In this document: positions 1 to 64,000 of the stretch, piece after piece | Layout of the letters: every line of letters starts with the position of its first letter | Position numbering within the stretch: the stretch's first letter is position 1 | Source: Alphaproteobacteria bacterium | Lineage (GTDB): Bacteria; Pseudomonadota; Alphaproteobacteria; Rickettsiales; SXRF01 | Assembly: GCA_025362975.1 (NCBI GenBank) | Contig: JANYES010000018.1 | Location: 1-64,000, forward strand | DNA length: 64,000 nt | Reading direction: 5' to 3' | Notes under the pieces: generated by a model | The model's input: only the letters and a program-made list of their open reading frames with translations | Told to the model about the DNA's origin: nothing | Database searches by the model: none | Position numbers and translations under genes: made by a program

Positions 1-459
1 ATTTGCACTGCCTGATTCATCGGCGTATTTTGGTACCAGTTCCATGTCCATGAAGGGTGATTTGCCCGGTTTGTCGAATTGTGTTCCCGGCTTCATAGGA
101 TCGTACCAGTAAAGCACCTTGTGGCCTGATTTATCCTGTACAGCGTTACTGACGGTGACTTGTTCGGCCTGCGCAGGCGTACTTATGTCATGTGTGTGTT
201 CCTCTCCTCCTATAGGTACTAAATCCATGCCGCAGATCGGGCATTTACTCGGCGTATCGGAAATGATCTGCGGATGCATTGGACAAGTATATTTCACTGC
301 TGCCGCTTCTGCGGCATAAGCCTGCGTAATAAAGCTGGCCTTGGAAATACTATCCAGAACCGAGTGCGCCTGTGGAGGCAACACCGTGCCTAATCCATTT
401 AGCAATGCCTGAGAGCCAATTAGAACTCCCATCAGAAGCGGCAGCGGTGAGCGTTTCAT
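1..459 (-). CDS. cusB: CusB-like periplasmic adaptor of RND copper/silver efflux, N-terminal part (cut by window edge)
   Basis: Reading leftward from an ATG at 457-459 gives an open frame of 153 codons to the window edge. After a signal-like N-terminus comes a heavy-metal-binding segment with YTCPMHP followed by CPICGMDLVP. A segment containing YWYDPMKPG, GKSPFMDMELVPKY comes next. This pair of motifs is the usual start of CusB-type membrane-fusion proteins, which link the inner-membrane RND pump to the outer-membrane channel. The start codon directly abuts the TAA stop of the upstream gene, so it belongs to the same operon. The adaptor core and presumably the pump gene lie left of the window. 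Confidence 0.88.
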   Translation of the reverse strand, partial: MKRSPLPLLMGVLIGSQALLNGLGTVLPPQAHSVLDSISKASFITQAYAAEAAAVKYTCPMHPQIISDTPSKCPICGMDLVPIGGEEHTHDISTPAQAEQVTVSNAVQDKSGHKVLYWYDPMKPGTQFDKPGKSPFMDMELVPKYADESGSAN

Positions 460-810
460 TTATTTCTTCTCCATCATTTTCATATCTTTCATCGGCATAT
501 CCTCCATGCCCATTCCTTCCATATTCATGTTCATGGAGCCTTTATTTTCCTCAAACACGGCCTTACCGTCCTTAACATCCTTAACTTTCATGAGGGGCAT
601 GGTGCAGCAGGGGCATTGGCCGGGCTGGTCTGAAAACCAAGTCGGTTTCATCCCACAAGAATAGACCGGCTTGCCTTCGTGCACTAACTGCGTGGCTTGT
701 TCCACGGTAAGCGGCGATGGCTTATGCTGCGGATCGGTCTGATCCGCAGCATAAGCCGCGCCGTTCAACAGTGCTAAGGAAAGCAGGAGAATAGTAAGTA
801 GCTTTTTCAC
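460..810 (-). CDS. Small exported Met-rich heavy-metal-binding protein
   Basis: A 116-aa protein with a clear Sec signal peptide ending near AAYAA. The mature part has YSCGMKP and CPCCTMPLMKV, a variant of the YxCxMHP...CPxCxMxL metal-binding module seen in CusB and CopA. Its C-terminus is very rich in Met (repeated MNM, MGM, MKDM). It is probably a periplasmic Cu(I)/Ag(I) binding or carrier protein acting with the Cus-like pump. Its stop codon abuts the start of the adaptor gene, and the outer-membrane factor gene lies upstream. The precise role is inferred from composition and context. Confidence 0.75.
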   Translation of the reverse strand: MKKLLTILLLSLALLNGAAYAADQTDPQHKPSPLTVEQATQLVHEGKPVYSCGMKPTWFSDQPGQCPCCTMPLMKVKDVKDGKAVFEENKGSMNMNMEGMGMEDMPMKDMKMMEKK

Positions 811-837
811 AATGGCCTCCTTTCAGAATCCACCTAT

Positions 838-1110
838 TTAAAGATGACAATGACGGACTGAGGGTAACGCATACCCGCCATTAACCGGTATGCTGCCAGT
901 GAACGGATACTGCGATACGCCAGTCATAGACGCTTGCTGGTCAGTTTTCGCAACTGAGCCAGACGAATTCTTGTTGCCCATTTGCTGAAAATAGGCTGAA
1001 TCCTGTTCCATCTTGCGCTCTTGTTGTACTGTATCACCAGCGTATGCCTGTGATGCCATGGCACTGGCTGCAACAAGAGTAGCAATGCTAAGAGGTGCTA
1101 ACTTTTTCAT
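838..1110 (-). CDS. Small exported protein, paralogue of the 16328-16615 product
   Basis: A 90-aa protein with a signal peptide ending in SQAYA. The mature part has the pattern AGxTVxQxxxMExxSAY, a low-complexity middle, and VSQYP before a Gly/Pro-containing tail. The same pattern occurs in the 95-aa product at 16328-16615, and both genes sit beside a TolC-family gene. The start overlaps the stop of the upstream outer-membrane factor gene by four bases (ATGA), which implies translational coupling. I do not know its function. A periplasmic accessory of metal efflux is an inference. Confidence 0.7.
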   Translation of the reverse strand: MKKLAPLSIATLVAASAMASQAYAGDTVQQERKMEQDSAYFQQMGNKNSSGSVAKTDQQASMTGVSQYPFTGSIPVNGGYALPSVRHCHL

Positions 1111-2342
1111 AACGATTCTCCTATAAGATAGTGGTTGAAATCAGCAACAAGAGCGGTGTGTCTAGCATGCTCCTGTGCTAGGGAAATACGAGCAGAAAGG
1201 GCATCCCGCTTCGCCTTGAGGTACATGGCCAGATCGCCTTTGCCCGCCTCATACTCCCTGGTGAGCGCTTTTGCAGAAGCCTCCAAATGAGTATTCTTGG
1301 TTTTGAGTAATTCGATTTTCTTACTGCTAGTATCGATCTGTGCTTGTAGATGATCGAGCTTTTCAATGACGTTGCGCTTAACGGTATCCTGATCAAGTTC
1401 TGCGGAATGCAGTGCCGCTTTCGCCCCCTTTAATTTGGGGCGCTGGCTTTCTGATGCCCATAATGGAATGCTTAAGCCCACCATGATTGTACTGGCTTTG
1501 TCACCGCCATACATGCGACCATAATTGGCCTGCACTTCAAAACTGGGGCCAAATTCCGCCTCACGCGTATCTACATCCTTTCGTGCCATTTCAATATCCT
1601 TCGAGCCTATTGCTACCGGATAGGTCTTGTTCGGATCATGATCCCAGGCAACCAGCGTCACTGGCGGCATTTCGATATCCGGTGTTTCACCTACCATGTT
1701 GGTGAGCATGGCCATGACCTCGTGCTTTTCCTCATCCAGTTCGGTGCGCATGATCTGCACCTCTGTACTTTCCGCCTGGCTCATGGAAAGCTGGCTTCCG
1801 CCCGCTTGGTTCGCCGCGATGCGGCCTTTAATGCTGGTTCGCTCGGAACTGAAAAGTGCGGCTTGGCTGTCGAGCAGCTTTTCCTGTTCCTTAATGCGCT
1901 GCCATGTCGCAAGCACGGTAATCAACTTGGCTTTCATGGTGGCAAAAGCGTAATCCGCTGCCAATTGTTGTTTGTGGGCATCCGCCTGCACCTTTTTTGA
2001 TTTCGCGCTACGGGTACCAAAGGCCGGAATACTTTGCTTAAAGCCGACCATTTTTTCTTCCTGATTGCGCGACATGCTGGAGCCGATTGGGTAGTCCTGT
2101 TCCTCTACGAATAGCATAGGGTCGGGCAGCCCTAGTTCACCCTTGGCATAATGCTCAGAGGATTCCGCCTTAGCTTGCAGGGATGCGATTTCAGGGTGCT
2201 GGCGCAACTTTTCAAGCAAGCGGGTGAATGAACCGATTTCCTGCGGTGGGTTATCCTGTGAGGCGTGGGCGATTTCTTCTGCCTTCGCCGGAAGCGCCAT
2301 GCTGATTGATACCAGCAATGCTATAGTAATAATCTTAAACAT
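1107..2342 (-). CDS. TolC-family outer-membrane factor (CusC-like) of the copper/silver efflux locus
   Basis: A 411-aa protein with a signal peptide ending near LPAKA, then long alpha-helical segments typical of the outer-membrane efflux protein family. Examples are LPDPMLFVEEQDYPIG near the N-terminus and repeated coiled-coil stretches rich in Ala, Lys and Glu. It would form the trimeric exit duct of a tripartite RND pump. It is the first gene of a tight minus-strand run leading to the Cus-like adaptor at the left edge, so Cu/Ag is the likely substrate. The metal is inferred from neighbours, not from this protein. Confidence 0.85.
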   Translation of the reverse strand: MFKIITIALLVSISMALPAKAEEIAHASQDNPPQEIGSFTRLLEKLRQHPEIASLQAKAESSEHYAKGELGLPDPMLFVEEQDYPIGSSMSRNQEEKMVGFKQSIPAFGTRSAKSKKVQADAHKQQLAADYAFATMKAKLITVLATWQRIKEQEKLLDSQAALFSSERTSIKGRIAANQAGGSQLSMSQAESTEVQIMRTELDEEKHEVMAMLTNMVGETPDIEMPPVTLVAWDHDPNKTYPVAIGSKDIEMARKDVDTREAEFGPSFEVQANYGRMYGGDKASTIMVGLSIPLWASESQRPKLKGAKAALHSAELDQDTVKRNVIEKLDHLQAQIDTSSKKIELLKTKNTHLEASAKALTREYEAGKGDLAMYLKAKRDALSARISLAQEHARHTALVADFNHYLIGESL

Positions 2343-2462
2343 TGAAACCTCTCATGATTGCGTAAAGCACACTGCGGCATAAGCCGAATTAGCGGATGCA
2401 AAGAGGGCAGACTTACGCCGAATACACGAATGGCTAGGCCATGCGAAAACGACGCAGTTACC

Positions 2463-2840
2463 CTACGAGAGGGATTTGGGAGGGCGTTCTTGGGAATTGA
2501 GATGGGCGGACGCAACCGTAGCGTCGGCAGAATAAAGCAGGAATGTTTGACTGCCGATAGCAGCGAACTCTGCTTTAACGGTTGGTAGATTCATGGTTAT
2601 GCCGCCGCTCATCGCTGAGCATTTGGCATTGCACATGCCATCATCGCAGCAGCCGTTCTTTTTCTGTTCTTGCTTGGTGGTTTTAGCGCAGCCCTTGCAG
2701 TCTTTCATATCCTTCATGTCCATTTGCTGCATTTGCATTTTTGCAGCCATAGGGCACTGCTGCTGGGCCTGCGCCGGTAATCCGGCGAGGGCGATGCTTA
2801 AAGAGAGCATCAGCATTGCGATATGTTTAAACCAGTTCAT
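2463..2840 (-). CDS. Exported Cys/Met-rich putative metal-binding protein
   Basis: A 125-aa protein with a signal peptide ending at GLPAQA. The mature half carries dense possible metal ligands: CPMAAKMQMQQMDMKDMKD, CKGC, and NGCCDDGMCNAKC. The C-terminal third is plain (about ten residues of beta-like sequence, then a polar tail). The composition fits a periplasmic copper or silver chelator. It lies between copA and the outer-membrane factor gene on the same strand, with about 120 bp on each side, so it may have its own promoter. I do not recognise a named family. Confidence 0.68.
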   Translation of the reverse strand: MNWFKHIAMLMLSLSIALAGLPAQAQQQCPMAAKMQMQQMDMKDMKDCKGCAKTTKQEQKKNGCCDDGMCNAKCSAMSGGITMNLPTVKAEFAAIGSQTFLLYSADATVASAHLNSQERPPKSLS

Positions 2841-2971
2841 AGGGGTTACTATACCAAATATCTGTTAAAAAACAATAAAATATACAAGTTATTAGAAAAT
2901 ATCAGTTATATTGCTATATTTGTGTCCTGCTCATTTATTCGGTTTATTCCTCTAAATAGTTACAAATAAGT

Positions 2972-5347
2972 TTACAACTTCACCGAGCGCAAGCGCAGTG
3001 AATTCATAATAACAGACACCGAGCTTAGGGACATGGCCGCGCTGGCAATGATTGGGCTAAGGAGGATGCCAAAGAACGGATAAAGTACACCCGCTGCCAC
3101 CGGCACACCGAGGGCATTATAAATAAAGGCAAAAAACAAGTTCTGCCGAATATTGCGCATAGTGGCGCGGCTTAAGCGGCGGGCTTTAACGATACCCATC
3201 AAATCACCATGCAACAGGGTAATCCCCGCGCTTTCCATCGCCACATCTGCGCCGGTTCCCATCGCTATACCGACTTGGGCTTGCGCCAGTGCGGGAGCAT
3301 CATTGATACCATCGCCAACCATTGCTACTTTACGGCCTTGTTCCTGAAGTTTCCTTACTACCTCGTTTTTCTGATCGGGCAGCACGTCGGCTTCGATTTC
3401 CTCAATCCCGACTTTCTTTGCCACTGCCTGCGCCGTTAACTTGTTATCGCCGGTTAGCATAACGATGCGCAGCCCATCGGCTTTCAATTGTTTGATGGCT
3501 TCTATGCTGGTTGCCTTGATCGGATCGGCCACGGTCACAATGCCAGCCGCTTTGCCATCAATAGCGACAAACATCACTGTTTGCCCTTGTGTACGGTAGG
3601 AATCAGCTTTGGTTTTTACACCAGTGGCAGAAATATTTAGCGATTCCAGCAATGCCAGATTACCCAGCGCTACCTGTTTGCCGTTAACCTTACCGGTAAC
3701 GCCCTTACCGGTAACGGCCTGAAAATCATTCACTGCCACAAGCGATACGTCACGTGCCTGTGCACCTTCGACAATCGCTGCCGCCAAGGGATGTTCGCTC
3801 CCACGTTCCAGACTGGCAGCAAGTGAGAGCAGCGTTCTTAAATCGAATCCCTCGGTTGGTATCACAGTCATAAGCTTAGGTTTGCCTTCCGTCAGTGTGC
3901 CGGTTTTATCGACAATCAGCGTATCGACTTTTTCAAACGCTTCCAATGCTTCGGCATTTTTAATCAACACGCCTTCTTTTGCACCTCTGCCTGTTCCAGC
4001 CATGATTGCCATCGGCGTAGCGAGTCCCAACGCGCAGGGACAGGCGATAATCAGCACCGCTACTGCATTGAGGATAGCGTAACCAATACGCGGCTCCGGC
4101 CCATATATGCCCCAGGCAAAAGCAGTAATGATTGACGCCAATATAACTACAGGCACGAAATAACCCGAAACCTGATCGGCCAGTCTCTGAATCGGTGCAC
4201 GGGAACGCTGCGCTTTACTGACCATATCGACAATATGGGCTAGCAACGTGTCGTTGCCGATCTTTTCTGCGCTCATGGTAAAACTGCCATTACCGTTAAT
4301 AGTCGCACCTGTTACCTTATCGCCAGCGTGTTTTTCTACCGGTATGGACTCGCCGGTGATCATTGATTGATCAACGGAACTGGTACCTTCCTTTACTTCA
4401 CCATCCACTGGAATTTTCTCACCGGGACGAACGCGTAAAATATCGCCCCTATGGACATCGGCCAGAGGGATATCCTGCTCGCTGCCATCTGAATTAACTT
4501 TACGGGCTGTATCTGGCGCTAATTTCAGCAAAGCGCGGATGGCGCTGCCGGTTTGCGCCCGCGCTTTCAGTTCCATCATCTGACCGAGCAACACAAGTGC
4601 CGTGATAACAGCGGCAGGCTCGAAATAGATTTGAGGCATTTCATTATTGCCAAGCAATCCCGCAAGTAGTTGCGGCGCGATAGTCACGATCAGACTGTAA
4701 AGGTAGGCCACACCGACGCCAAGTCCGATAAGCGTGAACATATTAGGGCTTTTATGTTTCACTGATTGCCATAAGCGCACTAAAAACGGCCATCCCGCCC
4801 ATAGCACCACAGGCGTGGCAAGTGCCAGCTGCACCCATGCGCTGACCGGATTCATCAGGAATTCATGCAGGCCTTGCCATAAATGCCCGCCCATATTGAT
4901 AACCAGCAGCGGGATAGAAAGCGCCGTGGCAATCCAAAACCGGCGCGTCATTTCTTTCAGCTCCGGGTCGGCGCCATCGCTGTCGGCAATATTCTCCGGC
5001 TCCAGCGCCATGCCGCATTTCGGGCAAGTGCCGGGGCCGAGTTGACGCACTTCCGGGTGCATTGCGCAGGTGTAAATCACATCTTTGCCGCCTTCGTCAG
5101 GCTTTACTATAGTCGCAGGCTTCGCATGGCCGTGACAGCATCCGCCATGCGCCTTCACCGGCTGCGTGTAATCGCCTGGATTGGCCTTGAATTTCTCCAA
5201 GCACCCCTTGCTGCAGAAATAATAATGGTCATCGCCAAGGTGATGCGTATATTTCGCCGTGCCCGGATCGACATTCATGCCGCATACCGGGTCTTTCATC
5301 GTATTCGTATTTGCTGCGGTCGCATGGGGGGCGTGTTGCATCATCAT
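2972..5347 (-). CDS. copA: Cu+-translocating P1B-type ATPase
   Basis: A 791-aa P-type ATPase. Residues 18-60 form a YHS-type domain (DPVCGM...YYFCSKGC). Residues 91-118 form a heavy-metal-binding segment (YTCAMHPEV...[10 protein letters not shown]). The catalytic core shows TGES (331), the membrane CPC motif (436-438), DKTGT with the phosphorylated Asp (480), the SEHP motif (517-520), TGDN (632) and GDGIND (678). A YN pair and an MSLSS segment in the last membrane helices match the Cu+ (P1B-1) signature. It would pump Cu+ (or Ag+) from the cytoplasm. The start follows GGAG and overlaps the merR-type stop by four bases, so the two are co-transcribed. Confidence 0.95.
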
Positions 5348-5769
5348 TTTCTTCTCCGTTTACCCTGGATATACTCAAGAATCGGACACATATCCACTGG
5401 CGCATTTCCGCCTGGGCATTGTTTTACCAAGGCCTTCAACGCTTTCCTAATCTCTTTTAGCTCAAGTATTTTTGTTTCGGCGGCAGCGATCTTAGCATCC
5501 GTTTTATCAATAATCTGTGCGCAAGTTGCTGTATCGGAGCTGGTGAGCGCCAATAACTTCTTAATTTCGACTAAAGTAAAATCGAGCGCTTTAGCGCCTT
5601 TAATAAAACGAATGGTAGATAAGGTATCGCCATTAAAAAGCCGATAGCCAGCGCGTGAGCGCTCTGCCGCCTTGATCAGCTTCATCTTTTCGTAATAGCG
5701 TAGCGTATCGGGGCTAATCCCGGTCTGCTCTGCTAGTTTTCCTATCGTGAAAGTCTTTCCATCTGTCAT
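5344..5769 (-). CDS. MerR-family heavy-metal-responsive regulator
   Basis: A 141-aa MerR-type activator. The winged helix is at residues 7-60 ([20 protein letters not shown]), a long dimerisation helix follows, and the C-terminal metal loop carries Cys118 and Cys128. Cys83 lies at the spacing of ZntR Cys79. From family knowledge, a Cys here is typical of sensors for divalent metals, while CueR has Ser. It directly precedes copA with a four-base overlap, so it probably controls itself and copA from the promoter just upstream. The predicted -10 box is so close to the ATG that the mRNA may be leaderless. Confidence 0.9.
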
Positions 5770-5775
5770 CCCGCC

Positions 5776-5807
5776 ATCCTACACCTTGGAGCATACTCCA
5801 AGGTCAA
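5776..5807 (-). promoter_or_regulatory. MerR-type promoter/operator for the regulator-copA operon
   Basis: On the minus strand there is a TTGACC -35 box (5802-5807), a 20-bp spacer and a TAGGAT -10 box (5776-5781). The spacer holds the perfect dyad ACCTTGGAG-TATG-CTCCAAGGT (5783-5804). An over-long 19-20 bp spacer containing a dyad is the hallmark of promoters that MerR proteins untwist. The transcription start would fall at about 5769, the A of the start codon. Confidence 0.88.
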
Positions 5808-5811
5808 GCCA

Positions 5812-6078
5812 TTATTTTTTGGAAGCGGTAGCCGTGATTGGAACGGGTTTTCCGGTCATTTCTTCGCATATTTTCTGCATGCGCTCGAAATGCCGTACAT
5901 TCGCTTCATCCTTCGGCCTTAATCCCGCCTGAATTTCCTGACTGCATTCCTGCGCCAAAATCACTTTTTTCTCTTGCGGGCTTTTACCGGCCAGTTTGTG
6001 TTCCAGCGTGTCGGAATAGTTTGTCGTGCAGGCGCTTAAAGCAAGCCCCACCAGTATCACTGCCGATAGATTGCGCAT
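5812..6078 (-). CDS. Small lipoprotein, third of three tandem paralogues
   Basis: An 88-aa protein starting at ATG 6076-6078, preceded by GGAG. The N-terminus MRNLSAVILVGLALSAC is a lipoprotein signal with lipobox LSAC. The mature part has TLEHKLAGKSPQEKK, a Cys, then FERMQKICEEMTGK. These features recur in the next two upstream genes: an LxxKLA start, one internal Cys and a terminal IC-x-EM motif. The longer frame running up to 6318 overlaps the neighbour and lacks an RBS, so I reject it. Function unknown. It shares an operon with its paralogues under an ECF-type promoter. Confidence 0.75.
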   Translation of the reverse strand: MRNLSAVILVGLALSACTTNYSDTLEHKLAGKSPQEKKVILAQECSQEIQAGLRPKDEANVRHFERMQKICEEMTGKPVPITATASKK

Positions 6079-6079
6079 A

Positions 6080-6337
6080 TCATTTCTCCGCTGTATGAAG
6101 TTTGTGCATTTCGTCGCAAATCTTCCATTGCCGCCCTTCATGGCCGACATAGGAGTTGGAATGACCGCCCGGAACCGGATAGTTGGCATTATGGATACAT
6201 TCGTAATAGGCCGTTTGCTCGCGGTCGGCAGGCGTCGATGCCGCCGCCAGTTTTTCCTCCAAGCTGGGCTGTTTGACGCAACCGGCGAGCAATACCAAGC
6301 CGGAAATGCCTGTGGCAACTTTCATGGCTTTTTTCAT
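6080..6337 (-). CDS. Small lipoprotein, second of three tandem paralogues
   Basis: An 85-aa protein. MKKAMKVATGISGLVLLAGC is a lipoprotein signal with lipobox LAGC. The mature chain starts SLEEKLAAASTPADREQ, has an internal YECIHN segment, and ends RQWKICDEMHKLH. The KLAAA start and the ICxEM motif align it with both neighbours. The stop is one base from the next start and three bases from the previous stop, so the three are clearly one transcription unit. Two Cys besides the lipidated one are shared within the trio and could form a disulfide or bind metal. Function unknown. Confidence 0.75.
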   Translation of the reverse strand: MKKAMKVATGISGLVLLAGCVKQPSLEEKLAAASTPADREQTAYYECIHNANYPVPGGHSNSYVGHEGRQWKICDEMHKLHTAEK

Positions 6338-6340
6338 ACA

Positions 6341-6637
6341 TCACTCATTAACTGAATAAACTTTAGTCATTTCCCAGCAAATATCTTTCATGCGTTGAAC
6401 ATCGGGCATATAAGGAATATTGGCATATGCATTTTTACCCCCGTAATGACGCATTTGGTAACTAACCAGCTGATCTTTTCTCCATTCCGCTTCGGTCAGA
6501 CAAATATTGCGCATCGCCCTGGTGCGCTCCTGCGGCTCAGCTGCGGCAAGTTTTTTGTTAAGTGTTTGTGGGGCGGCTTGTGCGCAGCCGGAAAGGAGTA
6601 ACGCGGTTATCAGCGTAGTTAATGTAAGCGCTTTCAT
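6341..6637 (-). CDS. Small lipoprotein, first of three tandem paralogues
   Basis: A 98-aa protein. MKALTLTTLITALLLSGC is a lipoprotein signal with lipobox LSGC. The mature chain has TLNKKLAAAEPQERTRAMRN, an internal Cys (ICLTEAEW), and near the end VQRMKDICWEMTKVY. It is the promoter-proximal member of the trio. About 60 bp upstream lies the shared bipartite ECF-type promoter. The longest of the three, it has an extra Tyr/Asn-rich segment (YGGKNAYANIPY). I do not recognise the family. Confidence 0.75.
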   Translation of the reverse strand: MKALTLTTLITALLLSGCAQAAPQTLNKKLAAAEPQERTRAMRNICLTEAEWRKDQLVSYQMRHYGGKNAYANIPYMPDVQRMKDICWEMTKVYSVNE

Positions 6638-6678
6638 AAATACCCTCCGTATAGTTTGAAGTTCAATCGTGCTTCTAT

Positions 6679-6710
6679 GTAATACGCGGTGGGCGTGCTT
6701 ATCCCTTAAA
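6679..6710 (-). promoter_or_regulatory. Putative ECF-sigma promoter before the lipoprotein trio
   Basis: Minus strand: TTTAAGGGATAA (6699-6710), 12 bases, then CGTATTAC (6679-6686). The same two blocks with the same 12-base spacing stand before the CnrY-like gene (18101-18132) and before the second efflux operon (16664-16695). The position suits transcription of the lipoprotein operon starting at 6637. Confidence 0.7.
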
Positions 6711-6770
6711 AATATACATTCTATTTTTGAAGGATATATGTGATTGTATGATAGTGTTATTATGGTGTTG

Positions 6771-7604
6771 TTAAGATGCTGCCCGTACAGAATCAGTGGC
6801 GACCGAATGGCCGAATAAGCGCATCAAGGTAAAAATGATAACCAGCGTGGCAGCATAAGCGATCAGTTGCATGCCCGTAGGCCGGTCGGTGTAGCCAATC
6901 AGGGTGTGCAGTACCTTTCCGCCGATGCTGCTTTCGGATAGAAAACCGGAGGTATTCCATATCACTTGAGAGAAAATCGTCACAACCTGTGCCTGCTGAA
7001 GAAATGCTACCGCCTGCGCCGCCATGCCTGCCGCCAGCAGTGCGATGAGCCAGCCTGTCACGGCAAACAGGTAGCGGTTGGGAATGCGAAGTAGCCCCAA
7101 ATACGTTACGCCGCCCACAGCAATGCCAAGCACCAGGCCAAATGCGCCACCCGCTGCCATCGTCACAGCCGTGTCGTTACCAGATATGGCGATGCCATAA
7201 AGAAATAACACAATTTCTGAGCCCTCGCGTAATACGGCGATACCCACGACAATGGAAAGTGCCAGCAATGAGGACCGTCCGGCAGCAACCGCTTCTCCGA
7301 TATTCTTCATTTGCACTGCAATTTGATGACCATGCCTCGCCATCCAGACATTATGCCAGGTGAGCATAAGAACAGCAGCAGTAAGAATGCCGACGTTGAA
7401 CAATTCCTGCCCGACACCCTGCATGGCCGCGCTGATCAAACTGGCAAATGCGGCTACGAGGCAAGCGCCAACGATGCCACCCATGATACCACAGTTAACC
7501 CATAGGCCGCGATGTGGGATGCCGCGCGTGGCCGCAAGTACGATGCCGATCACCAGCCCGGCTTCAATTGTTTCACGGAATACGATGATAAGTGTTGCGA
7601 GCAT
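6771..7604 (-). CDS. FTR1-family iron permease
   Basis: A 277-aa integral membrane protein with about seven hydrophobic helices. It carries both acidic iron-pathway motifs of the FTR1/EfeU family: RETIE at residues 10-14 and REGSE at 126-130. It should move iron across the inner membrane. It is the last gene of a minus-strand set with an outer-membrane barrel (8 bases upstream) and a cupredoxin, downstream of two Fur boxes. The set resembles the cupredoxin-plus-permease pairing of Ftr and Efe systems. A P19-like iron-binding partner and a ferredoxin are not seen here. Confidence 0.9.
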   Translation of the reverse strand: MLATLIIVFRETIEAGLVIGIVLAATRGIPHRGLWVNCGIMGGIVGACLVAAFASLISAAMQGVGQELFNVGILTAAVLMLTWHNVWMARHGHQIAVQMKNIGEAVAAGRSSLLALSIVVGIAVLREGSEIVLFLYGIAISGNDTAVTMAAGGAFGLVLGIAVGGVTYLGLLRIPNRYLFAVTGWLIALLAAGMAAQAVAFLQQAQVVTIFSQVIWNTSGFLSESSIGGKVLHTLIGYTDRPTGMQLIAYAATLVIIFTLMRLFGHSVATDSVRAAS

Positions 7605-7612
7605 GATAAAAC

Positions 7613-8386
7613 CTAAAAATACATTTCATATTCCAGTTTGATGCGTATGGCACTGGTAGCAGCCGTATTAGAGATACCTGCAAAGTAGCCCAGCTCGTAT
7701 TTAAGACCCGGTATAACCTTTCCATAGAGAACAGGACCTAAATAATGCTCCTGCTCATTGAAAGATTTATGATCGTCCCAAGTGCCATAACCGCTTTGCA
7801 ATTCTATCCCAGGCTCAAGATAGGGAAGCCAGCGGTAGCGCATGTTGATGGCAGAAGAAAGATCATTACCGGGTGTAGACTTTGAGCCTACTTCCCGCTC
7901 GCCCCCCAAATTGGCAAGAAAAGTGAAACGGCCAATATCTTTCTGCAACAAAAGCTTCAATTCCACGCTGTCGGCTGTATTTTTTTTAGCTGCAAGATGA
8001 TAGCTGGCAAGCAGTCCTGCATCCACCCAGTATTTGCCAATCGGCCAGAACTGGAAGATATTTTCGAATTCATTGGCGGTAAAATCCTGTGGTTGGCCCG
8101 GCCCGCGCTGAAATGTAGCGAGATACACTTCGGTTTTCCAGTAATCCGTAAAGGCATATCCAACAGAAAACTGGTTTTCCTGTATGTCATTTTTGGCCTT
8201 ATCGGAATCAAAAGTACGCGTACCTGCATATTCTATTTCCGCTTCGCCTCTGGTGACTTGCGGCGAATAGACTTTCCCATCAATTGCAAAAGCGGAACCA
8301 GGTAGCATCGATAAAAAAAGAACGAATATTGCTGCCGCTGCTATTGCGCAATATTGATTTCTGGGACTGGGGAATGCCGATAACAT
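7613..8386 (-). CDS. Putative outer-membrane beta-barrel protein of the iron module
   Basis: A 257-aa protein with a long N-terminal signal ending near SAFA. The mature chain has alternating polar/aromatic beta strands (FSVGYAFTDYWKTEVYLATF, LKYELGYFAGI) and ends in an aromatic residue (KLEYEMYF), as in outer-membrane barrels recognised by BamA. No named family is evident to me. It lies between a cupredoxin gene and an FTR1 permease gene and shares their Fur-type control, so an outer-membrane role in iron entry is a reasonable inference. Confidence 0.7.
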   Translation of the reverse strand: MLSAFPSPRNQYCAIAAAAIFVLFLSMLPGSAFAIDGKVYSPQVTRGEAEIEYAGTRTFDSDKAKNDIQENQFSVGYAFTDYWKTEVYLATFQRGPGQPQDFTANEFENIFQFWPIGKYWVDAGLLASYHLAAKKNTADSVELKLLLQKDIGRFTFLANLGGEREVGSKSTPGNDLSSAINMRYRWLPYLEPGIELQSGYGTWDDHKSFNEQEHYLGPVLYGKVIPGLKYELGYFAGISNTAATSAIRIKLEYEMYF

Positions 8387-8404
8387 AAAAAGTATTCTTT
8401 ACAA

Positions 8405-8734
8405 TTATTTTGCGGTGATGGTGCCGGTGGTGGTATCGCGGTGAAAATCGTCGAAATAACGATAGTCGCCTGCATCGAGCGGCCCTATATACACGATGAT
8501 TTCGTTATTACCGCTGACCACCTTCTCGCGGTTCAAATCCGAGCTTTCAAATTCAGCGGGGGTTGTATCCAGATTTTTCACGGTTATTTTAACCTTCTGA
8601 CCCGCCGGTATCGCCAATTCCTTGGGTGAAAACTGGTTGCCCTGGAGCGTTATGGTATAATCATCGGCGTGCGCGGCGGCTGAGAGCATCAGAAATGCGG
8701 ATAACAGCACTGAATAAACTAATGGCTTTTTCAT
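8405..8734 (-). CDS. Periplasmic cupredoxin-domain protein (FtrB/EfeO-cupredoxin-like)
   Basis: A 109-aa protein from ATG 8732-8734, giving the signal peptide MKKPLVYSVLLSAFLMLSA. A longer TTG-started frame adds eight residues before the signal and is unlikely. The mature part is one cupredoxin fold: FSPKELAIPAGQKVKITVKN, then FESSDL, then GDYRYFDDFH. The Cys ligand of blue copper proteins is absent, as in cupredoxins tied to FTR1 iron permeases, where the domain is thought to help iron oxidation or transfer. The first Fur box begins about 32 bp upstream of the start. Confidence 0.85.
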   Translation of the reverse strand: MKKPLVYSVLLSAFLMLSAAAHADDYTITLQGNQFSPKELAIPAGQKVKITVKNLDTTPAEFESSDLNREKVVSGNNEIIVYIGPLDAGDYRYFDDFHRDTTTGTITAK

Positions 8735-8765
8735 TAGACAAGGACCCTGAACGCTCAAAATTAGT

Positions 8766-8780
8766 TGAGAATGATTCGCA
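8766..8780. promoter_or_regulatory. Fur box 1
   Basis: TGAGAATGATTCGCA fits the 7-1-7 Fur consensus TGATAATNATTATCA with few mismatches. It lies in the divergent region between the cupredoxin operon (minus) and the porin gene (plus). Iron-dependent repression of the leftward operon is the expected effect. Confidence 0.78.
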
Positions 8781-8816
8781 ATATTGCGTCTATACTACAT
8801 CATTGAATCATGTCAA

Positions 8817-8831
8817 TGAGAACCATTCGCA
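8817..8831. promoter_or_regulatory. Fur box 2
   Basis: TGAGAACCATTCGCA is a second 7-1-7 Fur-like site, 51 bp from the first in the same orientation. It is nearer the OprB-like gene, so the two boxes could serve the two divergent promoters separately. Confidence 0.75.
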
Positions 8832-8943
8832 AAATGACACTCAGTAACAGGAAATGCCACCGCCAGTTTAAAATATCTAGCCTTTTTGGAAAAAATAGTT
8901 AGTGATCAAATGCTATTTAACTGCATTTAATCCCCCAAACGGT

Positions 8944-10221
8944 ATGAATAAACAACAAAAAATCATTTTCACACTATCGCTGATTTCAGGCATTGCCTTA
9001 AAATCCACCGCTTATGCCACGGAAGTAAGCACAGATCCTTATGAGGATAATTTATTGGCTCATTGGGGAGGACTGCGCGATAGATTATCGGACGCCGGAG
9101 TTGATGTCACAGTTGAGTATAAGACGGATGTGTGGAGCAACCTTTCTGGTGGGATTAAGCAAGGCAATAGCTACCTGGATAATTTAGACATAAAGGTTGC
9201 GCTGGACGGCAATAAATTATTTGGCATCACAGGCAATAGGTCCTTGGTATATTTTCTCAATAATGATGGCAGCCACCCCAATGCAAGACAGGTTGGCAGT
9301 ATGCAGGGGATAGATAACATCGAAGTTAGGACTGACACTGCAAAACTCTACGAATTATGGACAGAGCAGAGTTTTTTGAATGAAAAATGGTCGGTGCTTG
9401 TTGGACTCCATGACCTGAATTCTGAATTTATGGTCAGTGACATGACGGCTAATTTCATGAAGCCGGTGTTTCAGGTTAATCAGGAATTCGCACAAACGGG
9501 CCGGAACGGTCCTTCAATTTTCCCGACTACATCCCTTGCCGGACGCATAAAATATCTCCCAACAGACGAAAGTTATATGATGTTTGCGGTATTTGGTGGT
9601 GTTGCCGGCGACCCTAACCGCCCACACGGCACGCATATCGATCTACGATCACGCGATGGCCTATTGTTAATAGCTGAGGCAGGGCTTACTCCGAAAACTG
9701 CTGATCAAGGGGACAGTACACTTAATAAATTTGCGCTCGGAGCATGGGCATATACCAAGAAATTTGATGATCTTGTCGATGTGGATAACGCCAGAAATCC
9801 TATTAAGCGGCGTAGTGAGGGCATGTATTTGCTATCCAGCTATCAGTTTTATCATGACACAATAGCCGGGCACTATCTTGGGGCATTTTTCCGGGCCGGT
9901 ACAGGTGATGGTAATACGAAACAGGTGGATTGGTTCTATGCAACCGGTATCGTTGGCAAAGGCTGGGTGCCAACACGCTTTGACAGTGAAATAGGATTTG
10001 GATTCACGCAATCACACAACGGCGACAAATACATGCGATCTGTAGTAGCCGCTGGTAGCAGCGCTGACCACGATGAGTACGGCATAAATCTCTATTACCG
10101 TGACACTCTCTATTCTGGTATCAGAATAGAGCCTAACGTACAGTACATCATTAATCCAGGCACTGATCCACAGTTAGGTAATGCTACCGTTATTGGTGTT
10201 AGATTGGATATTAATTTTTAG
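8944..10221 (+). CDS. OprB-family carbohydrate-selective porin-like protein
   Basis: A 425-aa protein from ATG 8944, with signal peptide MNKQQKIIFTLSLISGIA. The mature chain begins with LLAHWGGLRDRLSDAGV, the typical opening of OprB-family porins, followed by many amphipathic strands (GRIKYLPTDESYMMFAVFGG, LLIAEAGLTPK) and the terminal VIGVRLDINF. An upstream in-frame ATG at 8902 would place 14 residues before the signal and is unlikely. It diverges from the FTR1 operon across two Fur boxes, so here it may be iron-regulated and carry an iron compound rather than sugar. That substrate is inference. Confidence 0.82.
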   Translation: MNKQQKIIFTLSLISGIALKSTAYATEVSTDPYEDNLLAHWGGLRDRLSDAGVDVTVEYKTDVWSNLSGGIKQGNSYLDNLDIKVALDGNKLFGITGNRSLVYFLNNDGSHPNARQVGSMQGIDNIEVRTDTAKLYELWTEQSFLNEKWSVLVGLHDLNSEFMVSDMTANFMKPVFQVNQEFAQTGRNGPSIFPTTSLAGRIKYLPTDESYMMFAVFGGVAGDPNRPHGTHIDLRSRDGLLLIAEAGLTPKTADQGDSTLNKFALGAWAYTKKFDDLVDVDNARNPIKRRSEGMYLLSSYQFYHDTIAGHYLGAFFRAGTGDGNTKQVDWFYATGIVGKGWVPTRFDSEIGFGFTQSHNGDKYMRSVVAAGSSADHDEYGINLYYRDTLYSGIRIEPNVQYIINPGTDPQLGNATVIGVRLDINF

Positions 10222-10320
10222 AAAAATATCCGTTCGGTCCAAGCTTCCCCAAATAAAAAAAGGGGTTAAAATAAGTAAGAATCTAAAAAAATATAGGAAC
10301 ATTTCACCTGTGTAAGCGAA

Positions 10321-10374
10321 GCGGAAAAACGTCAGCGTTATCGATATTCGAAGATAACAGCTTTCGTTTTCCGC
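10321..10374. terminator. Hairpin between convergent genes, probable bidirectional terminator
   Basis: The outer arms GCGGAAAAACG (10321-10331) and CGTTTTCCGC (10365-10374) pair with one bulge. Inside are the arms GTTATC (10337-10342) and GATAAC (10353-10358). It lies between the 3' ends of the porin gene (plus) and the 10390-10869 gene (minus). No long T-run follows directly, so efficiency is uncertain. Confidence 0.55.
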
Positions 10375-10389
10375 ACACGCATTTTAGGT

Positions 10390-10869
10390 CTACTTTCCGG
10401 TGTTTACTTCAATGCTCGCCGACGAAGCCTTGATGTCTGGATAATTCGCACGAAGTGTAGCCAAAATATTTTTCAATTTTCCAAAATTGGTTTCCGCTGC
10501 CGCTTTATCGTTGCTATCGCCTGCCGTATCCAAACGCTCGGCTATGGTCGCCACGAATTTACCATCCGATTTGACTTTCGCCAGCTTATCGGCGGGCAAA
10601 GAAGCGGAATGCGCTGGCAGGCCAGCTACCAGATCACGAATGGCAAAAGCATGGTGATGAAGTTCTTTTAACGTGCCCGCTTGAATTAATTTGGTTGTTT
10701 CATCGACCTGGCTATCGATGGCTTGCCAGATTTCCGATGGCGTATTTGGGACAGTGACAGCGGCTTCTTTTTCATCCGCCAGCACCGGCTGAACCATAAA
10801 GCCTGTCGTCATTAACGTACTTAAAACCAGCACTCGCACGGCAGCCATTTTTATCGATGTTCTATTCAT
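10390..10869 (-). CDS. Exported helical protein at the end of the second RND efflux operon
   Basis: A 159-aa protein from ATG 10867-10869, preceded by GGAG. The longer frame starting at 10962 runs inside the pump gene and is rejected. The signal peptide ends near VLA. The mature part is strongly alpha-helical, with IDSQVDETTKLIQ, an HHHAFAIRDLVAGL stretch, and a Lys/Ala-rich helical end, suggesting a small helical bundle. The His-triplet could bind metal. Its start overlaps the last codons of the RND pump gene, so it is a member of the operon. I cannot name a family. Confidence 0.72.
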   Translation of the reverse strand: MNRTSIKMAAVRVLVLSTLMTTGFMVQPVLADEKEAAVTVPNTPSEIWQAIDSQVDETTKLIQAGTLKELHHHAFAIRDLVAGLPAHSASLPADKLAKVKSDGKFVATIAERLDTAGDSNDKAAAETNFGKLKNILATLRANYPDIKASSASIEVNTGK

Positions 10870-13800
10870 GATAATCTCCATTTGCATAAGGTTGAGGATT
10901 GAAATTGCGTTGGCGTTTCTCATGCCACTGCTCGATGCGGTTGTAGACCGTTGGTACCACAACCATGTTCAAAAATGTCGATGTAAATAATCCTCCCAAT
11001 ACGACCTGTGCAAGCGGCTGCTCCAGTTCTTTGCCAACAGGTGATCCCCATAGCAGGGGAAATAATCCCAGCGCGGCAGTTGCAGCGGTCATCAGCACCG
11101 GAACAAGCCTATCCATGGTGCCTTGCACTACAACATCGTGAAGCGGTATTCCTTCCCGGCGCAGCTGGTTATAATGGGTGACAAGGATAATGCCGTTACG
11201 CGTGGCAATACCAAACAACGTAATAAAGCCAATGACTGCAGCAACGCTCATATTAGCACCAGCAAAATAGAGTGCCACGATGCCGCCGATCATTGCCAGT
11301 GGCAGATTGAACAACACCAAAAAGGCTTCTCTGAAGGTGCCAAATACCTTAAAGAGGAGGAGTAAGGCCCCGACTAAGGCAAGTGCGCCAAGGCTGAGCA
11401 ATGTCCGGTTAGCTTCCTGCTGGCTTTGGAACTGGCCTCCATATTCTATAAAGTAGCCGGGTGGCAATTTAATCTGCTGATTAATCTTTGATTGCGCTTC
11501 CTTGATAACACTAGCCAGATCGCGTTCCTGCACGTTAAAGCCGAGGACAATCAAACGCTGCACTTTTTCACGATTGATGGAATAAGGTTCGTCGCTGACT
11601 TCGATAGTGGCGACTTCTCTAAGCGGTATGGTTGCCTTACCATCGGGATTGATACCTGGTGCATCCACCGGCAGGTTGCGAATAGCTTCCACACTATTGC
11701 GTGCTGCATCGCCCAGACGCACATACAAATCGAAGGTACGGCGCTTTTCTAATACACTTGATACGGTTTCGCCGTTGAGCGCCAGCTGGATATCCTGCGC
11801 CACGTCGCCGACCGCAATCCCATAACGCGCCGCCTTGCTGCGGTCGATCTTAATCGTCACCTGCGGCACGTTGATTTGTTGTTCAAGATTGATATCGACT
11901 GCTCCAGGTACTTTGTGCAATAAATCCTGCACCTGCTGCCCGATTTGATAGAGCTTGGAGAGGTCATCCCCGAATATTTTGATAGCCACTTGCGAACGAA
12001 CACCGGATTGCACTTCGTCCATGCGATGCGCGATAAACTGCCCCACATTGAACACAGCGCCGGGAATATTAGCCAGATCGCCACGAATTTTTTTAAGAAG
12101 GTCATCTGGTGCTATGCTCTTATCCTTGTTAAAATCAAGCCGCACGTCGAATTCGCTAAAATTAGGTGGTTGCGCATCTTCATCCAGTTCGCTGCGTCCA
12201 GCTCGCTGGTCGATAGAAACCACTTGTGGGTATTTCATGAGGTCCTGGCGCACTAACCCGCCAAGGCGCATCGATTCATCCAGCGAAGTGCCAGGCAGGG
12301 TAGTCATCGCTATAATGTAATTGCCTTCATGAAACTCCGGCAAAAAGGAAAAACCAAAAAACGGCAGCAGCATTAGGGCCGATATCAGCATCACTACGGA
12401 CAGAGTGATGACCGCCCAAAACCGTTCGAGCGCCAAGTTTAGTAATTTTAAAAAATGGCCCTTCAACCAGAGGACAAAACGCGTTTCATGCTCGTGATGC
12501 CCACCTTCGTCTAAAGGTGCAGTATGGTCTATAGCTTCCTGACTTCCCATTGGCCGCAGAACAATGTTTCTATCCATTGCTTTTTCTTCTTTGCGCACGA
12601 GCAAAAAGTAACAAAGCGCTGGCACCATCGTTACCGCCACTACCAGCGAAGCCGTGACCGATGCGATATAGCTGACCCCAAGGGGACTGAAAATTCGCCC
12701 GGCAAGGTTTCCGAGGAAAAAGATCGGCAGGAAAATCAATATCACGATAAACGTAGCATAAATCACCGAATTGAGGATTTCCTGAACGGCATCGAACACC
12801 ACTTCAATCGTTGGTAGGGGATCGGCGGCATTGCGATTCAGGCGCAATCGGCGCACGACGTTTTCCACCGTGATAATGCCATTATCCACCACCTCACCAA
12901 TGGCAATCGCCAAGCCCCCCAGCGTCATGGAATTGATGCCAACGCCCAATACATGCATGGCCAGAATACCACCGGCAAAAGATGCGGGCATAGATAGAAA
13001 GGTGATAAACGACGCCCGCCAGTTCATCAGGAAAATGAACAGCACTGCAATCACGATCAGTGCGCCTTCCGCGAGCGACACATTTAGATTATGAATGGCA
13101 GTATCAATAAAGTTTGCTTGACGAAACACTTCCGTATCCATCTCAACGCCAGCCGGAAGCCGCCCTTTAATATCCGCGAGTGCTTCTTCCACTTTATTTG
13201 TAGTGGTGATGGTATCCGCGCCAAATGCCTTGGATACGGTGCCAATGACCGCATTTTTCATGCCGAACGCACCATCGCCGCGCTTAATTTCACCGCCGAA
13301 GGCCACCTGCGCGACATTAGCAATCGTAATGGGAGTGCCGCTGCGGACAACGATGACGGTGTTGGATACGTCATCCAGCGAGTCAATGCGCCCCACACCG
13401 CTGATGATTAGTTCCTGTCCGGTACGCTGAAGAAATGCCCCCGGCACATTAATATTCGATTTGCCTAATGCCTGCCGGACTTCTTCGGCGCTGATCCGAT
13501 AAGCCAGCATGCGGTCAGGATCGAGTCGTACCTGATATTGTTTAACATCGCCTCCAATCGCAACCACCGAGGCAATGCCCCCAAGTGCTAAAACTCGGGG
13601 GCGGATTTCCCAATCGGATAAGGTCCGTAGTGCCTCCGGGGACATGGTATCGCTGACCAGTGCATATTTTATAAGCCAACCGACAGCTGAGGTAACAGGC
13701 AGCATGATGGGAGGCTTGGCCGATGCTGGCAGTACCCCGGTTACATTCAGGATGCGTTCATTGATAAGCTGTCGGTCAAGATACACATTGCTATTGGCAT

Positions 13801-14092
13801 CAAAGACTACGGTAATGGTCGATAAGCCTACCGAGGTTTTAGAACGTACATCCGTTACTCCCGGCGTACCATTAATCGCGCTTTCAAGCGGGTAGGTAAT
13901 CAGCGATTCCACATCCACAGGTGCCATGCCCGGCGCTTCGGTCTGTATCACTACCTGTGGTGGGGCAAATTCAGGAAATACGTCAACGGACATATGTTGC
14001 AGCACATTCCAGCCTGCGATAAACAACGCCATGGTTGCTGCAACAATAAGCAGGCGGTTATGGAGTGACCAGGCGATCAGGCGACTAAGCAT
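10862..14092 (-). CDS. Heavy-metal RND efflux pump, CzcA/CusA family
   Basis: A 1076-aa inner-membrane pump from ATG 14090-14092, two bases after the adaptor stop. The frame upstream to 14137 overlaps the adaptor and is unlikely. The N-terminal helix (SLHNRLLIVAATMALF) leads to the porter domain (DVFPEFAPPQVVIQTEAPGM). Transmembrane helix 4 carries Glu400, Asp403 and Glu410 in GEVVDNGIITVEN, the proton-relay acidic residues. A second porter half and GLFPLLWGSPVGKELEQPLA near the end complete the HME-RND pattern. The adjacent CnrX-like sensor suggests Co/Ni as substrate, but sequence alone does not settle Co/Ni versus Zn/Cd or Cu/Ag. Confidence 0.92.
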   Translation of the reverse strand: MLSRLIAWSLHNRLLIVAATMALFIAGWNVLQHMSVDVFPEFAPPQVVIQTEAPGMAPVDVESLITYPLESAINGTPGVTDVRSKTSVGLSTITVVFDANSNVYLDRQLINERILNVTGVLPASAKPPIMLPVTSAVGWLIKYALVSDTMSPEALRTLSDWEIRPRVLALGGIASVVAIGGDVKQYQVRLDPDRMLAYRISAEEVRQALGKSNINVPGAFLQRTGQELIISGVGRIDSLDDVSNTVIVVRSGTPITIANVAQVAFGGEIKRGDGAFGMKNAVIGTVSKAFGADTITTTNKVEEALADIKGRLPAGVEMDTEVFRQANFIDTAIHNLNVSLAEGALIVIAVLFIFLMNWRASFITFLSMPASFAGGILAMHVLGVGINSMTLGGLAIAIGEVVDNGIITVENVVRRLRLNRNAADPLPTIEVVFDAVQEILNSVIYATFIVILIFLPIFFLGNLAGRIFSPLGVSYIASVTASLVVAVTMVPALCYFLLVRKEEKAMDRNIVLRPMGSQEAIDHTAPLDEGGHHEHETRFVLWLKGHFLKLLNLALERFWAVITLSVVMLISALMLLPFFGFSFLPEFHEGNYIIAMTTLPGTSLDESMRLGGLVRQDLMKYPQVVSIDQRAGRSELDEDAQPPNFSEFDVRLDFNKDKSIAPDDLLKKIRGDLANIPGAVFNVGQFIAHRMDEVQSGVRSQVAIKIFGDDLSKLYQIGQQVQDLLHKVPGAVDINLEQQINVPQVTIKIDRSKAARYGIAVGDVAQDIQLALNGETVSSVLEKRRTFDLYVRLGDAARNSVEAIRNLPVDAPGINPDGKATIPLREVATIEVSDEPYSINREKVQRLIVLGFNVQERDLASVIKEAQSKINQQIKLPPGYFIEYGGQFQSQQEANRTLLSLGALALVGALLLLFKVFGTFREAFLVLFNLPLAMIGGIVALYFAGANMSVAAVIGFITLFGIATRNGIILVTHYNQLRREGIPLHDVVVQGTMDRLVPVLMTAATAALGLFPLLWGSPVGKELEQPLAQVVLGGLFTSTFLNMVVVPTVYNRIEQWHEKRQRNFNPQPYANGDYHE

Positions 14093-14094
14093 AG

Positions 14095-15021
14095 TTAGTC
14101 CCCATCCCCTGATTTCATCTGACCACCGGTCAGCCACATCGTATAAATCTGGCGGCTGCCTTGCGTTGCTACTTCATCGCCCGGTACCAGCCCATCAGTA
14201 ACTTCGCTGTAGAGGTCATCCGTTGTACCGAGAGTGATTTCAACGCGCTTGAAGCTATTGCCATCGCGGACAAATACAAACTTTTCACCGTTGGCTTCGA
14301 TAATGGCATCGTTGGCTATAGCCAACGCTTCATCATTCTTTTTCAAGACAATCGCAATCCGTGCGAACATATTGGGCTTCATCAAGCCTTGCGGATTATC
14401 CAGTTGAATCCATACCCTTACCGTGCGGCTTAAAGGATCAAGCGCCGGTTCGACCAATGTTACCTTGCCACTAAAAACCTGATCGGGATAGGCAAGAAGC
14501 CGAACATGCGCTTCTTGTCCCACTTTTACCTGCGCGAGTGATTCTTCGTACACTTTGCCGATTACCAGCACCTGAGAATTTTCACTGATATGGAAAATGC
14601 GGATTGGTTCTACCGCTTGGCCGATAGCCACGTCGCGTGAATCGATTATACCGCTGATCGGTGCAGTAATAGTAACGTTAACATTTCCGCCTGCACGGCT
14701 TTCAACCAATGCCAAGCGCTGACCGACTTTCACCGTGTCCCCTACATTGGCGTAAAGTTCCTTAATCTTTCCGCTGATACTTAAACTGACATCAGCCTGA
14801 TGATCCGATGACAATTGCACTTCACCGTTGATGTTTAGAAGGCTGGAGAGGGGGCGTGATTCAGCCGCCACTGTTTTTAGTCCAAGCGCTGTTTGTTGTT
14901 CAGCGGTGAGCTGTACGGGCCCACGTGCTCCGCCACCAACTTCTATCTGGCCGCCATGCGCAAAGGCATTTGTGCTAAAAGCGACCGCAAGGACTGAGAG
15001 GATAATTAACTGCTTCTTCAT
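14095..15021 (-). CDS. RND efflux periplasmic adaptor (CzcB/CnrB-like)
   Basis: A 308-aa membrane-fusion protein with signal peptide MKKQLIILSVLAVAFSTNA, then HGG near the mature N-terminus. The barrel-sandwich halves are at about residues 75-150 (ADVSLSISGKIKELYANVGD and the return strand with TAPISGIIDSRDVAIGQ). A beta-barrel (VRLLAYPDQVFSGKVTLVEP) and a membrane-proximal domain follow. It joins the pump to the outer-membrane duct. The start overlaps the outer-membrane factor stop by four bases. It is short for the family and lacks the N-terminal metal-binding extension found in the copy at the left edge. Confidence 0.9.
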   Translation of the reverse strand: MKKQLIILSVLAVAFSTNAFAHGGQIEVGGGARGPVQLTAEQQTALGLKTVAAESRPLSSLLNINGEVQLSSDHQADVSLSISGKIKELYANVGDTVKVGQRLALVESRAGGNVNVTITAPISGIIDSRDVAIGQAVEPIRIFHISENSQVLVIGKVYEESLAQVKVGQEAHVRLLAYPDQVFSGKVTLVEPALDPLSRTVRVWIQLDNPQGLMKPNMFARIAIVLKKNDEALAIANDAIIEANGEKFVFVRDGNSFKRVEITLGTTDDLYSEVTDGLVPGDEVATQGSRQIYTMWLTGGQMKSGDGD

Positions 15022-16259
15022 TTTATCTCCTCCAGCTTACCGCCAAGTTCAAGTTCCAATGCGCCGCGTGCATTAAAGGCTTCCGCCATCGATTGCAGGC
15101 CTTCGTTTTCCGTTTGGTAAAGCTTTTCGCGTATTTGCCATACTTCCAGTGCACCGATCTGACCCTGGCGGAGCATGCTGCGCGTCAGCTCATAAGATTT
15201 CCGGTAACCGGGTAATATCTTGTTGGCATAAGCATCGGCCCGGTCAGCCTGCGCGATGGCGCTTTGCTGCAATTCGCTAATAGTTTCTTCCGGTGGAATG
15301 GCAGTAAAAATATCCGCCTGCGATTTAGCGTAGGTTAGATCGGCATTGGCACGCTGGCGTTCAGCATCATTTTGGTTCCATAACGGAATGCGCAGTTGTA
15401 CGCCCACGCCATAGGCTTTTTCATACCCTTGCCCATTATTCAGGCGTGAATATAGCAGACGCGGCCCAATTTCAGGCAATGCAGCATCCTGTCTGGCAAC
15501 AGAAACGCGTTTTTCCGCCGTTTTGACTTGTGCCTTTACGATATTGCGTAAATTGCCACGGTCTTTAGCAAAGGCCAGCAGCGTGTCAATATTTTCCGGC
15601 ACCTTACCGAATTGCGGTTTTTGCAGTGTGATATGGATAAAACTACTACCGGTGAGTTTCCCAAGTTCGGTGCGTACCTGCCTTAATTCCGCGCCAATGG
15701 CCTCCGCGTCGGATTTGAGCTTTTCAGCATCCGCAGTGAAAAGATGCGACGCGGCTAGGCTGGTTTGCCCCTTGCTGGCTGAAGCCGTAACCGATTTGCT
15801 CATGCTCTCAGCATCGCGGGCGGACGTTTCATAGAGTTTTTTTCGTTCCTGTAGCAGCCACAGGCGCATGTAGAGGGAAGTGGTTTCATTGACGGTTTTA
15901 AGGATTTCGTATTGCTGCTCACTGCTGGCGGTATCACGTAGCATATCGGCATAGCGCCAGCGTGCACCTGTCAGATGTGATAATTTGAAGGGCTGCGTGA
16001 ATTCCATAGCAACGCCGGTGCCGCTTTTACCTTGGTCACGCTCGAAGTCCGTCTTGAGTTCCGGATTATCGATAATGCTGACTTCTGAACCGTCAGCGAG
16101 CTTGTTTTCGTAATTCTTGTGGACCTGGCTAATGCCGGTGCTCTTTCGCAGCGCACCTTCTATAACCTGATCGAGAGTGACAATGGTGTTTTCAGCGGCA
16201 TACGCGGGGGCTGCCCATACCAAGATTAAGCTGAATATCCAAAATACTGTGTTACGCAT
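15018..16259 (-). CDS. TolC-family outer-membrane factor (CzcC/CnrC-like)
   Basis: A 413-aa protein with a signal peptide ending at APAYA. It has a duplicated helical organisation typical of outer-membrane efflux proteins. Visible elements are EGALRKSTGISQ near the start, the strand/turn LKTDFERDQGKSGTG, and long Ala/Glu/Lys-rich helices in the second half. It forms the exit channel for the adjacent adaptor and pump. The gene is preceded by the small exported protein gene and a shared ECF-type promoter. Confidence 0.88.
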   Translation of the reverse strand: MRNTVFWIFSLILVWAAPAYAAENTIVTLDQVIEGALRKSTGISQVHKNYENKLADGSEVSIIDNPELKTDFERDQGKSGTGVAMEFTQPFKLSHLTGARWRYADMLRDTASSEQQYEILKTVNETTSLYMRLWLLQERKKLYETSARDAESMSKSVTASASKGQTSLAASHLFTADAEKLKSDAEAIGAELRQVRTELGKLTGSSFIHITLQKPQFGKVPENIDTLLAFAKDRGNLRNIVKAQVKTAEKRVSVARQDAALPEIGPRLLYSRLNNGQGYEKAYGVGVQLRIPLWNQNDAERQRANADLTYAKSQADIFTAIPPEETISELQQSAIAQADRADAYANKILPGYRKSYELTRSMLRQGQIGALEVWQIREKLYQTENEGLQSMAEAFNARGALELELGGKLEEIK

Positions 16260-16327
16260 GCACCATCCTTCGTAAGGGGTAAAAACTAGCCTGCTCCCAG
16301 TGAGAAACAGGCTAGTTATAGTATTTT

Positions 16328-16615
16328 TTAACGTTTACTGGCAGGAGAAAAAACATAGCCACCGGCATTGGGATCATACACACAATGGGCGCAAGGGTAT
16401 TGCGATACACTGCTAGGCAAACTGTTAGGAGCAGAATTATCTGCCATACCTTTGGACTTTTCATTGTTAGCCATATTTGGTGAGCGATTGTTCCAGTAGG
16501 CACTCTCGGTTTCCATACGTTGCCGCTGATCGACGGTAGAACCCGCATAGGCTTGAAAAGCAAAGCCAGTTACAAGGACAGCAAGGGTTAACACTTTTGT
16601 GAGTGAAGTTTTCAT
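16328..16615 (-). CDS. Small exported protein, paralogue of the 838-1110 product
   Basis: A 95-aa protein with a signal peptide ending in FQAYA. The mature part has STVDQRQRMETESAYW, then a polar middle, VSQYP, and CAHC before a Gly/Tyr tail. The QAYAGxTV start, MExxSAY and VSQYP are shared with the 90-aa product at 838-1110. It is the first gene of the second efflux operon, 68 bp before the outer-membrane factor. The CxxC pair here is absent from the paralogue, which has instead HCH near its end. Metal binding is possible. Function unknown. Confidence 0.72.
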   Translation of the reverse strand: MKTSLTKVLTLAVLVTGFAFQAYAGSTVDQRQRMETESAYWNNRSPNMANNEKSKGMADNSAPNSLPSSVSQYPCAHCVYDPNAGGYVFSPASKR

Positions 16616-16640
16616 AAAAACATCCTTCTTACAGTTGCGA

Positions 16641-16660
16641 CACTTATCAATTGATAAGTG
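16641..16660. repeat. Perfect 20-bp palindrome in the leader of the second efflux operon
   Basis: CACTTATCAATTGATAAGTG is a perfect palindrome between the predicted -10 box (16664-16671) and the first start codon (16615). It could be an operator for a dimeric regulator, or a short hairpin at the mRNA 5' end. Confidence 0.7.
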
Positions 16661-16663
16661 TTA

Positions 16664-16695
16664 TTGATACGCAGGCCGTTCGTTTTCCCCTCAAA
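16664..16695 (-). promoter_or_regulatory. Putative ECF-sigma promoter of the second efflux operon
   Basis: Minus strand: TTTGAGGGGAAA (16684-16695), 12 bases, then CGTATCAA (16664-16671). It matches the block before the CnrY-like gene in sequence and spacing. It starts one base after the sigma-factor stop, which separates the sigma operon from the efflux operon. Confidence 0.75.
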
Positions 16696-16696
16696 A

Positions 16697-17272
16697 TTAT
16701 TTATCGGGCTTTTTCCGTAGTTTATCTGCAAGTATTTTGCGGGCGCGATATACCCGTGCTTCCAGTGCTTTCGCGGTAATTCCCAGCATCACGGCACATT
16801 CTTCCTGACCTCGTTCTTCCAGTGCAAAGAGAATAAGCGCCGTTTTTAGCTTATGAGGTAATTGGGGAATTTCTTTTTCGAGCACTGCCAGCTGCCGTTT
16901 AGCATCAAGATGGGCGGCTATGTCTCCACTATCAGCGGCAAGAGTGCTATCGAGTGAGTTACCATCATCATCTATGGCATCCAGAGAGATCATAAACCGC
17001 TTACGATGTTTGCGGGCATGATCACGGCTCAGGTTAAGAGCTATTTGAAATAGCCAGGTCGAAAATTTATACTGTGGTCTATAGGTATCGGCGCTGAAAT
17101 AAAGCTTGGTAAAGGTTTCCTGCAGCAAATCGTAGGCGGTTTCCTCATCACCGACATAACGGCGGATAAATGAAAAGAGGCGGTGTTTATACCGCCCCAT
17201 GATTTCATTGAGTGCCGCATTCTCCCCTTGCCATAGCCGCAATATAAGTTCCTGATCGCTGCATTGCTGCAT
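16697..17272 (-). CDS. cnrH: ECF RNA polymerase sigma factor (CnrH-like)
   Basis: A 191-aa sigma factor from ATG 17270-17272. Upstream in-frame starts at 17308 (ATG) and 17317 (TTG) lie within the sensor gene but are not excluded. Region 2 is at about residues 5-85 (MGRYKHRLFSFIRRYVGDEE, DLLQETFTKLY, FSTWLFQIALNLSRDHARKH). Region 4 is at 125-185 (LPHKLKTALILFALEERGQE, ITAKALEARVYRARKIL). It lies directly after genes for a CnrX-like sensor and a CnrY-like membrane anti-sigma. It should recognise the repeated bipartite promoter found three times in the block. Confidence 0.88.
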   Translation of the reverse strand: MQQCSDQELILRLWQGENAALNEIMGRYKHRLFSFIRRYVGDEETAYDLLQETFTKLYFSADTYRPQYKFSTWLFQIALNLSRDHARKHRKRFMISLDAIDDDGNSLDSTLAADSGDIAAHLDAKRQLAVLEKEIPQLPHKLKTALILFALEERGQEECAVMLGITAKALEARVYRARKILADKLRKKPDK

Positions 17273-17285
17273 GCTCGGTTGTTCT

Positions 17286-17723
17286 TTAAGGGTTGGTAGC
17301 GAGCGCATCAGCTGCAAATTTATTGAGCTTGTCTGCCTGTTCGGGCGTCAGCACTGTTTGCATCTCGAACAAATGCTCCATGGTGGCTTTCTGCAATTCA
17401 CCCTGGGCATGATGGATGGTGTCGATACCCGCCTGCACGCGATCAGAATAGCGTTTGTCTTCGAGCATGGCCTTGCTCAGCTCGATGTTGGCTTCGCGGA
17501 TTTTCATTTCCAGCGACTGCTTGCGGGCGGCAAATTTTTGTTCGATGGGAATGAGTTTCTTTTCTTGATCGGATGTTATGTGCAATTCCTTGTGCAGCCA
17601 ACCGTGAGAATCCGCTTGATGGGCGTCGAGCGCGGGATGCCAGCTACTACTTATCCAGCATACAGCAAATGCTGTGACGGCAACGATCAGGCTCAGGCGG
17701 AGGTCACGGTAAAAGGGTTTCAT
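17286..17723 (-). CDS. cnrX: Periplasmic metal sensor, CnrX-like
   Basis: A 145-aa protein with an N-terminal membrane anchor (residues 8-26) and a helical periplasmic domain. His44 and His48 (WLHKELH), Glu61, and His117 with Met121 (ATMEHLFEM) align with the Ni/Co ligands reported for CnrX of Cupriavidus (His42, His46, Glu63, His119, Met123). This supports a sensor that binds Ni2+ or Co2+ and releases the sigma factor through the anti-sigma protein. The start overlaps the anti-sigma stop by four bases. The alignment is from memory of the CnrX sequence. Confidence 0.82.
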   Translation of the reverse strand: MKPFYRDLRLSLIVAVTAFAVCWISSSWHPALDAHQADSHGWLHKELHITSDQEKKLIPIEQKFAARKQSLEMKIREANIELSKAMLEDKRYSDRVQAGIDTIHHAQGELQKATMEHLFEMQTVLTPEQADKLNKFAADALATNP

Positions 17724-18061
17724 AATGTGTTATGGCTTAGGTTGCTGGAAACAAGATAGCTCGATTGCGAAGAAAAAATATGGAAATTCAATGCGTCCGC
17801 AGCAACCACCTCTTTCGGAGCAGGTAACCCGAACATAGCAATACCAAGCGTTATGCCCATGAGGCCCGACATCACCATAGGTGCTAAACGGTGTTGCGGC
17901 GCAAAGAGTGCCGCCAAGATACGCTCGTACCATCGGTTAGGAGCACCCATTTTACGCGCGGCAATACTCTGCCATACGTCGCTTTCCAAGTATTTTATGC
18001 GGTTAGTGCTAACTGGCGCATTCGCCAGTATTTTCAATTTGGCATCAAGGTCATCAGACAT
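17720..18061 (-). CDS. cnrY: Membrane anti-sigma factor, CnrY-like
   Basis: A 113-aa protein starting at ATG 18059-18061, which has GGAG six bases upstream. An earlier ATG (18100) would lie at or before the predicted transcription start. The N-terminal cytoplasmic part is amphipathic (MSDDLDAKLKILANAPVS, YLESDVWQSI). One transmembrane helix follows at about residues 68-88 (MVMSGLMGITLGIAMFGL) with a short periplasmic tail. Size, topology and the Y-X-H gene order match CnrY, which holds the sigma factor at the membrane until the sensor binds metal. Sequence similarity to CnrY itself is not obvious by eye. Confidence 0.75.
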   Translation of the reverse strand: MSDDLDAKLKILANAPVSTNRIKYLESDVWQSIAARKMGAPNRWYERILAALFAPQHRLAPMVMSGLMGITLGIAMFGLPAPKEVVAADALNFHIFSSQSSYLVSSNLSHNTL

Positions 18062-18100
18062 AATATGCTCCATTTGCAGGCCTTTCGGTCTTAACACCAT

Positions 18101-18132
18101 CTTATACGTGCTTTTCCGCTTTATCCCTCAAA
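18101..18132 (-). promoter_or_regulatory. Putative ECF-sigma promoter of the Y-X-H operon (autoregulation)
   Basis: Minus strand: TTTGAGGGATAA (18121-18132), 12 bases, then CGTATAAG (18101-18108). It is one of three copies with identical spacing in the block. Transcription would start near 18094 and run into the anti-sigma gene, giving autoregulation of the sigma operon. Confidence 0.75.
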
Positions 18133-18231
18133 TTTAGTATCAAACCTACTATTTCATTATTAACCAGCAGAAAAGATACATTTTTTTAGATGTTCTGCTT
18201 AAAGCCAGAAGGGAAGCAATTAGTCAGTATG

Positions 18232-19254
18232 CTACTTCACAGCCTGTTTATGCAGATGGTGAACCATCTCATTATAGGATTGACGCAGGTGAGGCGGTTC
18301 AAGTATTTCGGCGTGACCTTCCCATCGCATGGCGTACCAGCACATTTCCTTCCAGCCTCCGGCCTTAAAACGAACTATAAGGAAACCGTCAGGTTGTTCT
18401 TCTATTTGCTGTGAAGGATGAAAATGATGCTCACGTACAGCATCGGCGACCATCGCCGGAAAACGCCATACTACGTCGTAGGGTTCTTCCTGGCATACAC
18501 CGAATGAGCGGTTTGCATATTCCTGAAGATTGAAGGTGGGATCTTTAAGATAATGTACCTGAGTGGGGAAAATTTCAGCAATATTGGAAAGACTAAATGA
18601 TTGAAGCCTTTTGGCATCTTCGCACCAAGCAATCAGGTAATGGCGCTGGCCATATATAAAGCCATAAGGATGTACGAGTCGTTCAGTGATTCGATCTTCT
18701 ATACAGTTATGGTATTTCAGCGTCACTTTGCTGAATCCCTTAATGGCTTCGCGTAAGGTATAAACCACATGCGGATTGATATGCGGGCTTGGGCCGGGAC
18801 GCATGGCATGGATTTCTGATTCCAGCAGCACTTCCAGATCGGTTTCGATGCTAGCGATGCTTTCCGGACGCAATCGCCCTTTGATTTTTAGCCAGAGTTG
18901 CTCTAGGTTTTCGGCGTGCAGAACAAGGTGTTCCTTGCGCAGCAAATTAATAGCCGTTTTCATTTCTGCCAGGTTTTCGGCTGAAATATGTATTAAACCG
19001 GCAATCGAACCGGCAGGCAACCGCCAACGCTTGGTTTTACCATCAAGGAGCATTTCTTCGACGTGCGGAAATAACTGTACCAGCGCGTCCCGCATCCGTT
19101 CCGCCGTGCGCCGCACGACTTCAAACTCATCCTGAATATCCTGAATTCCTACTCCTTCACTCGATGCCTGCATCATAAGGGCTAGCTTCAATAATTGTCG
19201 TGATTTTTCTAGGCGCACAGGCGAACTCCTTAATTTTTCGCCAAGCATTAACAT
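18232..19254 (-). CDS. WYL-domain transcriptional regulator
   Basis: A 340-aa protein. The N-terminal winged helix is at residues 15-75 (SRQLLKLALMMQ, VVRRTAERMRDALVQLFP). A WYL domain lies at about 165-240, where YGFIYGQRHYLIAWCED replaces the eponymous WYL with HYL. A C-terminal WCX-like extension ends at MRWEGHAEILEPP. Such regulators often sense nucleotides or nucleic acids and are common near defence and mobile-element genes. It lies between the metal block and the trb operon, reading away from trbB, with two dyads in the shared upstream region. Its target is unknown; control of trb transcription is one option. Confidence 0.88.
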   Translation of the reverse strand: MLMLGEKLRSSPVRLEKSRQLLKLALMMQASSEGVGIQDIQDEFEVVRRTAERMRDALVQLFPHVEEMLLDGKTKRWRLPAGSIAGLIHISAENLAEMKTAINLLRKEHLVLHAENLEQLWLKIKGRLRPESIASIETDLEVLLESEIHAMRPGPSPHINPHVVYTLREAIKGFSKVTLKYHNCIEDRITERLVHPYGFIYGQRHYLIAWCEDAKRLQSFSLSNIAEIFPTQVHYLKDPTFNLQEYANRSFGVCQEEPYDVVWRFPAMVADAVREHHFHPSQQIEEQPDGFLIVRFKAGGWKEMCWYAMRWEGHAEILEPPHLRQSYNEMVHHLHKQAVK

Positions 19255-19259
19255 TATGT

Positions 19260-19319
19260 GCGTCGTAATTGGACGCCTATATCTCTGCCCTCAATTTTAT
19301 ACGACCGGTTTTGTCGTAT
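19260..19319. promoter_or_regulatory. Two dyads between the WYL regulator and trbB, candidate operators
   Basis: Dyad 1 is GCGTC-7-GACGC (19260-19264 and 19272-19276). Dyad 2 is ATACGAC-7-GTCGTAT (19299-19305 and 19313-19319). Both have seven-base gaps, and they lie in the divergent region between the regulator gene (minus) and trbB (plus). Binding by the WYL protein is an inference. Confidence 0.5.
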
Positions 19320-19438
19320 GAGTCGTTTATTGATGGGGGGCTAACCATAAAACTGAGAAAAACATGCCACTTATAAAGCCGCTTTGTAACGCTTCATCGT
19401 GTGCTGACTTATTGTAATTATTTTTTTTAGGAGCGCTC

Positions 19439-20407
19439 ATGATTGAGCTGGATTGCGAAGATAATTCCACGCATAAAAACCGGCTCCATGAGAAGCTACG
19501 TCGTGATTTGGGCGTTTGTATCCTTACCGCCCTAGCTGATCCAAAAACCATTGAAATCCTCCTCAACGCCGATGGCACGCTCTGGCAAGAGTGTTTGGGC
19601 AAGAAAATGCTCCCTATAGGAAAAATGCAGCCAAGCCGCGCCGAAGCGGTCATGCGCACCATTGCTACCTGCCTTGATTCTACTATTACGCGCAAGAATC
19701 CCATTCTTGAAGGGGAGCTTCCTCTGGATGGCTCCCGTTTTGCCGGACAGATTCCACCCATTGTCCATGCTCCCATCTTTGCCATCCGCAAAAAGGCCAG
19801 CGCTATTTTCTCGCTCGATAGGTATGTGGAGGAGAAAATCATCACCGCTGCCCAAAAGAAAATTATCGTTCAGGCCGTCCGCAATCACCGGAATATTTTG
19901 GTTATCGGTGGCACCGGATCAGGAAAAACGACGCTGACCAATGCCATTATCCACCAGATGGTGGAAGACAATGAAGACGAACGGATCGTGATAATCGAGG
20001 ATACAGGGGAGATACAGTGCTCGGCTAAAAACTTTATCCAGTATCACACGACACTCGAAGTGACGATGACGCATCTGCTCAAAACGACGCTGCGTATGCG
20101 GCCTGACCGCATATTGGTAGGCGAAGTACGCGGTCCGGAAGCGCTGGATTTGCTGATGGCCTGGAATACAGGTCACGAGGGAGGCGTTGCAACGCTGCAC
20201 GCCAACAATGCGAAAGCGGGGCTGGATCGCCTCGCTATGCTTATCAGTATGCACCCGGAATCGCCGTCTCCGATAGAACCACTTATTGGGGAGGCAGTCC
20301 ATATGGTTATTCACATCACAAAAACACCCGAAGGTAATCGAAAGGTGCAGGAGATTCTTGAAGTCTCCGGTTACGCAGCGGGGAAATATGAAACGCGAAA
20401 ACTTTAA
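19439..20407 (+). CDS. trbB: Conjugative transfer ATPase TrbB (VirB11 family)
   Basis: A 322-aa hexameric secretion ATPase. Residues 1-130 form the N-terminal domain. Walker A GGTGSGKTT is at 157-165, followed by the Asp box (IIEDTGEIQ), a Walker B-like region with MRPDRILVGEVRG, and the His box (GHEGGVATLHANN). It powers pilus assembly and substrate transfer at the inner face of the mating pore. The start follows AGGAG. It is the first gene of the plus-strand trb operon, whose order matches plasmid RP4. Confidence 0.95.
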   Translation: MIELDCEDNSTHKNRLHEKLRRDLGVCILTALADPKTIEILLNADGTLWQECLGKKMLPIGKMQPSRAEAVMRTIATCLDSTITRKNPILEGELPLDGSRFAGQIPPIVHAPIFAIRKKASAIFSLDRYVEEKIITAAQKKIIVQAVRNHRNILVIGGTGSGKTTLTNAIIHQMVEDNEDERIVIIEDTGEIQCSAKNFIQYHTTLEVTMTHLLKTTLRMRPDRILVGEVRGPEALDLLMAWNTGHEGGVATLHANNAKAGLDRLAMLISMHPESPSPIEPLIGEAVHMVIHITKTPEGNRKVQEILEVSGYAAGKYETRKL

Positions 20408-20422
20408 CAGGGAGAAAAACGT

Positions 20423-20788
20423 ATGAATTGCACTTACCGCCGATCCTTACTATGCCTTGGGTTGCTGATCATGATGATGGGATTCGTTGGAAACGATGCC
20501 TATGCCGGAACTGCTACAGGCGGATCACTGCCTTACGAGTCATGGCTTACCAGCCTCAGGGACAGCGTGACCGGGCCGGTTGCTTTCACATTGTCCATTA
20601 TCGGCATTGTGGTAGCCGGTGGAGTCCTGATTTTTGGGGGTGATCTCCATGGATTTTTCCGCACGTTGATTTTTCTGGTGCTGGTAATGGCGTTTTTAGT
20701 CGGAGCACAGAACATGATGACCACCTTCTTTGGTAATGCGGCGGTCATTGGCTGGGTAATTGATCCGACACCACTGCGCATTGCGTAA
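20423..20788 (+). CDS. trbC: Pilin TrbC (VirB2 family)
   Basis: A 121-aa pilin precursor. The signal peptide ends at AYA, before [20 protein letters not shown]. Two membrane helices follow ([16 protein letters not shown] and [18 protein letters not shown]). From memory, the mature core is very close to RP4 TrbC, which is cut at both ends and circularised by the TraF peptidase. A traF gene is present at 32114-32638. The C-terminal tail after [10 protein letters not shown] is shorter than in RP4. It forms the conjugative pilus. Confidence 0.93.
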
Positions 20789-20797
20789 GCTGCACTT

Positions 20798-21103
20798 ATG
20801 GTCTTACGCACCATTCCCATACGCCGGGCAGGCAATCGCCATAACCTCTTCATGGGCGGTGATCGTGAACTGGTGATGTTCTCAGGCCTGCTGGCTGGGG
20901 CATTGGTGTTCTCGGCTCAGGAATGGAAAGCAACCATTTTTGGAGTGTTTCTGTGGTTCACTTCCCTTTACCTGCTGCGGCTGATGGCAAAGTCTGATCC
21001 AAAGATGCGCCCTGTTTACATGCGTCACCGCCGTTACAAAGGTTATTATCCAGCACGCTCTACTCCCTTCCGGGAGAATAAAAAAGCACAAGGTAATCCC
21101 TAA
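20798..21103 (+). CDS. trbD: Mating-pore protein TrbD (VirB3 family)
   Basis: A 101-aa inner-membrane protein. The basic N-terminus (LRTIPIRRAGNRHNLFMGGD) is typical of VirB3/TrbD. Two membrane segments follow (LVMFSGLLAGALVFSA and FGVFLWFTSLYLLRLM), with a basic C-terminus. It works with TrbE at the base of the pore. The stop overlaps the trbE start. Confidence 0.9.
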   Translation: MVLRTIPIRRAGNRHNLFMGGDRELVMFSGLLAGALVFSAQEWKATIFGVFLWFTSLYLLRLMAKSDPKMRPVYMRHRRYKGYYPARSTPFRENKKAQGNP

Positions 21104-23652
21104 TGATCACCCTGATTTGCATTCTCATGGCGGTTTCGGGAACGGTTCTGGTGCTGATACTGGTAGCGCGGCTCTGGGTGATGGATCAGGACAAGAAAAT
21201 GAGCCGCCACCGGTCAAAAGAGGCAGGGCTTGCCGATCTGCTCAATTATGCTGCCCTAGTGGGTGACGGGGTGATTGTCGGCAAAAACGGCTCGCTGATG
21301 GCAGCATGGCTTTATCAGGGCGATGATAATGCCAGCAGCACCGATGAACAACGTGAAATGGTGTCCTACCGGATCAATCAGGCGCTCGCGGGTCTGGGTA
21401 GTGGCTGGATGGTGCATGTCGATGCCGTAAGGCGGGGCGCTCCTAATTATAGCGATCCGGCACTATCGCATTTTCCGGATGTAGTTACGTGTGCGATAGA
21501 TGAGGAACGCCGCCGCTATTTTAATAGCCTCGGTACGATGTATGAGGGGTTTTTCGTCGTCACTATTACCTATTTTCCACCGGTGCTCGCCCAAGCGAAA
21601 TTCGTGGAAATGATGTTCGATGATGAAACCGGCGCACTCGATAAAAAAGCGCGTACACTGCAACTGCTTGAAAACTTTAACCGTGAAGTGAGCATTATTG
21701 AATCCAGCCTGGCTACCATCTTTACCATGGAGCGGTTAAAGGGCAGGAAAGTGGTGGCTGAAGACGGCAGGGAAAAGACCGAAGATGAGTTTCTGCGTTA
21801 CCTGCAATTCTGCGTTACGGGCCTGAATCATCCGGTATTGCTGCCAGATAGTCCTATCTATCTGGATGCTTTGATCGGCGGCCAGGAATTATGGGGTGGC
21901 GTCATTCCTAAAATAGGCCTCAAATTCATTCAAGCGGTGTCCATTGAGGGATTCCCGCTGGAATCCGCTCCAGGGATTCTTTCCCAGCTGGCAGAATTAC
22001 CGGTGGAATACCGGTGGAACAGTCGTTTCATCTTCATGGATCAGCATGAGGCTGTTGCCCATCTGGAAAAGTTCAGGAAAAAATGGCGGCAAAAGATTCG
22101 CGGATTCTTCGATCAGGTATTTAATACCAATAGCGGCCATATCGATCAGGATGCAAGTGCCATGGTGGCCGATGCCGAAGCGTCAATTGCGGATGTGAAT
22201 AGCGGTATGACCGCTGCCGGATACTATACCAGCGTAGTACTCCTCATGGATGAAAGCCGCCCAAAACTGGAAAGGGCGGCCAAACAGATAGAAAAGGCGC
22301 TGCATAACCTTGGTTTTGTGGCGCGGGTCGAAACTATCAATACGATGGAGGCCTATTTAGGCAGCCTGCCCGGTCATGGCGTGGAAAATGTCCGCCGCCC
22401 AATTATGAATGCACTCAATCTGGCGGATTTGCTGCCCGTCAGTTCCATATGGGCGGGTGAAAATACTGCACCATGTCCCTTCTATCCGCCGCACTCGCCA
22501 CCCCTCCTGCACTGCGTGACCACAGGCCACTCGCCGTTTCGCCTCAACCTGCATGTGCGCGATCTGGGGCATACCATATTATTTGGGCCGACCGGCAACG
22601 GTAAGTCCACGCATCTGGCATTGCTGGCGTCACAGCTCAGGCGCTACCCCGGCATGAGCCTGTTCGCCTTTGATAAAGGCATGTCACTTTACCCGCTGAC
22701 CAAAGCCACCGGTGGCAGCCATTTCACCGTAGCGGGCGATAACGATGCCTTATCGTTCTGTCCCTTGCAGTTTCTTGGCAGCAGGAATGACCGCGCATGG
22801 GCAATGGAATGGATTGATACCATTCTTGCCCTGAACGGACTCAATACCACTCCGGGGCAACGTAATGAAATTGCCAGCGCCATCGTCAACATGCATCAGA
22901 CCGGCTCGCACAGCCTGACGGAATTTGTTTCCAGTATTCAGGATAAAAGCATTCGGGAGGCGCTTAAGCAATACACAGTGGAAGGTTCTATGGGGCATCT
23001 TCTGGACGCCGAAACCGATGGGCTGGCGCTCACCAGCTTTATGACCTTTGAAATTGAGGAGCTGATGGGGCTGGGTGAGAAATATGCCTTGCCGGTGCTT
23101 CTTTATTTATTCCGGCGGATTGAACGCTCACTGCAAGGCCAACCGGCAGCCATCATCATTGACGAAGCATGGCTGATGCTGGGGCACGAGGCATTCAGGG
23201 AAAAGATTCGTGAGTGGCTGAAAGCTTTGCGTAAAGCCAATTGCATGGTGATCATGGCGACGCAAAGCCTCACTGATGCTTCGCGTTCGGGCATACTCGA
23301 TGTGATTGTCGAGTCCACTGCCACTAAAATATTCCTGCCTAATATATTTGCCCGTGATGAGGATAGTTCGGCGCTTTATCGGCGGATGGGACTTAATAAC
23401 CGGCAGATTGAAATCATTGCTACCGCAAGGCCTAAGCGCGAATATTACTATGTCTCCGAAAAAGGCCGCAGGCTTTATGACTTAGCGCTTGGTCCGCTGG
23501 CGCTGGCTTTTGTCGGAGCCTCCGACAAGGAATCCATCGCCACTATGCAGGAGCTGGAAGCCCGGTTTGGTGCAGGGTGGGTCGATGAATGGCTGAAATC
23601 CCGTAATTTAAACCTCCAAGATTATATAGCGAGTGAGGAGTACGCCGCATGA
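21103..23652 (+). CDS. trbE: Conjugative transfer ATPase TrbE (VirB4 family)
   Basis: An 849-aa ATPase with an N-terminal membrane segment (residues 3-24) and a CagE/TrbE/VirB4 N-terminal domain. Walker A GPTGNGKST is near residue 495, and Walker B AIIIDEAWLML near 682-692 is followed by ATQSLTDA. It energises pilus and pore assembly. It overlaps trbD upstream and trbF downstream (ATGA). The length is normal for the family and no key motif is missing. Confidence 0.95.
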   Translation: MITLICILMAVSGTVLVLILVARLWVMDQDKKMSRHRSKEAGLADLLNYAALVGDGVIVGKNGSLMAAWLYQGDDNASSTDEQREMVSYRINQALAGLGSGWMVHVDAVRRGAPNYSDPALSHFPDVVTCAIDEERRRYFNSLGTMYEGFFVVTITYFPPVLAQAKFVEMMFDDETGALDKKARTLQLLENFNREVSIIESSLATIFTMERLKGRKVVAEDGREKTEDEFLRYLQFCVTGLNHPVLLPDSPIYLDALIGGQELWGGVIPKIGLKFIQAVSIEGFPLESAPGILSQLAELPVEYRWNSRFIFMDQHEAVAHLEKFRKKWRQKIRGFFDQVFNTNSGHIDQDASAMVADAEASIADVNSGMTAAGYYTSVVLLMDESRPKLERAAKQIEKALHNLGFVARVETINTMEAYLGSLPGHGVENVRRPIMNALNLADLLPVSSIWAGENTAPCPFYPPHSPPLLHCVTTGHSPFRLNLHVRDLGHTILFGPTGNGKSTHLALLASQLRRYPGMSLFAFDKGMSLYPLTKATGGSHFTVAGDNDALSFCPLQFLGSRNDRAWAMEWIDTILALNGLNTTPGQRNEIASAIVNMHQTGSHSLTEFVSSIQDKSIREALKQYTVEGSMGHLLDAETDGLALTSFMTFEIEELMGLGEKYALPVLLYLFRRIERSLQGQPAAIIIDEAWLMLGHEAFREKIREWLKALRKANCMVIMATQSLTDASRSGILDVIVESTATKIFLPNIFARDEDSSALYRRMGLNNRQIEIIATARPKREYYYVSEKGRRLYDLALGPLALAFVGASDKESIATMQELEARFGAGWVDEWLKSRNLNLQDYIASEEYAA

Positions 23653-24353
23653 AACCATTTTTTGTAAAACCCGCGCAAGCTGAGATGTCTAAAAATCCCT
23701 ATCTGAACGCCAGGAAATACTGGAATGAACATACGCAGGGGTTAATGCATGCCACCCGCATGTGGCAGGCCGTTGCCCTTATCAGCCTCATGATCACATT
23801 AGCCGCCGTTGGCGGTGCGGTGCATGTGGCCAGCCAGTCGAAATTCATTCCTTATGTCATTGAAGTGGACAAGCTGGGCCAGAACATGGCGGTGGCACCG
23901 GCGCAGGTGGCCGCACTGGTTGACAGCCGAGTCGTACATGCCAGTCTTGCCGCTTTCATGAGCAACGCACGGCTGGTTACTCCGGACATCGCTCTCCAGC
24001 GAAAAGCCATATTTTCTGTTTATGCCATGATGAATGCCGACGATCCAGCAGCGTCCAAAATGACGGCGTGGCTGAATGGCAATGAAGCCAGCAATCCCTT
24101 CCATCGTGCTGCTAAGGAAACCGTCGAAACAGAAATTGTTTCAATAATTCCGCAGTCGCCAGATACATGGCAAATCGAGTGGAACGAAAAGGTTTTTGAC
24201 CGCCAGGGAGCGCCCATTGGGCAGTCTTACCGAATGCGGGCACTGGCAACGGTAGCCATCGTTGCGCCCACATCTTCCACCTCTGAAGAGAAAATCCGGC
24301 AAAATCCTCTGGGAGTTTACGTGAAGGATTACAGCTGGTCGAAACAAAACTGA
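23649..24353 (+). CDS. trbF: Mating-pore protein TrbF (VirB8 family)
   Basis: A 234-aa protein. A cytoplasmic N-terminus (NPYLNARKYWNEHTQGLM) is followed by one membrane helix (LISLMITLAAVGGAVHVA) and a periplasmic VirB8-like domain (FIPYVIEVDKLGQ, WQIEWNEKVFDRQG). It nucleates assembly of the inner-membrane complex. The start overlaps the trbE stop by four bases. Confidence 0.93.
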   Translation: MKPFFVKPAQAEMSKNPYLNARKYWNEHTQGLMHATRMWQAVALISLMITLAAVGGAVHVASQSKFIPYVIEVDKLGQNMAVAPAQVAALVDSRVVHASLAAFMSNARLVTPDIALQRKAIFSVYAMMNADDPAASKMTAWLNGNEASNPFHRAAKETVETEIVSIIPQSPDTWQIEWNEKVFDRQGAPIGQSYRMRALATVAIVAPTSSTSEEKIRQNPLGVYVKDYSWSKQN

Positions 24354-24367
24354 TAGGGAGATTATAC

Positions 24368-25258
24368 ATGAAAGAATACCTCGCTGTTTTATTCCTAGTG
24401 CTTTCTCCCATGGCTGCTATAGCCGCACCCCAAGAGAATTTAGACGATAAATATTTCTCCGGGCAAGACCCTGAACTGACACCTCAGGAGCAGGAAGGGC
24501 TTGATATTGCCAAGGAGTGGAAAGCGGCGGGTGGTAGAGAGCTTAAACCCACGCCCGGCCCTGACGGTTCCGTGAGTTTCCTGTTCGGTGCAACGCAGCC
24601 AAGTATCGTGTGCGCGGTGCTTCAGGTCTGTGACATTGAGTTACAGGCTGGTGAGCAGGTAAATTCCATCCATCTGGGGGACGCAGCACGCTGGACGGTC
24701 GAACCGGCCATCACCGGATATGGTGGCGCTGAAGTCCAGCATTTGATCATCAAGCCAATGGATGTGGGCTTGAATACGTCGCTGATCGTTACCACGAACC
24801 GCCGTACCTATCATTTGCGCCTGCGCTCAACTCATCACGATTTCATGCCGCGTGTGACCTTCGTTTATATGGAGGAAACCCGTAAGAAATGGGAGGCGGC
24901 AAAGGCTGCGAACGAACAGGAACATGAAAAGAAGATTATTCCTGAAACCGGCGAATATCTGGGCAATCTTTATTTCCATTATCAGATTGAGGGAAAAAGC
25001 AGCTGGAAGCCGTTGCGCGTCTATAATGACGGCAAAAAAACTATCCTAGAGATGCCAGCCACGATGGCACAGACGGAAGCCCCGACCTTGCTGGTCGTTC
25101 GTAAAGACGGCGGCGTATTTTCTGACGATGACCAGGTGATGGTCAATTATCGCATCCAGAATGACCGCTACATCGTTGATATCCTGTTTGATAAAGCCAT
25201 TCTTATCGCCGGAGTGGGTGACAGCCAGGATCGTGTCACCATCACGAGAGAACGCTAA
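24368..25258 (+). CDS. trbG: Mating-pore protein TrbG (VirB9 family)
   Basis: A 296-aa exported protein with a signal peptide ending near AIAA. The N-terminal VirB9 domain begins with PGPDGSVSFLFGATQPSIVC. A C-terminal domain follows (NLYFHYQIEGKSSWKPLRVY, VNYRIQNDRYIVD). It forms the outer-membrane core with TrbH and TrbI. RBS GGGAG precedes the ATG. Confidence 0.93.
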   Translation: MKEYLAVLFLVLSPMAAIAAPQENLDDKYFSGQDPELTPQEQEGLDIAKEWKAAGGRELKPTPGPDGSVSFLFGATQPSIVCAVLQVCDIELQAGEQVNSIHLGDAARWTVEPAITGYGGAEVQHLIIKPMDVGLNTSLIVTTNRRTYHLRLRSTHHDFMPRVTFVYMEETRKKWEAAKAANEQEHEKKIIPETGEYLGNLYFHYQIEGKSSWKPLRVYNDGKKTILEMPATMAQTEAPTLLVVRKDGGVFSDDDQVMVNYRIQNDRYIVDILFDKAILIAGVGDSQDRVTITRER

Positions 25259-25259
25259 T

Positions 25260-25802
25260 ATGCAAAAAATCAGTATATCCGCCGTTGTTCTTGGACTTTT
25301 ATCCGCCTGTACTTCGCCCTATGGAAATTATACGACGATTTCGGAAGCATATAATGCGCAGATGGCAGATGATGCCGCTCAGGAACTGAGCGAATTGTAT
25401 CCGCCTGCTACCACGCACCTCATGGTATCGCAGCCTACGCCCGATGCATACGGAGTGGAGCTGGTCAAAAAGCTGCGCGAATATGGCTATGCCATAGAGA
25501 ATGGCGCTGATGTAAACAGTCCTGTTTCCACTACGGACGTATTTCGGGAGGTATCAAGTAGCAAGCCTGATCTGTCCAAAAACCATACGGATGCAAAACC
25601 ATCGGTATCGGTGCCTGTAATAAAGACAGCGGGTGCAGACAATGTGCAAGCTGGCAACAGATCGATTTTCTATATTGTAGATCAGATTGAAGCTGGGTTG
25701 TACCGGGTGACGATACGTATCGACTCCAAAGTTTTAAGCCGTGTGTATAGGGGTTCCAGCAAAGGCATACTTCCTGCCGGTTCATGGACTCGGAAGGAGT
25801 GA
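25260..25802 (+). CDS. trbH: Outer-membrane lipoprotein TrbH (VirB7-like role)
   Basis: A 180-aa lipoprotein with signal MQKISISAVVLGLLSAC (lipobox LSAC). The start ATG 25260-25262 is one base past the trbG stop. A longer frame from 25161 lies inside trbG and is rejected. The C-terminal half has IFYIVDQIEAGLYRVTIRID. Position between trbG and trbI, together with the lipobox, matches RP4 TrbH, which anchors the outer-membrane core. Confidence 0.87.
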   Translation: MQKISISAVVLGLLSACTSPYGNYTTISEAYNAQMADDAAQELSELYPPATTHLMVSQPTPDAYGVELVKKLREYGYAIENGADVNSPVSTTDVFREVSSSKPDLSKNHTDAKPSVSVPVIKTAGADNVQAGNRSIFYIVDQIEAGLYRVTIRIDSKVLSRVYRGSSKGILPAGSWTRKE

Positions 25803-25804
25803 TT

Positions 25805-27121
25805 ATGCCGGATACCAATAACGAAATGACCCCACCCCATATATCGCCTTCCGGACTTGGAAAGCGCTCCGGTGTCCGGCGCGTCAATAATCTGCCGCTC
25901 TATGTGGTAGGTGGGGGGCTTGCGGCATTTTTACTGCTTATCATGCTGGTCGCAATAGACCGCGCTCACAAGGCTCAGGGAAATGCGCAAGCCTTGCCTG
26001 AAAAGCATGGCGATTCCTTACAACTTGCCAAATCCATTACCGGTACTCAGACAGACGGTTTTATCCTCGCGGAAAATATCCCGCCGCCGAGTCCATCCCT
26101 GACGGTTCCGATAGCGTTACCGGATGATCTGGAAAAACCCCCACTGCCCAAGCGCCTTAAGGATTTTACAACCGCCGATCCGGATGCGGATCATATCAAA
26201 CAGCAAAAAATGCAGCTTTTTGAACATGCCGTCACTGGCAAAACCTCCGTGCCGATGCCTGAACTTAAAGCGCATGACGATATTAGTGCTAGCGATAAGC
26301 GCGAACAGACGTTGCAAAGAATTGATGACGCCAAACAGCAAATTGCGGTGGTACAGCAGGACGATGCCAATGCCACCTTTAAAGCCCGCCTTGCCCAGCT
26401 TCCGGGCGGTGGCGGTGGTTCAGGTCAGGAAGTCCCCAGCAGCCAGCGCAATAGCCTGAAACCATTCGATGCCAAAGATAAGAGTGACCGCTGGCAGCTC
26501 AATTCGCAGGTGCAAGCGCCATCGTCGCCTTATACGCTGCGTGCCGGGTTTGTCATTCCGGCGTCGCTTATTTCGGGGATCAACTCCGATTTGCCCGGCC
26601 AGATTATCGGCCAAATCAGCCAGAATGTCTATGACACCGCCACCGGCAAGTATCTGCTTCTTCCACAAGGGGCACGCCTTGTCGGCAGCTATGCGTCCGA
26701 TGTGGCTTATGGCCAGTCCCGCATCATGGTGGCATGGCAGCGTATTGTTTTTCCTGACGGGAAAACGCTAGATATAGGCGTAATGCCCGGAGCAGACGGT
26801 GCTGGTTATTCAGGCTTTCATGATCAGGTGGATAATCATTATCTGCGTATTTTCGGATCGGCGATATTGATGTCGGGCATTACAGCGGGCGTGGCGATAA
26901 GCCAGAATAACAACAGTAATGGCGGTCTCTATGCGCAACCCACGGCCAGTTCAGCTCTTAGCGAAGCCCTGGGCCAGCAACTGGGCAATGTGACCGCCCA
27001 GATGATCAGCAAAAACCTGAATATTTCCCCGACACTGGAAATCAGGCCAGGCTTTCGCTTCAACGTGATGTGCATCAAAGACCTCGTACTTACCAAACCT
27101 TATTCATCATTCGATTATTGA
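25805..27121 (+). CDS. trbI: Mating-pore protein TrbI (VirB10 family)
   Basis: A 438-aa protein from ATG 25805, which has GGAG at proper distance. An ATG at 25784 has no such site. The order is a cytoplasmic N-terminus, one membrane helix (LYVVGGGLAAFLLLIMLVAI), a Pro-rich periplasmic linker with a GGGGGSG stretch, and the C-terminal VirB10 barrel (LRAGFVIPASLISGINSDLP, LLLPQGARLVGSYASDVAYG). It bridges both membranes. Confidence 0.94.
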   Translation: MPDTNNEMTPPHISPSGLGKRSGVRRVNNLPLYVVGGGLAAFLLLIMLVAIDRAHKAQGNAQALPEKHGDSLQLAKSITGTQTDGFILAENIPPPSPSLTVPIALPDDLEKPPLPKRLKDFTTADPDADHIKQQKMQLFEHAVTGKTSVPMPELKAHDDISASDKREQTLQRIDDAKQQIAVVQQDDANATFKARLAQLPGGGGGSGQEVPSSQRNSLKPFDAKDKSDRWQLNSQVQAPSSPYTLRAGFVIPASLISGINSDLPGQIIGQISQNVYDTATGKYLLLPQGARLVGSYASDVAYGQSRIMVAWQRIVFPDGKTLDIGVMPGADGAGYSGFHDQVDNHYLRIFGSAILMSGITAGVAISQNNNSNGGLYAQPTASSALSEALGQQLGNVTAQMISKNLNISPTLEIRPGFRFNVMCIKDLVLTKPYSSFDY

Positions 27122-27136
27122 GGAGAGGGAGACTAT

Positions 27137-27907
27137 ATGAAACGCGTTCCAGCTTTTTTAGCCATTGCCGTCCTGTTTTACTCTATGGCGGCTACTGCCC
27201 AGATCGCTACCCTGGATGCAGCAAATATCGTTCAATCAACGATCAGTGCCCAGCAAGCCATTACTCAAACTGCACAACAGTTACAGCAATATCAGGCACA
27301 ATTGCAGCAACTCCAGAATCAGATTCAAAATACCGCCAATCCGGGCAGCTTCCAGTGGGACAACGCCAACGCGACCATTAATAACGTTCTGGCGACGGTC
27401 AACACGCTTAACACCTACCAAAGCCAGGCCGGGAGCATTGCCGCTTACTTAAGTAAATATTCCGATGCCAGCCAGTATCACACCACTTCCTGTATTGGCA
27501 ACGGCGGCTGTACCGGGGCACAAATCCAGCAGATAAACGCCAGCCAGTACACGGGATCAGATTCCCAGAAAACTGCGAACGACAATATGCAGCTCAACAT
27601 TAATGCCCAGCAACAGCAACTCCAAAGCGATGCTAATAATGTAGCCGTTTTGCAACAAAATGCCCAAGGCTCAACGGGGCAAATGCAGGCGTTGCAGGCA
27701 GCCAACCAGTTGGCTAGCAATCAGGCAGTTCAGCTGATGCAGATACGATCCCTGATGATAGCGCAGCAAACTGCCGAAGCTGTGCGAGCGGAAACCATTG
27801 TGGATCGGGAAGCACAACAGCAGGCGGCATCAGACGCTTTTATCGGCACCCAACCCACCACCAGCACGCCATACAATGTGCTTAGTTACGCAGGAGTATC
27901 CCGATGA
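27137..27907 (+). CDS. trbJ: Transfer protein TrbJ (VirB5-like)
   Basis: A 256-aa exported protein with a signal peptide ending at ATA. Very Gln-rich helices follow (QQLQQYQAQLQQLQNQIQN), typical of the TrbJ/VirB5 family of pilus-tip or minor pilus proteins. A disulfide-like pair (SCIGNGGC) sits mid-chain. The last residues, DAFIGTQPTTSTPYNVLSY, closely resemble the tail of the next gene product. The stop overlaps the trbK start by four bases. Confidence 0.9.
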   Translation: MKRVPAFLAIAVLFYSMAATAQIATLDAANIVQSTISAQQAITQTAQQLQQYQAQLQQLQNQIQNTANPGSFQWDNANATINNVLATVNTLNTYQSQAGSIAAYLSKYSDASQYHTTSCIGNGGCTGAQIQQINASQYTGSDSQKTANDNMQLNINAQQQQLQSDANNVAVLQQNAQGSTGQMQALQAANQLASNQAVQLMQIRSLMIAQQTAEAVRAETIVDREAQQQAASDAFIGTQPTTSTPYNVLSYAGVSR

Positions 27908-28104
27908 AATGGAGCTATATTCTCTTTGTTCTCTTTTCTATTTTAGCTCTCATAATCTATCTGTCGGCAGGTAAACAATCGCCTGTCGATCCTGATAGGG
28001 CCGCCAAGCAAAACACAGCGCATGATTCTTTTGTAGGAAGTGCGCCGACTGCCAGTAAACCCTACAATATACTCGATTACACCAAGCCAGCGGCGAAGCC
28101 ATGA
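27904..28104 (+). CDS. trbK: Small membrane protein in the trbK position (possible entry exclusion)
   Basis: A 66-aa protein with one N-terminal membrane helix (YILFVLFSILALIIYLSAG) and a tail DSFVGSAPTASKPYNILDY. It lies between trbJ and trbL with ATGA overlaps on both sides, as trbK does in RP4. RP4 TrbK is an entry-exclusion lipoprotein; this protein has no lipobox Cys. Its tail copies the C-terminus of TrbJ. Exclusion is inferred from position only. Confidence 0.7.
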   Translation: MKWSYILFVLFSILALIIYLSAGKQSPVDPDRAAKQNTAHDSFVGSAPTASKPYNILDYTKPAAKP

Positions 28105-29453
28105 CAAAAGCTCGCCGCATGGGAAACATCAGATGGCAGGTATTTCTATTTATCGCTGCGGTGCTTGTTTCTTTCAATAGTTTGGCGGCTGCTTCTTCCA
28201 GCAACATCCTGAACAATGTAACCGATCAGTTTCAGGCACAGGCGTCCAGCTGGGGTGGCATTATTACCGGCTATGCCACATGGTTATTCTGGGTACTTTG
28301 TACGATCAGCCTGGTATGGACGGGCGGGACGCTGGTTCTGAAACGTGCCGATATTGGCGAGTTTTTTGCTGAATTTATTCGCTTTTGCCTTTTCTTCGGA
28401 TTTTTTCTCTGGCTGCTGCAAAATGCCGCCGCCATCGGCATCGCCATTATCAATTCGCTTATTCAGATTGGTGCAAACGCCAGCCAGACAGGGGCGGCCA
28501 ATCCCTCCGCCGTTATGGATATTGGTTTCCAGATATTTTATAAAGTCATGCAACAGACCAGCGTATGGAGTCCGGTGGATAGTTTCATTGGCGCGGTGCT
28601 AGCGGGCATTATTCTTATCTGTATCGCGCTGATCGCCGCCAATATGACGATTATGCTCTGTTCGGCCTGGATTCTTCTCTATGGCGGTATCTTCTTCCTG
28701 GGCTTTGGTGGTTCCCGCTGGACATCGGACATTGCCATCCATTATTACAAAACGCTTCTTGGAATCGGTGTCAGCCTCATGGCGATGGTGTTGATGATCG
28801 GTATCGCCCAAAGTATCGTCACCAACTACTACAACAATATGAGTGCCGGTGTTCAGGTCAATGAAATCGCTACGATCATGGTGGTGGCGATTATCCTACT
28901 TCTTCTCGTTCACCGTGTTCCGGGCCTGATTTCCGGTGTGCTTACCGGTGCGACTATCGGTCATTCCGGGATAGGCGCATTCAGCGCCGGGGCTGCCGTA
29001 GGTGCCGCCAGTGTGGCCGCAGCCGTTGCGTCAACCAGCGGCGCAGTGGCAGCTGCGGGCGCTCATAATGTAGGCGGGGGCGGTCAGGCGATGAAAGCGG
29101 CTTTCCAAAGTGCCCAGCAGAATATGGCGAATAACCGCGATGCCGGTGCCAATTCGTCCAGCTCCTCTTCCGGAGGTCTTTCGGCAGCGATGGGAACCGG
29201 CAAAAGTTTCGTGGCCGATATGGGCAAAAGCCTGGCCAAGGGTGCTGGCAGTGCACTCAAGCAACCGTTAAGCGACAGGGCCAGTGATACGTTTTTAGGA
29301 CGGGTGGCAAACCATATCAGGAACGACATGGGCGGCAACGGCGAAGGCGGAACATCCCAGGCCTCCATGCCTAACTCTATCGGCGCGGCGGGTGATGGTA
29401 GCACAGGTAATGCCACAGATGAGATTGAGGCTTTCGTGAATAAAAACGCTTAA
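28101..29453 (+). CDS. trbL: Mating-pore membrane protein TrbL (VirB6 family)
   Basis: A 450-aa polytopic protein with a signal-like N-terminus and about six membrane helices between residues 45 and 290 (TGYATWLFWVLCTISLVWTG, LAGIILICIALIAANMTIML). A long Ala/Gly/Ser-rich C-terminal tail follows (SSSSSSGGLSAAMG). This architecture is standard for TrbL. It forms part of the inner-membrane channel. Confidence 0.94.
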   Translation: MTKARRMGNIRWQVFLFIAAVLVSFNSLAAASSSNILNNVTDQFQAQASSWGGIITGYATWLFWVLCTISLVWTGGTLVLKRADIGEFFAEFIRFCLFFGFFLWLLQNAAAIGIAIINSLIQIGANASQTGAANPSAVMDIGFQIFYKVMQQTSVWSPVDSFIGAVLAGIILICIALIAANMTIMLCSAWILLYGGIFFLGFGGSRWTSDIAIHYYKTLLGIGVSLMAMVLMIGIAQSIVTNYYNNMSAGVQVNEIATIMVVAIILLLLVHRVPGLISGVLTGATIGHSGIGAFSAGAAVGAASVAAAVASTSGAVAAAGAHNVGGGGQAMKAAFQSAQQNMANNRDAGANSSSSSSGGLSAAMGTGKSFVADMGKSLAKGAGSALKQPLSDRASDTFLGRVANHIRNDMGGNGEGGTSQASMPNSIGAAGDGSTGNATDEIEAFVNKNA

Positions 29454-29470
29454 ACGACAGGAGTGAATCT

Positions 29471-29773
29471 ATGAACCGCATTTGCATATGTTTCTTATCC
29501 CTCTTTTTGGTATTTACTGCCAGTGCAGCGCAGGCAACCCCTTGCGAAACCCTCCTTTGCATGGCAGGAAAACTGCAAGGACAAAGCGGTGGAAGTGCTT
29601 GTAGCCAACCGATATCTGATTATTTTAGTATAATTCGATATGGAAAACATTGGAGATTCAGTCCGGGCAGCACCGCTGCCGCACGGTTGAACTTGCTGAA
29701 TAGTTGTCCCGCTCCAGGAATTGGCGGCTTACCTTCGCAGATCAACGCTGTTTATGGCGCAATGCTCCTATGA
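29471..29773 (+). CDS. trbM: Transfer protein TrbM
   Basis: A 100-aa exported protein with a signal peptide ending at AQA. Then come TPCETLLCMAGKLQG, a second Cys in SACSQPISDYFSI, and LNSCPAP. Four mature Cys and the CE..LC...C..P...YF pattern are those of the TrbM family. The stop overlaps the trbN start. It is shorter than RP4 TrbM. The role in RP4 transfer is not essential or is unclear. Confidence 0.85.
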   Translation: MNRICICFLSLFLVFTASAAQATPCETLLCMAGKLQGQSGGSACSQPISDYFSIIRYGKHWRFSPGSTAAARLNLLNSCPAPGIGGLPSQINAVYGAMLL

Positions 29774-30219
29774 TATTTGCTGATTTGCCGCCTTCGCTCC
29801 AGGAACGCGTCGTTTGTTCCGTGACCGCTGCCGTTAAATATGACGTGCCTGCTAATATCGTGCTGGCAGTAGCTGAATTGGAAAATGGTAAGCCGGGGCA
29901 ATATCGCATCAATGATAACGGCTCAAAAGATATAGGCACGATGCAGTTCAATACGCATTATCTGGCGGATTTATCGGTGTATGGAATCACGGCCAAAGAC
30001 GTTGCCGCCGCCGGATGTTACCCTTATGAGCTGGCGACATGGCGGCTTCGTAATCATATCCGTCATGATAAAGGCGATTTATGGACAAAAGCGGCAAATT
30101 ACCATTCCTATACACCGGAATATAACGGCATTTACCGCGCCAAACTGAAACTTGCCGCCCGGCGATGGGCTGACTGGTTGGTGCAGCATTTCAATACCCG
30201 GATTGCCAATAATGAGTGA
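29770..30219 (+). CDS. trbN: Lytic transglycosylase TrbN (VirB1-like)
   Basis: A 149-aa protein from ATG 29770, overlapping the trbM stop by four bases. The earlier start at 29704 lies inside trbM. It shows the SLT-type catalytic segment AVAELENGKPG with Glu36 or Glu38, then NDNGSKDIGTMQFNTHYL. It would open peptidoglycan locally for the pore. No clear signal peptide is visible from this start, which is unusual for a periplasmic enzyme. It ends the trb operon. Confidence 0.88.
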   Translation: MIFADLPPSLQERVVCSVTAAVKYDVPANIVLAVAELENGKPGQYRINDNGSKDIGTMQFNTHYLADLSVYGITAKDVAAAGCYPYELATWRLRNHIRHDKGDLWTKAANYHSYTPEYNGIYRAKLKLAARRWADWLVQHFNTRIANNE

Positions 30220-30235
30220 AGGCCTGTGTGGCCTA

Positions 30236-30676
30236 TCATACTAAAAGATTTTCAAATAATACGCCTGCCACTAATTTGATCGCCTTGGCAGCATTCTCCT
30301 CATGCGCAGTACGATTATGCCAATGATCATCCACCGAAATGGCAGGAGTGGTAGTTGTCTTGAAATGAACGAGTCTGTTTCGGCGCATCCGCAACCACTC
30401 TAATTCCTTCTGATAGGAAGAAATAGCGAAAGTAGCCTGCATACCTCCATCTGCACCCTCTATATCCTGCAAATGGGCATCGATGATTGTACAGGCAATG
30501 ATAATGCATGAAACAAATGCTCCCGCGCAATACACCGCTTGCAAATCCACCAGCAGCCCAAGGGCATGCTCGCTCATGATGGCACCGCCGCCGTGGTTCT
30601 CTATATCAAATAAATCCTCAAACCAACGCTGCCTTCGTTTCCAGATTGCTTCTAAAGGAAAGTCGATTTGATCCAT
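30236..30676 (-). CDS. HEPN-like protein of unknown function
   Basis: A 146-aa, mostly helical protein. Arg99-Asn100-x3-His104 (RNRLVHF) at the start of a helix is the R-x4-H motif of HEPN ribonucleases. Helices before it (SYQKELEWLRM) and a mid-protein hydrophobic helix fit that fold. It follows the 275-aa gene by three bases, on the same strand, so the two are co-transcribed. HEPN proteins are often toxins or defence effectors. The family call rests on one motif and helical pattern. Confidence 0.6.
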   Translation of the reverse strand: MDQIDFPLEAIWKRRQRWFEDLFDIENHGGGAIMSEHALGLLVDLQAVYCAGAFVSCIIIACTIIDAHLQDIEGADGGMQATFAISSYQKELEWLRMRRNRLVHFKTTTTPAISVDDHWHNRTAHEENAAKAIKLVAGVLFENLLV

Positions 30677-30679
30677 GGC

Positions 30680-31507
30680 TTAAAATAGGTTGCCTTGGTT
30701 ATCAATCGGAGGGTGAAAGGTACCGATGATCACAAAGGGATTCGGCGCTTTCCTGACATGCCATTCATAGGTGGTTCCTAAAAACAGGTATAAATCTTTA
30801 GTTTTAGCAAAATCATCAAAATACTTTTCACGTACCTTTGCCACTGCATTCTGTTCACCATATTTTTTAACACAATTCAAATACAGCTGCCCAATCTCCC
30901 AGTCTTCAATCATTAATGTACTGGATTTTCCTTGCGCATCTTTGAATCTGTACGAGAATTTGTAAGGTAATTTGGGCATTATTTTAAACTCCGACAGGTC
31001 TTGCTCCTCCTTAAATAAGGAGGCTTGCTTCAAACTGCTCAATACGCCGTCCAATTTAGCCGCTGGCCAATCTGCTTCTGCTTTTTCAACAACGAAATCA
31101 TCAATGGAGGCTGGCTTAAATATTACGAGAGAAAGCGTATCGGAATGTGCCAGTTTAATGATATCAGCAAGGCTGGTATAGATGGTGTTTTTACCAAGAA
31201 TGAGACTTTTTCGTTCTGCCCAATCCCTTTTCTTGCCCGTTGAAATTTCATCAAGCAATTTTATCTCGGCAGTGTTGATGACTTTAAAACTTTCTGGCCG
31301 CGAATCAGCCTTATTCTTGGCGATGTCGGCTTCTATCCATTGGTATTTTTTGTATTGCTTATCTTGCTCAAGTAACCGAAATGGCACTGGGTACAATCTT
31401 ATCCAGGAACCATCTTCACGAAATCCGGCAGTACATGGGAGTTCCAGATATTTATCTGAAAGTGTAGGGTAGGTTTTTACTGTTATCAAAACGCGTTGTT
31501 TTGCCAT
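30680..31507 (-). CDS. Conserved-looking 275-aa protein paired with DUF488
   Basis: The N-terminus MAKQRVLITVKTYPTLSDKY is followed by ELPCTAGFREDGSWIRLYPV, then alternating beta and helix. The C-terminal half has LMIEDWEIGQLYLNC and DLYLFLGTTYEWHVRKAPNP. I have the impression of having seen such proteins next to DUF488 genes, but no function is known to me. The gene is 12 bp after the DUF488 gene and 3 bp before the HEPN-like gene. The triplet interrupts the expected trb-to-tra junction. Confidence 0.65.
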   Translation of the reverse strand: MAKQRVLITVKTYPTLSDKYLELPCTAGFREDGSWIRLYPVPFRLLEQDKQYKKYQWIEADIAKNKADSRPESFKVINTAEIKLLDEISTGKKRDWAERKSLILGKNTIYTSLADIIKLAHSDTLSLVIFKPASIDDFVVEKAEADWPAAKLDGVLSSLKQASLFKEEQDLSEFKIMPKLPYKFSYRFKDAQGKSSTLMIEDWEIGQLYLNCVKKYGEQNAVAKVREKYFDDFAKTKDLYLFLGTTYEWHVRKAPNPFVIIGTFHPPIDNQGNLF

Positions 31508-31519
31508 AGGTATTCTACA

Positions 31520-32023
31520 TCAGGCATAGGCACATTGCGGATACACAGGCTTGAATTTTTTTTGCCGGGCGATTCCGGCCCGCACACCAATAGCAGAGAT
31601 TGGTTGCCCTGTGTCCGCTGCTATCGCTTCTGCAACAATTGTACGGTGGCACTCTTCGGGCTTACGTTCATAACAAAGCAGGCAGGATATTTTATCCTGT
31701 GCCAGCTCAATTGCGATTTTTAGATCGGATTGAGCCGTTGCAGTTTTCATATGCTTGGAAAATATCTGCATAAACTTTTTAAAATCGCCCGCCCGTGCTG
31801 CATCCCTGCCATCCTTAGGATCACCCAGGCCTTTTAAATGCACATATTCTATATCGTTGGCTTCCAGCAGCGCGTGCAAGGTATTTTTTGAGAAGCCCTT
31901 TTTCCGGGAAAGCGGATATTCACGAACATCAATAATTCTTTCGACACCCGCAGTTTTCAAGGTGGCGATAAAATCATCTATCGTTGCGCTTTCGTAGCCG
32001 ACGGTATAAATTTCATTGGTCAT
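31520..32023 (-). CDS. DUF488-family protein
   Basis: A 167-aa protein. It begins IYTVGYESATIDDFIATLK and continues ERIIDVREYPLSRKKGFSKN. Near the end is CLLCYERKPEECHRTIVAEA, the Cys/His signature of DUF488. The biochemical function of the family is not established. It is the first gene of a three-gene minus-strand unit with a 275-aa protein and a HEPN-like protein, inserted between trbN and traF. Confidence 0.88.
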   Translation of the reverse strand: MTNEIYTVGYESATIDDFIATLKTAGVERIIDVREYPLSRKKGFSKNTLHALLEANDIEYVHLKGLGDPKDGRDAARAGDFKKFMQIFSKHMKTATAQSDLKIAIELAQDKISCLLCYERKPEECHRTIVAEAIAADTGQPISAIGVRAGIARQKKFKPVYPQCAYA

Positions 32024-32113
32024 GAGTACTTACATTACGTTACTTTTCGCAGATCATACATGCAGATTCTTTAGAGTCTATTAATATGCGCCCTATAACG
32101 AGTTGTTTATAGG

Positions 32114-32638
32114 TCACCATGTCCATACGGGTCGGATAGCGCTGATAATAGTCGATTTATCCACCAGCCCAAAATACCTCGCATCGAACGATTTGGGATT
32201 ATAGTCGGACATCAGCAGAACGGAATGATCATCCAGAGTACCCATATCGGCTTCAATGGGGGAGAGGGGCCGTCCTTCCAAATCCTTATCCATCGGCTTG
32301 CTGTTCGGTAGCAATACGCCGTTGACGGACACGCCGATAGCAGACATTGCCACGCGATCATTTTTTGCTGCCAGAATTTTCTTGATCATATATCCGTAGC
32401 CACCCGGACAAAATCCCGCGCCTATATAGCCTCGTTCACGTGCCAGACGGAAAGCGACATTATCGGTGGGACAGAAAATAACCAGCGAACCTTTTGCAAT
32501 GCGGGCGTTGGTCATGAGATAAACGCCAACGGGATAGCTGGCAGTGCTATTGATTCGGACTCCGGCCTGTATCGCCACTATCACCAGCGCAATCAGACAG
32601 CCACCTGTCGTCAGGGTTATTTTCAGTGATCTTCTCAT
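32114..32638 (-). CDS. traF: Transfer peptidase TraF (S26 signal-peptidase family)
   Basis: A 174-aa protein with an N-terminal membrane helix (ITLTTGGCLIALVIVAIQAG). A Ser in NSTASYPVGVY (Ser34) and Lys86/87 in MIKKILA form the Ser-Lys dyad of S26 peptidases. In RP4, TraF circularises the TrbC pilin; a close TrbC is encoded here. The start overlaps the traG stop by four bases. Confidence 0.92.
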   Translation of the reverse strand: MRRSLKITLTTGGCLIALVIVAIQAGVRINSTASYPVGVYLMTNARIAKGSLVIFCPTDNVAFRLARERGYIGAGFCPGGYGYMIKKILAAKNDRVAMSAIGVSVNGVLLPNSKPMDKDLEGRPLSPIEADMGTLDDHSVLLMSDYNPKSFDARYFGLVDKSTIISAIRPVWTW

Positions 32639-34464
32639 GTCGTAATAAGCTTGTCTGTCAATTTTGGAGCCGGGACTTTGGAACGCTTCAGGAATTCAGG
32701 GTCCTGGAAATACAGCGGCTGCTCACCATAGATCGCAGGGAACCCGGCACAATAAATAACCATATGGCCCGGTTCCTGAATAAGGCCGTTATGATCCTTC
32801 TTCGGGCCGGGCATACGCATACTCTCATCGACGGTAAGCAATGGTCGTTGCACTTCCTGCATGGTGCGCGAAACCTGTCCGTGCATGGCACTGATGCGCT
32901 TGCCGCTGGTGGTAATCTGCTCTTTGACGATGGTGGTTTGTCCCGTCAGTTTGGACAGATGCTCTGCCGTTTCCAGCCGATTGGGCGGAAAGGCGATCTG
33001 GATATGGCAATTGGAGGTAATGCTTTCTTCCCTCCCATAACCGGATACGGAATTCTGCAATTGGTTGATATCCTGCACGATGATGTAACATTTGATGCCA
33101 TAACCGGCAACGAAAGCCAGGGACTCCTGCATGATTTCCAGTTTGCCGAGGCTGGGGAATTCGTCCAGCATCATGAGCAGCCGATGCTTGTAATGCGGTT
33201 TGTGTCGGCCATTAACGAACTCCATACGGTCGGCCAGAAGACGCAGAATCATATTGACGACCACGCGCACTAACGGACGAAGGCGGGCTTTATCGTTGGG
33301 CTGCGTCACAATATAGAGGCTGACCGGATTATGGTGGTTCATCAGGTCACGAATACGGAATTCCGATTTACTAACATTGCGGGCAACAATAGGATCGCGG
33401 TAAAGCGACAGGAAGGATTTTGTCGATGAAAGCACGCCATCGGCTTCTTCATCGGAACGATCCATCATATCCCTTCCTGTTGCGGCAATTACCGGATGGG
33501 GTTTATCATTCTTGTGGGGGTAGGTGGTCATTTCCTCCCATAAATCCTGTACCGGTCTTTCCGGAGTGGAAAACATAGCGTCCAGCGCGGATAAGTTGGC
33601 AACCCGCCCTTCCTGATGGGATTTATACAGCAGATGTAATATGGCTCCGACAATAAGCGACTGGGATGTTTTCTGCCAATGATCTACCAGTCCCTTGCCA
33701 TCGGGATCGACCAGCAATGTCGCCAGGTTCTGAACATCACCCACCTCATATTCCGTTCCAAGCCGGATTTCTTCCAGTGGGTTAAATCCGATACAGCCAG
33801 CCGGGCTGGCGGGATCGAAGCGCAACACTTTATGCCCGGCAGACTTCCTCCACCCGGCGCTCATTTCCCAAAGTTCGCCTTTCAGATCGAGAATGACGGC
33901 GCTTTCTCTCCAGTCCAGCAGTGTCGGAATCACCAGACCCACGCCTTTACCGCTTCTGGTCGGTGCAAAGCATAATATATGTTCAGGGCCGTTATGCTGG
34001 AGGTAATGATGGTGATGATCCTTATCCACCCATGCGCCGATATAGACGCCTTTTTTGTTAAGCAAGGAGGCAGCTTTAATATCGCTCCTGCCTGCCCAGC
34101 GTGCCGAGCCGTGCATGAACTCATGGGCTTTGGAACTATTGGATGACACGATAGACCGTAAAAAAGTAAGCATCATTAGCCCCGCCGAAAAGACAATTCC
34201 GACGGAAGCCGCCCTTTTTAACTGAAGCGGATAATCGTCATAATACTGGAAACTCCATTCCACGATCTTCCAGGGTGCATACAGATGGTAGAGTGAACCA
34301 CCAAGGATATCCTGATAGGCAAAGTCATGCGCAAACATCTGTGTAGCCGATGCCAGCCCCACCACATAGGAAGCAATAACGATGACGCGTTGAACGCTTC
34401 TGTCGGGTTGTCTTGCCGCTACGCTGATTTGCGGCCCAACCGCATTGTTGCGCTTCTCCGCCAA
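32635..34464 (-). CDS. traG: Type IV coupling protein TraG (VirD4 family)
   Basis: A 609-aa protein. Two N-terminal membrane helices (residues 25-45 and 85-105) are followed by Walker A PTRSGKGVG (168-176), FDPASPAGCIGFNPL, and Walker B LLMMLDEFPSLG near 445. It brings the relaxase-DNA complex to the pore. It abuts traI upstream without a gap and overlaps traF. Length and motifs are complete. Confidence 0.95.
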   Translation of the reverse strand: MAEKRNNAVGPQISVAARQPDRSVQRVIVIASYVVGLASATQMFAHDFAYQDILGGSLYHLYAPWKIVEWSFQYYDDYPLQLKRAASVGIVFSAGLMMLTFLRSIVSSNSSKAHEFMHGSARWAGRSDIKAASLLNKKGVYIGAWVDKDHHHHYLQHNGPEHILCFAPTRSGKGVGLVIPTLLDWRESAVILDLKGELWEMSAGWRKSAGHKVLRFDPASPAGCIGFNPLEEIRLGTEYEVGDVQNLATLLVDPDGKGLVDHWQKTSQSLIVGAILHLLYKSHQEGRVANLSALDAMFSTPERPVQDLWEEMTTYPHKNDKPHPVIAATGRDMMDRSDEEADGVLSSTKSFLSLYRDPIVARNVSKSEFRIRDLMNHHNPVSLYIVTQPNDKARLRPLVRVVVNMILRLLADRMEFVNGRHKPHYKHRLLMMLDEFPSLGKLEIMQESLAFVAGYGIKCYIIVQDINQLQNSVSGYGREESITSNCHIQIAFPPNRLETAEHLSKLTGQTTIVKEQITTSGKRISAMHGQVSRTMQEVQRPLLTVDESMRMPGPKKDHNGLIQEPGHMVIYCAGFPAIYGEQPLYFQDPEFLKRSKVPAPKLTDKLITT

Positions 34465-36300
34465 TTATATTCTCCTTCCGCGAGTGCGGACGATACCCAG
34501 CGAGTTTATATCGACCTGGCTGCCTATTTTCAGGCGCTGGGCCTGGCGCACCGTTTTATCGTCAATGGGCAGTACCAGCATTTCCGATTGTGTTTGTAGC
34601 AGCATAAGGGTTTTACCTGCCAACTGGCGCAGTCCCGCAAAGGAGTGCGTACCGGCATCGGCGTCGCCATAGCGCCGATGCGGCAGTATATCGATTCCTT
34701 TGCTGCGTGTATCGGTCCTTTCGGCGATATAAAGTGCTGCTACGTCCGGAATTGACGTACTGGCGCGGCTAGTCGTTAGAGCCTGCCGCTGTGCTTCCAT
34801 GTCCGGCGCAGCAAAGACGATGTTCAGCTTTGCGTTGGCAGCGACTTCTACCACCTGCCTGCGAAACGTGTCCGTGCCGTTAATGGCAAGTTTCTGCCCG
34901 AATCGCTGTACGCCCATCCTGAGCGCAGATTCGACTACCTGCTGGCTGACATGCTCCGCCAGGCGCAATACTTTGCCGTCATCACGCAGCACCGTTTGCG
35001 CCACCTGATAATGAATAGTGCCGCGCTTTGTCACCGCCTCGATCTTTGCGCCGGAGAGGTAATTCACCCGGTCTATACCTTCACCGGCAATGGAATTGAC
35101 CTTGGCCTGTCCTCTATCGTAGCGGTGGCGCAATACTTCCAGTGCCTGTGCATTGCCTTCCCAGGCCTTGGCTTTCAGCCAGTCATACCAGACCACATGT
35201 TTGCCTTTCTCATAGACCTTGCGCTGATCCGCCTGATAATCCTGCCTGATGGCACGCATTTCTTTCATGAATCCATCGGAAACCGAACTATAGAGCAGGC
35301 TTTTAGCCAGCCTGCCTTTAGCCAGGGTAATGGCAGTGCGCTGCGTATTAGCCATTTTCTTGGCAGTCTCTATGCGCCTGTCTCTCCTCTGTTTTGCCCG
35401 ATCACGCAACACCGCGTGGCGTTGCTTATGTTGCAATTTCTCCTGCTGGTATAATGACCATAGGGGACGTGTATCGATGCGGGAGGCCACCGGCTTTACC
35501 TCATAACGCGCTGCCACCTTTATCTCATGTGCAGGTGCTGGCTGGAATACTCCCAGTCTTTTCTCCAACGCGCACATGGAAAATGCCCGTTCTATGGAGC
35601 TTGCTTTTACAGCGATCCCCTGAGCGTCTCTGATCACCAGCCCGTTACCCCGTTCCACTAATTGCAGGCCGCTGCGGGCAAGCACCCGGTGCAATTCTTC
35701 CCACGAGGAGGCAGCACGTAGTTCCGGCAGGCAGCCGCGCTTGATCCAGCCGATCAGGCTTTCAATGCCTGCTGCCATTTCCATATCATGCGCCTTGGCT
35801 TCCCCCGGTGTCCGGTGGGGTACATGGTTGTCGATCTCCAACCCGAATTCACGCTCCAGCCTGATGCATAAATCGGCAAAGATTTTGTAATCGTTATAGG
35901 GCTGACGGGTGGTCAATTTGACGGGATGCACTTTATTGATGGCCATATGCATATGCACATGATCGGTATCATGATGCACGGCACTGACGCGCTGGTGGTC
36001 TTCATACCCCAGCGCTGCACACAACCTGTCTTCGATAGACCTTAGCATCTCAGCCGATGGCTGTTCGCCTTCCCGGAAGGATACCAGCAGATGATAGGTC
36101 TTATCGACCAGGGAACGCTTATTTTGTTCCTGTATATTTTCTGCCTCTATTGCCGCCCAGGTCGGATGGTCACTATGGCAGTTGGTAATCCGGATCGTAC
36201 CCACCCGCTCATTCCGGTCCATGGCATTGGTGATGTAATTCACCAGCCCGGAAAAACTGCTCTTATTAAGCTTGCGGATAGGGATGTGCTTTACGATCAT
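34465..36300 (-). CDS. traI: Relaxase TraI (MOBP family)
   Basis: A 611-aa protein from ATG 36298-36300, one base past the traJ stop. The longer frame from 36366 runs inside traJ. Motif I contains Ser14-Ser15 and the catalytic Tyr22 (SSFSGLVNYITN). Motif III, HHDTDHVHMH, carries His110, His114, His116 and His118. These positions equal those known for RP4 TraI. The C-terminal part (about 440-530) resembles an LPD7-type domain. It nicks oriT and leads the strand into the recipient. Confidence 0.94.
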   Translation of the reverse strand: MIVKHIPIRKLNKSSFSGLVNYITNAMDRNERVGTIRITNCHSDHPTWAAIEAENIQEQNKRSLVDKTYHLLVSFREGEQPSAEMLRSIEDRLCAALGYEDHQRVSAVHHDTDHVHMHMAINKVHPVKLTTRQPYNDYKIFADLCIRLEREFGLEIDNHVPHRTPGEAKAHDMEMAAGIESLIGWIKRGCLPELRAASSWEELHRVLARSGLQLVERGNGLVIRDAQGIAVKASSIERAFSMCALEKRLGVFQPAPAHEIKVAARYEVKPVASRIDTRPLWSLYQQEKLQHKQRHAVLRDRAKQRRDRRIETAKKMANTQRTAITLAKGRLAKSLLYSSVSDGFMKEMRAIRQDYQADQRKVYEKGKHVVWYDWLKAKAWEGNAQALEVLRHRYDRGQAKVNSIAGEGIDRVNYLSGAKIEAVTKRGTIHYQVAQTVLRDDGKVLRLAEHVSQQVVESALRMGVQRFGQKLAINGTDTFRRQVVEVAANAKLNIVFAAPDMEAQRQALTTSRASTSIPDVAALYIAERTDTRSKGIDILPHRRYGDADAGTHSFAGLRQLAGKTLMLLQTQSEMLVLPIDDKTVRQAQRLKIGSQVDINSLGIVRTRGRRI

Positions 36301-36301
36301 T

Positions 36302-36658
36302 TCAGACCTTCTTCGCTGCTTCCAGCAGCAAACCCTGCGCCGATTGAATCTGATCCAGCAGGTCATTAATCTTTGGCATGACCTGATCCTTGCCCATGGA
36401 TTTTAACCTTTCGTCATTGGTCAGAAGCATCTTTAAAAGCCCTCCCAGCCGTCCCAAATCGCCGTTAACTTTCGCCAGTTCGTTGACGGCTTTGTTGTCT
36501 AAAATGCCCTTGGGTTTGTATTGCAATCCGAGGGTGCGCAGGTAGGCGGCAATGGATAGGCCACAGGTCGCCGCATTGCTTTTGATGTCGGTCATTTCGC
36601 CGTCAAGCACCGGCACATGGATTTGCTTTATCCTGCGTCTGCTGGGCTTCTTTTTCAT
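36302..36658 (-). CDS. traJ: oriT-binding accessory protein TraJ
   Basis: A 118-aa protein from ATG 36656-36658, preceded by GGAGGAAC. The N-terminus is basic (MKKKPSRRRIKQIHVPVLDG). A ribbon-helix-helix-like segment (CGLSIAAYLRTLGLQYKP) and helical remainder (LAKVNGDLGRLGGLLKMLL) follow, as in MobC/TraJ proteins. It should bind the 20-bp palindrome beside the nick site 73 bp upstream and recruit TraI. Confidence 0.88.
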   Translation of the reverse strand: MKKKPSRRRIKQIHVPVLDGEMTDIKSNAATCGLSIAAYLRTLGLQYKPKGILDNKAVNELAKVNGDLGRLGGLLKMLLTNDERLKSMGKDQVMPKINDLLDQIQSAQGLLLEAAKKV

Positions 36659-36730
36659 GTTCCTCCAGGCGGTAGCCGGTGCCCCGCAGGGCGGGATACG
36701 CGTTGAGCACAAAGTGCGAATAAGAAAAAC

Positions 36731-36765
36731 GTAATGTTAGCTAACATTACATATCCTGCCCGCTA
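36731..36765 (+). other. Origin of transfer (oriT): TraJ palindrome plus nick site
   Basis: GTAATGTTAGCTAACATTAC (36731-36750) is a perfect 20-bp palindrome. Directly after it comes ATATCCTGCCCG, which fits the RP4-family nick consensus YATCCTG/Y, with the nick predicted after G36758 on the plus strand. The arrangement palindrome-nick-leading region, beside traJ, is that of RP4. The transferred strand would enter rightward from 36759, with ardC among the first genes to arrive. Confidence 0.87.
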
Positions 36766-36858
36766 ATCTTCACTGACTTTACTCGATTATCCCCACTCGT
36801 GCAAGCTGCCATTATTTGTGTCTTTTTAGCGTAATGGGATACCTATAAATGGGTTGAT

Positions 36859-36909
36859 CTATACCCGACATATTGCCGCTAAAAAGCGGTCAATTTATGT
36901 CGGGTATAG
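36859..36909. repeat. Nested inverted repeat 100 bp into the leading region
   Basis: The outer arms CTATACCCGACATA (36859-36872) and TATGTCGGGTATAG (36896-36909) are perfectly complementary over 14 bp. Inside lies a second hairpin, CCGCT-AAAA-AGCGG (36876-36889). It follows the stop of the DUF6876 gene (36970) on the minus strand, so it could end that operon. It could equally act on the transferred single strand. Confidence 0.8.
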
Positions 36910-36969
36910 TTATGGACTGGACAAAAAAATACCCACCCGGAAACTTGTCCCAGATGGGGTATCAGTCGG

Positions 36970-37332
36970 CTAATATTCGGTCGGCAACATGATGACGTTA
37001 TCGGTGAAATAAAAACCAATCCCATCCAATGGGAAGTCGGTATATTCAATCGGCTTGATAAACACCACGCGATCATTTCCGTCATCGCAGGTGAGGGTAG
37101 CGGTCTTATCAAAATTAACCTTTAGCCGCCAAACCTGAAATTCCTCAGCGGCAATTTTCGGGTCGGTTTGAGCGAAAGCGATCTCGTCAAGCAGCCAGTA
37201 AGCACCACCGGTTTCGGCAATATATTGGGCACCGTCCGTGTATAGGATTTTGCGCACGAGACCATGGCGATACCATTGTTCGCTGCCGGTGAAATGCGAC
37301 AGCTCTGCTTTCGTGATGTTTTTATGCGTCAT
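36970..37332 (-). CDS. DUF6876-family protein
   Basis: A 120-aa protein. ELSHFTGSEQWYRHGLVRK, YIAETGGAYWLLDEIAFAQ and GIGFYFTDNVIMLP are typical of a small family I recall as DUF6876, common on plasmids and ICEs. Function unknown. GGAG precedes the start. It is the last gene of a six-gene leading-region set reading toward oriT, and it is followed by the nested inverted repeat. Confidence 0.75.
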   Translation of the reverse strand: MTHKNITKAELSHFTGSEQWYRHGLVRKILYTDGAQYIAETGGAYWLLDEIAFAQTDPKIAAEEFQVWRLKVNFDKTATLTCDDGNDRVVFIKPIEYTDFPLDGIGFYFTDNVIMLPTEY

Positions 37333-37528
37333 AATCTTCAGCTCCTTTGTTGTGTGACCCCTTGGGCGGAGGCGACGGTCAAAAAGCTGAAGCTTTAAGG
37401 CTGACTGTCCACCCTCAACACGGGAGCGAAGCGAAGGAGCGGGCGGAGGGTTTACTGGCAGACGGCTTCAGCCAAAACCGAGTCATATCCGCCATATAGG
37501 TACACATTAGGGGGTGATGCTTGAAACT
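37333..37528. other. Gap in the leading-region gene set
   Basis: These 196 bases hold no supported gene. A short GGGAGCGAAGCGAAGGAGCG segment, flanked by CCCTC and GAGGG, could fold. The 11-mer GCGACGGTCAA occurs at 37372-37382 and again at 39520-39530. I cannot assign a function. Confidence 0.35.
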
Positions 37529-37831
37529 TTAAAATAAGGCGAGCTGATCGCCTTCTTCCTCGTCAGCATCATCCGGGCAGGATTTGGCACCCATAAGGGC
37601 CAGCACCAGCCTCCTGGCATATTCTTCCACGCTCGGTGCCGCCACTACCTCGTGCATAGGTGAAAAATGACTGCGGTATCCGGTTTCACTGACCGGAATC
37701 CGGCGGCGCGGTTCGTATGGGCTGGTAAATTCAAAATGGGCGTAGTCGGCGGCAATAAAATATGCGGGCCGGTAATGCACCACCATGTCCTGTGCCTCAA
37801 CGGTAATAGTAAAATTCATGTTCTGCTGCAT
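37529..37831 (-). CDS. Hypothetical leading-region protein
   Basis: A 100-aa protein from ATG 37829-37831 with GGAG upstream. The longer start at 37852 would overlap the previous gene. The N-terminus MQQNMNFTITVEAQDMVVHY is beta-like, followed by FEFTSPYEPRRRIPVSETGY and an acidic end (DDADEEEGDQLALF). The terminal LALF resembles the end of clamp-binding or accessory tails but is not proof. No family recognised. Confidence 0.6.
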   Translation of the reverse strand: MQQNMNFTITVEAQDMVVHYRPAYFIAADYAHFEFTSPYEPRRRIPVSETGYRSHFSPMHEVVAAPSVEEYARRLVLALMGAKSCPDDADEEEGDQLALF

Positions 37832-37835
37832 GGCA

Positions 37836-38048
37836 TCACGCTCCTTTTTCAAAGAGGGTCGGTTGCAGGTAGCGCCCTGATGCCGTGCGCTCGTCCACCG
37901 GGCGGTGATCCTCGCGCAACGTCTCGAACAATGCTATTTGCGTAGCATGGGCAGCGCAGGCTGCGGCCCGTTGTGCCCGGCGAAGCTCCAGGATGTCTTT
38001 CCAAAGGTAATGTTTGCCATCGATGGCAATGAAGGGGGAGCGAGTCAT
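37836..38048 (-). CDS. Hypothetical leading-region protein
   Basis: A 70-aa protein from ATG 38046-38048; a GTG at 38049-38051 overlaps the upstream stop and is also possible. The chain has FIAIDGKHYLWKDILELRRA, an Ala-rich helix (AQRAAACAAHATQIALFETL) and YLQPTLFEKGA. It sits between two other small genes with overlaps or gaps of a few bases. Function unknown. Confidence 0.58.
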   Translation of the reverse strand: MTRSPFIAIDGKHYLWKDILELRRAQRAAACAAHATQIALFETLREDHRPVDERTASGRYLQPTLFEKGA

Positions 38049-38050
38049 CA

Positions 38051-38281
38051 CTATTGCCCTCCCGCTGCTACAATAGCTTCATCTGCTTCCACCAGCACGC
38101 TACACAGGGCGTAGTATATTCTTTCGATCTGCCAGCCTTCCAATGCGGTAACGGGCTGACCGTCCTCGTAGTGCATGATGTCGGTTGCTTCCTCAATGGC
38201 AGCTTCCGCTGCTGTAAGGGCTTTAAGCAATTTTTTGCAGGCTGGCATCTTGGGATTGCCTTTCGTATGTGAAGTTTTCAT
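38051..38281 (-). CDS. Hypothetical leading-region protein
   Basis: A 76-aa, mostly helical and acidic protein: LLKALTAAEAAIEEATDIMH, then ALEGWQIERIYYALCSVLVE. It starts three bases after the ardC stop, so it is co-transcribed with ardC. A later ATG (residue 12) is possible. No family recognised; small acidic helical proteins in leading regions are sometimes anti-restriction proteins, which here is only a guess. Confidence 0.58.
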   Translation of the reverse strand: MKTSHTKGNPKMPACKKLLKALTAAEAAIEEATDIMHYEDGQPVTALEGWQIERIYYALCSVLVEADEAIVAAGGQ

Positions 38282-38284
38282 GGT

Positions 38285-39178
38285 CTATGCTCCCGCCTGT
38301 GATGATTGATAGGAATGCAGGTGATCGGCAGCTTTCTGCGCATGGCTGGCAGCGGTGAAGATTGCCCGTTTGTCGTCCTTCAGGACTTTGAGCCATGATG
38401 CAACATAGGCGGCGTGATCCTCACGGGTCTCCGGCGTGATGCCAAGGTCGGCGCACAGGAAGGCAGCACCGATTTCTGCCACCAGTTCTTCCATGGCATA
38501 ACCGGCATCGGCAAAGCGCTTACGGCCAAAGTCGCGGTTAAGACGGGTTTCATGGCGTGTCCAGTGCGTCATTTCATGGGCCAGCGTGGCATAATAGCTT
38601 TCGCCATCGCGAAAGGTCGGAAACTCTGGCATCTGCACGATGTCCTGAGAAGGCATGTAATAGGCCTGACCTCCGCCATGCTTGATGGTGGCTCTGGTTG
38701 CGGCAAAGAAGCGTTCCGCACTGTCCAGACGCTGAGTATCCTTGTTGATCGGTGCAACGGTTGCGTAAAAATGGTTGGGCAATCCATCCACCTGCTCGGC
38801 ATTGAATACCGTGTATCCTTTCATGAAAGGGATAGTGGTTTCCACATCCTCGCCCTTATCGTCGGTGCCGGTTTTCTTAAAGGTATCGGCATAGACCACC
38901 AGCGAGCCTTTCTCGCCTTTCTTGACCTGCCCACCAAGCTCGGTCGCCTGCTTATACGTCACCCATAAGGGGCTGTTAAAGCCGGATTCCATAGCGGAAG
39001 CCCAGAGCATCAGTACATTGACGCCACGATAGGCTTTGCCTCCGGCACGTAAGGGGCGGGATATGTGCCCTGCCGCATGGCCGGATTGCCAGGGTTGCAG
39101 CCATGTCAGGTTGCCGTGCTCCAGATCGGCAATGATTTTGTTGGTCACTTTGGAATAAACGTCGGGTTTCGTGTTCAT
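38285..39178 (-). CDS. ardC: Antirestriction protein ArdC
   Basis: A 297-aa protein from ATG 39176-39178, preceded by GGAG. The frame continues upstream to 39373 but lacks support there. The N-terminal ssDNA-binding domain is DVYSKVTNKIIADLEHGNLT, then WLQPWQSG and YRGVNVLMLW. The C-terminal zincin-like domain has HEMTHW (HExxH) with a downstream Glu in EELVAEIGAAF. ArdC protects entering DNA from restriction. Its location in the leading region fits that role. Confidence 0.92.
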   Translation of the reverse strand: MNTKPDVYSKVTNKIIADLEHGNLTWLQPWQSGHAAGHISRPLRAGGKAYRGVNVLMLWASAMESGFNSPLWVTYKQATELGGQVKKGEKGSLVVYADTFKKTGTDDKGEDVETTIPFMKGYTVFNAEQVDGLPNHFYATVAPINKDTQRLDSAERFFAATRATIKHGGGQAYYMPSQDIVQMPEFPTFRDGESYYATLAHEMTHWTRHETRLNRDFGRKRFADAGYAMEELVAEIGAAFLCADLGITPETREDHAAYVASWLKVLKDDKRAIFTAASHAQKAADHLHSYQSSQAGA

Positions 39179-39233
39179 ATGCAGGCTCCTTTTGGTTGCT
39201 GGGCGGGCACGAAGCCCGCCCAGGAGATGCTGA

Positions 39234-39440
39234 TTATTTGGTTTCTGATGCTGCACGCATGGTAAGGCGGCCATCGAGCGGTATGCCTTCCAGCTGGATG
39301 TTGAAGCCTTTGCCATCCTTGTGTGCCCAGGCGGCTCCCATGCGTGTCCAGAATCCTTTCTGGCCTTCTTCACCGCGCACCTGATAGACGATGTGGGTGG
39401 GGGCTTTGCTGTTGGTGGTTTGTGTGTCTTCGTTGCTCAT
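39234..39440 (-). CDS. Hypothetical small protein upstream of ardC
   Basis: A 68-aa protein from ATG 39438-39440 with GGAGA upstream. The chain has THIVYQVRGEEGQKGFWTRM and GAAWAHKDGKGFNIQLEGIP, then LDGRLTMR. I recall similar short proteins beside ardC on mobile elements. Function unknown. It is the first gene of the leading-region set. Confidence 0.68.
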   Translation of the reverse strand: MSNEDTQTTNSKAPTHIVYQVRGEEGQKGFWTRMGAAWAHKDGKGFNIQLEGIPLDGRLTMRAASETK

Positions 39441-40018
39441 GTTCGTTCTCCTTACTCTCAAGGCTGCATCATTGCGTCCTTATGAGAGCGATCAGAAGTC
39501 GCCAGAGACGTGAGCGTTTGCGACGGTCAAGTGAAGAATTGGGGGCAACCTTTAGGGGGAACCGATTCTTTGCTTTACCGGCACGGCTGCGGCTTCAGCT
39601 TTCTCATACAAAGGACGGGTTAAGCAGCCTTACGAGGCAGGAATGAATAGGGAACGCAGCTCACCCCAGGTAAATGCCCCTATCCAAGAGCAGTAATTTC
39701 AGGGCATGGAGTCCAAATGGAACAGGCAAGCTATGCTGTCCATAACAGAGGAGGGAATGGTCAAAGCGATTCAGTAAGAATAAATCATGCTCAAGGCACG
39801 GCTCTTACGGTTAGCTAATTGAAATCATGTAGCGACTGTGCGGACGGCACCGATCCCGGCTCCCAATAGTCCTGCATTCGTCACCGGACACACGAAATCC
39901 CCATGGCTCTCAGCAAATGCAGAGATAATGGGCCTTAATCACCGCATAATATGCATATAATAACCTTGCGCTTGCGGCGAATAACGGCTATAATCCCCTT
40001 AAGTAATGCGGAGATTAT
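39441..40018. other. Non-coding leading-region stretch upstream of the ardC set
   Basis: About 580 bases without a convincing gene on either strand. The right end carries the promoter of the fic gene (39966-39994). The left part must hold the promoter for the leftward set 39440-36970, but I see no clear -35/-10 pair. A single-strand-active promoter would suit the location. I find no long inverted repeat by eye. Confidence 0.4.
39966..39994 (+). promoter_or_regulatory. Putative sigma-70 promoter of the Fic gene
   Basis: TTGCGC (39966-39971), 17 bases, TATAAT (39989-39994). GGAG stands six bases before the ATG at 40019. The -10 is perfect and the -35 is weak. Confidence 0.6.
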
Positions 40019-41122
40019 ATGTATATCCATGAGCGCAAGGACTGGCCGGAATTTCATTGGGATCAGGCAAAGCTGACTCCCTTACTGGCGGAAGTGCGCC
40101 ATCTGCAAGGCCGGTTGCTGGGGCATATGGAAGCACTGGGGTTTGGCCTGCGCGAGGAAGCCACCCTGCAAACGCTGACGCAGGATGTCATAAAAACCAG
40201 CGAGATTGAAGGTGAAAAACTCGATGTCGAACAGGTGCGCTCCTCCATTGCCCGGCGTTTGGGCATAGATATAAACGATGCAAAGCAGGTTGACCGGAAT
40301 GTGGAAGGCATAGTCGAGGTTATGCTGGATGCCACGCGTAATTATGACGCACCGTTAACGCAGGAGCGATTGTTCGGCTGGCATGCAGCGTTATTTCCCA
40401 CTGGCAGGAGCGGCATGCAGCGCATTACAGTTGCCGGATGGCGTAACTTAGAAAGCGGTGCAATGCAGGTGGTATCCGGGCCATACGGACGCGAAAAGGT
40501 ACATTATGAAGCCCCCACTCATGACCGGCTAAAAAAGGAAATGGCCCGCTTCATGAAATGGTGTAATGCCCATCCTGATACCGATCCGGTGATTAAGTCG
40601 GCACTGGCACATTTCTGGTTCGTGACCATTCATCCGTTCGATGATGGCAATGGGCGTATTGCGCGTGCAATTGCGGATATGATGCTGGCACGGTCAGAAA
40701 AAAGTTCGCAGCGTTTTTATAGTATGTCATCACAAATCCAGCGCGAACGGAAAGCGTATTACGATGTGCTGGAAACATGCCAGAAGGGGACGCTTAATAT
40801 CACGCTGTGGATAGAATGGTTCCTGAATTGTCTGAAACACGCCATTGCTGCATCGGAAGTAACACTGGAAGCCGTGCTTATAAAAGCACGCTTCTGGAAA
40901 GCACATGCGGAAGAATCGTTTAATGATCGCCAGCGATTGATCATTAATAACTTGCTCGATGGATTCGATGGAAAACTGACCTCTTCCAAATGGGCAAAGA
41001 TCACAAAATGCTCACAGGATACTGCACTGCGCGATATTAGCGATTTGGTAAATCGCAGGGTTCTTGCCAAGGATGAAGCAGGCGGGCGCAGTACGAGCTA
41101 TGACCTGCGGGCGCAAGAGTAG
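40019..41122 (+). CDS. Fic-family protein (predicted AMP transferase)
   Basis: A 367-aa protein. The N-terminal DUF4172-like part carries the inhibitory helix motif T-x3-EG (TSEIEG, residues 60-65). The Fic core is HPFDDGNGRIAR starting at His205. A C-terminal winged-helix-like segment follows (WAKITKCSQDTALRDISDLV). Fic enzymes usually attach AMP to Ser/Thr/Tyr of targets. The intact inhibitory motif means self-inhibition rather than a free toxin. It has its own promoter and converges on the IHF gene. Confidence 0.92.
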   Translation: MYIHERKDWPEFHWDQAKLTPLLAEVRHLQGRLLGHMEALGFGLREEATLQTLTQDVIKTSEIEGEKLDVEQVRSSIARRLGIDINDAKQVDRNVEGIVEVMLDATRNYDAPLTQERLFGWHAALFPTGRSGMQRITVAGWRNLESGAMQVVSGPYGREKVHYEAPTHDRLKKEMARFMKWCNAHPDTDPVIKSALAHFWFVTIHPFDDGNGRIARAIADMMLARSEKSSQRFYSMSSQIQRERKAYYDVLETCQKGTLNITLWIEWFLNCLKHAIAASEVTLEAVLIKARFWKAHAEESFNDRQRLIINNLLDGFDGKLTSSKWAKITKCSQDTALRDISDLVNRRVLAKDEAGGRSTSYDLRAQE

Positions 41123-41135
41123 CCATATACTTTTA

Positions 41136-41429
41136 CTATGCGTGGGCTGGTGATTTATTGATCCGTTGGCGCAGGTCTTTGCCAACTCGAAAATAAATAG
41201 CGTAACGCTCGCCTATCTGGACTTCCTGCCCATTTTTCGGATTACGCGCTTTGCGTGCTTCTCTCTTGCGGATAGAGAATGCGCCAAATCCACGTAATTC
41301 TACACGACCGCCTTCTACCAGCGTTTCTGAAATAGTATCGAATACGGTATCGACCAATGTTTCAATGTCACGCTGGTATAGATGAGGGTATGTCTTTGAC
41401 GTATGAAGAATGAGTTCGGATTTTGTCAT
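41136..41429 (-). CDS. ihfB: Integration host factor beta-like DNA-bending protein
   Basis: A 97-aa HU/IHF protein. MTKSELI at the start, VELRGFGAFSIRKREARKAR with the arm RNPKNGQEV, and FRVGKDLRQRIN match IHF-beta. It bends DNA; on an ICE it could aid integrase or oriT complexes. It lies in the island away from known housekeeping partners, so it is probably an element-borne copy. Confidence 0.9.
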   Translation of the reverse strand: MTKSELILHTSKTYPHLYQRDIETLVDTVFDTISETLVEGGRVELRGFGAFSIRKREARKARNPKNGQEVQIGERYAIYFRVGKDLRQRINKSPAHA

Positions 41430-41482
41430 GAATCGTTTCCTGTATCGTGATTATTCTAGGTTGTCGGTTTTCAGTTCGGCTA

Positions 41483-42247
41483 TTAATTTCCTAAATGAAA
41501 AAATGATTTCATAAAGTTAGCGGTTTCTTCAAGCGCAATACCCAGTAAATGCAATCCACCAATTCCAAATACTGCATGAGCCATATATTTACCTGCGGTT
41601 GCGGAAAAGCTTTTATTAGCTTCGGTCAAAGATATATCTGCCTGTTTTGCCGCATATTTAGCCGAATAATGTAATACCACTTTAGCAAGCTTTGCGAATT
41701 TAATTATTACGTCATAGCTGAGAATAAGAGTTTTGTATGTTGATTGCTTAATTTTGGCAATGACATCACGAATATAGCTTTCATCTTCTTCTGTAATAGG
41801 AAAATCGGCGGGTTCTGGTGGATTATTATGGCCAATCAAATTGATGGGTAGATGTATACCATCAAGTGCTTTTTCTAGCTTTTCGGCTTTCTGTAGAAGC
41901 TCCTGATATTCTCCTGCCGTAATGCTAAATTTGTGTTCTGGTGGACTATCAAGCCCGGAATCTTCTGCAACTCGCCATTGGGCAGGTGCCCACTCTGATA
42001 TACCAATGGCTTCAATTGCACTACTGGTGGCAGAAATAATATCGTCAGGGTATTCACCATCCCAATATTTTACGAGTTCTTCATAAGCATCGTATGGGCC
42101 ACCGTGGATATATAAATATCCACCTTCTCTCCCATTGTATGAGGTGTGTTCTGCCGGGTCTTCATAATTATCAAAAAACCAGTCCTTTAGGTCTTCAATA
42201 TTGTTTTGCAAATCTTCTTCCGAATCTTCTGCAGAATAAGTAATCAC
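41483..42247 (-). CDS. Unknown 254-aa protein with a C-terminal hydrophobic segment
   Basis: An acidic N-terminus (EDSEEDLQNNIEDLKDWFFD) leads into a conspicuous segment YNGREGGYLYIHGGPYDAYE. The C-terminal half is helical, with a Lys-rich region and a hydrophobic end (MAHAVFGIGGLHLLGIALEE). I do not recognise the family. It is 35 bp after the 108-aa gene and in line with the restriction-modification gene, so it may be part of that defence operon. Confidence 0.6.
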   Translation of the reverse strand: MITYSAEDSEEDLQNNIEDLKDWFFDNYEDPAEHTSYNGREGGYLYIHGGPYDAYEELVKYWDGEYPDDIISATSSAIEAIGISEWAPAQWRVAEDSGLDSPPEHKFSITAGEYQELLQKAEKLEKALDGIHLPINLIGHNNPPEPADFPITEEDESYIRDVIAKIKQSTYKTLILSYDVIIKFAKLAKVVLHYSAKYAAKQADISLTEANKSFSATAGKYMAHAVFGIGGLHLLGIALEETANFMKSFFHLGN

Positions 42248-42282
42248 ATCACCACTACTGCTAACCGATGGTGGCTTAATAC

Positions 42283-42609
42283 CTAAATTTGTTTCAGCTG
42301 GATTTCATTCCAATAACCGCCTTCTTCTAATCTATCCCGCTCTAAATTTATGCGCGTCAACTTATTCAATTTAATGATAGGCCATCCATCTTCGTTTCCC
42401 CATTTATTTTGTACATTCTCATTTATATAAGCCTCTAATTCACCTGCATCCTGAATGCCCGGATGTGGTGTTAACAATAAAAGGGGGCCAAGTTCATCAA
42501 CGGTGCTATCATAGATTGTGCCATAATAAGTGCCCAGTGCTGGGTTCCATCCAACTATTAAGTTGGCATGTTGCCATCCTGTAGATCGTACCTCAAATTG
42601 CCGTGCCAT
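42283..42609 (-). CDS. Unknown 108-aa protein following the restriction-modification gene
   Basis: A 108-aa protein: MARQFEVRSTGWQHANLIVG, then a beta-rich Tyr/Gly segment (NPALGTYYGTIYDS) and a charged helical end (LTRINLERDRLEEGGY). It starts 12 bp after the stop of the large restriction-modification gene. No family recognised. It may work with the 254-aa product that follows. Confidence 0.58.
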   Translation of the reverse strand: MARQFEVRSTGWQHANLIVGWNPALGTYYGTIYDSTVDELGPLLLLTPHPGIQDAGELEAYINENVQNKWGNEDGWPIIKLNKLTRINLERDRLEEGGYWNEIQLKQI

Positions 42610-42621
42610 TTGGGTTCTGCC

Positions 42622-45600
42622 TCATTGTTTCGGTATGAAATAACGGCCTCTGTCGGCTATTTGCGCTGCGCCTGTGGAAACGAGGGTTTGCAGCACCATA
42701 TCCATGCGCTCTTTGCGTTTGACGGTATTGCGGCCTGTGAAGGCGGTGGCAATGGTTTCGGATGCAATGGGGGATGGGGCTTTGGTCAGCATGTCGCGCA
42801 CGATGCGGATTTGCTCCAGTCCATCCGCAGGCCATACAGGTAGGGTGCTGGTGTCTGGCAGGTCAATATTTGCTTCCATCTGGTCGCCTTCCACGGCATC
42901 GGCGGCTTTGCGGCCAAGTTTTGGAATCTGATAATCCGGGCGTAGCCAGCGCACCTTGCCTTGTTTTTCTTCGGCGGCACGCTCCTGATTGAGAGAAACG
43001 AGGCGGGTTAACAGTTCTTCTTCCGCTGCTTCCTGTTCGGGTGTTTTATGGGGTGAGGGAGTAGTTGCACCCGGTTTGCCGACAAGATCAGGAATCAAAT
43101 CAGCCCAGCCGTATGCTTCAAAAATAGCGCGGTCTATATCGTCATGGATTTCTTTCAGCATGGATACCAGCCCAGTCTCATGAATGTCTTTTTCTTTCTG
43201 GTTTAGTGCAGGTACATCGAAGCCCTTATCCAGTTCGCGCAGGCGTTCCATCACATTATACAGGCTGGTCATGGTCAGGAAATCATGTTGCGCCAGCCGT
43301 TCCTTGCGGAAAGCATCTAGCCGTTCCCCTAAATCTTGCAGGCGTTTCAACGAAGATTTAGGCAATTCCTCAAAAACTGGGAGCGGAAAAGGGTCAAAAG
43401 TTTGGGTTTTATTATAGCGTGGTCTATCTTCTAAAGTACCGCCTGAGCTTAGTGCCCAATGAATATGCAGCCGGGATGATAGCGCAGATAAATGCGCTGC
43501 ATCCTCTATAGCTATGGCCACTACCATATGATCTGGCAACACATCCGTTGAAACGAACTGGAAAAATCGATGCTTAGACGTTTCCGTTGTCGCTATAAAT
43601 CGTCCTATTTGCTCAAGCGCAGGCCTAAAAGTTTTTCGTGGTTCACCGAATAACCACCATCTTTCCTTAAATGAAGGCCTGCGGTTATGGTCACGCTCTG
43701 GTTTAACCTCTTTTAATAAGTGCTGGTAGATATTGGGAGCCTTATTCCGCACTTTGTCTATATCGCTACCATATATATCAATGACGAATTTATCTTTGAT
43801 GCGTCCAGTCAGGTCGCCACCATTTACATACTTTCTTAATAATTGGTTACTACCAAGATTGGATTCTTTCTTGTACCGAGCGGCATCCACCGGCTGCACG
43901 ATAAAACCTTTACCGGCAAGCATCATTCCGTTCCGGCATATTTCGTCATTAGCGTTTAATTTTTGTATGGATTTAGTGTTTAGCCCGATTCTGAAATCGG
44001 CCTGTATAATGCCTTCCTTGTTTTCCAGTCCAACTTTAGGTGTATCAGTATTTAACTCAGACTCGGAAATTACTTTGGCTAATACCCCTTGCTTTTCGCC
44101 TTTTTCCGCTACGGTCATGGCAATACGAACAGCCGCTTTATCGCTAGCTTTCATCCACGGGTGGTCAGCAATGGCATATACTAATGAAAGCGGAGTTTTT
44201 GCGGCCATGTGCTGTTCAATTACGTGGCGGGAAAAGGTCTGGGTAATGGAATTGGTGGTGATGAAACCAAAGCGCCGAAGTTTGCTGTTCTTAGCCAGCA
44301 ATTGCGTTGCCGCCATATCCCAGAAGTGCATAACAAAATCTGCTTTAGCAGGTATATCGGAGCGAATATCCCAGCAGGCTTCCACATAACCATCACCGAG
44401 TTCACTTCTCATGGCTCCACCCCCAATGAATGGTGGATTACCTATGATGTATTCCGCTTCCGGCCATTTGGCAGGGCGCGGGTTTGCATATTTATATAAG
44501 GGGATTTGTGCGGATGCGTCCGGCACTGCTTCCCCTGTAATCGGATGAAGTTTTACGGTATGGCCATCCCAGCGGGTGAGCGGTTTGCCATTATCATCTT
44601 TTAGCTGTTCCTGCTTATCATAGGCAAGGATGGCATCCTGATGTTTAATAGTGCCATAGGCATGTAGCACAGGTTCGGCTATGGCATTTACGCCGTTGGT
44701 TTTTAGCTGCCATTTCAGATAACCAATCCACAATACTAAATCGGCAATAGCCACAGCGCGGGGGTTCAGCTCCAGCCCATAAAACTGCTTGGGGTTTACC
44801 GTTTCACCTTCCAGTGCAAAGCTATCTTGTTTATAGCCAAGGCTTTCCAGTGCTTCCAGCACTTCACCTTCCAGCTTTTTCATCAATTCCAGCGATACGT
44901 ACAGGAAATTACCTGTGCCGCAGGCGGGGTCTAATACCCGTGTGGTGCAAAGCTGGTGGTGGAAGGTTTTAACGGCGGCTATGGCTTCTTTGGTTTTCTT
45001 CGCGGCCTGCAATTCCTGCACATGGGCTTGCACTTCTTCCCATTCCTGGCGCAGCGGTTCGATAATGGTTGGCACTACCAGCCGTTCCACATAGGTGCGC
45101 GGGGTATAATGCGCTCCCAGCTTGGCACGTTCCCGCACATCCAGCGCACGTTCAAGTAATGTGCCGAATATAGCAGGTTCTACATCCTGCCAGTCGCGTT
45201 TGGCCGCAATCCATAATTCATGGATTTCATCCGGCTCCAGGGCAAAGGCATGGCGCTTCTTGAATAATGAACCGTTGAAACGCTTGAGAGAGGTGTTAAA
45301 GGCCGTAAAATAGCCGCCTTCATCCATTACGCGCCATAAATCCTCCAGCGCAGGTTTGAAGTTTTTAGGGGTGTCCTTTATTTTTCCCAGTAATTCGGCA
45401 AAACAATGCTCTGGCAACAGTTTTACATCTTCGGCAAACATGGTGAAAAGGCAGCGCATGAGAAATTCGGCCACTTCCTTGGGGTCATGGCGCTTTTCTA
45501 GCCGATTGGCAATTTTGGCGAGCCGGTCGGCAATGTCGCGGGTGACTTCGGCGGAAATGCGGGTGGGGTCTAATGTTTGCGGGTCTGTCCAGATGGAGCG

Positions 45601-46215
45601 CAGGCGGGGTTGGATTTTTTCATCGCGCAAATCATCCATGCCGATGCGGTAGGATTGCCGGTCAGGAAAATGGGCGTAGTTTTTGCCTTGTCCTGAAAAA
45701 TCGGCATAGATTTCTATAACGTGTCCTATATCCACAACCAGCAAGAAGGGGGGATAACCATGCTCAACTGGTAGGGCGCGGGCGTAATTTTCCGCCTGTT
45801 TACGAGCGGCAACCATTGCGCTATCCCAGTTGCGCGTACCACGTTTAGCTGTGCCAGATTTGATGGTGGCTCTATCTTCGGGTATCAGCTCATGCTGGTC
45901 AGGGTTGTATTTTGCCAGCCCGCGCTTGGCGGATTGTTTGGCTTCCAAGATAAAGCAATTTCGTTTGTAAAGATCAATCCGGCCTTTGGTTTGCGTACCG
46001 TCAGGGTGCTTGAAATTAACGCTGCGCTCAAATACATAATCATTCAGATGGTTTTGCTCTTTAGCAAGATCAGGCTTCGGCAGAGTAAAAATATCGCACA
46101 GCCGTTCAATAAAAGGCTGCGTGTTGGACATTTCCGCACCGCCGGATTCGGAGAAATCACCGATGAATTTATCAAGATGCTTTGCGTTTGACGGGGGTGC
46201 TGGCATTGCTTCCAT
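42622..46215 (-). CDS. MmeI-like (type IIL) restriction-modification enzyme
   Basis: A 1197-aa single-chain enzyme. The N-terminal nuclease-like motif is Asp81 and Glu91-x-Lys93 (GRIDLYKR...ILEAKQS). The methyltransferase core has DPACGTGNF (about 425-433) and catalytic NPPF (about 590). A target-recognition-like region (FQFVSTDVLPDHMV, then TQTFDPFPLPVF) and a helical C-terminus follow. This order is that of MmeI-type enzymes that cut and methylate in one chain. It exceeds MmeI in length because of a C-terminal extension of about 200 residues. A phage-defence methylase without cleavage, such as DISARM DrmMI, is an alternative. Confidence 0.85.
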   Translation of the reverse strand: MEAMPAPPSNAKHLDKFIGDFSESGGAEMSNTQPFIERLCDIFTLPKPDLAKEQNHLNDYVFERSVNFKHPDGTQTKGRIDLYKRNCFILEAKQSAKRGLAKYNPDQHELIPEDRATIKSGTAKRGTRNWDSAMVAARKQAENYARALPVEHGYPPFLLVVDIGHVIEIYADFSGQGKNYAHFPDRQSYRIGMDDLRDEKIQPRLRSIWTDPQTLDPTRISAEVTRDIADRLAKIANRLEKRHDPKEVAEFLMRCLFTMFAEDVKLLPEHCFAELLGKIKDTPKNFKPALEDLWRVMDEGGYFTAFNTSLKRFNGSLFKKRHAFALEPDEIHELWIAAKRDWQDVEPAIFGTLLERALDVRERAKLGAHYTPRTYVERLVVPTIIEPLRQEWEEVQAHVQELQAAKKTKEAIAAVKTFHHQLCTTRVLDPACGTGNFLYVSLELMKKLEGEVLEALESLGYKQDSFALEGETVNPKQFYGLELNPRAVAIADLVLWIGYLKWQLKTNGVNAIAEPVLHAYGTIKHQDAILAYDKQEQLKDDNGKPLTRWDGHTVKLHPITGEAVPDASAQIPLYKYANPRPAKWPEAEYIIGNPPFIGGGAMRSELGDGYVEACWDIRSDIPAKADFVMHFWDMAATQLLAKNSKLRRFGFITTNSITQTFSRHVIEQHMAAKTPLSLVYAIADHPWMKASDKAAVRIAMTVAEKGEKQGVLAKVISESELNTDTPKVGLENKEGIIQADFRIGLNTKSIQKLNANDEICRNGMMLAGKGFIVQPVDAARYKKESNLGSNQLLRKYVNGGDLTGRIKDKFVIDIYGSDIDKVRNKAPNIYQHLLKEVKPERDHNRRPSFKERWWLFGEPRKTFRPALEQIGRFIATTETSKHRFFQFVSTDVLPDHMVVAIAIEDAAHLSALSSRLHIHWALSSGGTLEDRPRYNKTQTFDPFPLPVFEELPKSSLKRLQDLGERLDAFRKERLAQHDFLTMTSLYNVMERLRELDKGFDVPALNQKEKDIHETGLVSMLKEIHDDIDRAIFEAYGWADLIPDLVGKPGATTPSPHKTPEQEAAEEELLTRLVSLNQERAAEEKQGKVRWLRPDYQIPKLGRKAADAVEGDQMEANIDLPDTSTLPVWPADGLEQIRIVRDMLTKAPSPIASETIATAFTGRNTVKRKERMDMVLQTLVSTGAAQIADRGRYFIPKQ

Positions 46216-46421
46216 TTCACTGCTTTAAGGAAGTTATAAACGCTAAATAGGCATCGTCCAAGAAAATCCAGCTTATGTTAGTTAGACAATGGATTTCTTG
46301 ATACTGAAAGCTATTCGAGGCTAATGTATAAGGTTTTCTTGGTCTAAACCAGAATATTAGTATTTTCTTTCCTGTAAAGGAATTGTTGTCTATTGTTTGG
46401 TAAACAAAATTGAACAATGCG
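46216..46421. promoter_or_regulatory. Divergent intergenic region between two defence loci
   Basis: About 206 A+T-rich bases separate the minus-strand MmeI-like gene from the plus-strand DUF4297 gene. Promoters for both must lie here. I see no confident boxes or operator. A minus-strand frame (46217-46486) extends into the DUF4297 gene and is not supported. Confidence 0.45.
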
Positions 46422-47486
46422 ATGTCAAACAGTCTCTTAAACACACTGGTCAAGAAAAAGCAAAGGGAGGTGTCAGGGTCAGACACGGCCTCGCGCTTTG
46501 ATTATCAAAAAAATTGGGCTTTTTGTGAAATGCTAGATCGGCATCAGGCCGAGCTGGATTACATGGTGGCGTTTGAATTTCATGATGATGTCCTGTTTTT
46601 TCATTCGGAGAATTCACCCGCTAAAGTTGATTTTATACAGGTAAAGACTTCAAAAAAGGCAGACCCACGGAAAATTTCCGAGCTTACTGCCAGAAAAGAT
46701 GGCGCCAATTCGGTAGTGGGCAAGATGCTTCAGAATTCTTCAAGCCTCGAAAATGATTTTGAGATTCGGATGATATTGGTCAGCAATAATGCTTTTGAGT
46801 TTTCGGATGCCGATATTTGTGCAAGCGAAATGGATTCAAAGCATAAGCAGAAATTTCTGAATAAGCTCAAAGAGGAATTTCCTGAATTTTCCGAAGACAG
46901 GCTTGTACAGTTACATTTCAGAGTTTCAAAAATTGCCGTCGATCATATTGATACGTTTTTGAAAGGGAGGACGCAGGAACTTTTTGAAAAGCGGTTTGGG
47001 AAGGATTTTAAAATTAATGTTTCGACTTGGATTCGATTAATTCAAGGAGAAATAAATAGGAAAAATAATCACCCGGCAACCGCTATCAATAATGTTGATG
47101 ATCTGATTGCCCATAAATGCATCAGCAAAAGTTTTATAGAGCAAACCCTCACCGATGTCGAAAACCGTCATAAAAATACGCCCGATATCGGATGGCTCAA
47201 GAATCAGTTATCTGCACATGGTTGGAGCTACGATGATGTGATTAGCTTTGATAAGGCATATGCCCGCGCTTTATCAGACTATAATGATCCAAATAATGAA
47301 GAATGTTTGCTGTTACAAAAATGCATTGCCGGGAAATTGAGTTTAATAAAAACGCAAGAAAATATTTCAGATTTTCTGGATGCGGTGTATTCAGAGCTAT
47401 CATCGGCTGGTGAAATTCCTGCGCCATATCAGAATAAGTTCTATGTGTATGCTCTAACGGTGCTGGTGCAGTATGAAAAACAATAA
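46422..47486 (+). CDS. DUF4297-type predicted dsDNA nuclease (Lamassu-like effector)
   Basis: A 354-aa protein from ATG 46422; a TTG four codons earlier is possible. REVSGSDTASRFDYQKNWAF and DYMVAFEFHDDVLFFHSE, followed by KVDFIQVKTSKK, give the Glu...Asp...Gln-x-Lys nuclease motif of DUF4297/Cap4 proteins. The rest is helical. It is 41 bp before an SMC/Rad50-like ATPase gene on the same strand. That pairing is typical of Lamassu-type phage defence, where the nuclease is the effector. Confidence 0.82.
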   Translation: MSNSLLNTLVKKKQREVSGSDTASRFDYQKNWAFCEMLDRHQAELDYMVAFEFHDDVLFFHSENSPAKVDFIQVKTSKKADPRKISELTARKDGANSVVGKMLQNSSSLENDFEIRMILVSNNAFEFSDADICASEMDSKHKQKFLNKLKEEFPEFSEDRLVQLHFRVSKIAVDHIDTFLKGRTQELFEKRFGKDFKINVSTWIRLIQGEINRKNNHPATAINNVDDLIAHKCISKSFIEQTLTDVENRHKNTPDIGWLKNQLSAHGWSYDDVISFDKAYARALSDYNDPNNEECLLLQKCIAGKLSLIKTQENISDFLDAVYSELSSAGEIPAPYQNKFYVYALTVLVQYEKQ

Positions 47487-47527
47487 ATTCAGGAAACTGA
47501 TACGTAATTTAAGGCTGGGGAAAAAAT

Positions 47528-49252
47528 ATGAAAAACCTTCTTTTCGAAGAAATAATGATAATGTCGAAAACGGAAAAGAAGGCGAAAAAAGTATCGTTCA
47601 ACCCAAGCAATAACCTAATTCTGGGGGAAAATGACGTTGGCAAATCCACGCTGATAAAATCACTGTATCACTCCCTGGGCGCGGATACTCCGCAGATTGA
47701 TAACAGCCGGTGGAAAAAAGCAAACCCCATTTATCGGGTGAAAATCTCATTTGATGGCAAATCCTATTATATCGTTCGTGATGAAAAATATTTTGGATTT
47801 TTTGATGGACAAAAAAAGTTGCTGGGTAAATTCCAAGGTGTTTCAAGTGAAAAGGGTTTTGGGAAAAAAATAAACCACATGCTTGGGTTTAATATTAAGC
47901 TCGAAACCAGCGATGGAAAAGCGCGGTCACTCAGTCCCGCGAATTATTTTCTGCCCTTTTACGTCGATCAAGACGAAGGATGGGGTAGCAGCTGGTCATC
48001 CTTCAAAGGACTGCAAGGAATAAAAGATTATCGCAAAAATATGATTGATTATCATTTGGGGATTAAACCGCAAAAATATTATGATGCGGTGAGCAAATTA
48101 TTTGATCTGGATACCGAGGATAAAGCGCTCGCCACGCAGGCACTCGCCTTAAACAATGTTTTAGGAAAATATAAATCAAGAAAATCGCTACAAAGGCTCG
48201 ATCTTGACCCTGCGGATTTTAAGGCGGAGATTGAAGAACTGGTCGAAAAATTCAACGAGGTATATGCTAATCAGCAATATCAGCTTGGGCTGGTGAAAGA
48301 CGCGCGAAATAAGAGATTGAGTATAGAGCGCGAGATAACAATTCTTGAAAAATCGTTCAGAGAATTGGAGGCCGATTATCAATACCTAGAAACGCCATCC
48401 ACTCCCGATGTCGTCGGTTGCCCCACCTGCGGGACAGAGTTTCATAATACCGTAGCAGAAAGGTTCGGCATTCTTGATGACGTGGATTATTGCAAGGGTC
48501 TTATCGATGAAAAAAAGAAAGCGCTTTTATCTATAAATGCGGAGGTAAAGGAACTGGATTCCGGCTATCAGGAAATCACTAAGGAACTGGAGTCTGTTGA
48601 AGCGCTATTAAATAGAAAAAAAGAGAACATAACTCTTTTGGAACTTATCCAATCAGAAGGGTATAAAGATATTATTCAGTCAGTTGGTTTTGATATCAGC
48701 GAAATACATGATCGACAAAATGACATTGCCGCCATTAGGGAGCCGCTGAAAGAAGATATGAAAATCGATAAGGAGCTTAAATCCCAAATTTTTGCGTTTT
48801 ATCAGTCTAAAATGAAGGAATCGCTGAATAAGCTCAACGTGCATGTCCTGACGGAAGATGACTATAAAAGCCCCGAGAAAGTGATTAAAAATAACGCGCT
48901 TGGAAGTGATTTGCCGAGATCATTGCTGGCTCAATATGTCAGCTTTTTGCATACTATGAAAAAGTATAATTCATTCGTGGTATGCCCACTCGTAATTGAT
49001 TCTCCTATTCAGCAGGAACAGGACACCGTTAACTCAGAGGCAATTTTTAGTTTTATATTTTCAGGCTTACTCGACAAGCAACAGCTCATACTTGGCACGT
49101 TGAAAGACTATTTCAAAAAACCTACAGTCAAAGATGATTTCAATATCATAGAGCTAAATGCCAAATATGGACTGTTGAATAATGAGGAATACGATGAGGT
49201 ATATGCTGATTTGTCACCGATGCATGAAGTCGCGCTATCAGTTGAAAGTTAA
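47528..49252 (+). CDS. SMC/Rad50-like ATPase with zinc-hook CxxC (Lamassu LmuB-like)
   Basis: A 574-aa protein. Walker A GENDVGKST is at 33-41. Long coiled-coil stretches (about 210-300 and 320-400) flank GCPTCGTEF near residue 297, the CxxC hook of Rad50-type proteins. A Walker B-like VVCPLVIDSPI is near 486-496. It is short for LmuB but has all main parts. Together with the upstream DUF4297 nuclease it likely senses DNA ends or structures and triggers the nuclease. A separate LmuC is not seen. Confidence 0.82.
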   Translation: MKNLLFEEIMIMSKTEKKAKKVSFNPSNNLILGENDVGKSTLIKSLYHSLGADTPQIDNSRWKKANPIYRVKISFDGKSYYIVRDEKYFGFFDGQKKLLGKFQGVSSEKGFGKKINHMLGFNIKLETSDGKARSLSPANYFLPFYVDQDEGWGSSWSSFKGLQGIKDYRKNMIDYHLGIKPQKYYDAVSKLFDLDTEDKALATQALALNNVLGKYKSRKSLQRLDLDPADFKAEIEELVEKFNEVYANQQYQLGLVKDARNKRLSIEREITILEKSFRELEADYQYLETPSTPDVVGCPTCGTEFHNTVAERFGILDDVDYCKGLIDEKKKALLSINAEVKELDSGYQEITKELESVEALLNRKKENITLLELIQSEGYKDIIQSVGFDISEIHDRQNDIAAIREPLKEDMKIDKELKSQIFAFYQSKMKESLNKLNVHVLTEDDYKSPEKVIKNNALGSDLPRSLLAQYVSFLHTMKKYNSFVVCPLVIDSPIQQEQDTVNSEAIFSFIFSGLLDKQQLILGTLKDYFKKPTVKDDFNIIELNAKYGLLNNEEYDEVYADLSPMHEVALSVES

Positions 49253-49300
49253 TATTCACATGCCACATGATGGTGAGAACACGGGTGGTGATGATAGTAG

Positions 49301-49385
49301 TGGTGCCCCCGGTCGGAATCGAACCGACACGCCTTGCGGCACTGGATTTTGAATCCAGCGCGTCTACCAGTTCCACCACAGGGGC
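49301..49385 (-). tRNA. tRNA-Leu (anticodon CAA), complete
   Basis: The minus strand folds as a class II tRNA. The acceptor stem starts GCCCCTG, and the anticodon loop TTCAAAA reads CAA between CTGGA and TCCAG. A long variable arm (TGCCGCAAGGCG), the T loop GGTTCGATTCC and an encoded CCA end are present. It stands 40 bp from the integrase 3' end. A second 5' half of a tRNA-Leu lies at 50797-50840. This gene may restore tRNA function after integration. Confidence 0.92.
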
Positions 49386-49426
49386 ATGAGGTTATATATA
49401 GTTATAAAGTATGATTATGCAAACGG

Positions 49427-50659
49427 TTATTGCATTGTTTCGAGCTGCTTATTTGCAGCCTTTAATTTGGGTTTAGCGGTTGTTTTCTTTACTGGTTTAG
49501 GTTTACGAACGTTAATAGCTGATGCATCCAGCGTATTTTTGATGTGCGAGGCATAAAATTTCTCGATCATTTCCACGCTGGTTCGGCAATTTTTGGCGAT
49601 TTGATAAATATCAGCTCCTTCCATCAGGCGCATGCAAACGTAAGTGTGCCGGAGGCTGTAAGCAGTGCGGCGATTGCCATCACGGTCAAACTTTAAATTA
49701 AGTTCGTCCAGGATCGTATTGAATAATTCGCGTTGTACCTTACCAAAAATAACATCGCTTTGTTCTGCGGTTGGTTTTGCACTATGGCGCTTCCGCAATC
49801 GTTCAAAGGGCATGACCGCGCCGATCATACTCTTACAGTATCCTACACCGCGCTTGCCGCGCACTTCAATTTCGAGGATGCGTTCGCCTGTTGCTTCATC
49901 AGTAATGATGGCAACATCTCGAAATTGTAGACGGCCAGCTTCGTCTGGCCTTAGGCCGGTATTTGCCATGAAGAGAACATAGTCATGCAGTTGTTCGCAT
50001 GCCTTTTTCCAACGTGGATTTTTTGGATTCTTTGCGCGTTCGCGTGTTGCTTCGTATAACTGCTTATACTCAGCAGGAGAAAACCACGCCCTGTGCGTGA
50101 TTTTCCCAGAGGATTTATACGGTGGCGATAAATCCGGTATGTAGGCTATCCAGCCGTGACGCTGGCCTGCTTTTAATACATGCCGCAATATAATGATTTC
50201 CTTGTGCAGCGTACTCCGGGACGGGCGTTTTGGTTCGCCTGTTTTTTTATCTTTGCGTGATGTGGCGCGGTGGATACGGTAGTCCTGAACCATGCCCGGT
50301 GTAATTTCAGAAAGAATCTTATCACCAAAGAAGGGTAAGAGGTGAACCCTGAGTATGAGGGCAAAGCCCGCCACATATTTCGCGTTTCGTTCACCCGCTG
50401 TGATTATCTCATATTCATTAAGAAACACCTCGGAAGCTTGTTTAAAGGTCTTGCCGACTTTAAGTTGTCCGGCGCGGCTTTTGCCTTTGAGGCCGAGATA
50501 CCAGTCTTCGGCAAAGTCCTTTGCATGGGAGAGGCTTTCTTCCTTTGTAGACACTCGCCAGTTTTTACCATTGAGATAGGTTGAGCATTGCCAATTTCCG
50601 CTGTTCTCGCGGCGGTAAACGTGGAGCTTGCCGCCCATCAATTCATGATGCTCTGCCAT
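49427..50659 (-). CDS. int: Tyrosine recombinase (ICE integrase)
   Basis: A 410-aa protein. The N-terminal arm- and core-binding domains are at residues 1-180. The catalytic part has Arg237 (NTGLRPDEAG), Arg337-His338 (AYSLRHTY) and the nucleophile Tyr369 (EKFYASH). A basic C-terminal tail (KPKPVKKTTAKPKLK) follows. It lies between a complete tRNA-Leu and a tRNA-Leu 5' half, the usual attachment setting. It should integrate and excise the element. Confidence 0.93.
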   Translation of the reverse strand: MAEHHELMGGKLHVYRRENSGNWQCSTYLNGKNWRVSTKEESLSHAKDFAEDWYLGLKGKSRAGQLKVGKTFKQASEVFLNEYEIITAGERNAKYVAGFALILRVHLLPFFGDKILSEITPGMVQDYRIHRATSRKDKKTGEPKRPSRSTLHKEIIILRHVLKAGQRHGWIAYIPDLSPPYKSSGKITHRAWFSPAEYKQLYEATRERAKNPKNPRWKKACEQLHDYVLFMANTGLRPDEAGRLQFRDVAIITDEATGERILEIEVRGKRGVGYCKSMIGAVMPFERLRKRHSAKPTAEQSDVIFGKVQRELFNTILDELNLKFDRDGNRRTAYSLRHTYVCMRLMEGADIYQIAKNCRTSVEMIEKFYASHIKNTLDASAINVRKPKPVKKTTAKPKLKAANKQLETMQ

Positions 50660-50796
50660 TTTAGCCTCCTACTCAAAGCCGCCCAAAAATGTGCAATTTG
50701 TGTAAGATATGTGTATGTGTAAGGCTAATTTGGGCTGCGGTCAACGGTAATATCGTTGTAATTACTGTGTATTTTTTGGACTGTTTGTCTTGGTAG

Positions 50797-50840
50797 CTCG
50801 ATTTTGAGTCGAGCGCGTCTACCAATTCCACCATAGGGGC
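50797..50840 (-). repeat. tRNA-Leu(CAA) 5' half: attachment-site scar at the element/chromosome boundary
   Basis: On the minus strand the sequence from GCCCCTATGGTGGAATTGG to the anticodon stem CTCGACTCAAAATCGAG matches the 5' half of the tRNA-Leu at 49301-49385 with five differences. The 3' half is missing. AGCGCGTCTACCA is identical in both copies. This is the chromosomal side of the junction: dsbB and other housekeeping-like genes follow. Confidence 0.85.
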
Positions 50841-50957
50841 ACTACCACGAAGGGTGTCATGGTTTAACCCATCCGGGCTGCCGGGTCAAGTCAGGCGCGG
50901 GCTTGTTTTTTTGGGTGGGGGGACTATAATGGGTTTGAAACAAACAGGGTCGGTTTT

Positions 50958-51476
50958 ATGAAGCTTTGCCAATATTATAGGGATAATCCCATGCGCGGGC
51001 TGGTTTTTGCGTGCAGCGCGGTGGCGGCTGTGTTCCTGATGACGGCGTTGGTGTTCCAGTATGGGTTTAAGATGCATCCGTGCGAGCTGTGCATGGCTCA
51101 GCGGGTGCCGTATGGGGTTATCGCCATGCTTGGGTTGATGGGGGGCATGTCGCTCAAAGCCCGCCACCAGCTGGCCAAGGTGGCGTTGATCTGCGGGATT
51201 TTGTTTTTGACGGATGCGGGCATTGCGGCCTATCACAGCGCGGTGGAGTTGGGCTGGGTTAAAGGGCCGTCGGGCTGTACGAATAACGACACGGGGGAGC
51301 AGACGCTGGAGCAGATGCGCGCGGCGATCATGAACGCGCAGCTGGTGCCGTGTGACCAGCCGATGGGGTATTTTCTGGGGCTGTCGATGGCGACGTGGAA
51401 TTTGTTTGCGGCGAGCGCGGCGGGGGTGCTGACGTTTGTCATGCTGGCGCGGATTTCGAAGCGGGCGGGCGCATGA
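50958..51476 (+). CDS. dsbB: Disulfide bond formation protein DsbB
   Basis: A 172-aa inner-membrane protein with four helices. CELC (Cys42, Cys45) in HPCELCMAQRVPY is the quinone-linked pair; Cys107 (GCTNND) and Cys132 (VPCDQP) are the periplasmic pair. It re-oxidises DsbA with ubiquinone. It overlaps the COQ7 gene by four bases (ATGA), pairing a quinone user with a quinone maker. First chromosomal gene right of the element. Confidence 0.93.
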   Translation: MKLCQYYRDNPMRGLVFACSAVAAVFLMTALVFQYGFKMHPCELCMAQRVPYGVIAMLGLMGGMSLKARHQLAKVALICGILFLTDAGIAAYHSAVELGWVKGPSGCTNNDTGEQTLEQMRAAIMNAQLVPCDQPMGYFLGLSMATWNLFAASAAGVLTFVMLARISKRAGA

Positions 51477-52015
51477 ACAAGCCGAAATTACCGGGCGATT
51501 TAAGCGCCGAGGCGCGCACGAAGCAGATGATCCGCGTGAACCACGCTGGGGAATACGGCGCGAAGCGGATTTACGCGGGGCAGCTCTCGGTGCTTGGCAA
51601 AACCAAGATGGGCGAGCTGATTCACGAAATGGCCGAGCAGGAGCAAAGACACCTCGACGTATTTTCCGATATGATCACCAAACGCCGCGTGCGCCCGACG
51701 GCGCTGATGCCGATCTGGCATGTGGGCGGATATGTGCTCGGAAAGGTGACGGCGCTGATGGGCGAAAAAGCGGCGATGGCCTGTACGGTCGCCGTGGAAT
51801 CGGTTATCGATGAGCATTACGCGGCTCAGGAGGCCGAACTAGGCAGCGAGGAGCCGGAGCTGAAATCGGTCGTGACGCAATTTCGCGCCGACGAAAAAGA
51901 ACACCACGATATAGCATTGGCAAACGGCGCAGAATTGACTCCCTTTTACTATGTCTTAACCAATTTGGTAGTATACCAGACTAAACTGGCTATCTGGCTG
52001 TCTACGCGGATCTGA
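51473..52015 (+). CDS. coq7: COQ7-family 5-demethoxyubiquinone hydroxylase
   Basis: A 180-aa protein from ATG 51473; the longer frame lies inside dsbB. Di-iron ligands are visible in NHAGEYGAKRI (Glu27), EQEQRH (Glu57, His60), VIDEHY and DEKEHHD. It performs the last hydroxylation in ubiquinone synthesis. COQ7 instead of UbiF/UbiH suits an alphaproteobacterium. Co-translated with dsbB. Confidence 0.92.
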   Translation: MNKPKLPGDLSAEARTKQMIRVNHAGEYGAKRIYAGQLSVLGKTKMGELIHEMAEQEQRHLDVFSDMITKRRVRPTALMPIWHVGGYVLGKVTALMGEKAAMACTVAVESVIDEHYAAQEAELGSEEPELKSVVTQFRADEKEHHDIALANGAELTPFYYVLTNLVVYQTKLAIWLSTRI

Positions 52016-52050
52016 GTCCGCACGCGTAGACGCTTGTACTACTGTAAAGG

Positions 52051-54033
52051 TTGTTAAGGGTGATTAAAGTCCGCAAACTCCTGCTTATGATCGCGTGCTT
52101 TGCGTTAACGCAAAGTTGCACGGATAAAGCTGCGGATGCCATCCACGAAGCCACCAAATTCGACGTCGCCGACCCCGAGCTGGGCCTGACCCGCGACGAT
52201 TACAACAAGAACATGTACAAGGATAAAGATGAGCCGGTCGAAGCCAAGGTCGTAGGCGCCGGTGAGCCGCCGATTCCGGACCTTGCCGAAATTTTAGTCG
52301 CCCCCAAGCCGCCGAAAATCGGCGAGGCCAAGCTGGTATCGATTGCGGTGACCGACGACGTGCCGCTGAAAGACGTGCTGATCGAGCTGGCGCGTCTTGC
52401 GGACGTGGATATCGAAGTGGATTCGAGCATCGCGGGCGGCATCGTTTTCCGCGCCAAGGACCGTCCGTTCAACGAGGTGATCGAGCGCATCGCCAACATG
52501 GCAGCACTTCGCTACACGATGAAAAACAACGTGCTGCGCGTCGAGCGCGACACGCCTTACATCCAGGAATACCCCATCAACTTCCTCAATATCGACCGCG
52601 TGTCCAACGGCTCCATCAGCGTGACCGGCGGCAGCACGACAAGTGGCGGTGGCGGCGGCACCAGTTCGGGCGGCTCCGCCTCCAATGGCGGCTCGACCCC
52701 CACGTCTTCCGGCGGCGGCTCCACCCAGTCAGGCTCGACTTCGAGCGTGAACTCCAAATCGGACAGCGATTTCTGGCAGAAATTCGACGACGGCATCAAA
52801 CAGATCCTCAGCTACTCGGAAAGCAAGCGCATTTCCAGCGCCGAAGCCGCACCGCAGCCGGTGCCCGTCGCCGCGCCGGTAGCAGCGCCTGCTAACGCAT
52901 CGACACCGGCGATTGCGGGTGCGGCTCCTGTGGCCGCTCCTGCGCCGGTGGTTGCGGCGGCACCGGTGATTCCGGCAGCGTCGACGACGCTGCCGGGCAA
53001 AGGCGTGGAAGGTACGTTCTACATTATCAACAAACAGGCCTCGGCCCTGACCGTATCAGCCACCGAGCGCCAGCATGAAATGATCAAGCGGTTCCTGGCC
53101 ACCATCGAAGCCAACACTTCCTCGCAGGTGCTGATCGAGGCGAAGGTGCTGGAAGTGACGCTGTCGGAGAACTACCAGACGGGTATCAACTGGAGCAATT
53201 TCGGCAACACGCATTTGAACTTCAACGGCAATTTAAGCAATGTCGTGTCCACCGTGACCGCGGTCGGCGCACCTAGCATTACGTTTGTGGACAAGGATTT
53301 ACTCGGCTCGGGGATTACGCTGTCGACGGCGGTTAAGCTACTCAGCGAATTCGGCTCGACGCGCGCGCTTTCCAGCCCGCGCTTGCATGCCATGAACAAC
53401 CAACAGGCGGTGTTGAGCTTCGCAGAAGGTATCGTCTACTTCAACGTGCATATCGACCAGACGGATGCGGTGCTAGGCACGACGGGGCAGGTGGTAACGC
53501 CGTCGAAACTGACCATCAACAGCACGGAAAACACCGCCAATATCGGCATTACGCTGACACTCCAGCCATCCATCGACGCGGCCAACGACGAGGTGACGCT
53601 GAGCGTGCGCCCGACGCTCACGCGATTGACCAAATTCGTCTCCGACCCGGGCTTCGAAGTGCAGAAAGCGTCTATCCTCGCCCAGCTGGGCGCGAGTTCC
53701 AGCATTGCAGCCCAGCTCTCGGCGGTATCGAGCACCGTACCGCAGATCGAAACGCGCGAGCTTGATTCGGTGGTCAAAATCAAATCCGGCCAGACGCTGG
53801 TCATTGGCGGCTTGCTGGAAGACAGCACCAACAACACCGAAGCGGGCGTACCGGGCGCCAGCGAGATCCCGTTCTTCGGCAATCTGTTCAAGAGCGTCAA
53901 CAAAACCACGTCGAAAAAGGAGCTGGTCATCTTCATCCGCGCCACGATCGTGGGTTCGAACGGAATACTGGATAAAGCGGATAAAACTTTATACAAGAAA
54001 TTTGGTAACGACCCCCGACCTATTAATAATTAG
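52051..54033 (+). CDS. Secretin (PilQ/MshL/GspD family)
   Basis: A 660-aa outer-membrane lipoprotein (lipobox LTQSC near residue 23). A TTG at 52051 or GTG at 52060 is the likely start. N-domains lie at about 95-180 (VTDDVPLKDVLIELARLADV). A Gly/Ser-rich linker is at 190-235 and an Ala/Pro-rich stretch at 265-315. The secretin core is at 330-645 (SQVLIEAKVLEVTLSENYQT, TRALSSPRLHAMNNQQAVL, VIGGLLEDS). It forms a gated export pore. No ATPase, pilin or platform gene is seen here. Confidence 0.9.
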   Translation: MLRVIKVRKLLLMIACFALTQSCTDKAADAIHEATKFDVADPELGLTRDDYNKNMYKDKDEPVEAKVVGAGEPPIPDLAEILVAPKPPKIGEAKLVSIAVTDDVPLKDVLIELARLADVDIEVDSSIAGGIVFRAKDRPFNEVIERIANMAALRYTMKNNVLRVERDTPYIQEYPINFLNIDRVSNGSISVTGGSTTSGGGGGTSSGGSASNGGSTPTSSGGGSTQSGSTSSVNSKSDSDFWQKFDDGIKQILSYSESKRISSAEAAPQPVPVAAPVAAPANASTPAIAGAAPVAAPAPVVAAAPVIPAASTTLPGKGVEGTFYIINKQASALTVSATERQHEMIKRFLATIEANTSSQVLIEAKVLEVTLSENYQTGINWSNFGNTHLNFNGNLSNVVSTVTAVGAPSITFVDKDLLGSGITLSTAVKLLSEFGSTRALSSPRLHAMNNQQAVLSFAEGIVYFNVHIDQTDAVLGTTGQVVTPSKLTINSTENTANIGITLTLQPSIDAANDEVTLSVRPTLTRLTKFVSDPGFEVQKASILAQLGASSSIAAQLSAVSSTVPQIETRELDSVVKIKSGQTLVIGGLLEDSTNNTEAGVPGASEIPFFGNLFKSVNKTTSKKELVIFIRATIVGSNGILDKADKTLYKKFGNDPRPINN

Positions 54034-54059
54034 GCCCATCAATAACTAGAGATAGAATT

Positions 54060-54821
54060 ATGCTGACGAATATCCGCTACATCCTCATTACCGCACTGCG
54101 TGACTGGCTGTTTATCGGCCTGATGATCGGCGTGCTGGTTGCGACCGCCATCTCGGCTACGCTGGGCTCCACGGCCTTCCTCGAAGAAAAGGAAATGACG
54201 GTGACGTTCGCGGCGGGGTCTTCGCGCCTTATCATCATGGTGGGGCTTATCGTATTCGTGTGTTTCCATATCCGAAACGCCTTCGACACCAAGGAAATCG
54301 ACGTGATCCTGTCACGCCCGATCTCGCGTTCGAATCTGGTGATCGCGTATTGGCTGGGCTTTGCGTTCGTAGCGTTTTTGCTGATCATTCCGGTGATTGG
54401 CATCGTGGCCATGATCGGCGTAGGCAACTGGCAGGGATTTGCGGGCTGGGCGGTGAGCCTGTTGCTTGAGACGTTTATGGTGGTAGCACTTGCGCTGTTT
54501 AGCGCGTTTACGCTGCGCAGCGCGGTTACGGCGGTGATTGCGTGTATGGGGTTTTATGTGCTGTCGCGCATGATGGCATTTTTCGTCATCACGTCGCAGT
54601 CGGGCATGGTCGGCGGCGAGGTGAAATATGTGCTGATGCGCTATGCGCTGAAAGTGATTTCGACCGTGGTGCCGAGGCTGGATTTCTTCGCCAAAACGCA
54701 GTGGCTGGTCTATGGGTTCGATAGCTCGCAGGACTGGATTGTGTTCCTCGTGCAGGCGGTGATTTTCGTGCCGCTGCTGGTGCTGGCGTCGATCGCCGAT
54801 TTCCGTCGTAAACAATTCTAG
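54060..54821 (+). CDS. ABC-2-type membrane permease
   Basis: A 253-aa polytopic protein with six hydrophobic segments (LFIGLMIGVLVATAISATLG, IIMVGLIVFVCFHIRNAF). A loop TKEIDVILSRPISRSNLVIA resembles ABC-2 or copper ABC (NosY-like) permeases. A matching ATPase gene is not in the window. It follows the secretin gene by 27 bp and precedes the helical-repeat gene by 8 bp. Substrate unknown. Confidence 0.68.
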   Translation: MLTNIRYILITALRDWLFIGLMIGVLVATAISATLGSTAFLEEKEMTVTFAAGSSRLIIMVGLIVFVCFHIRNAFDTKEIDVILSRPISRSNLVIAYWLGFAFVAFLLIIPVIGIVAMIGVGNWQGFAGWAVSLLLETFMVVALALFSAFTLRSAVTAVIACMGFYVLSRMMAFFVITSQSGMVGGEVKYVLMRYALKVISTVVPRLDFFAKTQWLVYGFDSSQDWIVFLVQAVIFVPLLVLASIADFRRKQF

Positions 54822-54828
54822 GGTTTTC

Positions 54829-55614
54829 ATGACCACGGTGACTAAACTCGTTGCGAAACCGAAATGCTCCGTAGGCACGAGCATCAGGCGTTATACGCTG
54901 CTGATGGTGGCGCTGACGGCGCAGGTGGGATACTGGTATAAGACCAAGGATATTGAGCCGGATGTTGGCGTGGTGCCGGACGTGCCCGGCAAGGAAGCGA
55001 TGCATGCGCTGACCTTCGGCGACGATGAGTTTTTCTTCCGCGTTTTCGCGTTCAATTTGCAAAATGCCGGCGATACGTTCGGGCGGTTTACGAGCTTGCG
55101 CTATTACGATTTCAATAAGCTGTATTTGTGGTTCAACCTGCTGGATGAGCTGGACGCGAGATCCAATATGGTGCCGTCGATGGCGAGCTATTATTTCGCC
55201 CAGACGCAGAACACCGCCGACGTGCGCTACGTGGTGGATTATCTGTACACGCATTCGGTGCGCGACGTGCCGCATAAATGGTGGTGGTTATTGCAGTCGA
55301 TTTACCTATCGATGCATAAGCTCAACGATCTCGATCTCGCGCTGAAAGTGGCCAAACCCCTGCAAAACGAGGGCGTACCGGTGTGGGCGCGGCAGATGAC
55401 GGCGGTGGTGTACGATAAGCGCGGAGAGATGGACGACGCGATTCACATTATGGAAACGATCAAGGAAAACGTGAAGGAAATCCCGGACGCCGATTTGAAA
55501 TACATGACCTTCTTCGTGAAAGAACGCGCCAAGCAGCTTGAAGAACAGAATAAGGCCAACAAATCCTCGCCGTTCAAATCGCCAGCTAAGCCCACCGAAG
55601 GCAACGCGGAATAA
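54829..55614 (+). CDS. Membrane-anchored helical-repeat protein
   Basis: A 261-aa protein with an N-terminal hydrophobic segment (YTLLMVALTAQVGYWY). TPR-like helices follow (LYLWFNLLDELDARSNMVPS, LNDLDLALKVAKPLQNEGVP, VYDKRGEMDDAIHIMETIKE), ending in a basic, Pro-rich tail. It lies right after the permease gene, probably in one operon with it. The precise function is unknown; a scaffold for the permease or the secretin is possible. Confidence 0.65.
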   Translation: MTTVTKLVAKPKCSVGTSIRRYTLLMVALTAQVGYWYKTKDIEPDVGVVPDVPGKEAMHALTFGDDEFFFRVFAFNLQNAGDTFGRFTSLRYYDFNKLYLWFNLLDELDARSNMVPSMASYYFAQTQNTADVRYVVDYLYTHSVRDVPHKWWWLLQSIYLSMHKLNDLDLALKVAKPLQNEGVPVWARQMTAVVYDKRGEMDDAIHIMETIKENVKEIPDADLKYMTFFVKERAKQLEEQNKANKSSPFKSPAKPTEGNAE

Positions 55615-55625
55615 GCCAGTATATC

Positions 55626-56558
55626 ATGCCCAAAGTCTACGTATTCGCTTCGCTGATGCCGATGGGGGGCGCTTACATGGCGTATCATGTGGGGCGGCTG
55701 CTGCACCTGCATTTCGGGTATGAATTCGTCGATGTGGATATAAAGAATTTTGAACAAAAACTATTTGAATACGATATCCCTATTCGCAGCGTCGGCTATG
55801 AGCAGATGTGCGCTGATATTACCGAAGACGATCTTTTAATCGTCAATCCCAGCTATTCCAAAATGCTGTTCGGGCTCACGTTGCCGGGCAAAAAAATTAT
55901 GTATGTGCAAGACTATAAAACCTTCCGCGTGCTTGATTGCCATTTCGATCTATACGTGTCGGTGAGCGCGTTGGTACAACGTTATGCGCATGCGCTGTAT
56001 GGGTTGTCTACACCGGTGATTCCGGCGTTTATCGAGCTGGAAAAAATGCCAGCGGCCAAGCCGTGGGACGAGCGTCCGGTGGGGTCGGCACTGGTGTATT
56101 TAAAACATAACGACCCGGAGCACACGCTGTTGCTTGATTATCTGGTGAAGCGCGCCCCGGGCTTTGATTTGTCACGCGTAGTGCTGGGGCGTGAAATGCC
56201 GCATGCGGCATTTTTGGAAACGCTGGCGCAGGTGCGGTATCTGGTGAATCTTTCGGTGAGCGAGGGGTTCGGACTGGTGCCGCTGGAGGCAATGGCGCTG
56301 GGGACGGCGGTGACGGGGGTGGATAGCTTAGGCGGGGCGGATTATATGCGCAGCGGCGAGAATTGCGTGGTGGCGCCGGTGACGAATATGCGCGGGCTTC
56401 CGCAGGCAGTGTTAAAGATATTCGGCGATGAGGGGCTGGCGGCGCGTTGCGTGGAGGCGGGGAAGGTCACGGCGCAGGGTTATGGCTACGGCGCATTCAA
56501 AGCGGCGTGGCTGGCGCAATTGGCGAGCTTCCTGAAGCGGGAACCGGCGCATGACTAA
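55626..56558 (+). CDS. Glycosyltransferase (GT4-like)
   Basis: A 310-aa protein. The second half has the nucleotide-sugar binding pattern of GT4 enzymes: LVNLSVSEGFGLVPLEAMAL, GTAVTGVDSLGGADYM, SGENCVVAP. The N-terminal half has FASLMPMGGAYMAYHVGRLL. It may build surface glycan. The stop overlaps the sulfotransferase start by 8 bases. Confidence 0.83.
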   Translation: MPKVYVFASLMPMGGAYMAYHVGRLLHLHFGYEFVDVDIKNFEQKLFEYDIPIRSVGYEQMCADITEDDLLIVNPSYSKMLFGLTLPGKKIMYVQDYKTFRVLDCHFDLYVSVSALVQRYAHALYGLSTPVIPAFIELEKMPAAKPWDERPVGSALVYLKHNDPEHTLLLDYLVKRAPGFDLSRVVLGREMPHAAFLETLAQVRYLVNLSVSEGFGLVPLEAMALGTAVTGVDSLGGADYMRSGENCVVAPVTNMRGLPQAVLKIFGDEGLAARCVEAGKVTAQGYGYGAFKAAWLAQLASFLKREPAHD

Positions 56559-57360
56559 TATCCTGCTGTCGGGCATGCCGCGCTCGGGGACGACGCTACT
56601 GACGGCGCTGATGGATACGCGGCCCAACACGGTGGCGCTTAATGAGCCGAAATGGCAGTACGACTGGGCGGCGGATAATCGCGGCAGGGGCGCGTGGGAT
56701 TTTGTTGAATATTTAGAACAGGATTTTGCGCAGACCCGGCGCAAATTGCTGGAAGGCACGCCAATTCCCGAACGGCGGCGCGAAGACGGCGCGGCGGTGA
56801 CCAATTATTACCAGCGCGACGCGAGCGGCGCGGTACGCGATACGTTCAAGGTGATCGGATTTACCCGCAAGGGGCTGTCGCCGGATTTCGCGCTGGCGAT
56901 GAAGCATAACGGGCTGTACATGGGGGTGCTGCCGGAACTGGTGCAGTCGGGCAAGTTCAAGGTGATGACCATTATCCGCAACCCCGTCGATGTGATCTAT
57001 TCGTGGACGCGCGCGCCGATTCCGCCTGCGGAGGGCAAGTTGCCGGGGGCGTCGCTGTACTGGATGGAGATGGAGGCGATGACGCTGTCGGACCGGGGGT
57101 TGCTGGAACGGCAGGTACAGTTATACGACATGCTGTGCCTGCGGCTGCAACAGTTGGAAAAGAAGATTAACGTGATCGTATATGAGGCGCTGGTGCGCGA
57201 ACCGCTGCCATTTACGCGACTGTTCGGCATTCCCGACGAGGCGGCGCACCGCTTAGTGTTAAATCAAAAAGCTAATATTCCCGATACGGAACGGTACCGA
57301 ATTGAGGAAGCTGTTAATAAATATGGAAAATATTATTTACGTTACTACCCATATCGTTAA
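56551..57360 (+). CDS. Sulfotransferase-family protein
   Basis: A 269-aa protein. The PAPS 5'-phosphate loop is SGMPRSGTTLLTALM (residues 7-21), and the 3'-phosphate motif IIRNPVDVIYSW is near 142. It would move sulfate from PAPS to a sugar or lipid. The overlap with the glycosyltransferase gene suggests a sulfated surface glycan. Target unknown. Confidence 0.85.
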   Translation: MTNILLSGMPRSGTTLLTALMDTRPNTVALNEPKWQYDWAADNRGRGAWDFVEYLEQDFAQTRRKLLEGTPIPERRREDGAAVTNYYQRDASGAVRDTFKVIGFTRKGLSPDFALAMKHNGLYMGVLPELVQSGKFKVMTIIRNPVDVIYSWTRAPIPPAEGKLPGASLYWMEMEAMTLSDRGLLERQVQLYDMLCLRLQQLEKKINVIVYEALVREPLPFTRLFGIPDEAAHRLVLNQKANIPDTERYRIEEAVNKYGKYYLRYYPYR

Positions 57361-57462
57361 TAATGCTTGCTAAGGCAACGCTACATATAGTAGTTTCACG
57401 CTATATAAGTGTATATATGGGATGATCTTTTCCGTATAACGGGGTGGTAAAGTGAAGACGAC

Positions 57463-58539
57463 ATGCTGCTGACATTAACGCAAGCATTACAGATGGTTGG
57501 GATAACACCCAGCCTGTTTGTGATTTTTTTCCTGATGACGCTTTCCGTGCGCAACAGGCAAGCGATCGTCCCTATTTTTTACTTCGCCGCACTGATCTGC
57601 AGCTTTTCCATTCCGCTCCTCGAAATCTACCCGCCGGAACTGCGCAACCACTGGGTCGTGGCGGGGTTGCAGATGGGGGAAAGCAGCCTGACGGCGTTCA
57701 GCTTCCTGCTCATTTGCCAGTTTATTATGGGACGCGTGCCGCCGATCGGCTACTGGCTGGTGGTGCTGCCGCTGGTGGGTAGCGGCTGGCTGATTTATGC
57801 GGATATGTTGCAGGCGAAATATGCGTGCGCGAATGATCAGGCCTGCCCGGACGTGCCGACGATCAATGCGCTGTACCATATTTTCAGCTCGGCGGTCATC
57901 TTCTTACTGCTGGTGTATTACATTTCGCGCTCGGGTAAGCTGCATGAAAACGACACGATCAAAAAACACAAATACTGGCTGATCATCGCGCTGATCATGC
58001 TACACCTGCTGGTGCTGGCGGTAGACTTGGCCCACATGATGGGGCATTTCATGCCGGATCAGGCGCTGGTCGCCGCGACGATGCTGAAACTCACGTTTAT
58101 CTACCTCGTGCTCACCTCGCTGTTCCGCGTGTTTTACCCGGGGTTTGTGGGTCATGCGGTCGCGGGGGCGGCAGCGGCGGAAGAAGAAGTATACGACCCG
58201 TCGCAGGATATGCCTGTGGTTGAGAAGGTCAAAATGCTGCTTGAAGGCGAACACGCGTATCGGCAGATGCGGCTTAATCGCGCCAAGCTCGCCGAGCTGG
58301 TGGGGATTAAGGAATACAACCTGTCGCGCATCATCAACCGGCATTTCAATATGAATTTTAACGAGCTGGTGAATGGGTATCGCATTGAAGAAGCCAAGAC
58401 GCGGCTGCGCAACGAGTCGTCACAGATTACGGTGATCGGCTTCGAAGTGGGGTTCAATTCCATCGCGTCGTTTAACCGGGTGTTTCGCACGAAGGTCGGG
58501 TTGTCGCCGACTGAATACCGCAATGCCGAGCGGGTTTGA
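57463..58539 (+). CDS. Membrane-anchored AraC-family regulator
   Basis: A 358-aa protein with about seven N-terminal membrane helices (residues 8-220; LFVIFFLMTLSVRNRQAIVP, IGYWLVVLPLVGSGWLIYAD). A C-terminal AraC DNA-binding domain is at 255-355 (LAELVGIKEYNLSRIINRHF, VIGFEVGFNSIASFNRVFRT). It could sense a membrane or lipophilic signal and bind DNA directly. Target unknown. Confidence 0.88.
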   Translation: MLLTLTQALQMVGITPSLFVIFFLMTLSVRNRQAIVPIFYFAALICSFSIPLLEIYPPELRNHWVVAGLQMGESSLTAFSFLLICQFIMGRVPPIGYWLVVLPLVGSGWLIYADMLQAKYACANDQACPDVPTINALYHIFSSAVIFLLLVYYISRSGKLHENDTIKKHKYWLIIALIMLHLLVLAVDLAHMMGHFMPDQALVAATMLKLTFIYLVLTSLFRVFYPGFVGHAVAGAAAAEEEVYDPSQDMPVVEKVKMLLEGEHAYRQMRLNRAKLAELVGIKEYNLSRIINRHFNMNFNELVNGYRIEEAKTRLRNESSQITVIGFEVGFNSIASFNRVFRTKVGLSPTEYRNAERV

Positions 58540-58569
58540 CTCCATTTTGCTATTGTTAAATAATGTCAT

Positions 58570-58599
58570 TTAAAGCGTTAACTATCTCCGTGGTATAAT
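58570..58599 (+). promoter_or_regulatory. Putative promoter of the 58628-58978 gene
   Basis: TTAAAG (58570-58575), 18 bases, TATAAT (58594-58599), then AGGGGGA seven bases before the ATG at 58628. The -10 is perfect and the -35 is weak. Confidence 0.5.
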
Positions 58600-58627
58600 G
58601 GGGTAACTCATATCAGGGGGAATGTTT

Positions 58628-58978
58628 ATGATGAAATGGTTGCGCAATAATCCGAAGGCCAAAGCCTTGGAAGCTATTAAAACGCTGGGGTTGGAAGACA
58701 ACATAGATGCTCGCATCGTATTCAACATCAATGGGGCGAATCCTGAAAGCTCGGTGATTCCCGATCAAAGCTTTATCAACGCGGCAGCGCTGAAGGAAGA
58801 AATCGGTAAATTGCAGGCGGGCGGTACGCTCACTGAAGCGCAGGCAGAGGCCGCTGCAACCGTGATGCAGTACCTCGAACGCAACCACGGGATCGCCGCT
58901 GCGGTTAGGGTGTTGGCGGAGAACGGCGATGGTGCGGGTATTGTCCTTGCATCGCGCGGTCAGAACACTGGCCGGTAG
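58628..58978 (+). CDS. Hypothetical 116-aa protein
   Basis: Starting at ATG 58628, which is well spaced from AGGGGGA. MKWLRNNPKAKALEAIKTLG is followed by ARIVFNINGANPESSVIPDQ and Ala-rich helices (LTEAQAEAAATVMQYLERNH). It is soluble and amphipathic and has no signal peptide. I do not recognise a family. It stands alone with its own promoter. Confidence 0.62.
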   Translation: MMKWLRNNPKAKALEAIKTLGLEDNIDARIVFNINGANPESSVIPDQSFINAAALKEEIGKLQAGGTLTEAQAEAAATVMQYLERNHGIAAAVRVLAENGDGAGIVLASRGQNTGR

Positions 58979-59365
58979 GGCTGGGTTCTTTTTTCGTTAC
59001 GTTTGCCAATTTCATTTTTCCTTCTAATCCAAATAAAAGTTGGGCGCGCCCATACAGCGTTTCCTGCGTTATGAAAGCGTACGTGAGGTGCGTGCCGGAC
59101 AAAGGCTTTCGCCCTAAGGTTCCCTGGTACAGTTTCCCTTAGTTTTTGTGTCCGACCCCGCTTGGCGCAATTATCCTAGCGTGTCGCCGAGGCTTTCATG
59201 CCACCTTTGGGAACTGCGCTCCCTCTGGCGGTCTGGGTTGTCATGCATGACAAGCACAGTGGAACATGGGAATAAACGTTCCGGAAGGGGAATATTTTTC
59301 AGGATGGATTATTTATTTTCGAAACGTATAGTGCGTGTGTAAACATTTACCCAAAGGAATTCTTC
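58979..59365. other. Intergenic region without a supported gene
   Basis: These 387 bases contain one short plus-strand frame (59148-59342) with no RBS and an atypical protein; I do not call it. TTTCCC near 59134 and GGGAA near 59268 could frame a folded RNA, but no known RNA family is clear to me. The promoter of the downstream gene should lie near the right end. Confidence 0.35.
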
Positions 59366-60106
59366 ATGCGTTTTTTGCTGACCCTGCTTGCTACCGTCGC
59401 GATCGCCCCTGCGGCTTTTGCCGACAGCGCGTGTTCCAAATTGCCGACATATTCGGAAATCCAGTCGGCGCTGAAAGCGGCGCGCGGCGCGGATAACGGC
59501 GGGTTGAACCTTGATATGTGGGGCTCGGTGGTGGCGCGCGACGGGACCGTATGTGCGGTCACGTTCACGGGTGAGACGGTGGACGCGCAGTGGCCGGGCA
59601 GCCGTTTGATTTCGGCACAGAAGGCCAATACGGCCAATGCGTTCAGCCTGAAGGCGTCGGCGTTGTCATCGGCGAATCTGTATTCGGGCGTGCAGCCGGG
59701 CGGGTTTTTGTATGGAATTCAGGAAAGCAACCCGATCAATCTGAACGTGGCGTATGACGGTCCGACGAACGCTTATGGTTCGTCCGGTGATCCGCTGGTA
59801 GGTAAGCTGATTGGTGGTTTGAATGTGTTCGGCGGCGGGTTGGCGCTGTATAACGAGCAAGGCGAGATAGTGGGCGCGCTGGGCGTCAGCGGCGATACGT
59901 CGTGCGCGGACCATAATATCGCATGGCGCATGCGCCATGCGCTCAAGCTGGATTATGTTCCAGGTGGGGTGGCGAAAGATAAGACCGATACGATCATCTA
60001 CGATATTTCCGGCGGCAAAAGCAAAAGCGGCTTCGGGCATCCGACCTGCGTCGGCAAGGAAAATAAAGTTGCGGCGAAATTGCCGGCGGTTTCGAAGAAA
60101 TCGTAA
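59366..60106 (+). CDS. Exported GlcG/HbpS-family (heme-binding-like) protein
   Basis: A 246-aa protein with a signal peptide ending at AFA. The mature part has MWGSVVARDGTVCAVTFTGE, a Pro/Asn-rich middle and LALYNEQGEIVGALGVSGDT followed by SCADHNIAWRMRHAL, typical of the HbpS/GlcG fold. Members can bind heme, but many are uncharacterised. Several Cys could form disulfides. The gene stands alone and converges on the next one. Confidence 0.78.
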   Translation: MRFLLTLLATVAIAPAAFADSACSKLPTYSEIQSALKAARGADNGGLNLDMWGSVVARDGTVCAVTFTGETVDAQWPGSRLISAQKANTANAFSLKASALSSANLYSGVQPGGFLYGIQESNPINLNVAYDGPTNAYGSSGDPLVGKLIGGLNVFGGGLALYNEQGEIVGALGVSGDTSCADHNIAWRMRHALKLDYVPGGVAKDKTDTIIYDISGGKSKSGFGHPTCVGKENKVAAKLPAVSKKS

Positions 60107-60107
60107 A

Positions 60108-60797
60108 CTAGCGGCTGTTTGAATCGGTGAGCTTGCCGAAGATGCCCCTTGGGTTGATCAGTAAGCTGCGGTCGTCGGTGTGGTTGAGGGTGCCCCACCA
60201 ATCGTAGGAAAGTTCACCTTTGTTCAGGCCCTCGCGCAAGCCGCCAAGCATTGAACTGGCGAAGGGAATGGGCAGCGCGCCTAGCTGGCCCAGGCCTACT
60301 TTTTTGGCAGCCAAGCCGGTGAGGTGGAATCCGGTGATCTTGGTGGTGTCGATTCCGGCGAGTTTGCTGACCTTATCTAACCCGGCGTAGGAGCTGATAG
60401 CGCTCAGGTCGAAGGGAAGGGCGAGTTTGTCGCCTAAGCCTTCGGGATTGCCGAGGCGGTGGGCACGGCCTGCGGCGTACCAGCCGTTATTGGCTTTGTT
60501 GAGCAGATTGTCGAAGCCTTGATTGATTTGCATGAGGGGTTCGATTTCCGGGTCGGCCTTCATGGCGCTTTCAAACAGCGACTTGCCGTTTTCTTCGTTC
60601 TGCCGGGTGATGTACTTGCCGAGGCGGCTGTTGGCGATGCCCGCGAGCGACAGCATGGACGAGGAGCTGAGCATGACGTTCTTGAAACTGCGCGGATCGT
60701 CGGGGGTTTTGATGGTGGATTGCATTAAATCATGGGCGGCGAACAGCGTATGGAAGCTGTCGAAGGTATCGCCTATTTTGTTCTCTAATTCGCTCAT
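60108..60797 (-). CDS. Hypothetical 229-aa protein
   Basis: A 229-aa protein: ELENKIGDTFDSFHTLFAAH, SSSSMLSLAGIANSRLGKYI, and near the end LSYDWWGTLNHTDDRSLLIN. No signal peptide or membrane helix is clear. It ends one base from the convergent GlcG-like gene. The right neighbour is the flavoprotein gene on the same strand, with 86 bp between. Function unknown. Confidence 0.6.
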   Translation of the reverse strand: MSELENKIGDTFDSFHTLFAAHDLMQSTIKTPDDPRSFKNVMLSSSSMLSLAGIANSRLGKYITRQNEENGKSLFESAMKADPEIEPLMQINQGFDNLLNKANNGWYAAGRAHRLGNPEGLGDKLALPFDLSAISSYAGLDKVSKLAGIDTTKITGFHLTGLAAKKVGLGQLGALPIPFASSMLGGLREGLNKGELSYDWWGTLNHTDDRSLLINPRGIFGKLTDSNSR

Positions 60798-60883
60798 TCA
60801 ATCAGTATAGCATAACGGGCCGCAGATAAAAATTGCGGTTTTGTGACAGCCGGTTAGGAAATTAAGCGATATTTTATAGGTGG

Positions 60884-62296
60884 TTAGTAGCCTGTCATGA
60901 TGCGTTCGACCAGCTCGCCGATGGTAGGCACGTAGCCGTTTGAGTAGAACGGGTCGGAGCCGAAACGGTAGGCGTTGTGACCGGAGAACATCAGTTCGTT
61001 GTCGATACCGGAGCCGTGGGCGATGTCTTGCAGGGTTTTTTGGATGCAGAAACTGCGCGGGTCGGCTTTTTTGCCGGTGGTGAAATCGTCGTGGTCTTTC
61101 CAGTTGGAGAAGCGGCAATGCGACAGGCAGCCCATGCAGTCGACCTGATCTTTATGGATCATTTGCGCTTTTTCCGGGGTGACGAAGATGATGCTGGCGT
61201 CAGGAGTTTTCATGGCTTCGGAGTAGCCTTGATTCTTCCAGCTTTCGGCGCGGGCTTTGTCGTCGGGTTGGATGAAGACCGGGCGGCCGCGCGCACCCAC
61301 AGGGAGTGGTTCGGCGAACAGGCCTTCCTGTTCCATGCGGTATTCGATCTGGCGTTCGGACTGGCCGCGCAAAGACTTGATGAAGTTGTTGTTGACGGCG
61401 GAAGAATAGAAGCCGGTGGGGCTGAAGCGGTTGAGGAACACGTCGCCTTCGCGCAGCATCGGCAGGCGCTGTTTCCACTCGTCGGAGACGGGGCTTTCCT
61501 TGGAAAGGATGGGGCGGGTGCCGAACTGGAAGGCGATGAGGCCGATTTCGGGATTGTCGAGCCAGTGTTCCCATTCCCTCAAATGCCATGCGCCGCCAGC
61601 CATAATGATGGGGGTATTCTGAAGGCCGAAGCTGTTCATGCTGGCGCGAAGGGCGGCCACGCGCGGGTACGGGTCCTCGGGTTTTTTGGGGTCTTCGGAG
61701 TTTGAAAGGCCGTTATGGCCACCGGCGAGCCACGGGTCTTCGTAAACGACGGAGCCGAGGAGCTGCGGGGTTTTGTGGTAGGAGCGTTTCCACAGGGCGT
61801 TGAAGGCGCGGGCGGAGGAGATGATAGGGTGGTAGTAGATGTTGTAATGCTCGGCGATTTCGCTGAGGCGGTAGGGCATGCCTGCGCCGCAAGTGATGCC
61901 GTGGACCAGGCCGGGGGCTTGGTCGAGGATGCCGGTGAGGACGCGTTCGGCGCCGCCCATTTCCCACAGGACGTTCACGTGCACGCGGCCGTTGCCTTTG
62001 GAAATTTCATGGGCGATCTGGGCTTGCTGCACGCCACCGCGGATGGATTGAACGATCAATTCTTCGTGGCGTTCGCGGCGGGTGGTGCCGGAATAGGTGT
62101 AGGGGATGGCGTTGCCGTTCGCGTCGAACGTGTCGGCGTTGACCCCAGAGAAGGTGCCCACTGCGCCAGCCGCGGCGAATGCGCCTGCCGTGTAACCGTT
62201 AGTGACAGCTACACCTTTGCCGCCTTCAACGATCGGGTAGACTTCTTTTCCGGAAATTACGACTTTTTTCAGCTTATCACGAAAGGTAGCGGTCAC
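60884..62296 (-). CDS. Nitronate monooxygenase-like flavoprotein with C-terminal Cys cluster
   Basis: A 470-aa protein with TIM-barrel and FMN-binding features of the NMO/2-nitropropane dioxygenase family: VTNGYTAGAFAAAGAVGTFS, APGLVHGITCGAGMPYRLSE, TPIIMAGGAWHLREWEHWLD, IGLIAFQFGTRPILS. It is longer than classical NMO, with a C-terminal VDCMGCLSHCRFSNW and a later Cys. Substrate unknown. The family call is good; the activity is not proven. Confidence 0.82.
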   Translation of the reverse strand: MTATFRDKLKKVVISGKEVYPIVEGGKGVAVTNGYTAGAFAAAGAVGTFSGVNADTFDANGNAIPYTYSGTTRRERHEELIVQSIRGGVQQAQIAHEISKGNGRVHVNVLWEMGGAERVLTGILDQAPGLVHGITCGAGMPYRLSEIAEHYNIYYHPIISSARAFNALWKRSYHKTPQLLGSVVYEDPWLAGGHNGLSNSEDPKKPEDPYPRVAALRASMNSFGLQNTPIIMAGGAWHLREWEHWLDNPEIGLIAFQFGTRPILSKESPVSDEWKQRLPMLREGDVFLNRFSPTGFYSSAVNNNFIKSLRGQSERQIEYRMEQEGLFAEPLPVGARGRPVFIQPDDKARAESWKNQGYSEAMKTPDASIIFVTPEKAQMIHKDQVDCMGCLSHCRFSNWKDHDDFTTGKKADPRSFCIQKTLQDIAHGSGIDNELMFSGHNAYRFGSDPFYSNGYVPTIGELVERIMTGY

Positions 62297-62465
62297 TTAC
62301 GTCCTGTAGAGTATTTCAGAGTTTAATGGATGGTTTATTTCGAATGGCCGATTATAGGGATAATGATCAGGAACACAATCTGAAAAAAAGGCTCTCGTGG
62401 GGTCTGAAATACTTATTTTTGAAGGAGAGAAATCGGCAGGTTAATATGTCCAGAGTTTGAGCGGG
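62297..62465. other. Intergenic region
   Basis: 169 bases between two minus-strand genes. One 38-codon plus-strand frame (62344-62460) lacks an RBS. Nothing else is seen. Confidence 0.35.
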
Positions 62466-63209
62466 TTAGGAGGTCACGAGTCGCTTAGGCCAGAGGGGCC
62501 AGCGCTTGACGTGCAGCGCGTGGCGGATGGGGCTTTTGACGACGAGCATCAGGATGCCGATGGACAGCAGGCACCAGATGGCGGGCCATTCGTTGTGGTT
62601 GCTGGTCAGATGCGTCGATAGGAACGGGCCGAAGAAATAATGGAACACCACCACGCGCCACGAGCCGTAAAGCAGCGGCAGGAAGAAGGCGGGGATGACA
62701 TAGCCGGGGAAGCCGTCGATCAACGGATAGAACCCGGCGTGGACGAAGTAATTGCCGATGCCGTTGGTGGGGACGTCCCAGGCGATGTGCCAGTTGCCGC
62801 GCACGGAACAGAGGCGCTCGGCGCAGAGCGGGCGTGAGATGTCGCACATGCCGGCCCATGACATGGGGACGAGCTGGATGAGCGTGAAAATCGCACCGGC
62901 GAAGCAGATGACGTAAACAGGAATGTAGATGCGCTTGCGGATTTCAGCGGGGATGAAGTAGAGCGCGACGGCGTTGATGAAGAAAGGCTGGAAGGTGACG
63001 TGCAGGTAACTTAGTAGCGTGGCGATCTGGTTGGTGGGGTTGTCGCAATCGCCGATGACGGAATAGGTGAAGGCTTGCAGCAGTTCCATGAGGGAAAAAT
63101 AGCCGAGCGCAATCCACAGCGCCGGGGGTTCTTTGCGAAGCGCGGCGTAGATCGTGGTGCCGATGCCAGCCGATGCCAATAAGAAAGATGCCTGACCGCT
63201 CCAGCACAT
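62466..63209 (-). CDS. DUF5765-like integral membrane protein
   Basis: A 247-aa protein beginning MCWSGQASFLLASAGIG, which I associate with DUF5765. About seven membrane helices (LWIALGYFSLMELLQAFTYS, FFINAVALYFIPAEIRKRIY). A Cys-rich loop (MCDISRPLCAERLCSVRG) and NHNEWPAIWCLLSIGILML near the end. Function unknown. Confidence 0.72.
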   Translation of the reverse strand: MCWSGQASFLLASAGIGTTIYAALRKEPPALWIALGYFSLMELLQAFTYSVIGDCDNPTNQIATLLSYLHVTFQPFFINAVALYFIPAEIRKRIYIPVYVICFAGAIFTLIQLVPMSWAGMCDISRPLCAERLCSVRGNWHIAWDVPTNGIGNYFVHAGFYPLIDGFPGYVIPAFFLPLLYGSWRVVVFHYFFGPFLSTHLTSNHNEWPAIWCLLSIGILMLVVKSPIRHALHVKRWPLWPKRLVTS

Positions 63210-63289
63210 GAAATGCTACCTTACATTAGAGATGAATTCTTGGCAGGGAGGTAACATGAAATCCTTGCCCGCGTCTAGGGGAATCGCGG

Positions 63290-63937
63290 TTACGTGATGT
63301 TGCAGCCGTGCAGGAACAAGGTGACGGTGTCGTTGATCCAGCGGTTGAGTTCATCCTTGTTCATCGGCGTGCCGAGGCCAAGGGCGCGCTGTTGCGGCGC
63401 GTCGATCACCATGTGGAGGAATTGTTCGGCGGCGAAACGCGTATCGGGAAGGGCGATGTGGCGGGCTTTTTTTTCGTGGTCGAGCAGTAATGAGATGCGG
63501 TGGATGGCTTCGCTGCGCGCGCCTTCTTTGTGCATGACGATGGCGAGTTCGGGGAAACGCGTGGCTTCGGCCATCATGACGCGGTGGAGCGCGAGGGCTT
63601 GCGGGGAGAGGGCGGCGTTTAAGATGATGGTGGCGAGTTGCTGGAGGATGGCCTCTAAGGTTTTTCCCTTGAAGAGGCGGGTTTCGTCACTAGGCCGCAA
63701 GCTCTCGATCAGGCGGTGGACGACGCTCGCGAAGAGTTCGGATTTATCGGCGAAGCGGTGGTAGAACGTGCGCTTGGAAATGCCGCAGGCGCTGGCGATG
63801 GCTTCGATGCTGGTGTTGCCGTAACCATTGGTGAAAATAAGGTCGGTGGCGACGCCGAGGATGTGTTCGGCGATCTGGCTGGCCTCAGCGCGAGAGGGGC
63901 GACCGCCGGAGCGGGGTTTGACGTCTTGCTTCTGCAT
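63290..63937 (-). CDS. TetR-family transcriptional regulator
   Basis: A 215-aa protein. The N-terminal TetR helix-turn-helix is at residues 15-65 (TDLIFTNGYGNTSIEAIASA, CGISKRTFYHRFADKSELFA). The C-terminal ligand domain is helical (FAAEQFLHMVIDAPQQRALG). Ligand and target unknown; the next gene to the right lies outside the window. Good RBS not evident, but the start fits. Confidence 0.9.
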   Translation of the reverse strand: MQKQDVKPRSGGRPSRAEASQIAEHILGVATDLIFTNGYGNTSIEAIASACGISKRTFYHRFADKSELFASVVHRLIESLRPSDETRLFKGKTLEAILQQLATIILNAALSPQALALHRVMMAEATRFPELAIVMHKEGARSEAIHRISLLLDHEKKARHIALPDTRFAAEQFLHMVIDAPQQRALGLGTPMNKDELNRWINDTVTLFLHGCNIT

Positions 63938-64000
63938 GAGCGTTTTATAGCACGATCATGCAGAGGTGCAATTCATTACCAGCGGCGATAGTAGACCGGC
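63938..64000. other. Right edge, no gene called
   Basis: 63 bases. They contain the upstream region of the TetR gene and probably a divergent promoter; no gene can be supported here. Confidence 0.3.

What the first reader, a model, noticed from the sequence alone, without database searches (positions are those of the whole stretch)
36731..36765. Intact RP4-type oriT with perfect TraJ palindrome
A perfect 20-bp palindrome lies directly beside ATATCCTG/CCCG, next to traJ/traI whose catalytic residues match RP4 in position. The nick strand predicts that ardC and its neighbours enter first.
Basis: partly seen in the sequence, partly recalled or inferred. Interest (0 to 1): 0.68.

Follow-up and report, generated by a model that had tools for sequence, protein, structure and literature searches.

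The report
Transfer origin shared with defence islands
The flagged stretch is very probably the start-of-transfer site of a chromosomal conjugative element, and near-copies of it sit as pairs facing each other in three other islands of the same genome that lack the cutting enzyme, suggesting they ride along with such elements.

Summary
36731-36750 is a perfect 20-bp palindrome followed by A-TATCCTG|CCC (nick predicted between G36758 and C36759), beside traJ and traI. TraI has Y22, S74 and H116 at the IncP positions. Across 14 aligned sites (10 distinct) 8 of 10 palindrome pairs change on both sides. So it is very probably the oriT of a tra/trb conjugative element. TraK was not found, and the palindrome is compact, unlike IncP's spaced repeat.

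The larger result lies outside the window. The genome holds eight such sites but only two relaxases of this family. Six sites lie in three islands beside tRNA genes, with recombinases (one recognised by eye only) and no relaxase found; two islands carry a lone traJ. Each island has two oriTs on opposite strands, facing each other across the cargo (Zorya type I; a set with MlaA/MlaC; a type IIG restriction enzyme). In two islands tRNA-derived repeats enclose both oriTs. I found no such pair in the other genomes searched, all by patterns built on this oriT type.

Best reading: relaxase-less mobilizable islands moved in trans by the resident elements. The facing pair looks like a new variant; its purpose is inferred only.

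The parts
36731..36750 (+). 20-bp perfect palindrome, predicted TraJ-binding site
   Evidence: covariation across relatives
36751..36761 (+). nick core ATATCCTG|CCC, nick predicted between G36758 and C36759
   Evidence: motif YATCCTGCCC in all 8 sites of the genome
36667..36724 (+). conserved traJ-side block AGGCGGTAGCC...GTTGAG(36702)...GCGAATAAG(36716-36724), kept also in copies without traJ (its 5' part varies)
36302..36658 (-). traJ (ATG at 36658; longer TTG ORF to 36712)
   Evidence: PF21983 E 7e-18; NCBIfam TraJ 120 bits, cut-off 134
34465..36300 (-). traI relaxase, MOBP type, Y22/S74/H116 (longer ORF to 36366)
32635..34464 (-). traG coupling protein
32114..32638 (-). traF peptidase
19439..29453 (+). 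trb mating-pair genes (TrbB-like ATPase, TrbC, TrbE/CagE, VirB8-like, CagX, TrbH, TrbI, TrbL; 27137-27907 has no Trb match)
36859..36909 (+). strong stem-loop 100 nt into the leading region, function unknown
36932..36958 (-). terminator-like hairpin after the leading genes
   Evidence: consensus match; 7 such sites in the stretch, 4.2 expected
36970..37332 (-). DUF6876 protein, first leading-region gene; not found in the C3 element
37529..37852 (-). 107-aa ORF, shared with the second element of the genome (77% identity)
38285..39373 (-). ArdC-like antirestriction protein, leading region
49427..50659 (-). putative tyrosine recombinase at the right end of the element (matches under the curated cut-offs)
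   Evidence: 45-bp repeat 49342-49386 / 50797-50841 at 89%

Best explanation
The site is the oriT of an integrated tra/trb conjugative element. TraJ, probably as a dimer, binds the palindrome; TraI is guided to the abutting TATCCTG|CCC and cuts the + strand between 36758 and 36759, joining Y22 to the 5' phosphate of C36759; the + strand is led by that end through TraG and the Trb channel, so DUF6876, the 107-aa ORF and ArdC go in first. Shown: sequence anatomy, homology, covariation. Inferred: binding, cutting, direction. The same oriT type is carried by three islands of this genome in which no relaxase was found; they most likely excise with their own recombinases and are cut and exported in trans by this element or by the second tra element on contig C3. 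In each island two oriTs face each other across the cargo; in the excised circle either strand could then be sent, in both cases cargo first and the att-end segment last. The confidence given is for oriT plus transfer in trans; for the purpose of the pair it is about 0.35.
For: Anatomy; families; catalytic residues; IncP oriT similarity (79% over 62 bp, E 5e-9). Covariation: 8 of 10 pairs changed on both sides and 94% of cells paired, each reached by 0 of 500 shuffles (the measure 'further pair types' was reached by 24 of 500); slid versions 30-53% paired. Eight places in the genome by similarity and by exact motif; 2 PF03432 relaxases, both in tra elements, none of PF08751 or PF07514; 4 TraJ. 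Three pairs on single contigs, all facing: C16 139155+/147744-, C20 19389+/28110-, C23 3169+/7556-. Repeats of the tRNA 3' end enclose both oriTs in two islands: 13 bp exact, and 27 bp with 1 mismatch; sizes 11,965 and 11,066 bp. Within pairs the -112..+3 block is only 68-78% identical and the next 120 bases 29-33% ungapped, yet YATCCTGCCC, GCGAATAAG and GTTGAG are in all 8.
Against: No experiment. TraK not found. Genome is a 28-contig assembly with estimated contamination 3.56%. Left end of the window's element is off the contig. No right att repeat for the tRNA-Pro island: no exact 12-base match in 40 kb, none of 14-30 bases with 1-6 mismatches in 24 kb. The tRNA-Met island's recombinase is a serine recombinase, an unusual partner for a tRNA repeat, and that repeat is only 13 bp. 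Its left oriT has a palindrome one base short and its right one a broken small upstream repeat. The tRNA-Gly island's 280-aa recombinase looks short and was recognised by eye; Pfam gave nothing at 0.01. Facing pairs were seen in this genome only; a Pseudomonadales locus with lone traJ has one oriT in 35 kb. Relatives were found by patterns that include the nick motif, so its constancy there is partly by construction.
Confidence: 0.8

Rival explanations
1. The window site is a working oriT, but the second oriT of each island is a leftover from earlier elements stacked at the same tRNA, without function.
For: Pair members differ by 22-32%; one palindrome is a base short; other genomes show no second site on the same contig.
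Against: Nick motif, GCGAATAAG and GTTGAG are present in all six island sites; 3 of 3 pairs face inward (1 in 64 if orientations were random, my arithmetic, small sample); only one att pair per island in the two islands where att repeats were found; no second TraJ match in L026 or L027 and none in L028 at E 1e-4 (tblastn).
Confidence: 0.25
2. The island sites are TraJ operators that switch cargo genes when a conjugative element is active, not transfer origins.
For: Island palindromes are conserved; two islands encode TraJ.
Against: The relaxase motif YATCCTGCCC beyond the palindrome is present in every copy of this genome; the right-hand site lies after the last cargo gene in the Zorya island.
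Confidence: 0.05
3. The facing sites are decoys by which islands, two of which carry anti-invader systems, titrate TraJ/TraI and hamper the conjugative elements.
For: Zorya type I and a type IIG restriction enzyme are the cargo of two islands.
Against: In the third island no defence family showed in Pfam for the 13 of its ORFs scanned (only one of them went to PADLOC, with weak matches, best E 0.0016); two islands have Pfam-recognised recombinases and two have att repeats, as expected of travellers.
Confidence: 0.07
4. The window palindrome and motif are a chance pairing.
For: Each part alone is not rare in the window.
Against: Eight sites, covariation, gene context.
Confidence: 0.01

Closest known systems
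oriT and relaxosome of IncP plasmids (RP4/RK2; here pBS228, NC_008357)
   Same: TATCCTG|CCC motif, inverted repeat beside it, GTTGAG...GCGAATAAG block, gene order traJ-traI-coupling protein-traF, Y22/S74/H116
   Different: Compact 20-bp perfect palindrome instead of a spaced repeat; no traK/traL/traM found; integrated element; ArdC on the leading side
iOriT elements (integrated mobilizable elements with an oriT and no relaxase), as defined in PMC11389934 (passages seen)
   Same: Recombinase, att repeats (two of three islands), oriT, no relaxase found
   Different: Two oriTs facing each other per island; two islands keep their own traJ
[quoted passage not shown] known here through passages of PMC5714925, PMC6561031, PMC11448139, PMC12388829)
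   Same: Two oriTs in one integrated element, said to be recognised by one relaxase and usable interchangeably (PMC5714925)
   Different: ICEclc's relaxase is of the MOBH family and its own; here MOBP, supplied in trans. Strand placement in ICEclc was not checked
SGI1-type mobilizable islands (start of abstract of PMC9299015)
   Same: Islands moved by a helper's machinery
   Different: SGI1 has its own mobilization proteins MpsA/MpsB and a mobilization module unrelated to that of its helper; here the island oriTs resemble the helper's

Membership tests
IncP/RP4-type oriT | YATCCTG|CC nick motif beside an inverted repeat | tested here: met
IncP/RP4-type oriT | adjacent TraJ gene and a repeat that evolves as a symmetric binding site | tested here: met
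   (NCBIfam TraJ 120 bits against cut-off 134)
IncP/RP4-type oriT | MOBP TraI with Y22, S74, H116 | tested here: met
   the catalytic role of these residues is recalled
IncP/RP4-type oriT | TraK gene and its site on the leading side | tested here: not met
   gene: tblastn with pBS228 TraK, none at E 1; its DNA site was not tested. So filed as a variant, not as RP4 itself
IncP/RP4-type oriT | strand-specific nicking by TraI with TraJ | not testable with these tools
   needs purified proteins
Integrative conjugative element | relaxase, coupling protein and mating-pair genes together | tested here: met
Integrative conjugative element | integrase and both attachment sites | tested here: inconclusive
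   weak recombinase match; left end off the contig; 45-bp repeat on the right
iOriT mobilizable island | oriT present, relaxase absent | tested here: met
   no PF03432, PF08751 or PF07514 match on C20, C23 or at C16:139-148 kb; other relaxase families not searched genome-wide
iOriT mobilizable island | recombinase and att repeats | tested here: inconclusive
   Recombinases by Pfam in 2 of 3 islands, by eye in the third; att repeats in 2 of 3
iOriT mobilizable island | moved in trans by a helper | not testable with these tools
   mating needed
Dual-oriT element (ICEclc) | two oriTs recognised by one relaxase | tested here: inconclusive
   same motif in both members of each pair; recognition not shown

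The most novel reading that the evidence does not exclude
The facing oriT pair is a working device: both strands of the excised island are cut and sent, cargo first, so that two complementary strands can meet in the recipient and become double-stranded without primer synthesis, letting small relaxase-less defence islands spread on any resident conjugative element of this type.
Probability: 0.12. Interest if true: 0.75.

Novelty: new variant of a known kind. Interest (0 to 1): 0.5.

Why it matters
Relaxase-less mobilizable islands are thought to be common but hard to spot, because oriTs are short and mostly unknown (PMC11389934, passages). Here one recognised oriT exposes a small network in one genome: two conjugative elements and three islands, two of them with anti-invader systems as cargo, that should all travel on the same kind of machinery. 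The facing pairs allow a clear test: does an island use one strand, the other, or both?

Tried and rejected
Chance origin of the palindrome: rejected by context and covariation; the simulation is a weak control, since only about two palindromes arose in it. A conserved fold-back of the nick region onto an upstream GGGCAGGAT copy (suggested): complement of 6 or more bases in 10 of 19 sites, of which two (C3 and G010a) were measured from a misplaced anchor inside the palindrome; mean 5.9 against 4.2 shuffled; absent in several sites; not claimed. Relatives among viral contigs: none. Plasmid relatives of 30236-39400: none by megablast. The G010 site on C24 first looked like an orphan; it lies beside a truncated traI. 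G014 has an oriT with traJ and no TraI match in a 3-kb locus nor in 17 kb, but its contig ends 7.5 kb beyond the site, so a partner could not be sought further. Of the loose order-level hits (8 of 131 genomes) I kept G000 and G010 and set aside six genomes whose sites show no palindrome by eye. The Chloroflexi hit L046 was set aside as chance (1 of 10 pairs). In one search I gave 14 sites and left out the left site of the tRNA-Met island (19 bp), the IncP, Nitrosomonas, Mailhella and G281 sites (spaced repeats), the second G519 site, L046, and copies of sites already given. ORFs given to Pfam, neighbours included: 10 of the 14 listed for L026, 15 of 36 for L027, 13 of them inside the island, 5 of 31 for L028; the rest were not scanned.

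Papers: listings (19 papers); passages of PMC11448139, PMC5714925, PMC6561031, PMC11389934, PMC12696120, PMC12388829; PMC11541004 searched for five terms with no hit, so statements on strand and early expression of leading-region genes are recalled. Searches aimed at paired, inverted or relaxase-less oriTs in print were made; apart from ICEclc, and from listed papers that I did not open, I saw no integrated island described with a facing oriT pair.

Full report
What was claimed. A perfect 20-bp palindrome beside ATATCCTG/CCCG at 36731-36765, next to traJ/traI, taken as an RP4-type oriT with ardC entering first.

Check. The palindrome GTAATGTTAGCTAACATTAC is at 36731-36750 and ATATCCTGCCCG follows. 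Neither part alone is remarkable: 4 perfect 20-bp palindromes lie in the window and the octamer with CC nearby occurs 6 times. The simulated control for their joint occurrence is weak. Upstream of the nick lies a block, AGGCGGTAGCC...GTTGAG...GCGAATAAG (36667-36724), with 79% identity over 62 bp to the oriT stretch of the IncP plasmid pBS228.

Genes. On the - strand: traJ (NikA-like, E 7e-18), traI (MOBP relaxase), traG, traF; on the + strand a trb set at 19-29 kb. TraI read from 36300 has Y22, VSF at 73-75 (S74) and HHDTDxxHxH from 109 (H116), at the same positions as pBS228 TraI. TraK, which pBS228 encodes on the other side of oriT, was not found.

Conservation. An exact pattern scan of the genome contigs (one genome for each of 84,980 species) gave 9 stretches: Geobacteraceae, Methylococcaceae, Mailhella (2), Alphaproteobacteria (2), Nitrosomonas eutropha, Pseudomonadales, and one Chloroflexi match judged chance. 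The pattern contained the nick motif and GCGAATAAG, so their presence there is by construction; the palindrome arms, apart from the last bases, were free. Aligned on the nick, 14 palindromes (10 distinct) show changes on both sides at 8 of 10 pairs, 17 such cells against 5.4 in shuffles, and 94% of cells paired against 30-53% when slid; 'further pair types' was less clear, reached by 24 of 500 shuffles. This is what a symmetric binding site for a TraJ dimer should show. The counts ignore shared descent.

Leading region. With the + strand cut at 36758/36759, the strand leads into 36759 and up. The first genes, DUF6876, a 107-aa ORF and ArdC, all lie on the - strand, so the incoming strand is their template (recalled as typical of leading regions). 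A terminator-like hairpin follows them at 36958-36932. The ORF and ArdC are shared with a second tra element on contig C3 (ArdC 90%, ORF 77% identity; 82% DNA identity over 1806 bp); DUF6876 is not. In the Mailhella and Methylococcaceae loci an ArdC relative (35-37% identity) lies on the traG side instead, so 'ArdC first' is a feature of these two elements rather than of the oriT type.

Beyond the window. The genome (3.26 Mb, 28 contigs; window = C16:1-64000) has eight places similar to the window's oriT, all with an exact AACATTACAYATCCTGC. It has two PF03432 relaxases, no PF08751 or PF07514 relaxase and four TraJ. Two sites belong to tra elements: the window's and C3:80046. The other six form three pairs, each on one contig, each facing inward. 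(1) C16 139-148 kb: tRNA-Met, serine recombinase, lone traJ, oriT+, Zorya type I ZorABCD, oriT-, a 260-aa ORF, att repeat of 13 bp. (2) C20 19-28 kb: tRNA-Gly, 117-aa ORF, lone traJ, oriT+, two-component system, MlaA, MlaC, DUF347, methyltransferase, TPR proteins, sulfotransferase, oriT-, a 280-aa ORF that looks like a tyrosine recombinase to the eye, att repeat of 27 bp with 1 mismatch. (3) C23 3-8 kb: tRNA-Pro, tyrosine integrase, oriT+, two ORFs and a type IIG restriction-methyltransferase, oriT-; right end not found. The first two islands measure 11,965 and 11,066 bp, with oriTs 1.1-2.3 kb from the ends.

Why I think the pairs matter. They sit in three islands with different tRNAs, recombinases and cargo. 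Pair members are 68-78% identical over -112..+3 and unlike beyond, so the doubling is not recent; yet the nick motif, GCGAATAAG and GTTGAG are present in all eight sites. All three pairs face inward, 1 in 64 under random orientation (my arithmetic), a small sample. The short repeat before GAATAAG is GAGCACAAAGTGC in the window's element and in the left sites of islands 1 and 2, and GAGTGCGAAGCGC in C3 and in island 3's left site. This hints at which element helps which island, but whole-block identities do not settle it: island 3's right site is nearer the window (69%) than C3 (65%).

Rarity. Sites of this type occurred in 3 of 16 genomes of the family, 2 of 385 of the class and 2 of 398 of the phylum by a two-gap pattern, each count including the own genome and each by a different pattern. 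No genome other than the own one showed two sites on one contig (in one search the only other genome with two was G010, on different contigs). The same-genus genome G010 matches contig JANYBV010000051 (Alphaproteobacteria bacterium 336R), so the window most likely comes from an uncultured alphaproteobacterium.

Comparison. The window oriT is a compact-palindrome relative of the IncP oriT without a detected TraK. The islands fit the iOriT class of PMC11389934 (passages). Two oriTs in one integrated element are reported for ICEclc (passages), whose relaxase is of the MOBH family. Relaxase-less islands with facing pairs of a MOBP oriT I did not meet in my searches, which cover open-licence papers only.

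Verdict. The finding is correct and by itself fairly ordinary. Used as a probe, it reveals an unusual, testable arrangement. The function of the pair is unproven.

Noticed in passing
window 36859-36909: Strong stem-loop (14-bp perfect outer arms; -21.8 kcal/mol as single-stranded DNA for 36841-36930, z -6.6) 100 nt into the leading region; role unknown.
   Followed up: partly
window 49342-49386 and 50797-50841: A 45-bp part of the tRNA-Leu gene is repeated at 89% identity on the far side of a recombinase gene, possibly marking the right end of the element.
   Followed up: partly
window 42622-46215 and 46410-49252: MmeI-like type IIG protein and a Cap4-nuclease protein followed by an AAA ATPase: likely defence genes on the leading side of the element.
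   Followed up: no
window 1107-17723: Metal-related cargo: efflux pump parts, P-type ATPase with MerR regulator, FTR1 permease, OprB porin, Metal_resist protein.
   Followed up: no
G010:C24:202577 (L078 10407-13298): Serine recombinase (33% identity to the tRNA-Met island's) at tRNA-Met, an oriT with GCAATGTTGGCCAACATTGC, and a relaxase N-terminal ORF of 202 aa near the contig end.
   Followed up: partly
G521:C1:912922 (L047, L091): Lone traJ beside a single oriT with another palindrome in a Pseudomonadales genome, no traI match in 35 kb.
   Followed up: partly
window 36690-36770: As single-stranded DNA the nick region can pair with an upstream GGCGGGATA; such copies exist in only part of the relatives.
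   Followed up: partly
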